DNA from: Zygnema cylindricum
Taxonomy: Eukaryota; Streptophyta; Zygnematophyceae; Zygnematales; Zygnemataceae
Direction of reading: 5' to 3'
NCBI GenBank assembly: GCA_037447655.1
Contig: JBBHKE010000071.1
Location: forward strand, 298,152 to 362,151
Length of the DNA: 64,000 bases
Under the pieces are notes generated by a model that was given only the letters and a program-made list of their open reading frames with translations, was not told the DNA's origin and did no database searches. Every line of letters begins with the position of its first letter. The first letter of the stretch is position 1. Shown here piece by piece: positions 1-64,000 of this stretch. The translations under genes and the position numbers were made by a program.

Positions 1-266
1 AGGGAAGGTTTCTTTGTGGTGATTGGAAAGCTATTTAAACTGTATACACTGTGAATCGTTGTTAGAGTAGAGAAATTATTAGTGTGAGGTCTATATTAAT
101 GTTATCAAACATAATATTAGTGTTATTAGTTATAATTAAGTTTCGAATGACGTTGTTGATTCAAAAACAGTTGGTGTTTCCATCATCAACAGAAACAACT
201 AGCATTGTTAATAACATTTTAGGCTCAAAAGGCTACAATCTAGGGGCACCTAAAGTGCTACTATCT

Positions 267-595
267 CTAACAATTAGTGTTGGGTATCGGGTAGTTTCAT
301 ATCGCAATAAAATTGATATTCGATATATTGAATATCGATCGAGCAAAGTCCTCGATATATCGTACCGCGACCAACATAAATTATCGCGATATATATCGCA
401 TAAAAAGGGAGTCCTTACAGGTACCGTACGGTAACCGTACGCAAAATTGTACGGACCCCGGCTTTTTGAAAAAAAAAAAACCCGGATATTTAGCTTCTGC
501 GTACATGGTCTCGATATATCAATTATCGGGTACCTAAAACTCGATATATATCGAATATCGGCAATAGGTCCTCGATACCCAACACTACTAACAAT
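267..595. mobile_element. hAT-like MITE with 8-bp target duplication
   Basis: A 15-bp terminal inverted repeat TAGTGTTGGGTATCG opens at 275 and its exact reverse complement closes at 587. The flanking 8 bp CTAACAAT are identical at 267-274 and 588-595. An 8-bp duplication and a TAG-type terminus are typical of hAT elements. The 313-bp interior is rich in self-complementary CGATATATCG motifs and has no plausible transposase, so this is a non-autonomous copy. The perfect target duplication suggests it is not very old. Confidence 0.85.
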
Positions 596-1142
596 GATAC
601 AAAATTTTCTTTCGTCCTTTTCACATGCAGTCAAGTTCCTACTTTTGAATGCGCAAATATAAACGCTATATATTGTTAAATATGGCTACCGTGTAACATC
701 CGTATATATGACTATTGTGCATATAGTACGAGTATTGTGAAGGAGAACAATATATAATATTTTCTCTTGTTTTAGAGGAAACAAATCTATGGTTCATTTC
801 GGGCATTTTATTGACCTTTCTCGAGCTTCTGGGTTGGTAAAAGTTGCCCAACTAGAAGTAGTGAGAAGAGCTCGGATCTGATTAATCCCATATATAAGTA
901 CTAAGCATATAAAAAAAAGGGGGGGCCGACTTTATTAAAAAGCGCGATGGTAGACCATCTGAGTCCATAAGAACAAAAGGAAGTAGCATTGCTAAAACTG
1001 AAAAAATAACATGACAAGGGAATAAACAAAAATGAAAATCAAGGCAAAACCGACTAAAATACGTAAGGATGGCAGGGAAATCGAAAACACCCAAAAAAAC
1101 AAAACACACCAAAAAACACATCAAAGGAAAAAACTAACACGT
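596..1142. other. Non-coding spacer, no gene seen
   Basis: AT-rich sequence in which I find no convincing coding exon, RNA gene or repeat. Short ORFs on both strands have no recognisable motif. Confidence 0.5.
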
Positions 1143-1143
1143 A

Positions 1144-1174
<31 letters not shown>

Positions 1175-1186
1175 AAAAAAAAAACC
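1143..1186. repeat. (TAAA)n microsatellite
   Basis: About eight tandem TAAA units followed by an A run. It lies just beyond the 3' end of the minus-strand LINE fragment. On that strand it reads TTTA, so it is not the element's poly(A) tail. Confidence 0.8.
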
Positions 1187-1195
1187 CCAACATAA

Positions 1196-2363
1196 CTACG
1201 GAAAGCAACCATGTAAGTCCCCGAATCCCGGAGGAGCACGAGGAGGAAGTTCCGGAACACGCCGGCATTCCATAACAGCAATAGACGATCGAAGTAACAT
1301 AGAAGCCAACACCCGTTGTATGGCCACGGAAAAACGTTGACGAAAAAAAGAAGTAAGGACTGAAACAGAAGGGCTCCCAGGTCCCCGCCTCTCGAAAGAG
1401 TGCCGACCACAAGTACGGAATAACTCATCCAAAGCCACACCCAAACAACCAAATATCTCGACCCCCATCGGAATGAAGCCATCCATAGCGTCGCGACGGG
1501 CATAATCACTCTCCTTCCTTTTTGCCGCGTCACGGGCAGCCACTCCCACATGCCGAGCAGCTTGTTTGACGACTGTAGTTGAGGTAGGGTTCGCCAAAAC
1601 AATGTCACCAAATGTACGACGCGCACCATCAAGTAACACAAGGTCAATCCGACGCAAAGGAATAATGTGAGATACCTCCCGACGAACAAAAAATCCCCCC
1701 TCAGAAGCGATAGTAGCGATGATGTCTCGAATCGAGTCGTGCGCCTGAATCAACTCGCCCCCGTGGGAGCAACGAAGCAAATGGACCCCGTCGGGCTCGA
1801 GAACGTGGCCACAGGAGCAAACAAGTGAGCCAAGCAAAGGTGGGTGAGGGAGGCCAAGCCGAAACCTAAGGGCCGCGGTGAACTGAGCCAGGGTGAAACG
1901 AAGAGTGGATAAGATAGGGACAGCCAATAGCCAAGCTCCAGAGCCTGGTCCGCCACAAGGCAAAAAACGTGCACGCGAAGAATCGGAAGGAAGCGCCTGA
2001 AGAAGCTCTGATTTAATAGCGGCGACAACCCGATCAGAATTCCTCAACACGCGCAACTGATGTCGTAACGAGAGTGGAAAAAATCTGCAAGTCCTCGATA
2101 GCAACCGGATTAAGAGAACGTGATGTATCTATAAGTGACCGTTGGAAGGCGAGCTCACCATCCAAAACACGAGGAACCACGGCCGCAAGAATAGGAGTGT
2201 CCCAGGCCAGAAAACGAGAGACAATGGTGGAAGCAACAAGGCACCAACTCCCCAAATTGGCGGCTGGAGCAACACGCGCCGTCGAGAGTAAACCCAAACC
2301 GCTGGCCGAGATAGGAAGAGAGGCTAGGAAGAGAGGCTCGGATGCCGCTGTCCAGACTCGCAA
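1196..2363 (-). mobile_element. LINE (non-LTR retrotransposon) ORF2 3' fragment, frameshifted
   Basis: The minus strand encodes the C-terminal part of a non-LTR retrotransposon polyprotein. Landmarks in order are GLGLLSTARVAPAA and GSW (end of the reverse transcriptase/thumb region, 2034-2363), then GAWLLAVP, a CxC...H...C zinc ribbon (CSCGH, then HLLRC), an E...R.D...D core resembling the PD-(D/E)XK endonuclease of REL-endo LINEs, and the end block FFRQRFSVAIQR. The first part and the rest are in different frames with a shift near 2040-2100, and the catalytic reverse transcriptase is absent. This is therefore a 5'-truncated dead copy. The GC content is higher than its AT-rich surroundings. 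The family assignment comes from motif order; the exact clade is uncertain. Confidence 0.7.
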
Positions 2364-3689
2364 TCAGAAGCTCCACGGCTGAACAAAGTGTAAAGGACAT
2401 CCATAAGGCGATCATGAATAAAATTTTAATTTCGAAAACCAAACCGTTGCGAACCGAACAGAACCGAACCGGAACCGGAAAGACTCGGGTCCGGACGGTC
2501 CGGTCCGGTCTGAGTCTGTCTTTCCTTACTTTCCCTCCCTCTCTCCTTCCTTCCCTCCCTCCCTAAATTTGCAGGGCAAGGTTTATAAATGTGATATTAA
2601 ATCTAGTTCAACTCCAAATATCGTTTTTAGATTCTTAACCTTTAAACGAATTAGTGTTAAGAAAAAATAGTTTATTGTCTTTGACGATATTTAAATTTTT
2701 GGGGGTCAAAATTTAAGGCACCGATATGTGTCACTAACTCTAATAATCATTTTAGCTGTTTTTTTTTTTTTTTTAATTATTCTAGAATTAAAAGACATAA
2801 AAGTTAAGATTTTAGAAACTACGATGTTTCTATTTTCTTTTGGCTCTCAAAGGAACTTTATCTAAGTGAAAAGTTTTCATATTTATCGTTTTTGGTGTGA
2901 TAGATTTACTTTTTAAAAATCGTATTGCAATTTAGAAGAATCTTCAACCATATGATAACATAAACGAACTAATCCGTAAATTCATTAAATCAAATAGCAA
3001 ATGTGCGAAGTAATTAATGTGAAATGCAGCTAATGAGGGCTCATTTGGTATCAAATGTGGTTTTTCTCTTAAGCTTTCTTTGTTTAAAGTGAAGGAAAAC
3101 AAGCAGACAATTGTCTTTATTTCCTAACTGTCTTAGAGATTTACATTTCTTAATACCATTTTTTTTTATGCTAAAACAGGCTGAAAACACTGAATAAATA
3201 AATAAGCCTTTATCAATAGTTGACATCATTGGTAACTAAATCAGAATCAACAACAATAAAATAGTCCCACACTAATAATTACCTTACATTCTAGAAACAA
3301 CCATGATTATTTTATATTTTAATGGTGATTTATGAATTCGAGAAGGTGTTGGGAGAGAGGGAAAGAGAGAGTGAGGGAGGGGGGGTGAGAATGGATGTTT
3401 TGGCCATTGTATTTTCAAAAGCACCTGTTTGAAGAAAATACCCTAATTCTTGCGATCCCAATAAATATTGTTATTTGTCTCCCATTAAATATTAATTCTC
3501 ATTGCATTTTTTTGTTAAAACCAAAGCATCAAAACGATAGTATTCCTCATTTCATTCCTGAGCTTAACACAACAGATATCGCCTTCAATGTATCTTTTGT
3601 TTGTAAGGAACCTTTCCGGATTGCAACCGAATATAAAAATGTAATTTTGTAACTCTCCTTCATCACTCTATTTTCGGTGCACTTTGTTT
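2364..3689. other. AT-rich spacer, no gene seen
   Basis: No coding exon is supported. Local features are a run of GAACCG/CCGGT-type short repeats at about 2450-2515, a CCCT-rich tract at 2530-2565 and a GAGA tract near 3355-3390. Confidence 0.5.
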
Positions 3690-4030
3690 AAAACACCATT
3701 TCTATCAAAAGACTTTCGTTATGATTGAAAATAATAACCCTAAAAAATGAGCTGGCGTAGAAGACAAGCTTCTGCAAAAAGCATAACAACCTTCTGTCGT
3801 ATGATGACTTCGTACGCAGGTACATGGTACTTAAGTGAAGATTTGAAGAAAAATTTGTCGGTGCAAAAAATCTTAAGTATATCCAATATCGGATCTTAGC
3901 GTACGTGGTGCTAATCAATTTAAAACACGTGTTTTACATACTCTTCGTGATGGAACATCGACTCTCAATCAACCCGGTCTGTAGAGTTGGCCGTACGATT
4001 ACAAAAACGTTTGATGGAACTTCGTTCTAA
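3690..4030 (-). mobile_element. Partial PIF/Harbinger-like MITE (family A half copy)
   Basis: Read on the minus strand, this stretch follows the left half of the element at 19759-20447: the GGAACTTC-type end, the ACGTGT block, the GATATTGGATAT block and the CATGTACCTGCGTACGAAG block come in the same order. The other half and its terminal repeat are missing, so it is a fragment. Confidence 0.6.
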
Positions 4031-4052
4031 GTCATTTTTTTGGAGGTATGTC

Positions 4053-5240
4053 CACTTGTATATCGTAATTAGTGTTAATGTTTTTTTTCGCCACTGAAAA
4101 CATCTTTCCTCCGTACACATTTGTCCAATTTTGAATTTGAGACCGCCATTCGTAAGCTGAGAATCTTACCTTTCAATCGCAACCGTCAGATCTACAATCC
4201 TACAAGTGTGTAGGGGGAAAAGATGTTTAAGGGTGTGTTCCCATGCAACCGAAACTTTAAAACGTTACATTGGATTTTAGCGCAGATTTGACGGTGTACT
4301 TTTCAAAGTGTGCCTATGTCCAACATTACGTGCGCTTTCATTACTTCAAATATGTGACAAGTGTAGACGTATACAAAATGTGCAACGATAGTACGAAACG
4401 AAATGTAGACGACTACGAAACTTCCTAGAATTAGTGACGTCTAGAAAAACGGCAACGGTTCTAGACGCCGAGTTTTTTGTGACATTGTAGATGTTTAGGG
4501 TTTTGTAACATTGCGAAGTCATGCTATCTTGCAAAGTCATGTTACCTTGTGACGTCATCAACACGTAAAATTTCTACCATGGCTTCCCGATTTTTTTTCT
4601 TACCATTTATCATTCGACATGCCATCAAAATGAGACCAAAAATATTAAAAATAAAAATAAAAATATATATCTGTCATTTGATACTATTATTGCTGCATTT
4701 CATTTAGAGATGAGAGAAAGAGGAGCGGTCGAATGAAAAATATGGGGAGGGACGAGGTCGTTGCATATTTTTGCAAAAGACTCGTGAATGAAAGTGGAAG
4801 TCCGAAACCCCAATGATTTTTTTTTCGTACATGCTTGTCATTTTTGTACCTACATGCGCGTGACGAGCATGGAAAAAAACAGCGTGTTCTCTCCCTCGTT
4901 CAAAAAATTTCGAAGACGTTTCAAGCGTGCAATACCTACTTTCTATTCGTCAATAGGGTGTTATTTTGGTTAAAACCAGATCGCAATTTGATTCCATTAC
5001 AAGTGTGCATATGAGCTGGAAGTGGGTCGCAATGATAATAATGCCAAATTGTTGTACCTTCCAAGTTCTAAGATGACGCAAAATGTACTTGTCTTTTTGC
5101 CCATTATTCGTACGACCAAATATTTTCTCGTTGGAAGTCCCATTTTCTGTGAAAACGACAGAAAAAAACCCTTACTTGAACACATGGGAACACGCCCTAA
5201 GAGACAAAAAAGACATTAACACTAATTTCGATTTACGGTG
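4053..5240. mobile_element. TA-type MITE (family D) split by a nested element
   Basis: The outer pieces 4053-4230 and 5201-5240 together resemble the family D elements at 24528-24746, 25061-25277 and 26994-27210: CACCG-type end, ATTAG, TTTTCGCCACTTAAAAC, a central GACGGTTGCGAT-like motif, then the mirrored end. The right-hand piece resumes where the left stops, with a second element between them. That dates family D at this site as older than the insert. Confidence 0.7.
4231..5197. mobile_element. PIF/Harbinger-like MITE (family B), nested in family D
   Basis: Terminal repeats GGGTGTGTTCCCATG and CATGGGAACACGCCC are flanked on both sides by TAA (4228-4230 and 5198-5200). Three-base TWA duplications and GGG ends are the hallmark of the PIF/Harbinger group. 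No transposase is encoded. The interior shares CATTGTAGATGTTTAGGG and GTGACGTCA-like blocks with the copies at 16911-18547 and 18551-20929. Confidence 0.75.
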
Positions 5241-5451
5241 GTAGTGCATCTGGTGATCTCGAAAACCATCAGGTCCTAAAGTAGGAGGCGACTCGTACAG
5301 ATAAGCAATGAGTTCAAGGTTCGGGTGCACAAAGACGACCAGGTGATGTTGGCGTGTGATGTTGTTAAGGTTAGAGATAGAAAACTGTACGGACTTCAAA
5401 CATAATGCGCCCAACGCAACATTTCATAACATTGTTCAAATTTAGGTGAAC

Positions 5452-5482
<31 letters not shown>

Positions 5483-5912
5483 ACTGAAAAACTACTTTTT
5501 GAACTAGAGTCGAATTCTCAAATCGTAAATCGAACAACGGTACAAAAAAAGAAAAAAAAAGGGTCAAACCACAATGCAACAGCATAGAAAGAATGTCTTA
5601 TATTTAAAAAGATATAGTGATTGGTTATTTATTGTGAAATTACAATGTCAAAATAATAAGTGGGTGTTTGTTGAACCAGGTAAAAAAAACAAACAATGTT
5701 GCTCCTAAATAGGGGAACTAGACATGGTGGCAGATAGATATATCTGCTACTTTCTGTCAAGATTATCAACATTCGTTTGGTTGTAGAGGTGAACAAAGTC
5801 TCTGCAAATGCTATTGGCTATGTGGGAATTGGAAGCGCCAAAGCTCAAGTGAATTATTACATCAGATTTTCTTCTTGCCATGATTCTCATCTTTTCTGGG
5901 TGTCCAGGTTCA
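5241..5912. other. Spacer with A-run, no gene confirmed
   Basis: Contains a pure A run at about 5453-5480. A short ORF near 5777-5974 (plus) has no family motif that I can defend. Confidence 0.4.
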
Positions 5913-6624
5913 AGTTCTACAAGAGTGAGTATAGAATATTCCATGTAGCCTGTTACAGTTCTCAATGTGGCTAGAAGAAGTTTTGCCTTTTTTTTATGTT
6001 TTTCAAATTTTCTGGAGAATGAATGGGAATTTGAGTGAAAGAGTGAAAAAATGAGATTATGTGGCGGAGAAAGAGAATAAAAACAAAGAGTAAAATAAGA
6101 GTCAGAGAGTAAAGTAAGAGTAGAGGTAAGCGTGTGAGTGAGAGAGAAAAAGCGTGAGAGAGAGAGAGGGAAAGTGTTTGCATCCGTTTTCCTTTACAAT
6201 ATCAGTACACTGATTTTAGATGGAGCTACATGTCTACTGGACAAGTAAATGCAGCTTGTCCCATTAACTGCTTTTCTGGCATTTGAAAATGTCACAAATG
6301 TCATATGCTGTAAAGCAGTTTTTTGGTATGCTGCTTCGTCATGATGAAAATTTTATATTTGTAGGTTATTTGAGGTTATTTTATATTTGTAAAATTTTCA
6401 TCATGACAAAATCAGCATACCAAAAAACTGCTTTACAGCATATAACATTTGTGACATTTTCAAATGCCAAAAAAGCAGTTAACAGGACAAGCTGCATTTA
6501 CTTGTCCAGTAGTTTCAGCAAATTTGAAAAACATAAAAAAAGGCAAAACTTCTTCTAGCCTCCTTCAGAACTGTAACAGGCTACATGGAATATTCTATAC
6601 TTTTTACAACTCTTGTAGAAACTT
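5913..6624. repeat. Long inverted repeat (hairpin)
   Basis: The left arm (from about 5913, with TCTACAAGAG) is the near-exact reverse complement of the right arm (ending about 6624 with CTCTTGTAGA). Paired landmarks include ATTCCATGTAGCCTG with CAGGCTACATGGAAT, and CATATGCTGTAAAGCAG with CTGCTTTACAGCATAT. The turn is near 6370. The left arm carries about 200 extra bases (about 6012-6215, with a GAGAGA tract) that are absent from the right arm. A transcript through it would fold into a long duplex. It sits just beyond the 3' end of the KAS remnant. Confidence 0.85.
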
Positions 6625-7227
6625 TACAAAGTTTTACTCAGTGATTTGAAAAAAAAACTTTCAAAAAATTTACCAAAAAAAGAAAAAATTATTTAAGGAG
6701 GCTCGGCGAAAACAAGTGAAGCATTCGTACCTCCAAAACAAAAAGAGTTTGTCATTGCGGCTCAATTTTTTTTTTTTTTTTTGAATTAGTTGGGGAAAAG
6801 TTTCCGGAAAAAATTGGATCGGGATTCTCAAGATTTAAAGTTGGTGGTACTATTCCCTGTAAACCAAATAATAGATTATAAAGAAAAGGACGAAAGAAAA
6901 CAAGAGAGTAAGTAAAAGATAGGTTTTTTTTAAAGGAGAGTCGAGGGATACAACGGACATGAAATTTTAAATATAGCAAAAGAAGGTTAAATCGTATTTG
7001 GTAGATTATATGAAAACAGGTTCTTCTCTCAATATTATTGTTAGAAAAAAGGGACAACATCATAGTCAAAAAAAAAAGACGAGTTTCCATGTACAGAGAA
7101 CATTACTCCATTCCACTCAAAATAAGTTCACTTTTAAGACTCTTTCTTTATTTTATTCCAGCAGTAACTTTGTTTAATGCATAGAAAAAATATAAGAAGA
7201 AAGAGTTTGTCAATTATTAACTTTGAA

Positions 7228-7400
7228 CACTCAGGCAGTCACAGTCACATTGTTTGGCCCCTTAACAACCACAAAAGTCACGCTTATTACAGCCATAAGC
7301 ACAGCGTCCATTGTTATTAAAGTTAGTCAATTATTAGCGTTTAACACTCTGGCAATCAAAGCTGCATGGTTTGGCCCAAATGACCAAAGCAGAACTCTTT
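7228..7400 (-). repeat. Short direct duplication around the KAS GPNHAA-like block
   Basis: Two related minus-strand blocks each contain GGGCCAAACMATG followed by TGATTGCC or TGACTGCC and then GAGTGTTMAA and TAATAATTGAC. They occur at about 7330-7390 and 7228-7275. The first reads GPNHAA, the expected start of a KAS exon. Neither continues into a clean exon. Confidence 0.45.
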
Positions 7401-9462
7401 TTACAACCTTACTAGTACATTGCCCATCACAATCAGAACAGTGAATCATTGGTGTTGACACTTTAATAGAACTAACTACGATAAATAATGTTTGTGGCTC
7501 ATTTTCAGCCACTTAATTCAAATTGTGCTTTTAACACTAGCTTTTGATTCTGGGTCGAAAAATAACTCACTCAAATGAGAGTGATTAACTCTAATACCGA
7601 CAGGCAGTGTAAACCTTACGACCTTTAAAGGCACATTATTGGGATACTGCAGAAACATTTTTTTTTTTGAATTCTTCACAAGAACAAAGAGTGCTTAAAC
7701 GTCTTCAGCAAATAGAGGAGCTGCTTTGGTTAGAGATACAGCTACGTTTCCAGAGATTGCCGTAGTAACAAAACCATTTGCTCGGCAAACCTCATTATAG
7801 GTAGCGACCAAGTCATGTTCGATATTTAATTATGTTCGCTGTAAATAACAAATTTGCTGGTGTGTTTGAGAGAGTGTACTTAGGAAGACAACCATTTGCT
7901 ATCCTAATCTCATTATGAACAACTTCAATGTCCAGGTATGTTCGTTATTTCTCGCTTTACTGTTTGAGAGAGTGCATTCCTTTAGAGAGTGCCAATCCCA
8001 AGACAGTAAATTGTTGTTCTCTGGACTTAAAAGTATTAGAAAGAGAGCAAATAGCAAAAAAAACATAGTTTTCCAAAGTAAAGCATTAACGAGGAAGAAT
8101 CAAACACATGAATCTTTTGCTCCTCGAAACCTACGTTAAGTATTTGAGAGAGTGCAAGCAGCACATTTGCCAGTTGCTCTCCAAACCTACTACTCTCTGA
8201 AACTTTCTTAAAGAGAAAATGATTGCTGTTCATTTCCTAATTTGCTATAGAAATACTTTGTACTGCAGCAAGAATAACCCTGCATTGCAGAATTTTCCTT
8301 AGAAATAAAAACAAAAATATGGCTTCTAACTTTTCTTTAGTACGCCAATATAACCACGGGTAATCTCCAGTCATTTGACCTCTGATGACCAATTGAGATT
8401 CAGAAAACAAGTTGCCCAAAAAAAAAAAACATACCTTCAAACCATGGCGAATACTAAGGTGGCAGCAGCCATGTTAATTGAGTTTCGTGGTATGAAAAAA
8501 GGGCTTAATCGCCTGACTTTCTGATTGACCAGGTCCAAATCCAAAACACAACAGTAAAGATCCTTAGTGCTAGAATCAACCTTCTCCATTAAACTATTTA
8601 CTTTATTTCTTTGTCAATCATTTGTTTTTTCAAAGAAAAAGAAAAACAAGCTCTCGGACTCTTCAAGTTTCTACACCAAAATCGACATTCACAACTTCAA
8701 GCAATATTTGTGATGACCACAGTTAAAAGTTATTGTCGTAAATCTCGAAGGAAAAATGATATCCTGACCTGTTCAATAACAAGTCGTGCGGCATCAAGTA
8801 AATCGCTTGCACAGCCGATTCCCCCTCCAATAGCAACACCCTGAATCAAAATGGCATATACTGTCAAATGCCAAAAAGTAGGGGGAAAAAAAAAAGAAAC
8901 AATTAACTGTGCCTGTGTGGGCTGCAACATTCTCAGTCCAACAAACTCATAAATTCTTTAAAGGAAGAAAGAAAGAAAGAAAGAATAGGACCCTCCAGCA
9001 TAAGAGAAGTGACCTCAAGATATTCGCCTCAGGCAACGGTACACAAAACACACAGCAACACCTTGGAAGGGATAGTGACTGTACTATTTTCTTTTCATTC
9101 TTTTCTTAGTTTTCTCTTGTTTTCTTTTTTTTTCTTAAACAAAAAAGAAAATGTGCATAAACATCATTCTTTCCCTTTCAATTGGCAAAACAAACTATGA
9201 ACCACAAAACTGTAGACATAAATCTCGTGAAGCATAAGGAAGAAAAACTGAGGCAAGAGTAATAACTACAAATCTGAAAAAATAATCACTGTCGCAAAAA
9301 TAAAACCAACATATATGATCCTGAAAATATAAACAAATGTCTCAAAAACAAAACTAATAACTATGAACCTGAAAGAATAACCTACTGTCTCCAAAACAAA
9401 ACAAATAACTAAAAACCTGGAGATAAAATAGAACTGCCACAAAAATAACTGCCAGGTCGTAC

Positions 9463-9789
9463 CGTTCTTTGCCGTTCTATGTCAGTCTCTGGTTCCCATT
9501 TTGCGTCCTTTAGTGCCTCTTCGGCCACACAGTGCAAATGCCACAAAAGGAGCCAATCTATTCTGTGTTGACCATTTATTAGATGGAAAGCTTTCTAAGT
9601 CATCTCCAATAGACACCGGAGCAACAACTTGTCAAGGCAACTGCTCAAAAACCTTCTGTTTTACGGATATGTCTTCGTTATTAAGTTTCAGGTCATCTAC
9701 AACAAGCTTTCTAACTCCGCATTTACTGGCAATCAACTATCGCCATGTTGACTCCACTCCAGTGGCCAAAGGGGTCACAAGACCCAATC
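9463..9789 (-). pseudogene. KAS remnant exon 2 with two stops
   Basis: The acceptor CAG precedes 9789 and a GT donor follows 9463. Joined to exon 1, the phase gives VVVTG-LGLVTP, exactly the family's N-terminal signature. An in-frame TAG replaces the Arg after STWR, and a TGA replaces the Ser expected after FEQLP. Near the end, a shift is needed to go from FVAFALC to the EEALKDAKWEP stretch. Confidence 0.7.
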
Positions 9790-10590
9790 CTGATTGACAT
9801 GTTGAGTGTCAGTTTTTGACAGTTATTGCCAAAAACAACCACTGTATCAGCAAGCATTCGGCAAAAAAATCACCAAGACCGAAACAGCCATGCATCTTCC
9901 GGCTACTGAAACTGGGAAGACAATCATGAACAAGATTAAAAGGAAGAGGAGAAAATGAAAGAATCTCCTTTTAATAGCCAATGAGGAAACAAAACCATCA
10001 GTTGCGACATACCATTTCTATAACATCATTACATCATCGTCTCTCAAAATGATACAAGCTTATAAAAAACACCAAGCAGCAAAAGGAGCAACTAACAACC
10101 ACTGGTGATTTTCAGAATATTAACATTTAACCATTAAACACTTTAACAATCCAAAACATCCATGTTAGTACACATCATGGAAACTCTGCGTTTATGACCT
10201 CTCCATTAAACATTTTGTCAATCCAAAACATCCATTGTAAATCGCAAAAGAGAGACCTTGCGTTTAACAGCTTTGTATTGGTTGTGAGATATGCATCTCA
10301 GCTTATCAGTTACAACAACACGCCTTTGAGGCAGTTCAGGAGGTGGACCAAATCTACGAGAAAACTGAGCATTTGCACTACAGGACAAGAACCTCCGGCT
10401 GAAAAGAACTACCAATATGTAAAAGAACTAATAAGCAGAAGAAAGCAGTAAAATCTAAACTAAACTACCGGCTAAGTATTTACAAACCTACACTGAAACT
10501 AAAACCAGCTACTATGGCCTACAATCATGCGATACATTTGTTGTTTCTCACTAACACTAGACTAAATGTTGCCTGTACTTCGTAACTTTG

Positions 10591-10950
10591 TTAACATATA
10601 AGGACAGAAGAAGCCACAGTTCTTGGCGTGAAGGCAACTCCTAGCAGCAAAATCATTAGGATGACAGGAACAAGCATAAACTCAATAGGAGGCGTTGGCA
10701 TCGGCGGTAACGCCACAGGCAGTATAACAATCAGCAACATGATTGTGACTAAAATTGCTGGACTCTGAAACAACGGTAAGCTTGTATTCTCTTCGGCATC
10801 TCTTTCAGCTCTATGATGTCGACCACTGGAATGTCTTCTTGAATCTGTAGCAGATGTGTGGCTGGGGCGCCTATGGTTCGCCATGCCAAAAGCATCTGAT
10901 GCTCGGATTGACGCAGCAGTTTGATTTTTAGAATCCATGAACAAAACCAT
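10591..10950 (-). CDS. ARGOS/ORGAN SIZE RELATED-like small membrane protein
   Basis: A single-exon ORF of 119 residues. A hydrophilic, Ser/Arg/His-rich N-terminus (about 1-57) is followed by two hydrophobic helices (about 62-82 and 91-107) joined by a proline-rich turn ALPPMPTPP. This architecture and the LPPxPxPP turn match the OSR domain of ARGOS, ARL and OSR1. Those are small ER-membrane proteins of plants that promote organ growth and dampen ethylene responses. Family members are about 70-140 residues and usually intron-less, which fits. Alternative in-frame starts are Met5 and Met23; I keep the longest frame. The gene lies on the same strand as the KAS remnant, upstream of it, with no sign of co-transcription. 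The reading frame is intact, unlike its neighbour. Confidence 0.72.
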   Translation of the reverse strand: MVLFMDSKNQTAASIRASDAFGMANHRRPSHTSATDSRRHSSGRHHRAERDAEENTSLPLFQSPAILVTIMLLIVILPVALPPMPTPPIEFMLVPVILMILLLGVAFTPRTVASSVLIC

Positions 10951-11997
10951 TTGCAGCTTTAACTCCTAGAAGATATTCAAAAAGGATCTTTGCAAATCCT
11001 GTGCACGGTTTTTTACTTGTTTCAGCAGCAGTGACTCCTTTTGCAAAACCAGCAATCTAGCCAGCCTGTGAGCTAGTACTGATATAGGTTTCTCTCTTCG
11101 CAGTTACGACAGTCGCCTGTCCTTAGGAGATAAAGGCCAAGAATACACTAAGAAAAGGTAAAAGTTTTAGAAGATTCTCACTGGAACTTGCTTTACTATG
11201 GTGATAAGAAAGGCTTCTTACCAACTACTACCTGCTCGAACTACTGAAGTCTCTCTCGCAAGCTGTTGTGGTATGAGTAACACCTCAAAATAGATTACGA
11301 TTCAACTAAAATCTTGATCAGAAGCAGCAAAAGTTACCGGAAATTCCTAGAATCAATTTTCTGTTTCTGAAAGAATACAAGCGCGCAGAGACCTTTTCCA
11401 CTGATTGCCACAAGAGTTCCTGCTCAGAGATCCGTAAAGCTCAGCAAAATTTTCCAAGGATTGTGATTTTCCAGTAAGGTACTGTAATCCGTAAAATTTC
11501 GCAGTAATTCCTGCAGGATTGTCGCAGAATTGTCACAGATGGAGTCTTGATCGTGAGAATCTATATATTGGTACGTTCTAACATTTTAATATGCAAAATA
11601 GCCGGATATTCTGGATTTAGTGTGAACACAACACGTGTGACACGGTTTCTCGCACGTGCCTCTACGTAGGGGTCAGGTGCGAACCATCGGGGGCTATTAT
11701 TACTTTATTAGTACACGTGCCGCCCAAGAAATGGCGGTGGGCGGCTTTGGAGGTTTTGTCCGAACCGCGGGTAGATGGGGCGCTGCAAAAAAACAAATAA
11801 CAATAAACGAGAGGGTTGATCAATCTTTCTGAACTAGTACGTAATGGACAGACAATCGCCGTTATTTCGTCCTTTTAATGTACTTAAAAATAACTTCTAC
11901 GATCAGGGTGCCAGTTATATCCTTACACATCACAGAAAATTGAGATTTCACATATTTGCAAGTTAATGTAAGGATACGCGAGTCTAGCCGTGGAGAA
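10951..11997. other. Upstream region of the ARGOS-like gene
   Basis: No second gene seen. CACGTG-containing stretches (G-box core) occur at about 11632 and 11652 and again near 11715. A 5' leader intron of the minus-strand gene is possible but unproven. Confidence 0.4.
11562..11568 (-). promoter_or_regulatory. Possible TATA box for the ARGOS-like gene
   Basis: TATATA lies on the minus strand about 610 nt before the ATG. The intervening sequence has GTAAG and CAG signals compatible with a spliced 5' leader. Weak evidence based only on motif and position. Confidence 0.25.
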
Positions 11998-12001
11998 TTA
12001 A

Positions 12002-12735
12002 GGGTGAAGTTCCATTAGGACATTCTGTAATTGTACGGCCAACATTACAGAATGCTACAATTTGAACGAAGTTCCATTGCGCAGAGTCTGTAATGCACGT
12101 GTTAGCAAAATAGTGGTGACGTATCTATGGATTGGATATTGCAAATCGTCAATATTTTTCACACCGACCAAAAATCTTCATTTGCGTACCATGCTCGTGC
12201 GTACCAGGTCATCGTGCAACACAGCTTTTTTGTACTCTTTGCAGAGTGCAGACGCTTTGTCAGATACCACCTCATTTTTAAGGGTTCCTGTTTTTACGCG
12301 TGACGAATGAGCGCTGCCAGAAATAGTGTGACGAATGGGCGCTTATAAAAATAGCGTGACAAAAGTGCGTTACGAGATTTCGTTTGTATTTTCTGTTGTA
12401 TTTTTGAATGTGTATATCGTGTGCGAATTTTTTTGATTTCCGTTGGTTGACATTTTGACACGTCTGCTCATTATCCAACGTGTCGCGGCTCAAATTTTTA
12501 TGTAATTGGTGATGTACCTCGCGAGGTACATCACCAATTACAGAAACTTTCGAAGCGAATGCATCGCTAAACGCCATCCAACGGCCATTGTTAACTCCCA
12601 GACTTTTGGAGAATATTTGCAAGATCCTCTGTAATGTTGTTTTCCGGATAAAAACAAAGTAAGAGGTACGTCATAGTACGGATAGGTCCGAATTTCTGTA
12701 AACAACCTCACTTTTCGTCTAATGGAACTTCACCC
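12002..12735. mobile_element. PIF/Harbinger-like MITE (family A1)
   Basis: The ends are GGGTGAAGTTCCATTAG and CTAATGGAACTTCACCC, flanked by TAA and TTA. The element is about 734 bp with no transposase. It shares its ends and several interior blocks with the copy at 19759-20447. It carries a long perfect palindrome at 12501-12542. Confidence 0.8.
12501..12542. repeat. 42-bp perfect palindrome inside family A1
   Basis: The arm TGTAATTGGTGATGTACCTCG is followed directly by its reverse complement with no spacer, centred on CGCG. The same kind of palindrome with a CACCTCGCGAGGTG-like core recurs in other MITEs of this window. Confidence 0.9.
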
Positions 12736-12738
12736 TTA

Positions 12739-15324
12739 TGACTAATAATATGGGGCTCTACAAACGTGATAATTTACCGGCGTTAAAGGCGGGTAATCGT
12801 ACAGAAAAATGTACTTTAGCAGCGGGTGGTTATTCATGTGACCACGCATGCGCAGAAGCCGACATATATCCGTCTTCGCTGTCCTTTTTCACAGAAACCG
12901 GTTGCGACAAGGTTAAAAGTTTTGAAGTCGACGCGGTTGCGACAAGGTTAAAAGTTTTGAAGTTGACGCGGTCAACCGCGAACTCTTCCGTACAGAATCC
13001 CAGAGCACCATGGTGGGGTTACACGATTCATTGTTCCGTTACCGCGCTGGCTGTTTTCACGTTCCGTGTCATTTGGTTAGACACGTGTTCATACAGGAAG
13101 TGAGCTACAGTCCACGTACGACAAAACGACAAAACTAGCTATAGACTGCCTAAACTGGTACTGTAGCGGTATTATCTTGACAGCTTCTCAGTCCATTCCT
13201 GCTAGCCGCGGCCAGCCGCGTCATTTGTTTATAAGTGACACTACGTGGAGCATTAAAAAACTGACACATGGAGGTGGACCTGGAGAAAATTCAAACGAAT
13301 AACGACAAAATACGAGTAATGTAGCTGAGAGGGTAGATAAACTACACCGCGCATCGTTATTAGTGTCACGGTCACTAATTTGGGTTCTTAAAATTTTGAT
13401 TTTTTTCCAAAAATAGTATACGTGATTTTAATTTTTCCTTGACGTCAATTGAGGTTCCGTACAAATTGAGAGTTAAAAAGGAGAGAAAACTGGAAAAGGG
13501 AGAAGGGGATTTGGAGAGAGAAAGGGGGGGAAGAGGGGAATATGGGCAGAGAAAAAAGGGTGGAAAGAGGGAGGTGAAGGGAGAGAAAGGAAGAAGAAGG
13601 GAGAGGAAGGGAAAGAAGGGAAATAGGGAGTAGGGGAAACGGTTCACCTGAATTAGTGTGGAAGTAGGGGGTATCGACGAGTCGCAAGTGGACGAATAAA
13701 CGGTTTTTGTTTGTGACACGTGTCGTCAGATTGAAGGTCTTCATTGACACCGGAATTAGTGTGGTTTGGTTTGGATTGTTTTGGGTTGGGTGGGAAAGTC
13801 GGTTGAGTGTGACATTTGTCACGTGAGTTAGTGTGGATTTTGTGGGTATTGTTGAGGTGAGATTTTTGGGATCTGTTTTGATTTTGTCTGTATGGGGATT
13901 TTTGGTTTTCATGTGGGATCAATATCTTTTTTTTTTCCCTTCTTTATTGTTTTTCTTTCTTTTCCCATTTTCTTCCTTTCCCTTTTTGTCCTTTTCCAGT
14001 TCTTCCTTTTTCTTTTGCTCCCTTTTCCTTTTTCTCTCCCTTTTTCTTTTTCCCTTTTCTTTTTTTCTTTCTTTTCCTCTGTGCCCTTTTTCCTGCTCCC
14101 TTTTCCTTTCTCCTCCTTTTCTCTCCTCTTTCTTTCTCCCTTTTTTTTTAAATGGTGTTTAATACTGTCTCATATGCGTATTTGGCAATAAAAAATGTCC
14201 CGTTTATGGTTTCCAAAAGACAATTGAAATCCAATTTATTCGCCATCAATTGAATCCACACCATTCAAATAACATTCTACAAAATCACAAGATACGAAGA
14301 TTTGCCAAAATATTAAACCAGAATCATTTTCGTTTTAGTAGATATACAATTATTTTCATAGTCATTGCATTTGTGTAAATAGCCTTTGCGCGTTTTTTTC
14401 TGTCGCAATATGACATTATGTCAGTGCCCCTAAATATTACCTTTCGAATTTAAAATAGTATTAATGACTCGATTTTTTTTTCCTCGACGCTAATCCTTCA
14501 AACAGTTAAAAATTCAACCATGTCATTCGGAATCAATTAGAATTAATAACACTAATATACGTCCGGCATGATAATGTCTTTCTTTGCTCTAATAACAGTC
14601 CACGGTGTAATTTAGGAAGTAATACTTTTGACTTGGTTCGTTTTGAGGTAACAACGCTCTATCTTTGATCTTACAAAATTGAAAAACAATGGAAAGGTCA
14701 TTACATCGAGAGAAAAAGCAGAAAAAATGATTTAGTATTGGTCGAAACTCGAAAGTACAGTAAACTTTGCGCGAAAAGTACAAGAAGACTTTGATCGTTA
14801 ACCTAAATGAAGTCCTTTGCCGTTGGATGAATTTTCATCCAACGGATATTATTTGTTGAAACCTTTTGCCGCTGGATGACGCGTCATCCAACCTACGAAT
14901 CTCGCAAAAGATTCTCGAACGAGTACCGCAAAAGCTTTCAGCAGAAGAATATAGGGGGCTCAGTTCGTTCTGAACCAAACCCTAACAGATATTTGGCATG
15001 CGGGAACAAATATGCGGGAGCGTACGAATATACGACACTTTTCCCCAAAATGCCGAATACGGGTGACTTCTGTCCCTTAACGTGCTGTCGGTGCCTTCGC
15101 GTCACTTTCGGCCGGCCGCGACAGCAATTCGACTTTGCCGACCGTCACTGGCAAACATTTTTTACGTTTATTCCGCCGACGAAATATACGACGGACCGCT
15201 AATTATAATCGCTTTACAATAGGCAAAAAGGCAGCCGGCCCGGCCACGCCGTCTATTATATCTTTTCGTCTCGTTTCATTGCGCCAGGTTTGCATTTTCC
15301 CAACGCCGAAATGATGGCCGTACA
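12739..15324. other. Gene-free spacer with strand-asymmetric tracts
   Basis: No supported gene. It contains a purine-rich tract at about 13475-13635 (GGGAGA-type) and a pyrimidine-rich tract at about 13925-14152 (CCTTTT-type). The motif AATTAGTGTGG recurs near 13650, 13753 and 13827. An inverted repeat CCGTTGGATGAA..TTCATCCAACGG lies at about 14821-14846, with a 16-bp palindrome GGATGACGCGTCATCC about 30 bases on. A 108-residue ORF at 14876-15202 has no recognisable motif. Confidence 0.5.
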
Positions 15325-15584
15325 TCAGAGGTCGCAAACGGTCAACCGAAACCGTGACCGACGGTTAACCGACCGCCCGCGCCGGATCCGGAACGGATTC
15401 GGTTGCCAAATTTTGGAGGTCGGGCGGTTACGGTCGGTTGATTCACCAGGAAAAAAGAAACGGTCGGTTACGGTCGGTCAACCAAAAAACCAAAAAAAAT
15501 GAAAATTTTGTACTGTCCCTATAATCCAACATTCGTGTACTTTGCACTCTTTGGCATCGTGGAAGTACATGACATCATGATTAG

Positions 15585-15770
15585 CGTCGCAAATCTGACA
15601 CGGTAGTTATTTCGCAAATCAAAGGGAACGCGACAAAGCGTCGCAAATCTGACACGGTAGTACACTATTCATTTCGCAAATCTTAGGGAACGCGACAAAG
15701 CGTCGCAAATCTGACACGGTAATAACACTATTCATTTCGCAAATCTTAGGGAACGCGACAAATCGTAATT
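15585..15770. repeat. Tandem array (~68-bp unit) in left arm of foldback
   Basis: Three copies of a unit containing GTCGCAAATCTGACACGGTA and TTCGCAAATCTTAGGGAACG. The first copy is shorter. Confidence 0.8.
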
Positions 15771-16334
15771 ATTGGCTTATTCCGTCGTACATTGATTAAT
15801 TTTATGCTTTTTCGGTTACGGGCGGGCACGGCTAATGGCGAAAAATAAAGATTCGGTTAATCCTTTTTTTTCGTAAACGACGGTCGGTTAACGGTTAACA
15901 AGTTTGGAACGTGACAAAACTCGGTCGGGCGTCGGTTACTCAGATTTTGAAAAAAAAACGGTCGATTTCGGGTATGAAATTTTTTGACTTTTGCGACCTC
16001 TGCCGTACATTGCGGGTAATTTTTCGATTTCCACGTCACTCCATTCCGGCGATGTTTGATATCGAGCTTTTTCCCGCAGTCACCGATAACCGTGCCTCAA
16101 AGGTCGCAAAAGTCAAAAAATTACATAACCGAAACCAACCTTTTTTTTTTTCAAAATCTGAGGAACCGACGCCCGACCGAGTTATGTCAAGCTCCAAAAT
16201 TGTTAACCATTAACCGACCGACGATTACGAAAATAAAAGTTAACCCGAACTCGATTTCTCGCGACTAACCGTGCGCGCCCGTAACCAAAAAAGTACAAAA
16301 TTAACTAATGTACGACGTATGAATAATCCAATAA

Positions 16335-16532
16335 TTACGATTTATCGCATTCCTTTAGATTTGCGAAATGAATAGTGTTTACTAACGTGTCAGATTTGCG
16401 ACGCTTTGTCGCGTTCTCTAAGATTTGCGAAATAAATAGTGTTACTACCATGTCAGATTTGCGACGCTTTGTCGCGTTCCCTAAGATTTGCGAAATGAAT
16501 AGTGTTACTACCGTGTCAGATTTGCGACGCTA
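16335..16532. repeat. Mirror of the ~68-bp array in right arm of foldback
   Basis: The same unit as the left-arm array in reverse complement, three copies, with TCAGATTTGCGACGCTTTGT as landmark. The two arrays would pair in a hairpin. Confidence 0.8.
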
Positions 16533-16910
16533 ATCATGATGTCACCTACTTCCACAATACCAAAGAGTACAAAGTACAATAATGTAGGATTGTATGGACA
16601 TTGCAATTTTTTGTTTTTTTTAGTTTTTTGGTTGACCGACCGTAACCGACCGTTTTTTTTTTCTGGTGAATCAACCGACCGCAACCGCCCGGCCTTCAAA
16701 ATTTGGCAACAGAATCCGTTCTGGATCCGGCGCGGGCGGTCGATTAACGGTCGGTCACGGTTTCGGTTGACTGTTTGCGACCTCTGACGTGCCTTGCCAC
16801 TGTGAATGTGTCTAGATAAAGTCGACCTCAATATTTCTCTGGCGTCCGATGCCGACCGTACAGTACACAGTGTATCACTATTAGGGTTAATAGTTTTTTT
16901 CACCACTTAA

Positions 16911-18547
16911 GGGTACGTCCCCATGTATTAAAGTATCGACTTTAATCTATCGTTTTCACCGAAAAAAAACGCAGTTCCGTACGAGAAAAACTTTAGCCGT
17001 ACAAAAAAACCAATTCATAGTTCAAAAGTAGGCGTTTTTATAGTAGGCCTTTAGTAGGCGCACAAAACATGGCACAAAACTCGCGCATAGTAGGCATACT
17101 GTATTTGTGTGCGTTGTGCACACCCCTGTACGAACGTACGAATCTGACGTATGATCATAGTACAGCGCACGCCGCCAAACGAATTTTTTTAGCGAACTGA
17201 CACGGCTTAGGATGATATTGCGCTAGGAAAAAAACCGGGAAAAAAAAAACCGCGGACGGCAAAAAAACCGCGGTATTTTTTGCAGTGTGGATTTTTTTTT
17301 TTACCGTCCCACACTGCCTGGTTGGTCAATTTGAGGCTTTATTTAGTGTGGCCTTCAAAATTGCACACGCTAATATTAAAGATTGTCTTATCGTAAGTGG
17401 GCTTTACAAGAGATCTTCTTAGATCGCTACTTTGATCATCTACCGTCAGATCGTCCAAATCCGACGGTTTAAATAAAAAGTACTTCAAAACTCATAGAAA
17501 AATATTTTTTTGTCCGAATGTTTTTTAAAATTTAGACATGACGTTTCATTCTCCATCGATTGATGTGCGACTCAACCCTGTTACTATTTTTTTTCATTTT
17601 GCGGCAAATACAATATGGGTCTTAAGGTCATATTGTATGTTTTGCGAACAAAAAGCATATTATATGGGCGTACTTTCACCTACTTTTGAACTATGATTCT
17701 TTTAAATTACAACAAACCTCAAGTTGATACTTTGAATGTACTTCATGTATGTCATCATGTGAACGCATTTTGGCGTTTCTCTTTTTTCGACCCCCGGGCA
17801 AGAGAATCCAGCCCGTCAAAAAACTTCATCAAAAGTCACCTCGCGACCTGATTTCAAGGAAAGAACCACCTAAACAACAAATGAGAAATGACCCACGCAC
17901 GCGCCACATGAGTTAGAAAATTTTAGGACGAGGGAGAGTACTCGCTATTTTTCTCCCTGCCCGTCACGTGCATGTACAGAAAAGACGAGGATGTACGTAA
18001 AAAAAATTGCAGGGGTCTCGGACCTCCAATTTCATTCATGGGTCCTCGATAGAATTTTGCATCGTCGTCGCATCTACCCTCTCCCTCTCACACTATCAAT
18101 TTTATCTCACACTTTTTAGAATGAGGCACGACAAAACTGGTATGAAATGAAAGATATTTGAAAAAAAAAAATGACTACCTTTATGTATGTTTTTATGGCA
18201 AGTCGAACAAAAAAAGTTGAGAAAACGAAATCGGGTATCCATGCCGAAAGTTCTTGAATTTGTGACGTCACAAGTGAGCGTGACGTCACAATGTTACAAA
18301 CCCTAAACATCTACCATGTCACAAAATCACAAAATTGTAGACGTCTACAACTGTCGCTGTTTTTGTTGGCGTCAAAAATTTCGCAATCGTCGTCAACCGT
18401 CACAAAGTTGTACCTACGTCTACAACCGTCACTTTTCAAAGTTCCGGTTCCATTTTCGCACATAGGGACGCTTTTCAAAGTAGTACGGAACACTTGACTA
18501 TAGTCCAAAATAGTTTTTCAAAGTATCGCTTACATGGGGACGTGCCC
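16911..18547. mobile_element. PIF/Harbinger-like MITE (family B1) carrying an insert
   Basis: The ends GGGTACGTCCCCATG and CATGGGGACGTGCCC are flanked by TAA at 16908-16910 and 18548-18550. It inserted into a family D left end (16866-16910). Outside its own 680-bp insert it aligns block by block with the neighbour at 18551. Confidence 0.8.
17016..17695. mobile_element. Insert in B1 with CATAGTTC ends and ATT duplication
   Basis: The ends CATAGTTCAAAAGTAGG and CCTACTTTTGAACTATG are inverted repeats, with ATT directly outside on both sides (17013-17015, 17696-17698). The paralogous B2 element lacks this block at the same point and reads AAATTCTTTAAAAG there. It therefore serves as an empty site. 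No ORF of note; superfamily uncertain. Confidence 0.75.
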
Positions 18548-19724
18548 TAAGGGTACGTCCCAATGTGTTAAAGTATCGACTTTATTCTGTCGTTTTCACC
18601 CAAAACGTAGTTGCGTACGAAAAAAACTTTAACAGTACAAAAAAAGAAATTCTTTAAAAGTACAGCAAACATCAAGTTGATACTTTGAATGTACTTCGTG
18701 TTTGTCGTCATCTTAACAAATTTTGGCGTTTTCCTTTTTTCGACCCCCGGGCATGAGAATCCAACCCGTCAAAAAACTTCATCAAACATCACCTCATGAG
18801 GTGATTTCAGGGAAAGTACCAAGCAAATGGCGAACGAAAAACGGTCCACGCACGCGCTACACGAGTGGGAAAATTTTAGGTTGATAAAAAAAAAAAAAAA
18901 TGTCGCTTTGCGACCTGTACGATTTTTCTTTTCAGGGGTCTTTCGCTTTTCAACGTCATTTCACCAAGGTGAAATCCGTGAGAGAGTAGCTTCTCTCCTT
19001 CTACCATACGCTCTCCACCTACCGTACACTCTCTCCCACTTCTACCATCATGCTCCCTCACACTCCATGTCTCACATTGTGCAAAGCTCTTGAAATTGTT
19101 GTTTTTTTTGTAATAAACTGCGATGAAGCACTCGTAAAAACGTCTCAACAAAAGGGTTTATAGGCAGTTTTTTTGCAACATATTACCTTTTCTCCGCAAG
19201 ATATTAAATTTTTGTAGCAGGTGTGGAAAAATAAGAAATCGCGAAATAAATAAGTCATTTTTGTGAAAACACGCAGGCGGAAAAGAGTTAGCTGGACAGT
19301 GGTAGCAGGGTAGGAGTGTGACAGCGGTAGCAGGGTAAGAGTGTGGAAGTGGTAGTAGGGTAGGAGTGTGTTGAACAGTGGTGGTCTGATTGTGGTCTGA
19401 TGTCTACAATGTCACGATCAACATTACGATGTCACGTGATGTCGCGGGAGTTGTGACACCATTTGTCATTGTAGACGTGTACACCCGTCGTTATTTTTTG
19501 AGACGTCACCAATTGCGGCGTGTATTGTAGACGTTTACAACCGTCGTAGTTATTGCGTACGTCATCATTCATAGAAAGTTTCGTAGTCGTTTCCAGCCGT
19601 CGCAAGTTGTACTCACATCTACACCCGTCACATTCTAAAGTTCCGATTTCATTTTCGCACATAGGGACGCTTTTCAAAGTAGTACGGAACGTTTCACTAC
19701 AGTCCAAAATACTTTTTCAAAGTA

Positions 19725-20905
19725 CACCGCGAATCGTAATTAGAGTAAATTACTCTAAGGGTGAAGTTCCATCATACGTTATTGTAATTGTACGGCAAAC
19801 TCTACAAACCGGGTTGATTGAGTCGATGTTCAATCACGTAGAGTCTATAAGCCACGTGTTCTAAATTGATTGGCGCCACGCAAGCTACGATCGGATATTG
19901 AATATCTTTCATATTTTTAGCACTGACAAACTTAACTTCAAATCTTGACTTGTGTACCATGTACCTGCGTACGAAGTAATCATAAGACAAAACTTTTATA
20001 CTTTTTGCAAATGCTAGTCTGTATGCCAACTCATTTTTCAGGGTTTCAGTTTTCGAACATAACGAAAGTCCTTTGAGAGAAATAGTGCGACGAACAAAAG
20101 TTATTGAAAATAGTGGACGACGCGTGTCATGTGCAAATCTTAAGATTTTTCGTTGGTTTTACATCATGACACGTAGCTTAATCGTCCATAGTGTCACGAT
20201 TTTTTTTTTTCTGTATCTGCCAACCCACCTCCTCGAGGTGGGTTGACAGTTACAGGAAAAAATGAATTGAACTCCTCGCAAATTAACATCCGACGGCTAG
20301 TATTACCTCCAAGACCTTCGGAGAGTATCGGAAAGATTCTTTGTAATGTTATTTCTCGTATAAAAACAAAATAGGCGGTAGGATTTGGTACGGAGGGTCG
20401 CGTAGTTCTGTAACCTACACCACTTTTCGCCTGATGGAACGTCACCCTAATTCGGTCGCTCGAAATTTCGACTCTATCACATGAAATAGAGTAAACGATT
20501 ATAGTTTTTTCATTATTCTATTTAAGGTAAAGTTTGACTAACGTTTTTAATTCTAATACAGGTTCGTTTTAAATAGTGTGGAGTACGGACGGTGTCAGAC
20601 CGTGCAAAATTGTACTTTATCAAGTAAAAAAGTACAATTAATGATTTAATACAGGCCGTTATCATGTAACTGCGTTTTAACAAACATCGTAGTGCAAACG
20701 TCATAGTGACGATAAACTGTACGTTCTGCCAAATTTTGTACGAATACCTTATTTACAGTAGATGATATTAGCGTGCCAAATTAGAGTACTTGAATAAATT
20801 AAAGTAAACTTATAGTTGAGAAGGTTCGCTGACATAAATTAGTTAATTACTCTAATTTTTTAGTTTATACTCTCCTTTTTCATTACCTAATTACGATTCG
20901 CGGTG
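19725..20905. mobile_element. Tc1/mariner-like MITE (family C1) nested in B2
   Basis: The ends are CACCGCGAATCGTAATTAG and CTAATTACGATTCGCGGTG, with TA on both sides. In B1 the same position reads TTTTTCAAAGTATCGCTTAC uninterrupted. Here the TA of AAAGTATCG is duplicated around the insert. That gives a directly observed TA target duplication, typical of Tc1/mariner-type elements. It itself contains A2. Confidence 0.85.
19759..20447. mobile_element. PIF/Harbinger-like MITE (family A2) nested in C1
   Basis: The ends are GGGTGAAGTTCCATC and GATGGAACGTCACCC, with TAA on both sides (19756-19758, 20448-20450). The family C copy at 25740 reads CGCTAATTCGGTCGG without the insert, which confirms a 3-bp TAA duplication. 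An 11-bp-arm palindrome lies at 20221-20245. Confidence 0.85.
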
Positions 20906-20932
20906 TATCGCCTACATGGGGACGTACCCTTA

Positions 20933-21895
20933 GTCCCGAAAAGGAGGCCTCCCACGGTTCGACAGCTTTACAGATTGCTATGAACACGTGGATGCTTTCT
21001 GTCCACAAAATAATGTGCGTTTGTGCTGGGCTACATTCCCGTACAATTTCCGTTGCTTTTTTTTTAAAAAATTTGATGAATTCAAAAATCAACCTGCAAA
21101 AGCTTTTGTAAACCGGCTACCCTAAAAAATCCTAAAAAAGCCGGTGGAAATCGAGTGGAAATCGGTTGAAATCGACCTATTATTACATTACGCATGTCAT
21201 TATAAAAGGGAAGAAATAAAGAACAAAATGCACTGAAACTGCCCGTAAAATTTTGGGAAGCGCATATTTAGGTGTCGCTAAAATGAATCGGAACCGCCCA
21301 GATTTTGAAATTAACGCCAGAGATTCATTGAGCCGAGTAAAGGAGCCGGAAATTTAAAAATTGCACATGTTTTTTCTGTGCGCAAAACCTTCCACGGTCT
21401 CTCCGTTCAAGTGTCAACATAGATCACGTTATTGCAATTGTACTTTGTACTAGAGGCTTTTTTCTCTGGTCCATGAAGTTTCTTCTTTCTTTCCTCTGGT
21501 CCATTGCAGTAAAATGTACGATTTGTACGATAAAAAAAGTGCCGTACAATCATGGTACAAAAATTTATCGCAGTGTAATCCGTACATACTGTTAGATTTT
21601 TTTGCTAGAGTGGGAACCCTATGGGCTTTTGCAGCTCTATTTTTGTTTTTTTGTAGGACATAGCTTTTGTCAAAACGAGCGTTTTTTTTAGGGCAGATTG
21701 GCCCAATGGAGCTTGTCCTTTTCTGCGTACGACTTTGGTCGGGTAATTTCCAAAATTTGGATATACCACTGAGTACAAATTTACAAAAGGACAATCCGTA
21801 TCGATTGACACCATTGGGAAATCGTACATTGCGGTTGGCCGGAAGAGTACGGCTGAGTCAAAAGACTGTACTGTACAGTCAAGTACAGTCTTGTA
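20933..21895. other. Spacer, no gene seen
   Basis: No coding exon is supported. The sequence is rich in GTAC and GTACG words like most of the MITE-laden region. Confidence 0.45.
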
Positions 21896-22434
21896 CACCG
21901 CCAATCGTTATTAGCGTAGAAGTTTGATTAGCGTATAATAATAAATACACTGGTGTACGCTATTTAAGAATTTGAAAATTTTGGAAAAAATCATACATTC
22001 TAATTGTTTGATTATGGTAATTTGGATCTTTGAAAAAAAAAATGTCGGTCGCAAACATGCTTACATTAATATAGGTCTCCATACAAAATCTGACAAATCG
22101 TACACAAATCGTACATTCACACGGTCGAAACGCGGCTGTTGGACGAATACGTGCGAACGGGATTTTTTACGACTTTATTTTTTTTCCTTTTTAGAACGCA
22201 CATTCTCATGCGTCCGCGGTTACTAAAACTAACTTATTGTACTTTTTAACTTAAAAAGGTACATTTATGTACGGTCTGACACTTACCGTACACCACTCTA
22301 TTTAAGAGACAACGTACTGAAATTAACCCTAAATAGAATAATGAAAAAAATAGAATGAGCTACACTAATGGAGAATAAATAAAAAAAAAGAGGGACGGAA
22401 TTAGTGTACACAACGCTAATAACGATTTGCGTTG
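21896..22434. mobile_element. TA-type MITE (family E1)
   Basis: The left end CACCGCCAATCGTTATTAGCG and the right end CTAATAACGATTTGCGTTG are imperfect inverted repeats with TA outside both. It is related to the shorter copy at 27467-27682. About 540 bp, no transposase. Confidence 0.7.
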
Positions 22435-22595
22435 TAGTGTACTGGCAAAAAAGTACCGCCGTGACACCTACGGTCCTGCAAGTTAGTGAAGCAATTATTC
22501 GTTATTTCCATTTCCTGTCCTGACTCCGGACAGAATATACGTACGTTAAAGTCTAATACCGTACTGTACTGTAAGGTCGCCGCTTCCTGGCTTAA

Positions 22596-23304
22596 GAGCG
22601 TTGTTCCATTAGGCGCTCTCTGTAAACGTCAAAAATTCGTTTACTGAGGCGATCGTTCCATTGTGTCGGGTCAGTAACCGACATTTGTTTTGCGTGGCAC
22701 ATTTTGATTGGTTCACGTAATAGATGAATATGATTTTGGTAATCTTCAAAGAATCTCTGAGAGCAAATTGTGACCACATATTTGTACCAGCGAAAGGTGA
22801 AAAGTGACTTGTACTCCGTATTGAATTAAATATGTACGGGCGGACGAAACGTAAGATATGTAAAAGCGTACGAAAATGTCAGAATGGTTAGTGGATACCA
22901 ACAGAAGCGTGAAACAATATCTTCCGTCAAAGATTTTCTTGCGGCTTCCGGTGGCCTCGCATCCTCCCTGGCGGAAGGCACATGTCATATGCGACGTGTA
23001 CCCATCTGGTCGCGCGGTCGTCGTGGATATTTGTTCACTCTTCCACGAGGCACGACGGTATTCGTTCAGGCGCTGAGAATTGACCTACTCCGGGTCATTT
23101 GTTGCGAACTGAAATTGTCAGACGACGGCGTATCCGATAATGCATCCGACGGTCCACCCACGTTTACGCCCATAAACGTGGAGAATCAAATCCCTCATTC
23201 AGTAGCCTTGTTTTTCTGACATTTTTTTTCTTTGGTACGGCACTGTACGAAACAGTACGGCTTTCAGTAAACAACGTCATTTTTTCCCTAATGGAACCTT
23301 GCCC
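22596..23304. mobile_element. PIF/Harbinger-like MITE (family G1)
   Basis: The right end CCTAATGGAACCTTGCCC mirrors the left end GAGCGTTGTTCCATTAGG with a few mismatches. TAA lies on both sides. The interior aligns with the next copy, G2, at roughly three bases in four. Confidence 0.7.
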
Positions 23305-23494
23305 TAAGGCGGTCTCTTCAAGGTAGATTGTACGGTCATTCTCTCGGCCACTCATATTTCGTCGCAAGGTCGGAACAAACAATATAACATAAAGAACTCA
23401 GGAACAAAAGCATGTGATTTTTATTTTGACGGCTCTGTTTTTGCCAAAGACTCCCGAATTGGATAAATAAAATTGCTTTATTCAACGGCTACAA

Positions 23495-24194
23495 GACCGT
23501 GGTCCATTAGGCGGTGTCAGGAAACGTCAAAAATACGTTTACTTAAGCCTTCGTTCCATTGTGTCGGGTCAGTAACCGACTTTTTTTTTTGCGTGGCACA
23601 TGTTGGTTTGCTCCACGCAAGAAAGTATTACGATCGTGCGAATCTATATAGAATCTTTGACAGCAAAGTGTGACCACATATTTGTGACTAGCGGAGGTAA
23701 AAAGTGACTTGTACGAGTTATTCGATAAAATCTGTACGGACTGACGAAACTTAAGATTTATAAAAGCGTACAAAAATGTCAGAATGGTTAGTGGATGGCA
23801 ACAGGAGCGTGAAAGAACATCCTCCGTCAAAGATTTTATCGCGATTTCCGGTGGCCTCGCACCCGCCCTGGCGTAAGACACATGGCCTATGCGACGTGTA
23901 GTTACTTGATCGCGCGTTCATCGTAGATATTTTTTAAATTTTACGCGCGGCAAAATGTTATTCGTTCAGGCTCTTAAAATTGACCTCCTTCAGGTCACTT
24001 GTTGCAAACTGAAAGGTTCGACCGATGGCGTATCCGATTCTGCATCCGACGGTATATGTTTACGCCCATAACCTTGGAGAATCAAATCGATCATTCCGTA
24101 ACTTTATTTTTCTGACAAAAAAAAATGGTACGGCACTGTAGAAACAGTACGGCTTTCAAAAACAACGGCATTTTTCCCCTAATTTACCTCACCC
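23495..24194. mobile_element. PIF/Harbinger-like MITE (family G2), tandem to G1
   Basis: Same block order as G1: GTCCATTAGGCGG, CATTGTGTCGGGTCAGTAAC, GTGACCACATATTTGT, AGAATGGTTAGTGGAT, then CCTCACCC at the end. The terminal repeats are more eroded than in G1. Confidence 0.65.
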
Positions 24195-24527
24195 TAAAAG
24201 AGTTTTTAAAAATTAATTTTTTATTTTTCTGGTTTTGTCCGGTAATTAGTAATTACATTCGTAACGAAATAAATGGTCCATCTGATTTGCCGCGGCTAAG
24301 CGAGTTTCTCAAACTTTTCACGGGCAACTTTATTTTTCCAATCTTTTAGTTCTGCCCGCTATTGCGCGTAATAAAATAACGGGTCCACCTGATTTCCCGC
24401 GGCTATCCCAATCATTGAGCTTTCCCGCGGCTGTCGGTCGTCACATTTTCAAAACAAACCCTAAAATGACCGCTTTGGTCTCCGATGGAGCGGGTTCCCT
24501 AAGGGACAAGGCGGTCATTTCAAGGTA

Positions 24528-24746
24528 CACCGTATATCACTATTACTATTATTTATATTTGTTTGCCACTGAAAAATCATTTTCTCCGGACTCGCTTTTC
24601 GAATTATGGATCTGACGGTTGCGATCGAAAGCCAAGATTTTCATCTTCCGATTGGCGGTCTCCATGTGAAAATCGGACAAGTGTGTACGGAGAAAAAATG
24701 TTTTAAGTGACGAAAAAGTTATTTACACTAATAGCGATACACGGTG
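24528..24746. mobile_element. TA-type MITE (family D1)
   Basis: About 220 bp. CACCGTATATCACTATTA at the left mirrors TAATAGCGATACACGGTG at the right, TA outside both. The centre has GACGGTTGCGATCGAAAG, shared by all family D copies. Confidence 0.8.
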
Positions 24747-24769
24747 TAGTGTCTGTAAAAAAAGCTGTC

Positions 24770-24912
24770 GTTTCTGAATTGAGTGGTACCACGTGAGCTA
24801 ATATCAGATATTGAAAATCGAAAAATAATAAATTCACACCGACCAATTTAAATTTTAAAATCTTCATTTGCATACCGTGTACTGCGTACCAGGTCATAAA
24901 ACGACAAATATT
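24770..24912. mobile_element. Family A MITE fragment
   Basis: Contains the ACGTGAGCTAATATCAGATATTG, CACACCGACCAA and TACCGTGTACTGCGTACCAGG blocks seen in the left half of A1, without terminal repeats. Confidence 0.5.
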
Positions 24913-25060
24913 AGCGCGGGAAACAACGAAGCTGAAAGGATGGCAGAAAGAGCGTTACGAAACCACTTCCGGATTTTCGGCTGGATTTTGGTGGACTCGT
25001 GTCCACCTTGTCCGAAGGTACAACAGCTGTGCAACTTTTGAGAATTCGGGTGGTACAGTA

Positions 25061-25277
25061 CACCGTGTATCGCTATTAGGGTTAAGATTTTTTTCGCCAC
25101 TTAAAACATCTTTTCTCCGAACACATTGTCCGATTTTCAATTTGAGACCGCTAATTTGAAGCTGTGAAAGTTACCTTTCAATCGCAACCGTCAGATCTAC
25201 AATCTGACAAGTGTGTACGGAGAAAAGATGTTTTAAGTGGCGGAAAAAAGCATTGACGCTAATAGCGATTCACGGTG
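25061..25277. mobile_element. TA-type MITE (family D2)
   Basis: CACCGTGTATCGCTATTAGG mirrors CTAATAGCGATTCACGGTG, TA on both sides, 217 bp. Interior blocks CGCCACTTAAAACATCTTTT and ACAAGTGTGTACGGAG. Confidence 0.85.
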
Positions 25278-25284
25278 TACAGTA

Positions 25285-26343
25285 CACCACGAATCGTAAT
25301 TAGAGTGAAGAAAAAATTAGAGTAAAAGAACAAAAAAAAACTATTAGAGTTATGAATGCTAATTTGTGTGATAGAACTTTTTCACAAGAGGAAGTTTACT
25401 CTAATTTATTTAAGTACTCTATATTGGGGTATGTCGGCATTAATTATCCGCGCTATAGTTATGAACTCTAAATAGAGTAGACGTACAGAATCTGTCAGTC
25501 CGTATAGTTTGACGTCATTATGACTATAATACTATTTGTCGCGCTGAATGTCAGTTAATGTTCACAATGACGACGATTCTGTCGACGGACGAGAGTTATG
25601 CGAACGGCTTTTTTTCGATGTGATTGATATTTTTGTTTAGTGCGATTTCACGTGCGAGCGCGATTCTATTAAATCATTATTTGTAACTTTTTACTTATAA
25701 AAGTACAAATTTGCACGGTCGGATGTCGTCCGTACTCCACACCACGAATCGTAATTAGAGTACATAACGCTAATTCGGTCGGCTCGAAATTTCGACTCTA
25801 TCACGTTAAATAGAGTAAATGATTCTAATTTTTTCATTATTCTATTTTATGTAAGGTTAATTAGCGTAAAATATTATAATATAGGGTCGTTTTAAATAGT
25901 GTGGAGTACAAACGACATCCGACCGTGCAAATTTGTACTTTTATTAGTAAAAAGGTACAAATAATGATTCAATAGAATCACGCTCGCACGTGAAATCGCA
26001 CTAAACAAAAAATCAATCACATAAAAAAAAGCCGTTAGCATAACTCTCGTCCGTCGACAACATCGTCGTCAGTGTGAACATAAACTGACATTCAGCGCGA
26101 CAAATAGTACTAATGTCATAATGACGTCAAAACTATACGGACTGACAGATTTTGTACGTGTATTAGTGTTTATATTTTCAGCGTGGATAATTATTGCAGA
26201 CATAACCCAATATTGAGTAATAAATTAGAGTAAACTTCCTCTGTGAAAAAGTTCTAACACATAAATTAGAGTTAATTACTCTAATTGTTTTTTTTTGTTT
26301 TTTTACTCTAATTTTGTCATTACTCTAATTACGATTCGCGGTG
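25285..26343. mobile_element. Composite family C element with long foldback arms
   Basis: A full family C unit (25740-26343, CACCACGAATCGTAATTAG to CTAATTACGATTCGCGGTG) is preceded by an inverted copy of its own right half (25285-25739). This produces arms of about 450 bp around a 160-bp loop, with three copies of the terminal repeat. Landmarks pair across the loop, for example CACGTGCGAGCGCGATTCTA with AGAATCACGCTCGCACGTG. Confidence 0.8.
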
Positions 26344-26640
26344 TGCTATACTGTAGACCATCTTGACACGTACCCCTATCATCCACGTGTTATGATTCTA
26401 CACGTTATGAAATTGACTATTCAACTCCCCGAGGTCCGTAACCAAATAGTAAAATACAGAACCCGATGGAAAGAGTGTTCGCGGATGAATACCGAAAGAA
26501 TAATCCAACGGTCATTGTTGCCTTTCGTACCGTCAGAGAATCCTGGTCAAATCCTCTGTAATGCTGTTTGACTTTTGATAATAAAAACAAAAAAAGCGGT
26601 ACGGTTTCATACGAAAAGATACTGATGTCTTTCAACGACC
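26344..26640. mobile_element. Family A MITE right-half fragment
   Basis: TCCAACGGTCATTGTTG, CAAATCCTCTGTAATGCTGT and GATAATAAAAACAAA follow the right half of A1 (12565-12660). A 76-residue ORF here is incidental. Confidence 0.5.
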
Positions 26641-26993
26641 TCACCGAACGCCCACACTACATTGTGAATTATCGTACATCGCGACCACTAAAAAAAAATG
26701 TTAAAAGTTTAAAGTTTAAAACCCTAATTATGTCCCGGTACTTTTTGCCTACTGACCGCCCGGGTACCTTGCATCTTAGGGTTATATGTTTAGGGTATTT
26801 TTGCTGGTTGTGATTTTTTCATATAAAAAAAAGCACTTAAGGAAAAAAAACCTAAACATACTTGTAGACACGACGTCCACGCGGCGCGACGCGTCGTAAA
26901 ACGGAATGAAAGGGGGGCGACGTGGACGCGTGAACCGCCTCCACTCACCACTCGCACCATTTGTCCGTAGCGCGAAACATGCAAGATACAGTA

Positions 26994-27210
26994 CACCGTG
27001 AATCGCTATTAGCGTCAACGTTTTTTCCGCCACTTAAAACATTTTTTATCCGTACACACTTGTCGGATTGTGGATATGACGGTTGCGATTGAAAGGTATC
27101 CTTCTCAGCTTCCGATTGGCGGTCTCAAATTTAAAATCCAACAAGTGTGTACGGATTAAAGACGTTTTAAGTGGCGAAAAAAACGTTGACGCTAATAGCG
27201 ATTCAAGGTG
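26994..27210. mobile_element. TA-type MITE (family D3)
   Basis: CACCGTGAATCGCTATTAGCG mirrors CGCTAATAGCGATTCAAGGTG with TA on both sides, 217 bp, the best preserved D copy. Confidence 0.85.
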
Positions 27211-27214
27211 TACT

Positions 27215-28028
27215 GTACTTCAGTCATACTTTTTTTATCCTTAAGTCCTTAATTCTATAGCAATACGAAATTGCCTAACGAATAAAGGAATCAAACGATC
27301 CTGGCAACCTTTTCCCGCATAACTGACGGTCCTTGTCCGTGTCAGTTCAAGTTCCTGCTCGAACCAATCAACAGCTTCCACCGAGTCAACAGGCTCCACA
27401 AACGAAGCACCTAAAAGCAAACAGTTCTAACAGTCCAGATATACCTTACGCGGCATGAAAGCACTACACCGCCAATCGCTATTAGCGTTGTGTACGCTAA
27501 TCACGTCCCGCTTTTTTGTTTTTTTCTCAAACATAATTATCCACACTAATTTTTTAAAAAACCCTAATTCCTAATTAGAGTAATCGATTTCTTCGAAAAT
27601 TTTCAAACTCCCAATCAGCGTAAACCACGCTAATTATTCCTATACGCTAAAGAAACTTCTACGCTAATAGCGATTGGCGGTGTACCGTCATTCTGACAAA
27701 ATATGTCGTCTAGTGGAATCCAGCCAGCCACGCTGTACATATTCGAAAACCTCCAAAGGGCTAAAAAATGTATTCCTTTAACGCACCACCGACAAATGCT
27801 ACCGTACACGCGTCAATATCACAGCTCTTATTTCCCGTCTTCCCTTCCGCTTCGGATTTTCCGTCACTCGCTCTCTCTCTTCTTCTCAACCTTTGACACA
27901 CCTCCCCCTCTCCCCCTCCCCCCCCCTCTTCCCTTCTCTCCCTTTTTCCTCACCCTCCCCTCAACTCATTCATTCCCTCCCATTGCATTGTCAAATTCGG
28001 CGAATCACGCGTCTTTCTCATCCCTCCA
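27215..28028 (+). promoter_or_regulatory. Upstream region and 5' leader of the ascorbate oxidase gene
   Basis: The last 180 bases before the ATG are strongly pyrimidine-rich (CTCTCTCTTC, CCCCCTCTCC), typical of a plant 5' leader. No clear TATA box was found. A family E MITE sits inside. The non-MITE part is related to 44480-45030 downstream of the gene, so this region was duplicated. Confidence 0.5.
27467..27682. mobile_element. TA-type MITE (family E2) in the ascorbate oxidase upstream region
   Basis: CACCGCCAATCGCTATTAGCG mirrors CGCTAATAGCGATTGGCGGTG, TA outside both. The related sequence near 44755 lacks the insert and reads AATCTACACCATATTC. Confidence 0.85.
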
Positions 28029-28273
28029 ATGGCGTTCGAGCGCTTGGCTCTGCTGCTCCTATTGGCGGCTGCCACGTGGCCGCGTGCATCGTACGGCGCC
28101 ACACACTACTTCGAGTGGAACATCACGTGGGCGAAGGTGGCGCCGAATTGTGTCACGAAGACGGTCGCCACAATCAACGGCGCGTATCCCGGGCCGCCGG
28201 TGGAGGTGACCACCGGAGACAGGGTTGTGGCCAAAGTGTGCAGCAACATCTTCTTCCCCGTGGCGATTCACTG
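28029..28273 (+). CDS. Ascorbate oxidase exon 1
   Basis: Starts at the first ATG after the pyrimidine-rich leader. Encodes a hydrophobic signal (LALLLLLAAATWP), then HYFEWNITWAKVAPNC, typical of the first cupredoxin domain. It ends inside the Trp codon of HWHG before GTAAGT. It is more GC-rich than the later exons. Confidence 0.85.
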
Positions 28274-31200
28274 GTAAGTCTCTCTCTCTCTCGCACTCTC
28301 TCTCTCTCTCTCTCGTTCTCCCTCTCCCTCTCCCTCTCTCTCCCTCTCTCTCTCTCTCTCTCCCTCTCTCCCTCTCCCTCTCCCTCTCCCTCTCCCTCTC
28401 CCTCTCCCTCTCCCTCTCCCTCTCCTCTCCCTCTCCCTCTCCCTCTCCCTCTCCCTCTCCCTCTCCCTCTCCCTCTCCCTCTCCCTCTCCCTCTCCCTCT
28501 CTCTCTCCCTCTCCCTCTCCCTCTCCCTCTCCCTCTCCCTCTTCCTGAGTCGTAGAAATTGTGGCCATCAAACTTCTAGATGTTAATTGAAGTGGCATGG
28601 TAGGCCCATAACATTTCAGAGGAGTGGTTAAAGGAACTTGTTAGAGGAAGGGTGTTTGAAGACATGAAAACACACGCATGAATTTGTTTCAGAATGCATT
28701 TGATAATTGAAAAGGTAATTTGGGATCTTTTCTCATTGAAGGGATTGTTTTGTACAAAGTCTTCCAATACTTGAAGCATACGTTTTTAAGTACATTGTAC
28801 TTGAGAAATTTGCGTATTGCTAGCCGGTAAACTACAAAGGTTTTTGAAACCTAATTGATTTTAATTGATCTAATATGTTCAAGAGGAAAAAAAAAATTAT
28901 GTACACGTGAATAGACACGAAGAATGGCATTTAACAAAATAGACTTAAGTGAGGAACGTTGAAATTCTAGTGATATGCGCAATTAACAGTCGTAAAACTT
29001 TAAGAGAAACTATCAAAGAGAAACGATAACGCTAAATGACCCTTAACCGTCCCTCCCTCCCTCCCTCCCTCCCTATTTGCTTCTCCCAGGCACGGTCTTC
29101 ACTTCAAAAAGCAGCAATGGTACGATGGACCGGCCTTTGGAGCGCAATGTCCCATTGAGGTAGTGTGGGATTTATAGTATATGGAATGCACTTTGGTTAT
29201 AAGAAACGTACTTCTGGTTGTACGATAGAAATGTACTTTTTGACTACATAAAGTTTATCGGGTGCATGAAATGTACGTTTTTTAAATTGTTATTTTTAGT
29301 GTCAATTCTATTCTCGGATGGGATGCGTGGAACTGATTCACATGAGAGGATTCAAAAAGAAATGAATAGATGACGAAGTGTTAAGAGATGTATTGTTGTT
29401 TTAACTTAAAGTATTGTCATTCTTATGTCTTTCATAATACGAAAGTTTCGAGTATTGGTTTTTTTTTTCATTTGAATGGAAGGTGAAAAGTGAAAGAAAA
29501 TTCGCCGTAATTTCATTTCTTTTTTTCCCATCTTTTACCAACAACGGGAAGTTATGTTCAAAAACTTTTTTTACAACATTGTTCTTGATTTACTTTTATA
29601 TATATTTTTGTGTTTTTTTGTCCAATTATTTTTTCAAACATCAGCAAAATGAGTGTTTCACATATAACTTCACAGTTCCAGACCAACACGGAACATATTG
29701 GTATCACGGTCACATAGATCTTTTGAGAGCCTCAGTGTACGGACCACTTATTATTCATCCCAAAAAGGACGCAATTGTACCTTTTGAGAAACCAGAAGGA
29801 GAAAGTTATGTTCTTCTAAACGATTGGTACAATAAGTAAGAAATCTGATCAGATATGTGTCATGGATGGAGCTTTTTTTTTTCTTGTTTTGTTAAACTAT
29901 TACTTTGGATAAAATAAATTGTTGATGAACGTCAAATTTAAAACGTTTTAAGGTGTTTTAAAACCTTTAAAGATGTTTGAAATCATGACTGTCAATTACT
30001 TTTCCTGAGTATTAGATTTTTGGTTCTTTTTGTAGTTTTATGCATGTTTAGTTTGCCAATTTTATTTTTGAATCTTTAATTTTAAAGGTTAAAGTCAACT
30101 TCTATTCCATCTTCATTATTGCCGTTTTTGGCCTTATGTAACCCTCGAGGAAGCATTTCCTAACACTTATTATCCTCTTATGTCAAGACTCGACTTTGAT
30201 TTCAAATTATTTAATTTTTATTTAAAGCTAGTTTCCTCAAATTTTATGACTTACCTCTTTTTTCTTGTCTTGTTTCTTATATTTATATCATTTTTCAGAT
30301 ACAATGGTGATCTTCTTAAGGGACTTCACTCCAAATCATTGGATTTTATCTACCGGATGGTTTACTTGTGAATGGCCGAGGCTTATCTTGGTGTAAAAAT
30401 GTGAGTATAATTTATTTTATCTGTAACTTTGACTTTTCAACTTTTGACTGCCCAACTATCTTAAAGTGACAATCACTCTTCTTGACAAATGTCAATATCT
30501 TAAATTAAGCCAAAAATCGGTGCAAGAATGATAAGTTTTTATAGTTCCGATGTTTTTTTGAACTTTTATATTACATACTTATCCCTCCTCCCTCACTTTC
30601 TCCGCCCCACCTGAAACAGATCCTCTACCTCTCTCTTCCTCTCCTTCTCTCTCCCTCTCCCCCTCACCTAATACAGATTCTTTCCGGCATTTGCATGCTC
30701 GGTGTCGGCCCAAGCGTTCGAGATTTTTGAGTGTTTTATAAAATTTGAATGGTCTTAGTTTTTCATTAAAGCTTTTGCCGAATGTTTCCGATGTTTCAAA
30801 TTATAAGAGTTAATCCTACTCTTGTAGAAGTTTTATTTTTATTTTTTAGGGTTTTTTAAGGTTGATCCTCTGTATTCAATCTAGTTGTTTGTTGATATAT
30901 TTTATGGTTGATTACTATTTTTCCTACAGTACTTTTGCCCCTATGAAGGAAAAACATGGAAATGCGGAAAATGTGACAGAAGACATCCTCACTGCAATCC
31001 TCTCACAACATATATTGTGAAGCCGGGGAAAAAGTACCGTTTCCGAATCGTAAATGTTGGACTCTGGGCTCAAATGAACTTCGCCATCGAGGTAAAATTG
31101 TTGAAATTGAAGTCTGTAAATGTTTGAGAATATAAGTTTATTCGTAAAGGGATCAGATGATGAATATGGGAAAAGAAACTGAAAGGATCGATAAAAATTC

Positions 31201-34200
31201 TGAGCTCACTTACAAACAATTATAGCAAACAATTATAGCAGCAGAAGAATTCAGAATGTAAAACATTAAATCAACATTGAATATACATTTTGAAAATTTC
31301 TCATATTAATAAAAATCCGAAATTACAAATTTTGCTCCTCTATCTCCTTGTCTCTACTCCTTGTATTCCTTACTTAATTGATTAACACACATTCATGGTG
31401 TCCCTTAAATACAATACCTGCCATGGCGTGACACGTGTGAGCGTGCGCCGCCAAGAAGCCTCTAGAAATCTGCCACCTGTCCGCAGATTAGACTAGAACA
31501 CTCTAAATTTCACTAATGACTGAAACATTGCAAAAGGACAAGCTAAGACGAAAGTACTAGACAAAACTAGAAGTACTATCGTACTAAACTAGACGTACGA
31601 AAGTTCTAGACGCGAGACGAAACGACAAATGTTTCGCGGAACATATAGAACTATATCGAAACGTACGTTTGAGTACTTTCAGTAAATTCTAGAAAGTACA
31701 GTTTTTCTTTTGCGAAATCGGGCTGATTCTGCGTGCGTACGATTCTTTCAATGAATTGTAACATTCCCCCTCTTCATTGAAGAATCGTCTACGTCACAAC
31801 AACCCTAGTTTAGGTCTTCCTCTTAAAAGCACATCAAACGTCGCCGCCTTAGTAAGCATATCGGCAGCTTCCTCAAGTGTCGATACATACAAAAATTCCA
31901 CTTTAGCTGCAACCAAATCTCGTACAAAATGCCATTGAATCCGTATATGTTTAGTGCGTTTTGAAAAACGGGATTTTTCACAAGTGCCATCGAATTCATA
32001 CTATCCGTAAAAATTTGTAAGCATCCAATCGAAAATCCAAGTTCGCTTAACATTTCTTTTATCCATATAGATGCTTTGCTTGCGTGGCACGCCGCCATAT
32101 ACTCGGCCTCCGTTGATCTTAGTGCCACGGTTGGTTGCAAACGTGAACTCCACGAAATCGCCGCTCCACCAAACACGAATGCGCATCCGGACGTTGATTT
32201 TCCCGAATCGAAATCTCCGCCCCAATCGGCGTCGCAATATCCGACGCATTCCAACGATTCACTTTTAGATTTGAATACAAGACCGATATTGATAGTACCC
32301 GCCAAGTATCGAAATATACGCTTGACGGCCTCCCAATGCGATTTCTTAGGCGCTTGAGAATATCGACTTACAATTGAAACGGCCGCCAAAATATCGGGCC
32401 GCGTACCTACACTTAGGTACATTAAACTTCCAATCGCTTCGCGGTACGGTACATCTACCGTCGCTTCTTCCTCAAACTTTCGCAATTGACTTTTTGCATC
32501 CATAGGCGTCGAAATTGGTTTTGCGTCAAGCATAAAAAACCGAGTAAATACCTCAATATTGTGCCTGACTTAACTTTATATCCCCGTTCTCATTACGAAT
32601 CACTTCAATTCCCAAAATATATTTTACTTTGCCAAGATCTGTGACTTTGAAATGTTGTCGTAAGTACGCTTTCAATTCGCGTATATGTTCCAAACTATTC
32701 GACGTCATCAAGAAATCATCGACGTAAACCGAAAATATAATTTGATCTTTTCCTTGTCCTTTTACGTACACTCCATAATCCGAAATCGTACGTGTGAAAC
32801 CAAAGTCTAAAAGAACTTTGTGTAGGCGTAGATACCAAGTGCGAGGGGCTTGCTTCAACTCGTAAAGCGATTTGCGAAGACGCCATACCATTCCTTCCCG
32901 TGACGTCACGCCTTCAAGTATCTTCATGTAAACCTCTTCTTCTAACTCTCCGTTCAAAAACGTGGGCTCCACGTCCATTTGATGAACGTGTTTCTTCTTT
33001 TCTGCGGCAATCGCCATAATCATCCTTAAAGAGTCGAATTTCACAACGGGAGCATATGTCTCCGTGTAATCAACCCCTTCTCTTTGCTGAAATCCTATGC
33101 ATACAAGTCCAGCCTTATATTTTACCACTTCACCCGATGCACCAGTTTTAGTTTTGAAGACCCATTTCGCGTCAATTGCCTTCTTTCCTTCCGGTAATTT
33201 TACTTCCTCAAATGTCCGATTTTCCACAATTGACTTATACTCCTTTTCCCATGCCGGCTTCCACTTCGTTTCCCAATCTCACGAGTTTCTCGCCTCCGCG
33301 TATGATTGAGGATCGCCGGCCAAATTCTCGCACATTAATTGCTATAAAAGGAATTCCGTCTCCTTCGCATCGGAGACGAAATAATGGGAATTCTCTCCAC
33401 CAATTTTGTCATAAGAAAGCCGAGTTGGTTCATTTCCTCTATTCTCTCGAGTACTCCGTCTAAGGACCGAAACTTTTTCTACAATTTTCTCCTCCTTGTC
33501 CACATTCGGTAAACTTGATTTTGAGCTCGAAGTTTTTTGACTTTCCGTCGACATTTTGGAATTACGACTCACATTACTTCGAACATCAATGTCAATGTCC
33601 AATTTCTCCGAATGCGAATCAACATTTGATTTTCCCTTCTTGATGTTTTCAATGGATTCAGGCTCCTCTTCCGAATCTGAGTCTTCAATTTCCGGGAAAT
33701 TTGTAACATCGTCTACCTCATAGAAATCAAGATTCTTCTTCAATTCCGCCGATTTCTCAATAACCGATTTTAAGTCTTTATGAAAATTAATATTTCGGGA
33801 TTCTTCCACAATACGACGAATTGGATCGAATACACAATAAAGATTTCCTTTCATACTATAGCCCACGAAAATTCCGGGCCAACTTCTCGCCGCAAATTTT
33901 CCTTTCTTTTTCACTTGATCCACATTAACCCGTAGCACGACATCCCCGAATTCGAAGATGATGGAGAGCGGGTTTGCGCCCATAAAGTAATTCGAATGGT
34001 GTTTTATCACCGGAAACCGAAGTAATTCTCTCATTACAAATGTAATTGGCCGTGAGGATGGCATCTCCCCATAATGAGATACTTTGACCGGCCGAATGCA
34101 CCATCTCCCTCGCCATTTCTTGTAATGTCCTATTCTTCCTTTCGGCAACTCCTTTTGATTCGTGAGAATAAGGTGAAGTGAATTGTTGGGTAATTCCTTT

Positions 34201-37200
34201 CTCCTTACAATACCTCTCGAATGCGATAAATTTGCCTCCATTATCCGAACGGATGGCTTTCAATTTCCGTTCGCATTGTCTTTCGGCAAATGCATGCCAC
34301 TCAATAAAAGTTTCAAGAGCATTCGATTTCCTCTTCAATAATCGGACCCACGAAAATCTCGAAGAAACGATGATCATAATATATCGATTTCCTCCAAGAC
34401 TCTTCGGCTTAATTTGTCCACATAGATCGACGTGGACAAGTTCCAATGGATGTTGAGCCCGAAATTCCACATCCTTAGTTGGATGTGGTTTTCCGAATTT
34501 GTCGTCCTTGGCTACATCCATCGCAACCATTTACTTTTTCACCGGTTGCAAGATCCAATCCTCTCACACATGCCGTTTTTATCATTTTCCTCAAATTTCC
34601 TCCGGATGTATGACACATCCGATGGTGCCATAACGTAAAATCTCCCTTTAATTTCGATATTTCATTTAGAATGCCCGTGGAAGAAGCATTTTTCCTCGGT
34701 CGCTTCCATAAAAGTTGACTATGCATCGAATTGGTGACTTCGCCTTCGCCGATTAATTTGCCGTTGGCGCGATATATGCGAATTGCCGAATCGCCTGTGG
34801 CAACTACGCTCCCACCGACGCGCTGAATTTGAGGTACGCTTAGCAAGTTGACGGAACCGTCCGGAATATATAGGACGTTCAATAAGCGCTCCTCCGATAT
34901 TGTTTGGTTTCCAAAACGGTCCCACGTGGGTAGATTTAAACGAACGGTAACCACTATCAACCGTAATCGTTTGTCCACTTGCTACCGTAATTAACTTTGG
35001 TACGGTAAGTGAACGCAGGACGTCAAACAATGTAGCGTCCGTACACACGTGGTGAGACGCTCCCGTGTCATTAATCCACTCCTTTGCACGTGCGTCATCG
35101 CGTGCGTCACTTAGTGAATCAATAGTGAGGTGAAAACAAGTGAATGTTTGTCCTATTTCGCCTCCTTCGAAATTTTCCAAGTCAACAAAATTTCCATGGC
35201 TTCCACCATGGCCGCCATAACGTCCACGATCACGAACACTATCACGTCCACGACCGCGACCATCAAAACTGCGACCACCTCTTCCTCCTCCGCTACTAAA
35301 TTTAGAGTAGCATTGTTGACTCGTGTGGCCTAATTTTCCGTAATTAAAGCATTTTCTCTCCTTTTCCGGTCATGAAGCCGAAATATGATCGGGCCGGTTG
35401 CAACGAAAACACAAGATGTTGCTACTATCATTTTGGGCGGTCCGAGATCTTAGATTTCCACCTTTATCAAGCCATTTTCCACGACCTCTCGTATCTCCTC
35501 CTTTTCCACCCCCTCTTCCACGAAAATAATGCAAATCCGCGAATTTGAGAGCGGTCACATTCAAAGATCCAGTGCTCAAGGAGCCTTTTGAAGAGCTAAC
35601 ACAATTACTTTCCGCCATCTTTAAATAATTCACAAAAAACTTGTAGGTGTTATTTTCCCTCGCAAGTAAAATCTCCTCCTTGACTATCTTCTTCTAAATC
35701 GGAATCGTCATCAAGCTTAAATTTCTCTCTTATCTTTCACTTTCTTTGCCTCCTCATCACTATCATCGGAATCATTTCCACACGGATCGGGATCCCGTCT
35801 AAAACGGGTGAATCCATCAATTCTCCTATTCACGTCGGAGAGCTTCGCATCAATGGCATCAATTCGACGCATAAATTTATCAAATTGCTCTCGAAATTGA
35901 TCGTCGGCCATTGAACCACCGACACCTTGATTTTGATCAACCGAATCCGTGGGGAATGACGAGTCAAATGCGACCCCGGAAAATGTGAATTCTTTTTCTT
36001 CTTAAGGAGGATCCTCGGGAGTCGGCAAATTTTCCCAAAAATTAGAAACGGGAGTAGCTGAGGAGGGAGTGAAAGGGGACTTCTTTTTGTTTTTTCCCCC
36101 CATGCGCCAACACTAGACAAGGAGATATCACAATGGAGCTCTATCTGCTCCGACACCAAATGAAAGGATCGATAAAAATTATGAGCTCACTTACAAACAA
36201 TTATAGCAGCAGAAGAATTCAGAATGTAAAACATTAAATCAACATTGAATATACATTTCGGAAATTTCTCATATTAATAAAAATCCGAAATTACAAATTT
36301 TGCTCCTCTATCTCCTTGTCTCTACTCCTTGTATTCCTTACTTAATTGATTAACACACATTCATGGTGTCCCTTAAATACAATACCTGCCATGGCGTGAC
36401 ACGTGTGAGCGTGCGCCGCCAAGAAGCCTTTAGAAATCTGCCACCTGTCCGCAGATTAGACCACTCTAAATTTCACTAATGACTGAAACATTGCAAAACG
36501 ACAAGCTAAGACGAAAGTACTAGACAAAACTAGAAGTACTATCGTACTAAACTAGACGTACGAAAGTTCTAGACGCGAAACGAAACGACAAATGTTTCGC
36601 GGAACATATAAGAACTATATCGAAACGTACGTTTGAGTACTTTCGGTAAATTCTAGAAAGTACAGTTTTTCTTTCGCGAAATCGGGCTGATTCTGCGTGC
36701 GTACGATTCTTTCAATGAATCGTAATAGAAACTATGTCGATGAGGGTTGGGAGAGGTGGGAGAGGAGAGTGACAACACAGAGACAAGAAGACGATAACTA
36801 GATACATTAGAGAGATTGGAAATATTTAATGTGTTGAGGACTGAAATGTGGGTGAGAGGTAGAGAGAGAGATGAGAGAGCTAGAATGAAAGTGAAGCGGA
36901 GTGAATTAGATGAACGCCGATGTTTGTGTATGAGGAGGAGAGGGAGGAGAAGAATGAGTGGGCGGAAGTTGCGAAGTAGGTCAAAAATTGCAACCTCTTG
37001 CCACTCACATTACTCAGTGTCAAAAAGGATACCATTCAACTTTTTGTTTCTATCCTTTCTTTCCTACAGGGACATAACTTCACAATTGTAATGGCGGATG
37101 GAAACTATTTGAAGCCATTGGTTTATGATTCTTTGGATATAAATCCCGGACAAGCTTTTGATGTTTTAGTGACAGCTAATCAAGAACCTCGAAATTATTG

Positions 37201-40200
37201 GATTGCGATCAACGGTCGATATGATATTTTAGGTCAAGATCCTCCCGGTCTTGCCGTTCTCAAATATGAAGATTCTCCAGTTTTTAACAAAACTCAGTCT
37301 TACAAAACTTTTTGGCCAACTGGACCAAATGAGACAGACCTTAATTTTGGACCTTCCCAGCAAATGGCCTTCAGAAATCACGAAGATATTCCCGGACTCG
37401 CAGATAAGAAGGTGAGAGTCTAATTTTATTATCCTTGTAACTTATTCGTTCAGGAATACTCAACTTTGTGAGATATTCATTTTACTAATCGGGTATTTGG
37501 ATCATTAAAAAATTGAGTTTACAATTTGTTTACTACTACTGATGCCTTCGTATTAAAAATGCTGACAGCTGGAAAACAAACTTACATTTTCTAATTTAGA
37601 TTCTAAAACCAGCAATTGTATTCACTAGAATGTCAATTTCCGAAAGATAATTTTAGCAACATAATCTGAAAATAAATGAATTAGCCAAAATTAGTTCGGA
37701 AGTGCTGTCTAAAATGTCTTCCCAGGTTCTCAATGTGCGCCAAAAGATATGCAAAACAGATGGATTGATGTCTTAAGTAGCTTCGCCCCATGTTTAAACC
37801 AGAAGACTCTCAAGATGACTAAGACTATTTTACAACTAAGTATTCATTCCCAACTGAACACTTTTTATGCTCAGCTAATCTATCTACATCTTAACCAATT
37901 TTTTTCTTTGTATGCTTACCATTGATTCTATGTCATTTCTATCGCACTTTCGAGAAATGGGACTTCAACCGATGTGTTCAGTTCCTAGTTTAAATGCTTA
38001 CCTGAAATACATTCTGCCGTAGGATATGCTGCTAGCCTACTGGTTTTCTAAAGAAGAAATCAAAGAAAATATCAACTTTTACACCTTTCCCTATCATATA
38101 CTACCTTAGCTATCCACTCATACTTAACGGCCTTTGTACTATATTGCCCTTTTTCAAAATCTTCTTCTTTCTCCAGCAATTTGGTTCATAGCTTGAAAGC
38201 TTTTGGTATTTGTAATCCTCATAGATTCCTTTACTTATCGTTTCTTTTCCGTTGGCCATATTAGAAAATTTCCCCCTCCATTTCCACTCGCTATTTTATC
38301 GTGAACAGCTGCTTTCCTGTTTTTTACTTCAACCATCTGCTCCCTCTCCCTTATTTTTTTCTTCCTCCCTCACTTTCTCACTCTCGCTCTTTTATCACAA
38401 ACATGCAGGTGGACAGATATTTATCCATACGATGGGATAATCAGATGGTTGATGGATACAACCGTTTTTCGATTAACAATAATTCTTATGTGAATTCGAA
38501 AACTCCTCTCCTTGCCGCCGAATACTATGGAATAGAGGGACAATTTGACGAAGATCATCAGCTTTCACCTCAATTTACAATTCTTAACAAAGAAGTCTCG
38601 GGTCTCACAAATGCAACTTATGGAACGAAAGTTTTAACCGCATACAAAGGAGAATTTGTACAACTTGTACTCCAAGTATGTACACTATTTTGGTTTTTAT
38701 GTCTTTGTCTTTTCAGTTCTCTCGAAAGCATTTGCCTATCTTGTAATAGTGGCACTTTCTTTTCCTTCAGCGGGGTGAAAACTGTCTTCACCCATTTAGT
38801 CTACTTTTTACGTTTTAGGATTAGGATCCTTACATGTTTTACAACCGCAAAAAAATGTTTTAGGGTTAAGATCCTTACATGTTTCAAAAACTTGTTTAGG
38901 ATCCTTACATGTTTCAAAAACTTTTTTTAGGGTTAAGATCCTTACATGCTTCAAAAACTTGTTTTAAGGTTGGGATCCCTAAATGTTTTACAACTTCAAA
39001 AACTTGCTGTTTCCTGCTGATTTTAGTTTCTTTTTCTCTCCTCACACTCTTCTTTCTCCCTCTCCCTCTTCTCTTTTAACTGTTTTTCCAGAGCTACCAA
39101 CCTTATGGGAACCATCCTTGGCATTTGCATGGGCATGACTTCTACGTCATTGGATTTGGAAAAGGAGAGTACAACTCTTCTAAGGAGAAAATGTACGAGG
39201 AGAAGATCTATAACCTAAAAGATCCTCCTCTCCGCAACATGGTCACTGTCTACCAAGATACCTGGGTGGCCATTCGCTTTACGGCGAACACGGGACTGTG
39301 GAACTTGCATTGTAAGTATAATACATGGAAGAAGTCAAGGACCCAAAGTCGTAATTAGGGCACTTTCCCATGTAACCGAAACTTAGTCTTGTTACTTTGA
39401 TTTTTAGCGAAGATTTTCCGTACTACTTTCAGAGCGTTTCGGTGGAAGGGTGCTTTCGCATGTAACCACTACTTAGTCTTGTTACTTTGATTTTTAGCGA
39501 AGATTCTCCGTACAACTTTCATAGCATTCGGATGTAAACGCAAATAACCTGTTACTTAAAAAAGTGACTTACGTAGACGTGTACGAAACAATGTGACAGA
39601 TGAAGTGGTACACAAAATGAGGCGAAACTTCCACTCGGCTTCAATTTGAGGCGTCTCTCCGCGCGTTGTACAATTTTTGTGACTTCGTAATGTCCGTTCG
39701 CCACATTGTCGACGTGTCGAAACCCTATGCCGACAGGTGCCCGATGTTTTTCCTACGCTGTATGTGTGAAGACACGTGTGTTTGAGAGAGACGGCCCCTG
39801 TACGGAAATCAGCGCACGTAAAACAGTACGCACAGGTTGGAAACGTGCAGTGTGTTTTTTTTTTGGTACTATGCGCACAAAAATTGTAAAAAACTTCCGA
39901 CACGTGCAACAGCGTCTGCCTATTCGCTCACCTTATTGGACCTTATTTCAAATCACCTCGCGAGGTGATTTGATGTAAAGTTTGAACATGTGCTGAAAGG
40001 ACGCGAAAGTAGGTCGAAATGCGCTAGACGACAAATCGCTCACCTTATTGGACCTTATTTCAAATCACCTCGCGAGGTGATTTGATGTAAAGTTTGAACA
40101 TGTGCTGAAAGGACGCGAAAGTAGGTCGAAATGCGCTAGACGACAAATTGCATCACGCTAAATGACAAACTACTGTACGTTTAGAGTTTCAAGGTAACGC

Positions 40201-43038
40201 AACTTGTACGGTGGTAATTTCTATTTTTTGGCACGGTTGCGGATATTCTCGTTTTGTTCTAAGTTATGGAGGAAAACGACAGAAGATATATGTAACTTTA
40301 GTATATGCGAAAGTACCCTAATGCAATTGAATCGTTACTTTAAATTGTGCCGGATGTAGACGCGGTGTAATTTGTGACGGTTGTAGACGACTACAAAACT
40401 TGCGACAATTGATGACGTTTACAAAATAGCGACGGTTGTTAGTGAGCGTGTGGTTTTGTGTGACATTGTAGATCTTTAGGGCTTGTGGAATTTTGACGTC
40501 ACACTCACTATGATAGCGTCGACGACACTAATTCCAAATCTTTCCACCATGATTTTTTTTTTTCGTCCTTTCTACTCTACTTAACATCAAAATACGCCCA
40601 AAGACTGCTAAAATTAATATTTTTTAGAGATCTTTCATTTGTTACCATTATTGCCTTTTTTCATTGCAAGGATTGTGAGATAGACAAGGTAGTGGGAGAG
40701 GGAGAGAGAAAGAGGCGCCTTCATGGGCTTCGCTTTTGTGGAATGGCATCCGTTGCTCGAGACCCCCCCACGGCCCCTGCATGGAAAAAAGTCCGTACAA
40801 AGCCCGTACAAGCTGGAAATGGAGAGAGTTTTTTTTTGTGGTACTCCCCGTACTGCAAACAAAAATCAAACCTCATTTTTTTGGTACGGCTGGAGATTTT
40901 CTCGTTGCGGGCTAAGTTTTGGAGGAAAACGACAGTAAAAATCCCTTACTTTAACACATGGGAAAGTGACCTTACTCATTAGTTTCATTATTTTTTTCGC
41001 CGCTTAAGATCAGCTTTCTCTGGGCACACTCGTTGGATTATATGCCGACGGTTGCGATGGAAAGACAAAGATCTCACCTTCCTGTTGGTGTGACTCCAAA
41101 CGAAATCAGGCACGTGTAGACGGACGAAAGATAATCAAAGTGGCGTGAAAAACTATAAAAACTTTATTGCGAAAAGCGCGATTGAAAAAAACTATCAAGG
41201 TAAAAAAAATAAAATATGACGTTTAAAGTCTACCAAAGCCAAAAGAGACTACGAATGTCTTCCCATGTAATCGTACCTTAGTTTTGCCACTTTATTTTTT
41301 AGTGAAGATTCTCCATACTACTTTTCTGAGTGTTCCCTTGTTCAAAAACGAAATCGTTACTTAAAATTGTGACGGTTGTAGATGTGGGTACAATTTGTGA
41401 TGGTTGTAGATGATTACCAAAGTCGCGTCAATTTTTGAAATTTTGGAAATAGCGAAGGTTAAAGACGGCTAGTTTTCTCTGACATTGTAGATGCTTAAGA
41501 TTTTGCGACGTTATGACGTCATGCTCAATTGTGCTAACGTCAACGTCATTGATTTAATAACTTTCGGCCATGGCTGCCCGATTTCGTTTTTCAATTTTTC
41601 TCACTCGACTTCCTATCAAAATATGCTCAAAGGTATTGAAAATAATATTTTTCCAAAGCTTTTCATTCAATACCAATATTGTCGTGTTTCGCTCCAAAAA
41701 ATGAGAGATAAAATTGATAGTGTGAGAGGGAGAGGGAGGGAGGGGTCTTCACGTACTTCACTTTTGCGAAACGGCATCCGTTGCTCGAGACTCCTCCGTC
41801 GCCCCTCTACGGAAAAAAAATTGTACGGGTTGCAATTTTTTTTTTGTGTACTCGCGTTTTGTAAAAATATTTGAAATTTTACGACACGTGCAAACACATA
41901 ATCCTATTCGTTTTTCAACCGTTACTTTAAATAATATTGACTCGCGAGTCGTTTTCATTTAAAGTTTGAAGATGACGCTTATTGACGTGACAGTGGGTCG
42001 AAAAGAGCAAGACGACAAGTTGCAATACATTTCAAGTTTGACGATGTTGCAAATTGTACTATGGTTTTCACAATTTTTCTCTACGGAAGAAAATTTTCTC
42101 TCTGCATGCTCTGTTTCGGGCGGCAAAGTCAAGAAAGAAAAACCCTTTAACACATGTGAACACATCTTATGGCAAAAAGAACAAGCGAGAAAGAATTGAA
42201 AAAGGAAAAACAGAAAACTTTGACGCTAACAACGATGCAATGTGTAAGGTTAGGCTCTAAAATCTTTGGGTGTTTGTTTCAGTGCCTTGTATGATACTGT
42301 ATATTTTTTAGGTTTCTTGCTCGTGTTCCTTCGTCGGTTCGGATTCTTGCTCTGTTTTGTGTATACGTTCGGGTCGGGCGTCGGGCCTCTTCTGTTTTTT
42401 GTGTTTAAATTATTTTGCAATTCACATTTCTCGTTATCCAACCTTGAGATGCAGTGGAATCACTAGAAATCACTTAATGTAAACGTGAACCGTCATAATG
42501 GTTATGTCGTTTCCATAGGATTATAGATGCATTTCCAAAAAGATGTAATAAGTGTATGTGTATTGTTACAAAGTACGGTATAATACACCTCCCATTGCTA
42601 TTAGACTTATTGTGTTACCGTATGAGCGTTAAAACTTTCATACAATTAACCATTCTATATAGTGTCGTGACCTAACTAATCATGGACCACTTGGTTATCT
42701 ATTGTTGTTATCACCAATTGCGACTTTGAGTAGAAAACGCACTCATTCTGATTAGAATGGAAAACTTCTCACAACGATGAGGTGTTTAGTATAGACATCC
42801 ATCAGCAGTAGATTGTGTGAAGTTCGACACTCTGTAGTTTTATTGTCAATAAACAGAGTTCTACATCACCTTTAAACTGTTGATTTTTACAGGTCACTTG
42901 GAGCCCCACATGGAACTGGGAATGTCGACGTATTTACGTGTTGTCGGAGAAAAAGGCGATATTCCTCCGCCACCACCTGGATTTCCAAATTGCGGAGCTT
43001 TGCAAAAGTACAAAAAATCTAAGTCTTCCAAGTATTAA
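28029..43038 (+). CDS. L-ascorbate oxidase-like multicopper oxidase, nine exons, one frameshift
   Basis: Exons: 28029-28273, 29090-29159, 29645-29835, 30299-30400, 30930-31091, 37070-37411, 38409-38675, 39092-39311, 42893-43038, all with GT-AG introns. The joined length is 1745 nt, one short of a multiple of three. The missing base lies in exon 4. With it counted, the product would be 581 residues, close to plant ascorbate oxidase. A signal peptide (about 1-23) predicts secretion to the cell wall, where the enzyme oxidises ascorbate and reduces oxygen to water. Three cupredoxin domains are visible. Copper motifs are HWHG (81-84), YHGH (125-128), HPWHLHGH (468-475) and HCHLEPHMELGM (533-544). 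The HCHxxPHxxxGM form separates it from laccase. Intron 5 is swollen by a copia element and intron 8 by MITEs. The frameshift could be a sequencing error or a null allele; every other exon is clean. Confidence 0.85.
28275..28545. repeat. (CCCTCT)n hexanucleotide tract at the 5' splice site of intron 1
   Basis: CT dinucleotides start directly after the donor GTAAG and pass into about thirty CCCTCT units, ending near 28545. All cytosine/thymine on the sense strand. Confidence 0.9.
29090..29159 (+). CDS. Ascorbate oxidase exon 2
   Basis: The acceptor CTCCCAG supplies the last base of the Trp codon, then HGLHFKKQQWYDGPAFGAQC. It ends with IE before GTAGTG, phase 0. Confidence 0.85.
29645..29835 (+). 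CDS. Ascorbate oxidase exon 3
   Basis: Encodes TYNFTVPDQHGTYWYHGH with the second copper-binding His pair, then VYGPLIIHP and VLLNDWYN. The donor GTAAGA leaves phase 2. Confidence 0.85.
30299..30400 (+). CDS. Ascorbate oxidase exon 4, frame broken
   Basis: The first part must be read as KYNGDLLKGLHSK and the second as GFYLPDGLLVNGRGLSWC, which lies in a different frame. The junction is at about 30336-30341 and one base is missing. The first frame reaches a TGA at 30370. The second frame has a TGA upstream, so no alternative acceptor rescues the whole exon. Confidence 0.8.
30930..31091 (+). CDS. Ascorbate oxidase exon 5
   Basis: Encodes a cysteine-rich loop (YFCPYEG, CGKCDRRHPHC), then the conserved YIVKPGKKYRFRIVNVG and NFAIE. 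Phase 0 on both sides. Followed by the 6-kb intron holding the copia element. Confidence 0.85.
31180..31763 (-). repeat. 3' LTR of copia element 1
   Basis: 584 bp, TG...CA ends (plus-strand TGAAAGGATCG to TTGTAACA). Relative to the other LTR it has a 13-bp tandem duplication (ACAATTATAGCAA) and a 5-bp insertion near 31491, minus one base. Confidence 0.9.
31764..31774 (-). other. Polypurine tract of copia element 1
   Basis: Minus strand AAGAGGGGGAA directly before the 3' LTR, the expected plus-strand primer. Confidence 0.65.
31823..33227 (-). pseudogene. Copia element 1 reverse transcriptase and RNase H
   Basis: RT landmarks are AKWVFKTK, YVDD (in FSVYVDDFLMTS) and LGIEV. RNase H has YCDADWGGD, STEAEYMA and TDSMN. 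RT and RNase H are in different frames around 32540, and the C-terminal end is garbled by a shift. Confidence 0.85.
33342..35180 (-). pseudogene. Copia element 1 protease and integrase
   Basis: The protease active site reads DTGASHH (about 35060). The integrase has an HxxxH...CxxC zinc motif (HHRMCH, CDGC) and a DDE core with HVDLCG, RSDNGG and KGVAERKNRT. It ends in an acidic linker. It is split by at least two frame changes. Confidence 0.8.
35285..36103 (-). pseudogene. Copia element 1 gag, internally deleted
   Basis: A coiled-coil-like N-terminal part (around MADDQFREQFDKFMRRIDA) is followed, after stops, by an Arg/Gly-rich stretch with two CCHC-like knuckles. One runs into a stop (CFRCNRPDHISAS) and the other has Tyr in place of its second Cys (CFNYGKLGHTSQQC). 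The central capsid region found in copia gag is not present. Confidence 0.7.
36145..36158 (-). other. Primer-binding site of copia element 1
   Basis: On the minus strand TGGTGTCGGAGCAG follows the 5' LTR after a short TT. It resembles the TGGTATCAGAGC site used with initiator Met tRNA in plant copia elements, with two mismatches. Confidence 0.6.
36161..36727 (-). repeat. 5' LTR of copia element 1
   Basis: 567 bp, same start TGAAAGGATCG. Its last bases are TCGTAATA, so the terminal CA has become TA. Confidence 0.9.
36733..37069. other. Remainder of ascorbate oxidase intron 5
   Basis: A purine-rich stretch (GAGAGG, GAAG) leads into the branch/pyrimidine region and the acceptor TTCCTACAG. Confidence 0.6.
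37070..37411 (+). CDS. Ascorbate oxidase exon 6
   Basis: Encodes GHNFTIVMADGNYLKPL, INPGQAFDVLVTANQ, NYWIAINGRY and PPGLAVLKYE of the second cupredoxin domain. Phase 0 on both sides. Confidence 0.85.
38409..38675 (+). CDS. Ascorbate oxidase exon 7
   Basis: Encodes the start of the third domain: YNRFSINNNSYVNSKTPLLA, then YKGEFVQLVLQ. The donor is GTATGT. Confidence 0.85.
39092..39311 (+). CDS. Ascorbate oxidase exon 8
   Basis: Encodes HPWHLHGHDFYVIGFGKGEY with type 1 and trinuclear-site ligands, then NLKDPPLRNMVTVY and WVAIRFTANTGLWNLHC. Ends inside the Cys codon of HCH at GTAAGT. Confidence 0.85.
39362..40315. mobile_element. PIF/Harbinger-like MITE (family B) in intron 8
   Basis: The left end GGGCACTTTCCCATGTAACC follows ATTA, and the right end is TGCGAAAGTACCC followed by TAA. 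The first 89 bases are duplicated in tandem (second copy from about 39448, GGGTGCTTTCGCATGTAACC). It carries two copies of a 112-bp repeat with a perfect palindrome. Confidence 0.7.
39925..40148. repeat. Two 112-bp tandem units each with a 24-bp perfect palindrome
   Basis: The unit starts CGCTCACCTTATTGGACC, repeated at 40037. Each contains CAAATCACCTCG followed directly by CGAGGTGATTTG (39949-39972 and 40061-40084). The copies look identical by eye, so the duplication is recent. Confidence 0.9.
40330..40975. mobile_element. Family B MITE fragment in intron 8
   Basis: TTGTGACGGTTGTAGACG, CATTGTAGATCTTTAGGG and the right end ACACATGGGAAAGTGACC match the right parts of other B copies. The left terminal repeat is lacking. 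Confidence 0.6.
40976..41165. mobile_element. Degenerate family D MITE in intron 8
   Basis: CATTAGTTTCATTATTTTTTTCGCCGCTTAAGATCAG and GACGGTTGCGATGGAAAG follow the family D block order, ends eroded. Confidence 0.5.
41260..42175. mobile_element. Family B MITE in intron 8, eroded ends
   Basis: CTTCCCATGTAATCGTACC at the left and ACACATGTGAACACATCTTA at the right. The interior has GTGACGGTTGTAGATG, CATTGTAGATGCTTAAG and a 12-bp palindrome GACTCGCGAGTC near 41940. Confidence 0.6.
42893..43038 (+). CDS. Ascorbate oxidase exon 9 and stop
   Basis: Completes the Cys codon and encodes HLEPHMELGMSTYLRVV with the His and axial Met ligands of the type 1 copper, then DIPPPPPGFPNCG and a Lys/Ser-rich tail. 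Stop TAA. Confidence 0.85.
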
Positions 43039-43069
43039 TTCTACGGTGAACTATGATAAAGCAAAACCG

Positions 43070-43075
43070 AATAAA
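43070..43075 (+). promoter_or_regulatory. Possible polyadenylation signal of the ascorbate oxidase gene
   Basis: AATAAA 32 bases after the stop codon. Motif only. Confidence 0.3.
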
Positions 43076-44479
43076 AATTTACCACTTTTCACGAACGGTC
43101 GAGATTAACGTTTTACTGATTCGACAAATCCTTTCCTTTCCGTCTCTCTGCGAAAGCCGTCGATGACTAAGGAGGGAGGGCTTCAAAATTTATCTTTTTA
43201 CGGATTTGTAGAAAAGAGGTTAAATAATTATTTATGTTATGACATTCTCTTTCACCTATTTTAAAGTTTGAGTGTACTACATTATACAATGAGGACGGTA
43301 GATGCTGTGAATTTATCGTAGCTTGCAGGCCGCACTAAATCAGAGGAGTTCATCATTTGATAAAATGTACGGATTGAACTTATTTAAAATACTATTAGCT
43401 TTCAAATGATGTTTCTGTTTTGTGCACTCGGTGCAATCTCTTCTTTTCTACTATCTAAAAACCATTATTGTTCAAAATCTTTCCTAGCAACGTCGTGAAC
43501 CTTTTAAGTTCGGCAATCGATAATATCCATCATCAAAATATCGTGAGACGAAAACAACACTACAATGTATGTAACAAAATTAACTACACTACATGATGAT
43601 CACTGAAGGCCATTCAGTGTTCTTAACATTAATTTATGATTTAGAAATTATTTAGATTTTAAGTATGATTGCGTGAAAATAACATTAGCTAGAACTACAC
43701 TGCGTATCGCTATTAGTGTCAATATTTTCTTCGCCACTTAAAACACCATTTTTCCGCGCACACTTGTCAGATTGTCTATCCAGTGGTTGCTATTAAAAAG
43801 TAAGATTCTCACCTCCTTATCGGCGGTCTCCGATTGACAATCCGACAAGTGTGCACAACAAATGATGTATTACGTGTCGAAAAAATAAATTACACTAATA
43901 ACTATTAATGGTGTGGTGTGACTGGCTCTAATGACAACTGGTGTAAAATTTATTTACTTCTTTAATTCTTCAAGCTTTGTTTTGATTTTTTGAAACATCG
44001 AAGTAAAGACCACCGTAGGCCGATGTAAAATATTTACCTTGTCAATGTGTGTTCGATGCGCTATTAACTTACTATAGATGAAAGTTCAATTCCATGTAAA
44101 ATACTCAAAAGGAAGTCATAAATTAGTTTCACGAGAATGGCCACAGCTGCTGGGTGTCAAATACATCTGTTGTGTACGGCGACATCTATTATAGAAGTTG
44201 TTAACAGAGAAAAGCATTCACACAGTCGGCGCGTGTTTAAAGTTAAAATGTTTCGTCTCTTTGCAAATATGATTTTTTATTAAATTGACATTAGTTGTTG
44301 AACCAATGTGGATTTTGGGATGAATTCCAGGACATCCTAAATTGCGAAAAACGGTTTTAAGACTACAGTAAATCTGTCCCGGTTCTTTTTACGTTCTGAA
44401 CACAAACTAGTGTTACAAATACCAATTGTTTTTTGTCGTAATACTGCCTGCCTACGTTTTCGAACCTCCTTTAGTCAAT
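43076..44479. other. Downstream flank of ascorbate oxidase, no gene
   Basis: AT-rich, no coding exon seen apart from the listed MITE. Confidence 0.4.
43698..43913. mobile_element. Family D MITE (D4) downstream of ascorbate oxidase
   Basis: CACTGCGTATCGCTATTAG at the left, CTAATAACTATTAATGGTG at the right, with CGCCACTTAAAACACC inside. The ends are partly eroded. Confidence 0.6.
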
Positions 44480-45030
44480 AGCCACTTCGGTCACACTTTT
44501 TTTATTTCTTCAAATCCTTCAAACCAACAATCATATGAACTCGGGCAGTAAAAAAATATCCATAACGAACAAACGTAACCAAACCAATCCGGCAAACCTT
44601 TCCGCGTCAAAACAGGACAGCCGCGTCACGTGTCTACTTGCGCTTTTGTTCGACCTAATCGCCAACCCTCCACCAAGTCCAGGTTCACAAAACGACAAAC
44701 TTAATGCAAACAGTTCTACCAGTCCAGATACACCTCACGTGGCATAAAAATCTACACCATATTCTGGCCAAAAAAAATCGTCTAGAAGATTCCCTCTACT
44801 AGCTATATACAGATTCCGATACCTCCAAGGACTCAAAAGTACAATCCTTTCCTGCGCCACCGACAAGTACATTCCGTACATACGTACACAATCACAAACC
44901 TCTATGTACTTTCCCGTCTGACTTTTCCACGCTGAACCTTGCGATTTTCGGCCTCCGGAGGCAGTGTGGACGTGTGGGACTATCCACCCCACGCGGCCAC
45001 GTCACCCCCTTTCATTTCGTTTTAGGACGC
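44480..45030 (+). repeat. Second copy of the ascorbate oxidase upstream region
   Basis: Blocks match 27215-27870 in the same order: GCAAACAGTTCTA.CAGTCCAGATA, then ACC.CCAA.G.CT, GC.CCACCGACAA, and CTTTCCCGTC..ACTTTTCC. No ascorbate oxidase exon follows it; the Crypton-like gene starts 300 bases later. Confidence 0.65.
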
Positions 45031-46295
45031 GCCGCGCCGCGCGGACGTTTTCTCACCCAAACTGACGGCCGACGAAACGCAAACATTTCAAGTGCCCGCC
45101 CGTTTAGTTTTCGAAATATTTAACCGTGCAACAGATTAAACGTTTTTTCATTCCATTATTATCGGCTTTTAAGAACCGGTCCTCTACTCTTCCCTGACAA
45201 GCGTCGTACCCCATCTGTCTATCAGCCCATTTCTGCCTTGTTTTGCCCTCTACTGCCTGCTCCGCTTGTTTTCATCGTATAAACCCAAAATAAAAACTTA
45301 TTTTCACCTGCAAAGACAATAACATTTTGTTGTGTTCTATGGAGGACCTTGCAAGTAAGGTCCTTAGAAGTAGGGTCGGAAAAAAAACGCGTTCGAAACC
45401 TACTTGAAAAAGGAACCAATGCAAATAGTGAAAACGTTGGTACTTCACAACCTAAGAGGAGAAAAGGACGAGAAAATGTTGTGCCTGGATATGAGGGAAG
45501 GGGAAGGGGAGATAATGCGGGGCCAAGTAGGGGCCCTCAGGGAGGGGTTAGGGAAGATGAAGACGATGCGGGACCAAGTAGGGGCACTCAAAGGAGTACA
45601 GTGGAACCAACATCTTTTACACTGGACACCGAAGAAACAGGACAAGAGGCAGTTTCTAATAAAAAAGAGACAAGTTTCTAATCAAAAAGAGACAGTTGGG
45701 ACGAAAACCTTCTTACAGTACTCACGACGCATGCGACAATGGAAGGTACTGGGCAAACATGTACTCTTGTTTTTAATGTTTTTGGTGGATATTGAGCAAT
45801 TTTGAACAATTTTTTATGTCACGAATGTTTCATGATTGAATTTTGTTGTCTTGTTTTCATTTTTTTTAATAATAGGGAGTTGTTTTCGGTAATGTGATTT
45901 CATTTACAGAAATGGTGGGCCAAGGCAGAAGCTACGTTACGTAAAAAGAATGAGGATTTTCTTGACTACATCCAAAGAATTGAACGGACAAATTTGAGAG
46001 ATAATGGGCCGAATTTGGACATACCTTGGGAAGACACCATAGTAATTTGAGTTGTATCGGTAGATGCCTTTTATAGGGCCCATAAAGAACAGGCCATGGT
46101 TTTTTTTTTTTTTACAACAACGAAGTAATACATTGTATTGTAAAATATGTTGAGATGAAAAAGAGTTGCATGGGAATCAACGAAAATAGTTGGAGAGAGT
46201 GAGGAAAACAAGACATGGTTATAATTTTGTGTAAGAATAGATTTTAACATTGCGTGATATTCATGTCTATTTTGTATGTTATTTTTTACTTGCAG

Positions 46296-46736
46296 AAAAA
46301 GGGATTTTTACAAGCAATGATGAAAGCACTAATTTTTTTTCAAAAATATCAATGTAGAATTTTAAAGATTCGAGAAGAAGACATCGCAAAAGGATCCGAA
46401 ACAAAAGTAATTATGAAAGGAAAGATTTGACAAACTGGCGTTAAGTGTAAACACGAGTATTTGGATCGACAATCGAGAGCTGTTACTGATGGTTACAACG
46501 CGAAGCAACTTAAAGAGATGAGCAAAAAATGGCTTGATTCATGTTCGACAATGAGTTTTTTTCACGAGAACATGCTTGCTCGTAGTGTGACACTTTTGAC
46601 TCATTTTGCAGCAAGAATGAGAAACAGCGCAAGGGTTGTGAACCTTTGCGATTTGTTTTCAATGGAAGTGGAGAGTGTAGGACACACACCGTGTCATATG
46701 CTCGGATTTTTAGACATGAACGGCAAAACTAACAAG
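46296..46736 (+). pseudogene. Crypton-like recombinase, exon with DGY, LF and GKTN motifs
   Basis: 147 codons in one frame with a single TGA (46428). Contains the DRxxxxxxDGY entry motif, LLTHFAARMRN and DLFSMEVE, ending GKTNK at the donor GTGATC. Confidence 0.7.
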
Positions 46737-47105
46737 GTGATCTACCTTTTATTATTTAAAACTATTAAGTTTCTTACACAACGTTATCTTTTACGGCTTA
46801 TATCCACTAATTGAGCTTTGTTATTTATATTGCAGAATGGTCTGAAAGAGCATTTCGGTGTTATCCGAAATAGGGAATGGGACGTTTGTCATGTCGGCGG
46901 GATCTCTATGTGGTTGTTGTACCTATTCCACATAAAAGGAGGCACGGGGTCGGGGTGTCTCGACTTTTCGTCGAGAGAGTCATAGTAACCCTAGAGAAAT
47001 TTCCTCTAAAGTCAATTGTTTTGTCAACTTGAATGCGTACTTGTAATTAGGATTTCACAGATAATAACTTTTTCTATATGATTTACATTTGTGATACACC
47101 AACAG

Positions 47106-47595
47106 GTACAATATTTTTCTATTCCCAAAGGCTTCCGACAACGAAAATCCTTTGGACTACCACTCCCACCTTAAGTTAATACAGGCGATGTTTTTGAGTT
47201 TGGACATAATCTCCAACTCAAACACACACGCAATGCGAGGGTCAGGCGCAAGGGCAGCCGAGAGCAAGGGGTGAGTACTTCCATTTTCTTTTTACTTGCA
47301 TTAAATTAAAGAATTTGAAGGTAATAATTGTCGACGATTTGTTGTTTATAACTTTGTATTCACTTAACAAAACTTTATTGTTTATAGGGCTTCTGAAGCG
47401 CATATTGCCCGACATGGGAGATGGGTGTTCCTCTCCTATCTCACCTCTATCCCCTTCAAGGTCTTGTTAGTACAAGCCGGATTCGAGGATGGCAAAGACA
47501 ATTACCTTCTTCACCGAGATCGCGTTGAAGTCCCCGAATGCCTTTTTTGACGTACATTTCCATGGGCGAACGACGCTCTCGAGGTTATTAAAACG
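47106..47595 (+). pseudogene. Crypton-like recombinase, exons with HxxR and the Tyr block
   Basis: Two exons joined in phase 2 (47270/47388) restore G-ASEAHIARHGRW. HxxR, the GARAAE helix, a Tyr in SYLT, AGFEDGKDNYLLHRDRVEVP and FPWANDALEVI follow. A TGA interrupts before RTFPW. Confidence 0.72.
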
Positions 47596-47678
47596 GTATG
47601 TAATCTATTTTAACAAAATAAATAGGGACAAAACATAGGAAGAAAAAAAAATTATAAAAGAGAATAGCAACGGTGCCG

Positions 47679-47815
47679 AGGTGGCGGCGGTGGTGAGGTG
47701 GCGCTGGTGACGAGGTGGCGTTGGTGACGAGGTGGCGGCGGTGACGAGGTGGCGGCGGTGACGAGGTGGCGGCGGTGACGAGGTGGCGGCGGCGCCGATG
47801 TGGCGCCGAGGCGGC
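47679..47815. repeat. GC-rich minisatellite, 15-bp unit
   Basis: About eight tandem units of GGTGACGAGGTGGCG with small variations. Sits just after the recombinase exons. Confidence 0.85.
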
Positions 47816-48312
47816 TCCACATCGTGAATGTGGGGGATTTGGTAAGAGGCGCAGAATTTTCAAATTTGAATTTGAACATATGCGCGCCAAACGGCTTAGA
47901 TCGCCTTACGGATTTAATTAGCACTGTACGCCAAAATGTACAAATGCGAGCGTCTAATTTGAATCGCGATGCATCGTTAAACAAAGTGAATTTTCATAAC
48001 GATTTGGAGCAAGACGCAAAGTGAAACGATGTAAAATTCCGTACGCGATTTTAAATGAAATTCACTACGTGACGTTCGTACTTGCGTTTCATTTGAATCG
48101 TGATATAGCTTTTACTTACATAGCGCGCCCTTCGACGTCCTATCGCAACGCGACTTAGAATTAAATTATCGTACGACTTGTTCATACTCTACTTGAAATT
48201 CGTACGTCGGTTACATTTCGTAACCCTACGTACGTCATAAAGGTACGTTGAACATTCTTCCACTCTCCTCTCTTCACGTGTCTCTTTCACTTCGAAATCT
48301 TACACAGCCGCC

Positions 48313-48990
48313 ATGGATTTTTCATTGAATCGATCTGCAAATCAGCGCACCACTAAACCGCGCCCAGAAAAACAGCCCGTTCTCGCAATTCTAGAGGAAG
48401 AAGGGGAGACAAGTGGACCACGGTTTGTAGAGACACAACCGTAAAGGAGGAGAATACCTTCTTCCAAACCCTTAGAGTTTGAATATGATTAAGTGTCATT
48501 AGATGGGGACAACAACAAGGACGATGCCGAATACGAGCCATCCGACCACTCGGTGGAAGAACCCATTGTCAATGGGGATGAACCATCGGAGGAGTGTGGT
48601 GTTTCCGAGCACACCTCACAGGGGGACATAAAGGTTCACATATTCCAAGGGGAAGCCTCTATGGAAGACGATCAATCACCCGAAATTACAATGCCGAATA
48701 CGAGCCATCCGACCACTCGATAGAAGAACCCATTGTCGATGGGGACGAACTATCGGAGGAGTGTGGTGTTTCCAAGCACACCTCACAGGGGGACATAAAG
48801 GTTCACAAATTCCAAGGGGAAGCCTCTATGGAAGACGATCAATCACCCGAAATTATAGAGGGGCAGGAAGAAGATGTGTATACTAGTGGGGATGAAGTGT
48901 TGGGGGTGGCATCTTCAGGACCCCATCAACATTTATCATTAGCACTAGGGAACCAAGTAGGGGTCATCCTAGGCCAGAGAAGCCAGATTG
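48313..48990 (+). pseudogene. Acidic ORF with its own ATG, copy A
   Basis: ATG in a good context (GCCGCCATGG) opens MDFSLNRSANQRTTKPRPEK, then an acidic stretch (LEEEGETSGPRFVE) and RRRIPSSKPLEFEYD. Stops are at 48442 (TAA) and 48490 (TAA). A 167-bp tandem duplication (48525-48858) repeats the EECGVSEHTSQGDIKVHIFQ part out of frame. Copy B lacks these stops but has ATA in place of ATG. Function unknown; it may be a separate gene captured in the locus or an upstream exon. Confidence 0.5.
48525..48858. repeat. 167-bp tandem duplication in copy A
   Basis: TGCCGAATACGAGCCATCC starts both units (48525, 48692). 167 is not a multiple of three. Confidence 0.85.
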
Positions 48991-49024
48991 ACTTTTTCTA
49001 GCACCAATAGGGCAACATGAAGCA

Positions 49025-49670
49025 ATGGATGCCTTTTTCCTTTACCCCGACCATTTCATAGACCCCAAGGATTGGCCTCCAGGATGGAAGTACAAGAATA
49101 TCGAAGGGGCTAGTGGCTTAAGTAGCAGTCAATCCCAGGCGGAACCCATTACCAATTCGCCTGACTTGCCTGCACATCCAACTTGGATGTTCATGTCTTC
49201 TGATGACAATAAACCATCATTCGCGACATTTACACAATTCGATATAGTAGACACCAATCTCATTTGGATTATTTGCCGAAAGGGTGTATATAAGCTCGAT
49301 GTGCATGAATATCTGCGGGTACACCATATCTGGGATCCGCAGCTCTCCAGCATTCTCCGCAAGTGTGAGGCGACGCCGTAGGTCTAAGCTCTCATTAAGG
49401 CTAGGGAGAAGTTTTTAAAGTGTATTCGAGGTCGTATGAAAGAGGAGCGACAAATTTGCCTAAGAGACATTCTTAGGATTCCTCGTCCTAATCCAATGCC
49501 CCAACAGAGGAGAGGTAGGGGTTCTCCACGGAAATCAGATCCTCGACCAAAGGAAGGAGGTAGGAGGTATATCTCTCAAAGATTTATTGCGAAAGATCGT
49601 CAAAATTCAGCGAGAGGTTAAGCATCTTCATCAGGAGGTCGTCCATCTTCGACAATTGGTTATCCGAAAT
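49025..49670 (+). pseudogene. Unrecognised ORF plus coiled coil, copy A only
   Basis: MDAFFLYPDHFIDPKDWPPG, then HPTWMFMSSDDNKPSFATFT, a hydrophobic/aromatic stretch, stops near 49379, and a basic part (PMPQQRRGRGSPRK). A heptad-like segment VKIQREVKHLHQEVVHLRQL follows. I do not recognise the family. Its absence from copy B reflects the 1.3-kb deletion there. Confidence 0.4.
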
Positions 49671-49679
49671 GACGGAGAA

Positions 49680-50990
49680 GAGGCAGATGGAGAGAGGCAC
49701 AGAGGGAGGGATAAAAAGGGAGAGAGAAAGAAAAAAATGGAGGGAGAGATAGAGGGAGAGAGAGAGGATGAGAGAGGGGGTGAGAGAGGTGGAGGAAAAA
49801 AGTGGGAGAGGGAGGGAAATGAGGTGGGAGAGGGAGGTGGGGAAGAAGAGGCAAAGGGAGAGAGCGATAGAGAAAAACGGTGGGAGGTAGGGGAAGAGGG
49901 GGAGAGGGGGAGAGAGAGGGGGAGAGGGAGGGAGAGAGGGAAGAAGATGAAAGGGGCGACGAAAATGAAGGAGGGTGAAAGGAAGAGAAAGAAAAAGAAA
50001 ATGAGGAAGTGGAAATGGAAAAGAGAGAAGGAGAGGGAGAGAGAATGAAAACACAACCGATAGGTGAAAGGAAAATAAAAGGTGAAAGGAGGAGAGTGAA
50101 AGAGATAGAGATGGAGAAGACGGGAGGGGGGGAGAGGGAGAGAGAAAAAAGGGGAGAGGTCGGGGAAGAGGGGGAGGGAGAGCGAGAGATAGAGGGAGAG
50201 AGGGAAATAGGTGAAAGGGGGAAAGGAGGGAGAAAGGAAGAGAGGGAGGGAGAGAATGAGGGAGTGGAAGTGGAAAAAAGAGGAGGAGAGGGAGAGAGAA
50301 TGAAAGCAAAACCGAGAGATGGGGGGGATGAGATGGAGATAGATAGAGAGGGAGTTGGAGGAAATGGGAGAGAGGGTTCAAGAGAGTACACGAGGGGGAA
50401 ATGGGGTAAAGGGAAGAGGGGGAAGAGGAGGGAGAGAGAGGCCGAAGGGGGGAAGGGAGAAGAGAGTGAGGAAAAAGATGAAAGGGGGAGAGTGGATGAG
50501 ATAGAGATGGAGAAGGATGGAGAGGGGGAGAGGGAGGGAGAGAGAGAGAGAGTAAGAGGGAAAGATGGAGGGGTGGAGAGAGATGGAGAGTCTCATGGAG
50601 AGAGGAGTGAGGGTAGAGGAGGAGAAAGGGGAAGAAGAAGGGGTGGAAGAGTAAAAGGAGGGACTAAAAAAGGGAGAGGGAGAGGAAGAAAGAGTTAGCG
50701 AGTCGAAGAGAGAGAGGTGGAGAAAGAGGGTTCTGGGAAGGGGAAGAAAATTAGGGGGAGAGAGGGATACAGAGTGGCATAGGTGGGGAAAATTTGGGTG
50801 GGACAAAGGGGCAATAGGGGGTGAAAAAAGGATGAAGGGAGGGCCAAAAAAATGAATGGAGGGAGGGAGATAGAGCTGCAGATCGAGGGGAATGACAGAG
50901 GGGAGAAATAGAAAAGGGATGGCTAAAAAAATAGAGGGAGTGAGGGAGATAGCGTGTTAGATCAGGAGGAAGCAGGGAGGTGGGAAATAG
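49680..50990. repeat. Purine-rich (GAGAGG)n tract, copy A
   Basis: About 1.3 kb of almost pure A/G on the plus strand. Long open frames here on either strand are composition artefacts. Confidence 0.85.
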
Positions 50991-51044
50991 GGAAGGGAAG
51001 GGAGTTTGGAAGAGCCGGAAAAAAAACAACTGGTGGCATATGAA

Positions 51045-51190
51045 TTTGCGCCGTCGCCGGCTTGTCGATGTAGCCGGCTCGTCGCCACCTCATCGCCGGC
51101 TCGTGGCCGGTTCGTCACTATAACCGGCTCGTCACCGGCTCGTCGCCGGCTGGTCACTGTCGGCGGCTCTTCGCTGTCGGCAGCTCTTCG
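51045..51190. repeat. GCCGGCTCGTC short tandem repeats, copy A
   Basis: Recurring CGTCGCCGGCTCGTC-like words. Counterpart at 59107-59265 in copy B. Confidence 0.8.
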
Positions 51191-51739
51191 CTGGCTTTTG
51201 ACAAAAGCCGGGTCACCCCAGTCGCCTGAACACCGACCGTTTGTGGGCGGAGAGACATTGAGGCAGGGAGTGAGGGTTCAACATAGGAGTAAAAATGATG
51301 GATATAGGGATAGAGAGACAAGGAACGATTTGTCTTCTTCACCCAAAATCTAAGATATAGCGAGATGGAGTATCTAAATTCTTAGAATTCATACAACTTT
51401 AGAAATCTAGTGAAATTCAACGCGTATATTATAACTTAGTCAATATTCGGGAAAGTGGGAAAAATAGGGGAGGGCACCTTGTTAGTTTGTAGAGGTTAGA
51501 GAATTATAGTTATGGTAGAGTATGTCCAATCACTTTATTGTTACTACCACCGTTACCACCTTTGTGGTTGTGATGTAATAAAAATATAATTTTGATGCAA
51601 TACGTTGGGTGCCGTGAAGATTGAAATGCTTGAAATGTGTGGATGACCTTCAAAATGGAGAGAGTGCAAATATTGATTCTCTGAAATATGCAAAAAATTA
51701 TGTTCACGAATCAGAAGGTTTTCTTTTTTATTTTCTTAA

Positions 51740-52272
51740 CTTATATTATCATGTTTTGTGATGCATAGGAATTTACATGGAAGTGACAAAACTCGAGATA
51801 TTTTGGCCCAAAAATTTCTCGAGTTACTAACTAGCACCATTCGACAAACCATATGGCAAGATCTTGCACTTATGCGAAGGGATTTCCCGGACCATGCATA
51901 CTTTACCACTTCATTTTTTTGGACTATACTAAAAGAATGCGGTCCGGAGTGGCAAACTTTCACGGAAGCGGTACATCGAACGGACGCGAAAAAAGACGAA
52001 AGGTCCCTTATTGTCGACATTCTAATTCCAACGGAAGTGAAAGATGAACTCCGCGCGTTGAGACTGAGAGTTGACTCTATTCCACCCCTCATAGAAAGAA
52101 TACATGAACTCGAAAATATTATAAAAAACATTGGAAAAAAGTTTGAAACGTGTATTGCGAAGATTGACACAAGGCTCACGACAACACAACGCCAATTTGA
52201 CGTAAGATTCTCGAAAATCAAGTCAATACTTCTAGGCTTGCCACGACGTTTTATGCAACCATTTTCCTTTTC
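51740..52272 (+). pseudogene. Crypton-like linker/coiled-coil domain, copy A
   Basis: FLELLTSTIRQTIWQDLALM, FPDHAYFTT and EWQTFTEAVHRTD follow the FL.LL..LR..LLQD..L...P.HP.F block that lies after the recombinase domain in fungal Ndc10-like proteins. A helical region (IERIHELENIIKNIGKKFET) then follows. It is open from the ATG at 51758 to a TAG at the copia junction. Confidence 0.55.
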
Positions 52273-52593
52273 TTTGTAGTTCTGTGACTGCTACACCAAC
52301 TGAAGATGAAGATGATGATGGAGTAGATATCACAGAATTGAGATAAGCAAGAAGCTCTCACAGATGCTCAAAAAAAATACACAAAAGTTTGGAACACAAC
52401 AAAGATAATTTAGGCAACCAAATGGCCTACTAATCTGACAAAATGCAGATAATACACAAAGGAACACAAGTGCAAATTTACACAAAAATCTGCAAATAGA
52501 TAATACACAAAGAAACACAAGTGCAAATTTACACAAAAATCTGCAAATAGATCTGAGAGATATTCTCAGTCAAAGATATCAAAAATGTCACAG
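52273..52593 (-). repeat. Left copy of the copia-2 end/leader segment
   Basis: Matches 57404-57658, from GTTCTGTGACTGCTACACC to AAAAATGTCACAG, with an extra 51-bp tandem duplication (AATACACAAAGGAACACAAG unit). Confidence 0.85.
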
Positions 52594-53223
52594 CATAATG
52601 TTGATACAACAAGTTCCTAATTCTGAGATGGCTAAGTCCTATTCTTATACCTAAAAGATCAATTCTTTTGAGAGCTAGCAGCCACTTATTGCCCTAACTA
52701 AGCAAATGAAGCATACCAGCCATGCATCAATAATATCTACTTATCGAATACCTGAATAGGTCAAGGTATGTCATACAGAAAGAATCTGAACTGAGACACT
52801 AATCAAACAAAACACGCTTCTGTACAAACTAGAGATAAGTAACATCACAGTACACCGTGTACAAACACGTCAGATAATTACAGACGTGGTCCCGGATGAT
52901 CACCTTCCGTTGGCAGCAAATCTTCAGCGTCCATCATTTCGAAGTTTCATCCAAGATGAAACTTTTATGTGACACTTCAGTCTTTATGGTAAGTCTGAAT
53001 AGTACTAACAGATCTTTGTAGAGTGTCTCATTTACCGACGCGTGCCCTGAAGTGTGTCACACCGTGAACTCCCTCACTGTTCATTGTAACATTTATTCTG
53101 GTACATACTGAACCAGACTTTTCACAAAATATTCTAAATACTGAGCAAACACTCCCCTCGCCTATGAAGCTTAGTGAGGACTAAAGCTTTCAAGACAACA
53201 CTCCCCTTAAGCTTTAGACTCTA

Positions 53224-54724
53224 CTAACCACTTAGACCACATCCCTCTCTACAGAATTTCATTTTCGGGGTAGGTAAGGGTTTTGTCATCATATCTGCCA
53301 ACATTTTCTCATCACGTAAGTAGATGAGTTTCAGAATTTTGCCCATCACCTTTTCCCTCACAAAGTGTAGCTTAATGTCAATATGTTTGATTTTGAAATG
53401 ATGACTAGGATTAGAGGCAATAGCAATCGCAGCTTGATTGTCACACCAAATGATCTGAGGACCCGACTGCATAAATTTCAGTGCTTGTAAAATATACTTT
53501 ACCCAAAGAAGTTCCTTAACAGCTGAGCTAGCTACCATGTATTCAGCGTCCATGGTTGACTGAGGAGTCACCTTTTGGAGCTTGCTTGTCCAGCAGCAAG
53601 TACCATTACCGATCTTCAGAATAAATCTAGTGGTAGAACATCGGCTTCGCATATCACCAATACTCGCATCGCTCCAGGTGATGATCTTTACTTCATCTCC
53701 TCCAAGAGAAATTTGGAGATCTCGTGTTCCTGCAAGGTATCTCAGAACTCGTTTTGCTGCCTCCCAATCTGATTTCTTCGGATTCTGAAGATTTCGACTC
53801 AGAGCTCCAACAACCGCTGCAATATCCGGACGAGTGCAGTTGATAAAGTAGAAAAGACTCCCAACAATTTGTCGGTAGGGAATCGTAGACATGAAGTCTG
53901 ACTCCGTTGGTTCCATATCATCTTCGAGAGTCATTCCTCCATCTGTCTCCTTTCCTTCCATCTTTTGCCTGAACTCCATAGGAGTGGCACTCTCTTTTGC
54001 ATCTGCCATGCCAAATCTTTCAAGTACATTTCCAATGGCCTCTCTCTGAGTGAGGTAAATAACTCCATGACTACTATCTCTCTCTACTTGAATGCCTAGG
54101 ATATACTTAGCTTCACCTAAGTCTTTCATTTCAAACCTGGCATTTAGAGCTGCTTTTATCTTATTTATCTCATTCAATGATTTGTTGATTAGCAGCAGAT
54201 CATCTACATACACTGCTACATAAATCACACCATCATCTCATTCCATGACATAAACAGAGTAATTTGAGCTGATTCTTTTAAAGCCCAAGCTGGTAAGAAA
54301 CTCATCCAACTTCAAATTCCACTGTCGTGGAGCCTGTTTCAATCCATACAATGATTTCAATAGTTTACAGACTAGATTTTCCTTTCCTTTTTCTACAAAA
54401 ACTTTAGGTTGTTTCATATAGATTACTTCCTCTAAGTCTCCATACAAGAAGGCAGTTTTAACATCTATTTGATGCAATTCCATATTCTCAATTCCAATTA
54501 GGGACAAGAAGACTCTGACATTAGGAAACCTGACAACAGGAGAGAATCTCATAGTTTATTCCTTTATTTTGACTAAAACCCTTTGCAACCAGACGAGCTT
54601 TATACCTTTCAATGGTGTTGTCTGGGTTGAGCTTCACTTTGAAGACCCAGTTGCAGCCAATGGCTTTCCGATCCGGTGGAAGCTCCACAAGTTCCCACGT
54701 TTGGGCTTCCATGATCGATCTCAT
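53224..54724 (-). pseudogene. Copia element 2 reverse transcriptase and RNase H
   Basis: CNWVFKVK, MELHQIDVKTAFLYGDLEE, YVDDLLLI, LGEAKYILGIQVE, then the RNase H signals (WSDASIGD, STMDAEYM, WCDNQAA). The RNase H stop at 53224 is followed by the purine tract AGCTTAAGGGGAG. A stop or frame change separates the RT parts near 54235 and 54530. Confidence 0.85.
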
Positions 54725-54820
54725 CTCATCATTTGCAGCTAAGATCCAATGATCCTTTTCAACAACAAAAAATGCCTCGTGAATGGTAAGAGGCTCCTCG
54801 GTGCTTGCAGAAAACGCATA

Positions 54821-56061
54821 TTAAACTTGTTCTCCCCTTAAGCGAGAACTCTGTCTTCTTTCCCCCGTAAAATCTGAGGCTGGAACTGTTGGATACCGAG
54901 CTCCACCTTGAGGTCTTGGAAGTTGAGGATCAGCTGTTGTTTGTTGTTCAGCAGCTGATGGTACTCCAATATTTTGCACTCTAGTGGAAGAAGAACTAGA
55001 AGCTGTAGCAGACTGAAAGGGAATCTGATCCAAGATGAAATATTCTTGTAGTTTTTCTTTCTTCTCATTTTCATCCATACTAAATACGTCTATGGACTCC
55101 CTCTCATCTTTTACTTGAATATTTCTAGCAATTTGGATGGTATGTTTCTGAGGACAATAAATTCTATATCCTACAAATTCATCATCATATCCCATAAAGA
55201 ATCCAGGCTTAGACTTTGGACTAGGTTTCCAGTTTGGTAGATTATCTAGTACAAAGCACTTGCTACCAAAAACTCTGAAGTGACTGACATCTGGTTTTCT
55301 GCCAGTCCACACTTCATAAGGTCTCATTCCCTGAACAAATCTAGTTTCTAATCTGTTCCTAATATATGCTGCAGTTTCGTAAACTTCAGCCCAAATTTTA
55401 ATATCTATTCCTTTATCAGCCAACATAGATTTGACACTCTCAGTTAGTGTTCTGTTTAGCCTTTCTGAGACTCCATTCTGCTCAGGAGTGTAAAGCACAG
55501 TGAACCTATTCCTTTATCAGCCAACATAGATTTGACACTCTCAGTTAGTGTTCTGTTTAGCCTTTCTGAGACTCCATTCTGCTCAGGAGTGTAAAGCACA
55601 GTGAACAGGTGAGATATACCATTTTCTTTTAAATAAGCAGCAAACTCATTGGAAGTATATTCACCTCCATTATCAGATCTTCATGAGAGAATCAATCTAC
55701 CATGAAGTTTCTCTGCCCAGATCCGAAAGTGTTTCAAGTGGGTGAAGACCTCCTTTTTCTCCTTCATAAAATAGATTCTGCTGAATCTGGAGAAGTCGTC
55801 TGTGAATGTGACAGAGTATTTGTTGTCAGCAAAAGATGGTACTTTGGAGGGTCCCCACACATGTGAATGAACAAGTTCTAAGATATTAGTCGCTCTAAAA
55901 TCTGCAGCTTCGGGTAAGGGAAGTTTATGAAGCTTGCCTAAAGCACAACCATCACAAATACTTGACTGTTGCTGGCCAAGCTTAACCCCTTCTACCATAT
56001 CATTTTTGACCATCTTTTCCAATCTGTCATAATGAACATGACCCAACCTCTTATGCCACAA
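54821..56061 (-). pseudogene. Copia element 2 integrase with tandem duplication
   Basis: HKRLGHVHYDRLEKM and CDGCALGKLHKLP give the zinc motif (about 56060-55920). VHSHVWGP, NGVSERLNRTLTE and AAYIRNRLETRF come from the core. A 101-bp duplication at 55405-55606 breaks the frame in the core. Confidence 0.8.
55405..55606. repeat. 101-bp tandem duplication in copia-2 integrase
   Basis: CTATTCCTTTATCAGCC begins both units (55405 and 55506). The copies are nearly identical. Confidence 0.9.
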
Positions 56062-56176
56062 AACATTATCGGATAAGACATTGGAAAAGCAAAAAAAGAT
56101 GTATTCACCAGGTTCATCCGGTACAAATTATTTGGGCCTCTAGTTCCCATTACAGCTACCCTTCCCTCTTTGCTGA

Positions 56177-57450
56177 CTATTTTCTTTCCTTGTTTGTGAA
56201 GTATTTCAAAACCTCTACTTTTGCAACTGAGGTAGAAAACAAGTTCTTTTTGAATTGAGGAACATACAATATATCATAGAGAGTTCTAGGAACTGCCTGT
56301 CCATCTATCTCACACATAAGGATGACAGTTCTTTGAGCCTTTGCTTCAACTGTGGCACCACAAGCATAATAGATCTGCCTTGTTGGAATAGGATGCAGAT
56401 CTGTGAACGAAGCTTTGTTCCAGCACATATGAGATAAACTTCCTGAGTCCATGATCCACCCGTGGTCTTTGTCTCCCTCCATTAGTTTTGCAAGGGCAAA
56501 GAATTCTTTGTCATCTGTTTTTGGAAAACTGACGACATCTAGCGCCTTCCCTTTGTCAACTGATTCCAATCGCGATATATCAGCTGAAAATGCTTCGGTT
56601 TTAGAGGGAAGAGTCGGTGGTGTGTGTGGTGTCTTTTGGGGCGTGTAGATTCCTCTTGGCCTCCATCCATTTCTGAACATACCTGTCTCACAGTCTTTAA
56701 GAAACTTATGACACTATTTGTACAGATGTCCTTGATTATAACAGTAGACTCATTTGTTATAAGGCTGAAAACCTTGGTACCCCTGAGATATGTTTTCTTG
56801 ATACTGTGCATTAAAAGCTACAGATGATTTTCCTGGATTAAAAGCTGCAACAGTGGATTCCTCCTCTAACACTAGTTCTATAGTTGTTGCTAAGTTCCAA
56901 GCTGACTTATCCAACTTTCTCAAATTTGCCGAGGCTCCTTTATATTCCTCAAGAAGACCTCGCATAAAAATCATAGCCTGATGATAAGGGGAGAAGTTCC
57001 CCCCTGAACATGCATTTTTTGCCAACAAAAGCCTAAGACCATTACAATATTCAGCCATGCTACCTCATGTATACCTATAATCATAAATATTCCTAGCTGT
57101 GATAATTTCATGTTTGTCATTAGCTTTCAAATAGATGGTTTTCAAGGAAGACCAGATTTCTGATGCCTTTTTCATTTTGATATGTGACATAAGTAGATTT
57201 TCTAAGATCATTAACTTCAACAAATGCAGATAGGCTGATTTTTCCCATTATAGGATGCTTCAATTTCAGCAAGGCTGCCATCAACTACATCAAACAATTT
57301 AACTTGAGTGAAATAAGACTCAACCATATCAGACCAATAGATGTATTTCCTTCCATCAAAAACTGGGATATGTGAGGGTGGGCCCGTGACCTGTTGTTCT
57401 GTGACTGCTACACCAACTGAAGATGAAGATGATGCTAGAGTAGACATCAC
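56177..57450 (-). pseudogene. Copia element 2 gag and protease
   Basis: Gag start MSTLASSSSSVGVAV, then PVFDGRKYIYWSDMVESYFT. A further gag part at 56750-57058 (YCNGLRLLLAKNACSG). Protease DSGSLSHMCW near 56440. Stops and shifts separate them. Confidence 0.75.
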
Positions 57451-57658
57451 AGAATTCAGATAAGCAAAAAGCTCTCACAGATGCTCAGAAAAATACACAC
57501 AAGTTTGGAACACATCCAAAGATAATTTAGGCAACCAAATGGCCTACTAATCTGACACAATGCAGATAATACACAAAGGAACACAAGTGCAAAGTAACAC
57601 AAATATCTGCAAATATATCTGAGAGATATTCTCAGTCAAAGATATCAAAAATGTCACA
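57404..57658 (-). repeat. Right copy of the copia-2 end/leader segment
   Basis: Includes the gag start region. Ends at AAATGTCACAG, exactly where copy B sequence begins. Confidence 0.85.
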
Positions 57659-57771
57659 GCGTACGTTGGTTACATTTCGTAACCCTACGTACGTCATAAA
57701 GGTACGTTGAACACTCTTCCACTGTCCTCTCTTCACGTGTCTCTTTCACTTTGAAATCTTACACAACCACC

Positions 57772-58380
57772 ATAGATTTTTCGTCGAATCAATCCGCAAA
57801 TCAGCGCACCACTAAACCGCGCCCTGAAAAACAACCCATTCTAGCAATTCTTGAGGAAGAAGGGGAGACAAGTGGACCGCGGTTTGTAGAGGCACAACCG
57901 AAAAGGAGGAGAATACCTTCTTCCAAACCCTTAGAGTTTGAATATGATTTAGTGCCATCAGAGGAGTGTGGTGTTTCTGAGCACACCTCAGAGGGGGACA
58001 TAAAGGTTCACAAATTCGAGGGGGAAGCCTCTACGGAAGACGATCAATCACTCGAAAGGGGGAAGCCTCTACGAAAGACGATCAATCACCCGAAAGTACG
58101 GAGGGGCAGGAAGAAGATGTGTATACTAGTGGGGATGAAGTGTTGGGGGTGGCATCTTCAAGATCCCATCAACATTTATCATTAGCACTAAGAAACCAAG
58201 AAGGGGTCCTGCCTGTACATCCTAGGCCAAAAGAGATATATCCTAAGATACATCCTAGCCCAAAAAATATACATCCTAGGCTAGAAGGGCCACATTGGCA
58301 CTTTCCTGCACCAATTGGGCAACATGAAGCAATGGGGCAACATGAAGCAATGGATGCCTTTTTGGGTTCAACAACGTACA
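57772..58380 (+). pseudogene. Acidic ORF, copy B, start codon lost
   Basis: Same protein as copy A without its stops: RTTKPRPEKQP, PKRRRIPSSKPLEFEYDLVP, EECGVSEHTSEGDIKV. A 38-bp tandem duplication (58019-58096) then shifts the frame. Further on: HPRPKEIYPKIHPSPKNIHP, a short histidine/proline-rich repeat. Confidence 0.5.
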
Positions 58381-58930
58381 CGAGGGGGAAATGGGGTAAA
58401 AGGAAGAGGAGGAAGAGGAGGGAGAGAGAGGCCAAAGGGGGGAAGGGAGAAGAGAGGGAGGAAAAAAATGAAAGGCGGGGAGTGGATGAGATAGAGATGG
58501 AGAAGGATGGAGAGTGGAAGAGAGAGGGAGAGAGAGAGAGAGAGAGAAAGAGGGAAAGATGGAGGGATGGAGAGAGATGGAGAGAATCATGGAGAGAGGA
58601 GTGAGGGTAGAGGAGGAGAAGGGGGAAGAGGAAGGGGTGGAAGAGTAAAAGGAGAGACTAAAAGGGGGAGAGGGAGAGGAAGAAAGAGTTACCGAGTCGG
58701 AGAGAGAGAGGTCGAGAAAGAGGGTTGTGGGAAGTGGAAGAAAATTTGGGGGAGAGAGGGATACAGAGTGGTATAGGTGGGGAAAATACGGGTGGGAAGT
58801 GGAAGAAAATTTGGGGGAGAGAGGGATACAGAGTGGTATAGGTGGGGAAAATACGGGTGGGACAGAGGGGCAATGGGGGGTGAAAGGAGGATGAAAAGAG
58901 GGAAACAAAATGAATGGAGAGAGGGAGATA
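58380..58930. repeat. Purine-rich (GAGAGG)n tract, copy B
   Basis: Shorter counterpart of the tract in copy A. It holds a 65-bp tandem duplication (about 58730-58862, GGAAGTGGAAGAAAATTTGG unit). Confidence 0.85.
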
Positions 58931-59106
58931 GAGTCGCAGATCGAGGGGAATGAGACAGGGGGGAAATAGAAAAGGGATGGCTAAAAAAATAGTGGGAGGG
59001 AGGGAGATAGCGCGGTAGATCGGGAGGAAGCAGCGAGATGGGAAATAGGGAAGGGAATGGAGTTTGGAAGAGCCGGGAAAAAAACAGCTGGTGGCGTATG
59101 AATTTG

Positions 59107-59265
59107 CGCCGTCGCCGGCTCGTCGCCACCTCATTGCCGGCTCGTCGCCGGTTCGTGGCCGGTTCGTCGTCGGCTCGTCGCCGGTTTGTCGCCGGCTCGT
59201 CGCCGGTTTGTCACTATAGCTGGCTCGTCACCAGCTCGCTACCGGCTCGTCACTGTCGCGGCTCT
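59107..59265. repeat. GCCGGCTCGTC short tandem repeats, copy B
   Basis: More units than copy A, for example CGTCGCCGGTTTGTC variants. Confidence 0.8.
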
Positions 59266-59486
59266 TCGTTGGCTTCTGACAACGTCGGGTCACCCCAGTC
59301 GCCTGCACACCGGCGGTTTGTGGGCCGAGAGACATTGAGGCGGGGAGTGAGGGTTCAACATAGGAGTAAAAATGATGGATATAGGGAAGGAGGGACAAGG
59401 AACGATTTGTCTTTTTCACCCATAATTTAAGATATAGCGAGATGGAGTATCTAAATTCTTAGAATTCATACAACTTTAGAAATCTA

Positions 59487-60300
59487 GTGAAATTCAACCC
59501 GTATAAATTTCTCGACTTACTAACTAGCACTATTCGTCGAACCATATGGCAAGATCTTGCACTTATGCAAAAGGATTTCCCGGACCATGCATACTTTACC
59601 ACTTCATTCCTTTTGACTATACTAGAAGAATGCGGTCCGGAGTGGCAAACTTTCACGGAAGCTGTACATCGAATGGACACCAAAAAGACGAAAGGTCCCC
59701 TATTGCCGACATTCCAATTCCAGCGGAAGTGAAAGATGAACTGCGCGCGTTGAGACTGAGAGATGACTCTATTCCACCCCTCATAGGAAGAATACATGAA
59801 CTCAAAAATATTATGAAAAACATTGGAAAAAAGTTAGAAACGTGTACTGCGAAGATTCACACAAGGCTCACGACAACACAACGCCAACTTGACGGAGGAT
59901 TCTCGAAAATCCAGTCAATACTTCTAGGCTTGCCACAACGTTTTATGCAACCATTTTCATTTTCTTCACAACCATCGTTTCCCCCTCCTCCTTGTCCTAC
60001 TCATCACCCTGCTCCTCCCTCTTCATCTACAAATCCACCACCTTTTTCATTTCCCACTTTTGCACCCATGTCTCTACCCAACCAACACCTTCCTTTTCTC
60101 AACGTCATACATTTACTAATGTCCTCTTCGACCCTATTCATTCCACGACCTCTCCTTCCCACCATTCTACATCTACCCATGCCTCTGTCCCCCCTATTTA
60201 TTCCACAGCATCTCTTTCCCACCATTATACGTCTATCCATGCCACTCTTCCCACTATTCATTCCACACAAATTCTTACTCCAGCTTATGTCACACTTAGC
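59487..60300 (+). pseudogene. Crypton-like linker/coiled-coil and Pro/Ser/Thr linker, copy B
   Basis: LLTSTIRRTIWQDLALM, FPDHAYFTT and EWQTFTEAVHRMD match copy A. After a shift near 59690 comes the helical region, then a low-complexity linker (HSTTSPSHHSTSTHASVPP). Only copy B preserves this linker because copy A is cut off by the copia segment. Confidence 0.55.
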
Positions 60301-60317
60301 GCATTTTTTATAGTTGG

Positions 60318-60725
60318 GAAGGATACACCCTACAACGCCACGAGTTTGATGTCAAGGTGGAATCTATATTCAACGTGTACCATTATGGATTAAATGGCCA
60401 CCCGCCTATAAAGCTGTTATTCGATATAACTGAAACAGAAAAATACAAATCAAAATAAGGGTGCAAATTCGTGGTATGGGCAAAGGGAGAGGGGAAGAAG
60501 TGGAGTCGTTGTCTCGGAATTTTGCAATGTGTTGAAAAGCTAATGACTGTTCCAGGGTGGGATTTAACAAAAAGTATAAACTTTGTAGAAAGACTTAAAA
60601 TAGAGAAGTGTAGTGGGAGCACAGCAGAGCTTAAAGAGGCCTTATACATAACAACTGAACTAATTTCGAAAGACGGATTGAATAAGAAAGAATTTCAACG
60701 AAGGTTGAGTCGTTTCAAAAATTAG
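60318..60725 (+). pseudogene. GCR1_C-like DNA-binding segment of the Crypton-like gene
   Basis: One frame from 60318 to the TAA at 60723 reads GYTLQRHEFDVKVESIFNVY, YGLNGHPPIKLLFD, a TAA at 60456-60458, then KKWSRCLGILQCVEKLM and LKEALYITTELISKDG. The arrangement Y..R....V...W/F...Y..GLNG.P.I..L, followed by a W/R-rich block, is that of the GCR1_C domain at the C-terminus of Crypton recombinases. The match is short and the canonical first Trp is Phe here. Confidence 0.5.
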
Positions 60726-61190
60726 AAGAGTTACGTGCAATCATTGGTTAATTTAGGAGTTAGTAGGAATAGTATAGGAGTTTCGATGTGGTGAGTAGAG
60801 ATATACTTTTTATTTGTAATTGTTGAACCTGGATTTCGTATACAATTGGGGTGAAAAGCTTACTTTAACCTTTTGTGTTTAACTAAATTTTACTAAAATT
60901 ATTATACCGTTTTGTTTGTGCTGTTCTTTTTTGTTGAATTTACGTTTTGTTGTTTTTTTTCGTTAAAATTATACCGTACTTTTTATTTGCCTTTTTGTTA
61001 ACTTATTTGTCTCCGTTGGTTTTCTTATTTTTTTATTTTTTTTGTATAAAGTTTTTAAATGGTTAAAAAAAACGATGCTTGTAAATAGTCCGGATTTTCA
61101 AATATTTATAGAAAGTTTGATGTAACATGGTGGTATGGATAAAATTAAGTTAGATTTCCATCGGTCTCCTTTGCCATTCTATCCTCTCTC
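60726..61190. other. T-rich spacer after the Crypton-like locus
   Basis: No coding exon seen. A 3' flank or untranslated region is likely. Confidence 0.4.
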
Positions 61191-61191
61191 T

Positions 61192-61500
61192 ATTTTTTCC
61201 TCTCTCTCTCTCTCTCTCTTTCTCTTTCTTCTTTCTTTTACCTTATTTAGTTCCTCTTCTTTCATTCGTTGGACTTCAATTCCTTTCTTGCTTTTACTTG
61301 TTATTCTCTTTTCTTTCTCTCTCTCCCCTCTCTTTCTCTTTCTCTCTCTCCTTTCTCTCCTTTTCTCCCCTTTTCTCTCTCCCTCTCCCTCTCCCTCTCC
61401 CTCTCCCTCTCCATCTCTATCTCCCTCTCCCACTCTCCCTCTCCCTCTCCACCTTCCCATCCCCCTTCCTCTCCCCCTCTCCCTCTCCCTCTCCCTCTGA
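61192..61500. repeat. Pyrimidine-rich (CCCTCT)n tract
   Basis: CT and CCCTCT units, the same composition as intron 1 of the ascorbate oxidase gene. ORFs here are compositional. Confidence 0.9.
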
Positions 61501-61763
61501 AACTCGAGAAGGCAAATCTCAAGAAGCTTATCTAGTTAGTGTCGACTCCAAGTTGATATAAACCCAAATGATTGACCCCTTGACAATCAGAACCCCCATA
61601 CAACTTCACCCCTGTGAAATAAGACTTTCTGTGTGCTCATTTCCACCACAGATTGCAAAGTTAGAATATGAGTTTTGGACACATTCACCCACTTTGACTT
61701 TCCCTTATAAAAGCAGCCACCCTGGCAAGATAAAACTTTGACCAACTACACCCCTGTCTAGAC

Positions 61764-61935
61764 TGGACTCCCTTGAGTCTGCTGCAAAAAGAATCACTGA
61801 AAATGGTCCACTGAGTGAGTTGTAATTAAATGGCAAAGTTTGCCTATCATTGGACTCCCTTGAGTCTGCTGCAAAAAGAATCACTGAAAATGGTCCACTG
61901 AGTGAGTTGTAATTAAATGGCAAAGTTTGCCTATT
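61764..61935. repeat. 86-bp tandem duplication
   Basis: TGGACTCCCTTGAGTCTGCT begins both units, each ending GGCAAAGTTTGCCTAT. Confidence 0.9.
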
Positions 61936-62543
61936 TATACAGATGCTCTCTAGGAGAGAGGCGACTACCTCGCAAAATTATTCTAAGTCCTAAAACCCCT
62001 CTCTAAGCTCCCTAGTACTGAGGTACGGTCTTTTCGTAAGACTGTACCGTACAAGAAAGTACAGGCACCATCATTCTTTCTGTACGGTTAATGTACGACA
62101 TCGCCATAATGTGACATTTATCACATCCAGAATTATCATCTTGCGTTTCAGAAATCCCGCAATCCTCCTGGATCCTGCCACGTGTCATTCGGAGTGGCGG
62201 TGCCCGAAAACGCCAAGTCGCCCACTCCGGAATCCCGGCTCGCACCACGGCCGTTTGATTAAGACCAACATTTGAAATTGGCCGTCTAAATAATTGCGCG
62301 GTATTTGTTTCACATTTGAAACAAATGCGCGATATCTGTTTCGAGGTAACCCGTAGTCCGTACAATACAAACTGTTTCTATGTCTTATTATGTCGTTTAA
62401 TGAATTAGTCAAACTATTTCTGTCTATATATTTATTGTACCCTATATATTCTAGCATAGGTCCTAGACTATAGGATAAAGCTATCGGATACGTGATTTTG
62501 ACGGACGGCAGGGACCAGGATCAAATCCTGGCTTCTTAAGACA

Positions 62544-62756
62544 ATTTTAGTAAACCTACCAAAAACTACAGCCTGTCTCTCTCTCTCTAGGCAGCATGGG
62601 CAGCCATGGCTCTAGCTGTCTCTCCAACCTTCCTTCAGTGACTACGACAAATTTTTGGTAAACCTACCAAAAGCTACAGCCTGTCTCTCTATCTCGGCAG
62701 CATGGGCAACCATGGCCCTAGCTGTCTCTCCAACCTTCCTTCAGTGACTGCGACAA
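62544..62756. repeat. ~106-bp tandem duplication
   Basis: GTAAACCTACCAAAA.CTACAGCCTGTC begins both units, each ending CCTTCCTTCAGTGACT.CGACAA. About nine bases in ten agree. Confidence 0.85.
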
Positions 62757-62859
62757 GTGTGGGGGTTTGGAGAGTGGAGAGAGAGGCAGGCAGCTTTTGC
62801 AGACTTCCTCTTTATTAATTCTCCCTTTATTCAGACCTAGAAAATACATACATTTCAAC

Positions 62860-63640
62860 ACCCTCTCCCTCTCCCTCTCCCTCTCCTTCTCCTTCTCTCT
62901 CTCCCTCTTCTCATTTTCCGGTGAGTATTATTGTTGCACTTATCACTAGTACGGTTGTAATTATTACAACTATTATTACTGCAGTTCGCATTGTTCTTGT
63001 AGTTATTAATATTATTATAACTATTTTACTTATTTTTGTTAAGTTTACTAATATTGTTGTTGTTATTAGTAGCATTTCTTATTATTGCACTTATTATTAC
63101 TGTAGTTATGGTTAGTGTACTTAGTATTATTATGGTTATATTATTATATTTATTATGATAAGATTACGGTAAGTCATATTATTATGTCAGTTATCATTTT
63201 CCGGTGAGTATTATTGTTGCACTTATCACTAGTACGGTTGTAATTATGATTATTACTGCACTTCTCATTGTTCCGTTTGTTATTAATATTATTATAACTA
63301 TTTTACTTATTATTGTTAAGTTTATTGATATTGTTGTTGTTATTGTTATAGCATTTCTTATTATTACAGTTATTGTTACTGTAGTTATACAGATATTATT
63401 ACAGTTTGTTATTAATACTATACTTATTACAGTATTTATACAGTTTGTTATTATTAATAGAATTATTACAATTATTATTTTAGTATCACAGTTATTATTA
63501 TCGCAGTTCTTATTATTACAATTATTATTATTGTAGTCATGGTTATTGTAGTTAGTTTTGTTATGGTCATATTATTATATTTATTATGATACGATTACAG
63601 TAAGTCATATTATCACGACAGTTAATTATTATTCCGGTGA
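62860..63640. repeat. ATT-rich degenerate minisatellite
   Basis: CT units (62860-62910) lead into ATT-type triplets. A long unit with CATTTTCCGGTGAGTATTATTG starts at about 62911 and again at 63186, with a third partial start near 63625. The ORFs of Ile/Val/Thr residues here are compositional. Confidence 0.8.
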
Positions 63641-64000
63641 CTATTTTTGTTGTACTTATTATTATTATTATTATATACACTAAATTGAAATTGATTATTA
63701 ATTAACTAACTTTAAAATCATCGTAATATGTACAATGCGGTACACTGCCCAACTTTATTAGTGTTAGTACCACTAATTCAGTCGAAACCTTTTTTGACTT
63801 TTCTTTAAACCATAAAATAGTGTTAATAACATTCTTTGAGGGAGTGAATTGAAACTGGTTATGAGTCCTTACTCTAAATCAGTATTATCACTCCTAATTT
63901 CGCATTTAAACTAATAATTTCTTACCTCTAATAGAAATGGGCAGTCCTATCACTATTAGAGGTAACAATAATAACTTGGTCGCGGCTTTTTTTGGGTCAA
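63641..64000. other. AT-rich window end, no gene
   Basis: ATTAGTGTTAG and related words resemble MITE interiors, but no paired ends are visible inside the window. Confidence 0.4.

Follow-up and report, generated by a model that had tools for sequence, protein, structure and literature searches.

CryptonF elements of fungi and oomycetes, as set out in the available portions of Kojima and Jurka (2011, PMC3212892), combine a tyrosine recombinase and a C-terminal GCR1_C domain with short terminal direct repeats and are without terminal inverted repeats. The elements described here share these features, no inverted repeats having been seen at their ends by eye, but their host is a plant, and one of their families adds an ORF nested in an intron. 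Their terminal repeats are 4-5 bp long, TACC(G) or AACC, whereas the same excerpts give 6 bp for most fungal CryptonF elements (PMC3212892). MarCry-1_FO of Fusarium, described there as the fusion of a Crypton with an element of Mariner type (PMC3212892), is comparable as a Crypton with sequence in common with a DDE-type DNA transposon; in our case, however, the shared part is an intronic accessory ORF, and reading of the Crypton copies brought no DDE transposase to notice. The NDC10_II profile is also that of Ndc10/Cbf2 of the yeast CBF3 complex, a Crypton-derived protein whose catalytic site, according to the available text, is not preserved (PMC3212892), whereas two of the copies reported below (L009 and L030) retain R, HxxR and Y.

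A May 2026 review of plant transposons enters Cryptons, in the passage available, as 'not described in plants' (PMC13317346), and an excerpt of a 2020 review gives them as undescribed in Arabidopsis (PMC7385966). Against novelty, the accessible part of a 2015 paper has a table that places Crypton, without detail, among the superfamilies of all groups studied, land plants included (PMC4438587), and a tree legend excerpted from the 2011 study carries the line 'Plants: CR = Chlamydomonas reinhardtii' (PMC3212892). A plant genome with at least two diverse Crypton families, one with genes under selection, would carry the CryptonF host range into a further kingdom and reopen the question of vertical descent versus transfer from fungi or oomycetes; the host plant offers a place where Crypton movement could be followed, and the repeat annotation of plants may be missing a class.

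The element and its recombinase gene

We identify positions 44935-61997 of the window (the whole 64,000-nucleotide stretch of DNA analysed) as, with high confidence, a decayed DNA transposon of the CryptonF type that belongs to a multi-copy family of a plant nuclear genome and for which we propose a mechanism of excision and integration below. Features that would place it with CryptonF, as read from sequence, are the recombinase domain, a C-terminal GCR1_C domain (in a second family, family A), short terminal direct repeats, dispersed copies and, in the better-kept copies, the catalytic residues. A first-pass annotation had proposed a plant Crypton; a recombinase of this type that ends in a GCR1_C-like domain is supported by the profile matches, the multi-copy family and the short direct-repeat ends.

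The limits of the element were set by comparison with a second copy (L029), and AACC repeats are found at both ends. At the 5' end (AACC at 44935-44938, + strand, the start of AACCTTGCGATTTTCGG) similarity to L029 begins and the flanks are unlike; a further copy, L037, has the same 5' start in a different flank. The 3' terminal region (61512-61997, + strand), which ends in TAAGTCCTAAAACC with its AACC repeat at 61994-61997, is 86% identical to positions 3249-3582 of L029 and then 84% identical up to 3645, beyond which the flanks diverge. AACC ends in the window's family are known from few copies, three at the 5' side and two at the 3' side. The first-pass annotation had placed the gene at 45340..60725; the element runs further on both sides, and its 48-60 kb stretch is partly the product of a tandem duplication and a retrotransposon insertion. 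A shortened second copy of 48201-52274 occupies 57660-59966 (+ strand), in which exon 7 recurs at about 59505-59966, as seen from direct repeats (D5-D7, D9, D10 and D14) of 91-94% identity. The insertion, at 52275-57660 on the minus strand, is a Copia-type LTR retrotransposon (RVT_2, 3.7e-30; gag_pre-integrs, 1e-14) with LTRs at about 52275-52594 and 57392-57660, pieces of which are 93% and 92% alike.

The motifs named in the first-pass annotation (DGY, DLF, GKTN, CxVG, THAMRGSGARAAE, GRW, SYLT, FPW, FLELL... and GLNG) are all present in that order on the + strand, in an exon-intron gene in which 46431-46735, 46836-46984, 47106-47270 and 47388-47595 splice at GT-AG borders into a single frame. 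Exon 1 (45339-45745, + strand) begins with an ATG at 45339 and is followed by a donor GT at 45746; an internal frame shift leaves it as pieces in two frames, which are 44-80% identical in amino acids to exon 1 of L030, a better-kept relative in which this exon is open. Exon 2 (KWWAK..., 45910-46092, + strand) is 87% identical in amino acids to L030 residues 127-188, and the splice donor after 46092, present in L030, is lost in the window. Exon 3 (46296-46735, + strand) holds DGY, the region of the arginine motif, DLF and GKTN, and contains a TGA stop at 46428-46430. It is followed, also on the + strand, by exon 4 (NGLKEH...CHVGG...RES, 46836-46984), exon 5 (FLFPKASDNENPLDYHS...THAMRGSGARAAESKG, 47106-47270) and exon 6 (ASEAHIARHGRW..SYLTSIP...FPWAND, 47388-47595). 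The intron site between exons 3 and 4, in phase 0 between GKTN and NG, is common to the window gene and family A. Exon 7 in its first copy (51770-52274, + strand, acceptor site approximate) carries FLELLTSTIRQTIWQDLALMRRDFPDH followed by a coiled-coil-like linker, and a GCR1_C-like C-terminal DNA-binding domain (VESIFNVYHYGLNGHPPIKLL...) is found at 60354-60593 (+ strand).

None of the five exon pieces matches NDC10_II of Pfam when unspliced, and a short N-terminal piece of the protein has no Pfam match. The spliced exons from 46431 to 47595 match NDC10_II at 3.3e-17 (63 bits; cut-off 26.3), with no better family. The exon at 51.8 kb gives an E of 0.034 by itself; when added to the other spliced exons it prolongs the match, which extends through exon 7 to position 311 of the 317 in the profile and reaches an E of 4.8e-26 and 92 bits, above the cut-off. 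The GCR1_C match (PF12550, 15.8 bits, E 0.017, profile positions 9-78 of 80) falls under the cut-off of 23 and sits at the expected C-terminal place; the GCR1_C evidence for the window's family comes from this decayed copy, not from an exon of an open one. The core of the window protein matched none of the solved structures by sequence, and scanning the window for Rfam families and for tRNAs gave no match.

All three stops reported earlier are confirmed, namely TGA at 46428-46430, a TAG that arises at the junction of exons 4 and 5 (46984/47106) and TGA at 47548-47550 in exon 6. The gene carries further lesions: the frame shift in exon 1, the lost donor after 46092, a TAA at 60456-60458 within the GCR1_C-like domain and a broken second ORF. 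With these, and with LTRs of the internal Copia just 93% alike, the view that three stops had recently inactivated the gene is not supported. In the RG(x)nSR motif of the window copy the arginine position is a Met, and because of this replacement and the several lesions the window copy is itself unable to act.

Relatives in the same genome

Copies related to the window element are dispersed through the 352.8 Mb genome searched. A DNA search with the window exons returns 42 matches on 34 contigs (counted by hand) with 67-93% identity, the window itself excluded, and a search with NDC10_II, in which 125 of 132 candidates were scored, returns 60 exon-level matches on 44 contigs, again by hand count. 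With DNA matches on 34 contigs and a second family present, the window element is not a lone survivor; the two families have AACC and TACC(G) ends. The control genomes, 14 in number, gave no NDC10_II match, but this control is weak in that those named are bacteria and archaea, and no relative was confirmed among the viral contigs and prokaryote genome contigs searched. Rfam found no match in 14 of the 20 ten-kb loci, those that were scanned. Within the window's family, L030 is open for 513 aa across exons 1-6 and is 86.4% identical to the window core.

Family A has TACC(G) ends and includes copies with open frames; its copies have their ends in common and unrelated flanks. Of 20 loci, 13 have a recognised 3' end, each reading TACC, and 9 a recognised 5' end, of which 6 read TACCG; the search patterns for these ends had themselves included the end letters. 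The spliced protein of L009 is open for 761 aa and matches both NDC10_II (3.1e-41) and GCR1_C (1.1e-9; 4.5e-10 in another scan) above cut-off. L013 has both ends and GT-AG borders at four introns, and its comparison with L009 gives a dN/dS of 0.21 over 734 aligned codons with no stop, indicating purifying selection; the other 12 copies compared reach values of up to 0.83. Both L009 and L030 preserve R, HxxR and Y, which we take to be the catalytic residues of these recombinases. A third lineage is represented by L014 (contig C623), in which five matched blocks are without a stop and other residues stand in place of the HxxR His and of the Tyr.

Proposed mechanism

The better-kept relatives have the coding capacity for a tyrosine recombinase (the NDC10_II region) spread over five or more spliced exons, and those of family A also for the C-terminal GCR1_C DNA-binding domain. 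GCR1_C may bind the element, and the recombinase would recombine the short direct repeats at its two ends, which are TACC(G) in family A and AACC in the window's family, in a strand chemistry that would release a circle. This circle would integrate at a similar tetramer elsewhere, again by recombination.

Host genome and alternative explanations

It is very improbable that the Crypton copies come from a fungal or oomycete contaminant assembled with the plant. One laccase piece of the window, compared with solved structures, leaves some room for that origin, as it scores almost equally with a plant ascorbate oxidase (46.1 bits) and with fungal laccases (44.8 bits and less). CryptonF is, moreover, known from fungi and oomycetes in the available text of the 2011 study (PMC3212892). 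Against this, the copies are spread over dozens of contigs of up to 798 kb, and the repeat family of the accessory ORF described below (ORF2) links Crypton contigs to C610 and C1462, contigs with matches to the light-harvesting family PF00504. When joined, the laccase pieces, which share the contig and lie 6-17 kb upstream of the element, give 153.7 bits with TIGR03389 (the laccase model for plants), 128.1 with TIGR03388 and 53.6 with TIGR03390 (a fungal ascorbate-oxidase model), all under cut-off. Contamination is therefore unlikely, since the laccase pieces share the contig and the repeat family is shared with light-harvesting contigs. The assembly holds 88 PF00504 matches, and Lhcb3-like (L032) and CP24-like (L033) genes, of types that mark land plants, are present in it; a search of the genome for rbcL gave no match, so that nuclear light-harvesting genes served to place the host. 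On these genes, the laccase pieces and the shared repeat family, the host was judged to be very probably a land plant.

Domestication of Cryptons as host genes is known in fungi and animals (available portions of PMC3212892), and the stop-free blocks of L014, with its replaced His and Tyr, are as expected of a protein that only binds DNA. For the window, the first-pass suggestion of a domesticated relative is refuted: it is accompanied by many dispersed copies of 67-93% identity and has ends of its own, as is also the case in family A, and we give this explanation next to no weight. Equally improbable is another type of tyrosine-recombinase element (DIRS, Ngaro or virus-like). DIRS and Ngaro belong to the same recombinase superfamily and a retrotransposon is present inside the window element, but that Copia is on the minus strand and is bounded by LTRs of its own. 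Inspection by eye of L009 from its 5' end onwards (2170-9999, a stretch that stops short of the 3' end) showed no ORF resembling a reverse transcriptase, four ORFs were scanned against Pfam, and the pairing of tyrosine recombinase with GCR1_C is that of CryptonF in the available text (PMC3212892).

An accessory ORF in the long intron

CryptonF-type copies of the window's family carry ORF2 within the long intron. In the window its remains (48244-49688, + strand) are broken, with 62-77% amino acid identity in pieces to ORF2 of L030, which is open for 462 aa and matches no Pfam family. ORF2 is present in Crypton copies on 17 of the 34 contigs, and a version about 40% identical to it stands next to a DDE transposase of the same genome. 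We tentatively suggest, at somewhat short of even chances, that one accessory protein is common to a tyrosine-recombinase transposon and a DDE transposon, as a module exchanged between unrelated transposase classes and perhaps a helper that binds DNA or chromatin, rather than a mere nested insertion. On this reading ORF2 would in both types of element be on the coding strand and adjoin the transposase gene or lie inside it.

The recombinase gene and its decay

All the motifs on which the first-pass annotation had based a Crypton-type tyrosine recombinase gene were found, in the order it gave, on the + strand of the window. Four recombinase exons (46431–46735, 46836–46984, 47106–47270 and 47388–47595, + strand) have GT-AG borders and form a single frame on splicing. 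Their product (276 aa, with X at stops) matches the Pfam recombinase-region profile NDC10_II at 63 bits (cut-off 26.3), and adding an exon at 51.8 kb raises this to 92 bits (E 4.8e-26, profile positions 46–311 of 317). Exon pieces scanned unspliced against Pfam gave no NDC10_II match, so the result hangs on the splice model, which is borne out by the relatives. Three intron positions are common to the window gene and a second Crypton family (family A), the third from its donor only. The C-terminal DNA-binding profile GCR1_C (PF12550) aligns over nearly its whole length in the expected place (60354–60593) at 15.8 bits (E 0.017), below its cut-off of 23. Of the two domains anticipated for the spliced blocks, NDC10_II is recovered and GCR1_C stays sub-threshold.

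The window copy is broken by stops at 46428–46430, at the 46984/47106 junction, at 47548–47550 and, as a fourth, at 60456–60458. Exon 1 carries a frame shift, the splice donor after exon 2 is lost, and the RG(x)nSR motif has Met in place of its arginine. L030, a family member on contig C249 with 86.4% identity to the window core, stays open for 513 aa from an ATG over six exons; relatives with that part of the gene open therefore exist. Downstream of a second open frame (ORF2) it is no longer similar to the window, and the 513 aa exclude the C-terminal exons.

Related copies and element ends

The genome searched comprises 352.8 Mb in 2689 contigs, with the window on contig C55 at 298152–362151, and all match counts are lower bounds. 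With NDC10_II, at least 60 matches at exon level reach E 0.001 or better (125 of the 132 candidates scored), spread over 44 contigs by hand count. The 14 control genomes gave none; those named are bacteria and archaea, which makes the control weak. The multi-copy relatives that the first-pass annotation proposed to look for are present: DNA of window exons 3–6 with introns gave at least 42 matches, with 40 of 70 candidates scored. These fall on 34 contigs (hand count, the window's own included) and, the window itself excepted, are 67–93% identical; some are short pieces. Some counted copies may be haplotypes or assembly duplicates, since ORF2 on C249 is identical to that on C315. The pair reflects either a recent duplication or haplotypes that the assembly left uncollapsed.

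A shortened copy, L029 on C1323, matches the window from 44935 and at 61512–61997, and neither flank matches. The ends in common are AACCTTGCG... (5′) and ...CCTAAAACC (3′), which places an AACC repeat at both termini. The exact 5′ end was found in one of eight 5′ stretches fetched, a third copy (L037) with a different flank; the other seven do not show it, L040 having a changed form. Inside the window element lies a Copia element (52275–57660, RVT_2 3.7e-30, LTR pieces 93% and 92% alike). The sequence at 48201–52274 is repeated after it at 57660–59966, forming a tandem duplication within 48201–59966. The duplication edges coincide with the Copia ends, an arrangement that would be expected after unequal recombination between two Copia insertions.

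A second open frame also seen at a DDE_1 transposon locus

ORF2 in L030 is open for 462 aa (3657–5042), on the same strand, after exon 6 and before the position of exon 7, and has no Pfam family. Its broken remains lie at 48244–49688 of the window. The genome holds at least 123 ORF2 matches (119 scored of 1386 candidates). On 17 of the 34 contigs with window-exon DNA matches (hand count), ORF2 follows the recombinase exons in the same orientation; matches other than on those 17 contigs are mostly 35–43% identical. In L045 and L046, the two of these lower-identity loci outside Cryptons that were examined, the 8 kb fetched showed no recombinase exon. Downstream of ORF2 (2288–4312), L045 carries part of a DDE_1 transposase (4e-11) and a weak Tc5-type HTH (0.028, below cut-off); L046 resembles it by eye. 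On these matches, ORF2 is a high-copy family that occurs in the window's Crypton family (family B) and also at a DDE_1 transposon locus.

Host and contamination

Multicopper oxidase (laccase-like) pieces lie far apart at 27897–38930 of the window (Pfam Cu-oxidase_3 and Cu-oxidase). Joined, they score 153.7 bits against TIGR03389, which we take to be the plant laccase model; TIGR03388 gives 128.1 and the fungal TIGR03390 gives 53.6, all below cut-off. A single piece gives 46.1 bits to ascorbate oxidase and 44.8 to laccases, presumably plant and fungal structures respectively, without separation. A second Copia (about 31.8–35.7 kb, minus strand, RVT_2 5.3e-70) lies between the pieces.

The genome carries 88 matches to the light-harvesting profile PF00504. 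Lhcb3 and CP24 are markers of land plants. Among single-domain chains, locus L032 is closest to 5xnl_3 (421.8 bits), presumably pea Lhcb3, then 7oui_2 and 8z9d_33; locus L033 matches four chains at 306–313 bits, two of them named CP24, the next scoring 182. Because L032 is Lhcb3-like and L033 CP24-like, a land-plant host is well supported by sequence similarity. At L031 the closest chains are 8htu_U and 7xqp_a (460 bits; next 434), which we take to be from the moss Physcomitrium; that the host is a bryophyte is a guess. Against a contaminant origin, the laccase pieces share a contig with the window Crypton, and the ORF2 family is found in Crypton copies as well as on C610 and C1462, two contigs with PF00504 matches. 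Short PF00504 matches cluster on C610, C1077 and C889, possibly an expanded ELIP-like family; such expansions occur in desiccation-tolerant plants.

The portion of PMC13317346 (May 2026) consulted has Cryptons as "not described in plants". The portion of PMC4438587 consulted has Crypton present in all groups, land plants included, and names no element. Among the papers listed in open-literature searches, no title or abstract start reported a plant Crypton.

Family A and a third lineage

Of 20 ten-kb loci fetched, 19 belong to family A and one (L014) to a third, Crypton-like lineage; ORF2 appears in L028 only, as a weak piece (28% over 112 aa, 4e-7). Family-A copies are 76–97% identical to each other among the matches listed, and the L009 protein shares 30% identity with L030 and 26% with the window. 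The copies have ends in common and unrelated flanks. The 3′ end, recognised in 13 loci, is TACC, the next base being G in 10 and A in three; the 5′ end, recognised in nine, has ACCG in seven and TACCG in six; both were recognised in six. The patterns used allowed errors and contained the end letters, and three chance matches were dropped by eye. No terminal inverted repeats were seen by eye in family A. Offset matches suggest that repeats of about 325 bp lie in tandem close to the 3′ end of family-A elements (L009:7000-8300 and homologous parts of other copies).

Spliced L009 is open for 761 aa, with NDC10_II at 3.1e-41, GCR1_C at 1.1e-9 and a start codon that is not fixed. Of the remaining 18 family-A loci, 13 were compared with L009 over 414–747 codons, giving dN/dS of 0.21 (L013), 0.22 (L012), 0.24 (L021), 0.25 (L025), 0.27 (L027), 0.34 (L017), 0.35 (L019 and L024), 0.37 (L022), 0.42 (L011), 0.43 (L010), 0.81 (L018) and 0.83 (L020). 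Aligned codons contain no stop in L013, L018, L020 and L024, and 1–9 in the other nine. L013 retains two ends, 734 stop-free codons and four introns, all GT-AG. The pattern is that of a gene under selection through transposition, alongside many dead copies.

Coding capacity, ends and selection are read directly from the copies. On the model of published Cryptons, the short terminal repeats would be where the recombinase acts, and we infer the circle and the chemistry of movement from the same model. A circle with re-integration is proposed in work that PMC3212892 cites. In L014 (G000:C623:60000-69999) the matched blocks are stop-free, and other residues stand in place of the HxxR His and the Tyr, making it a candidate domesticated gene.
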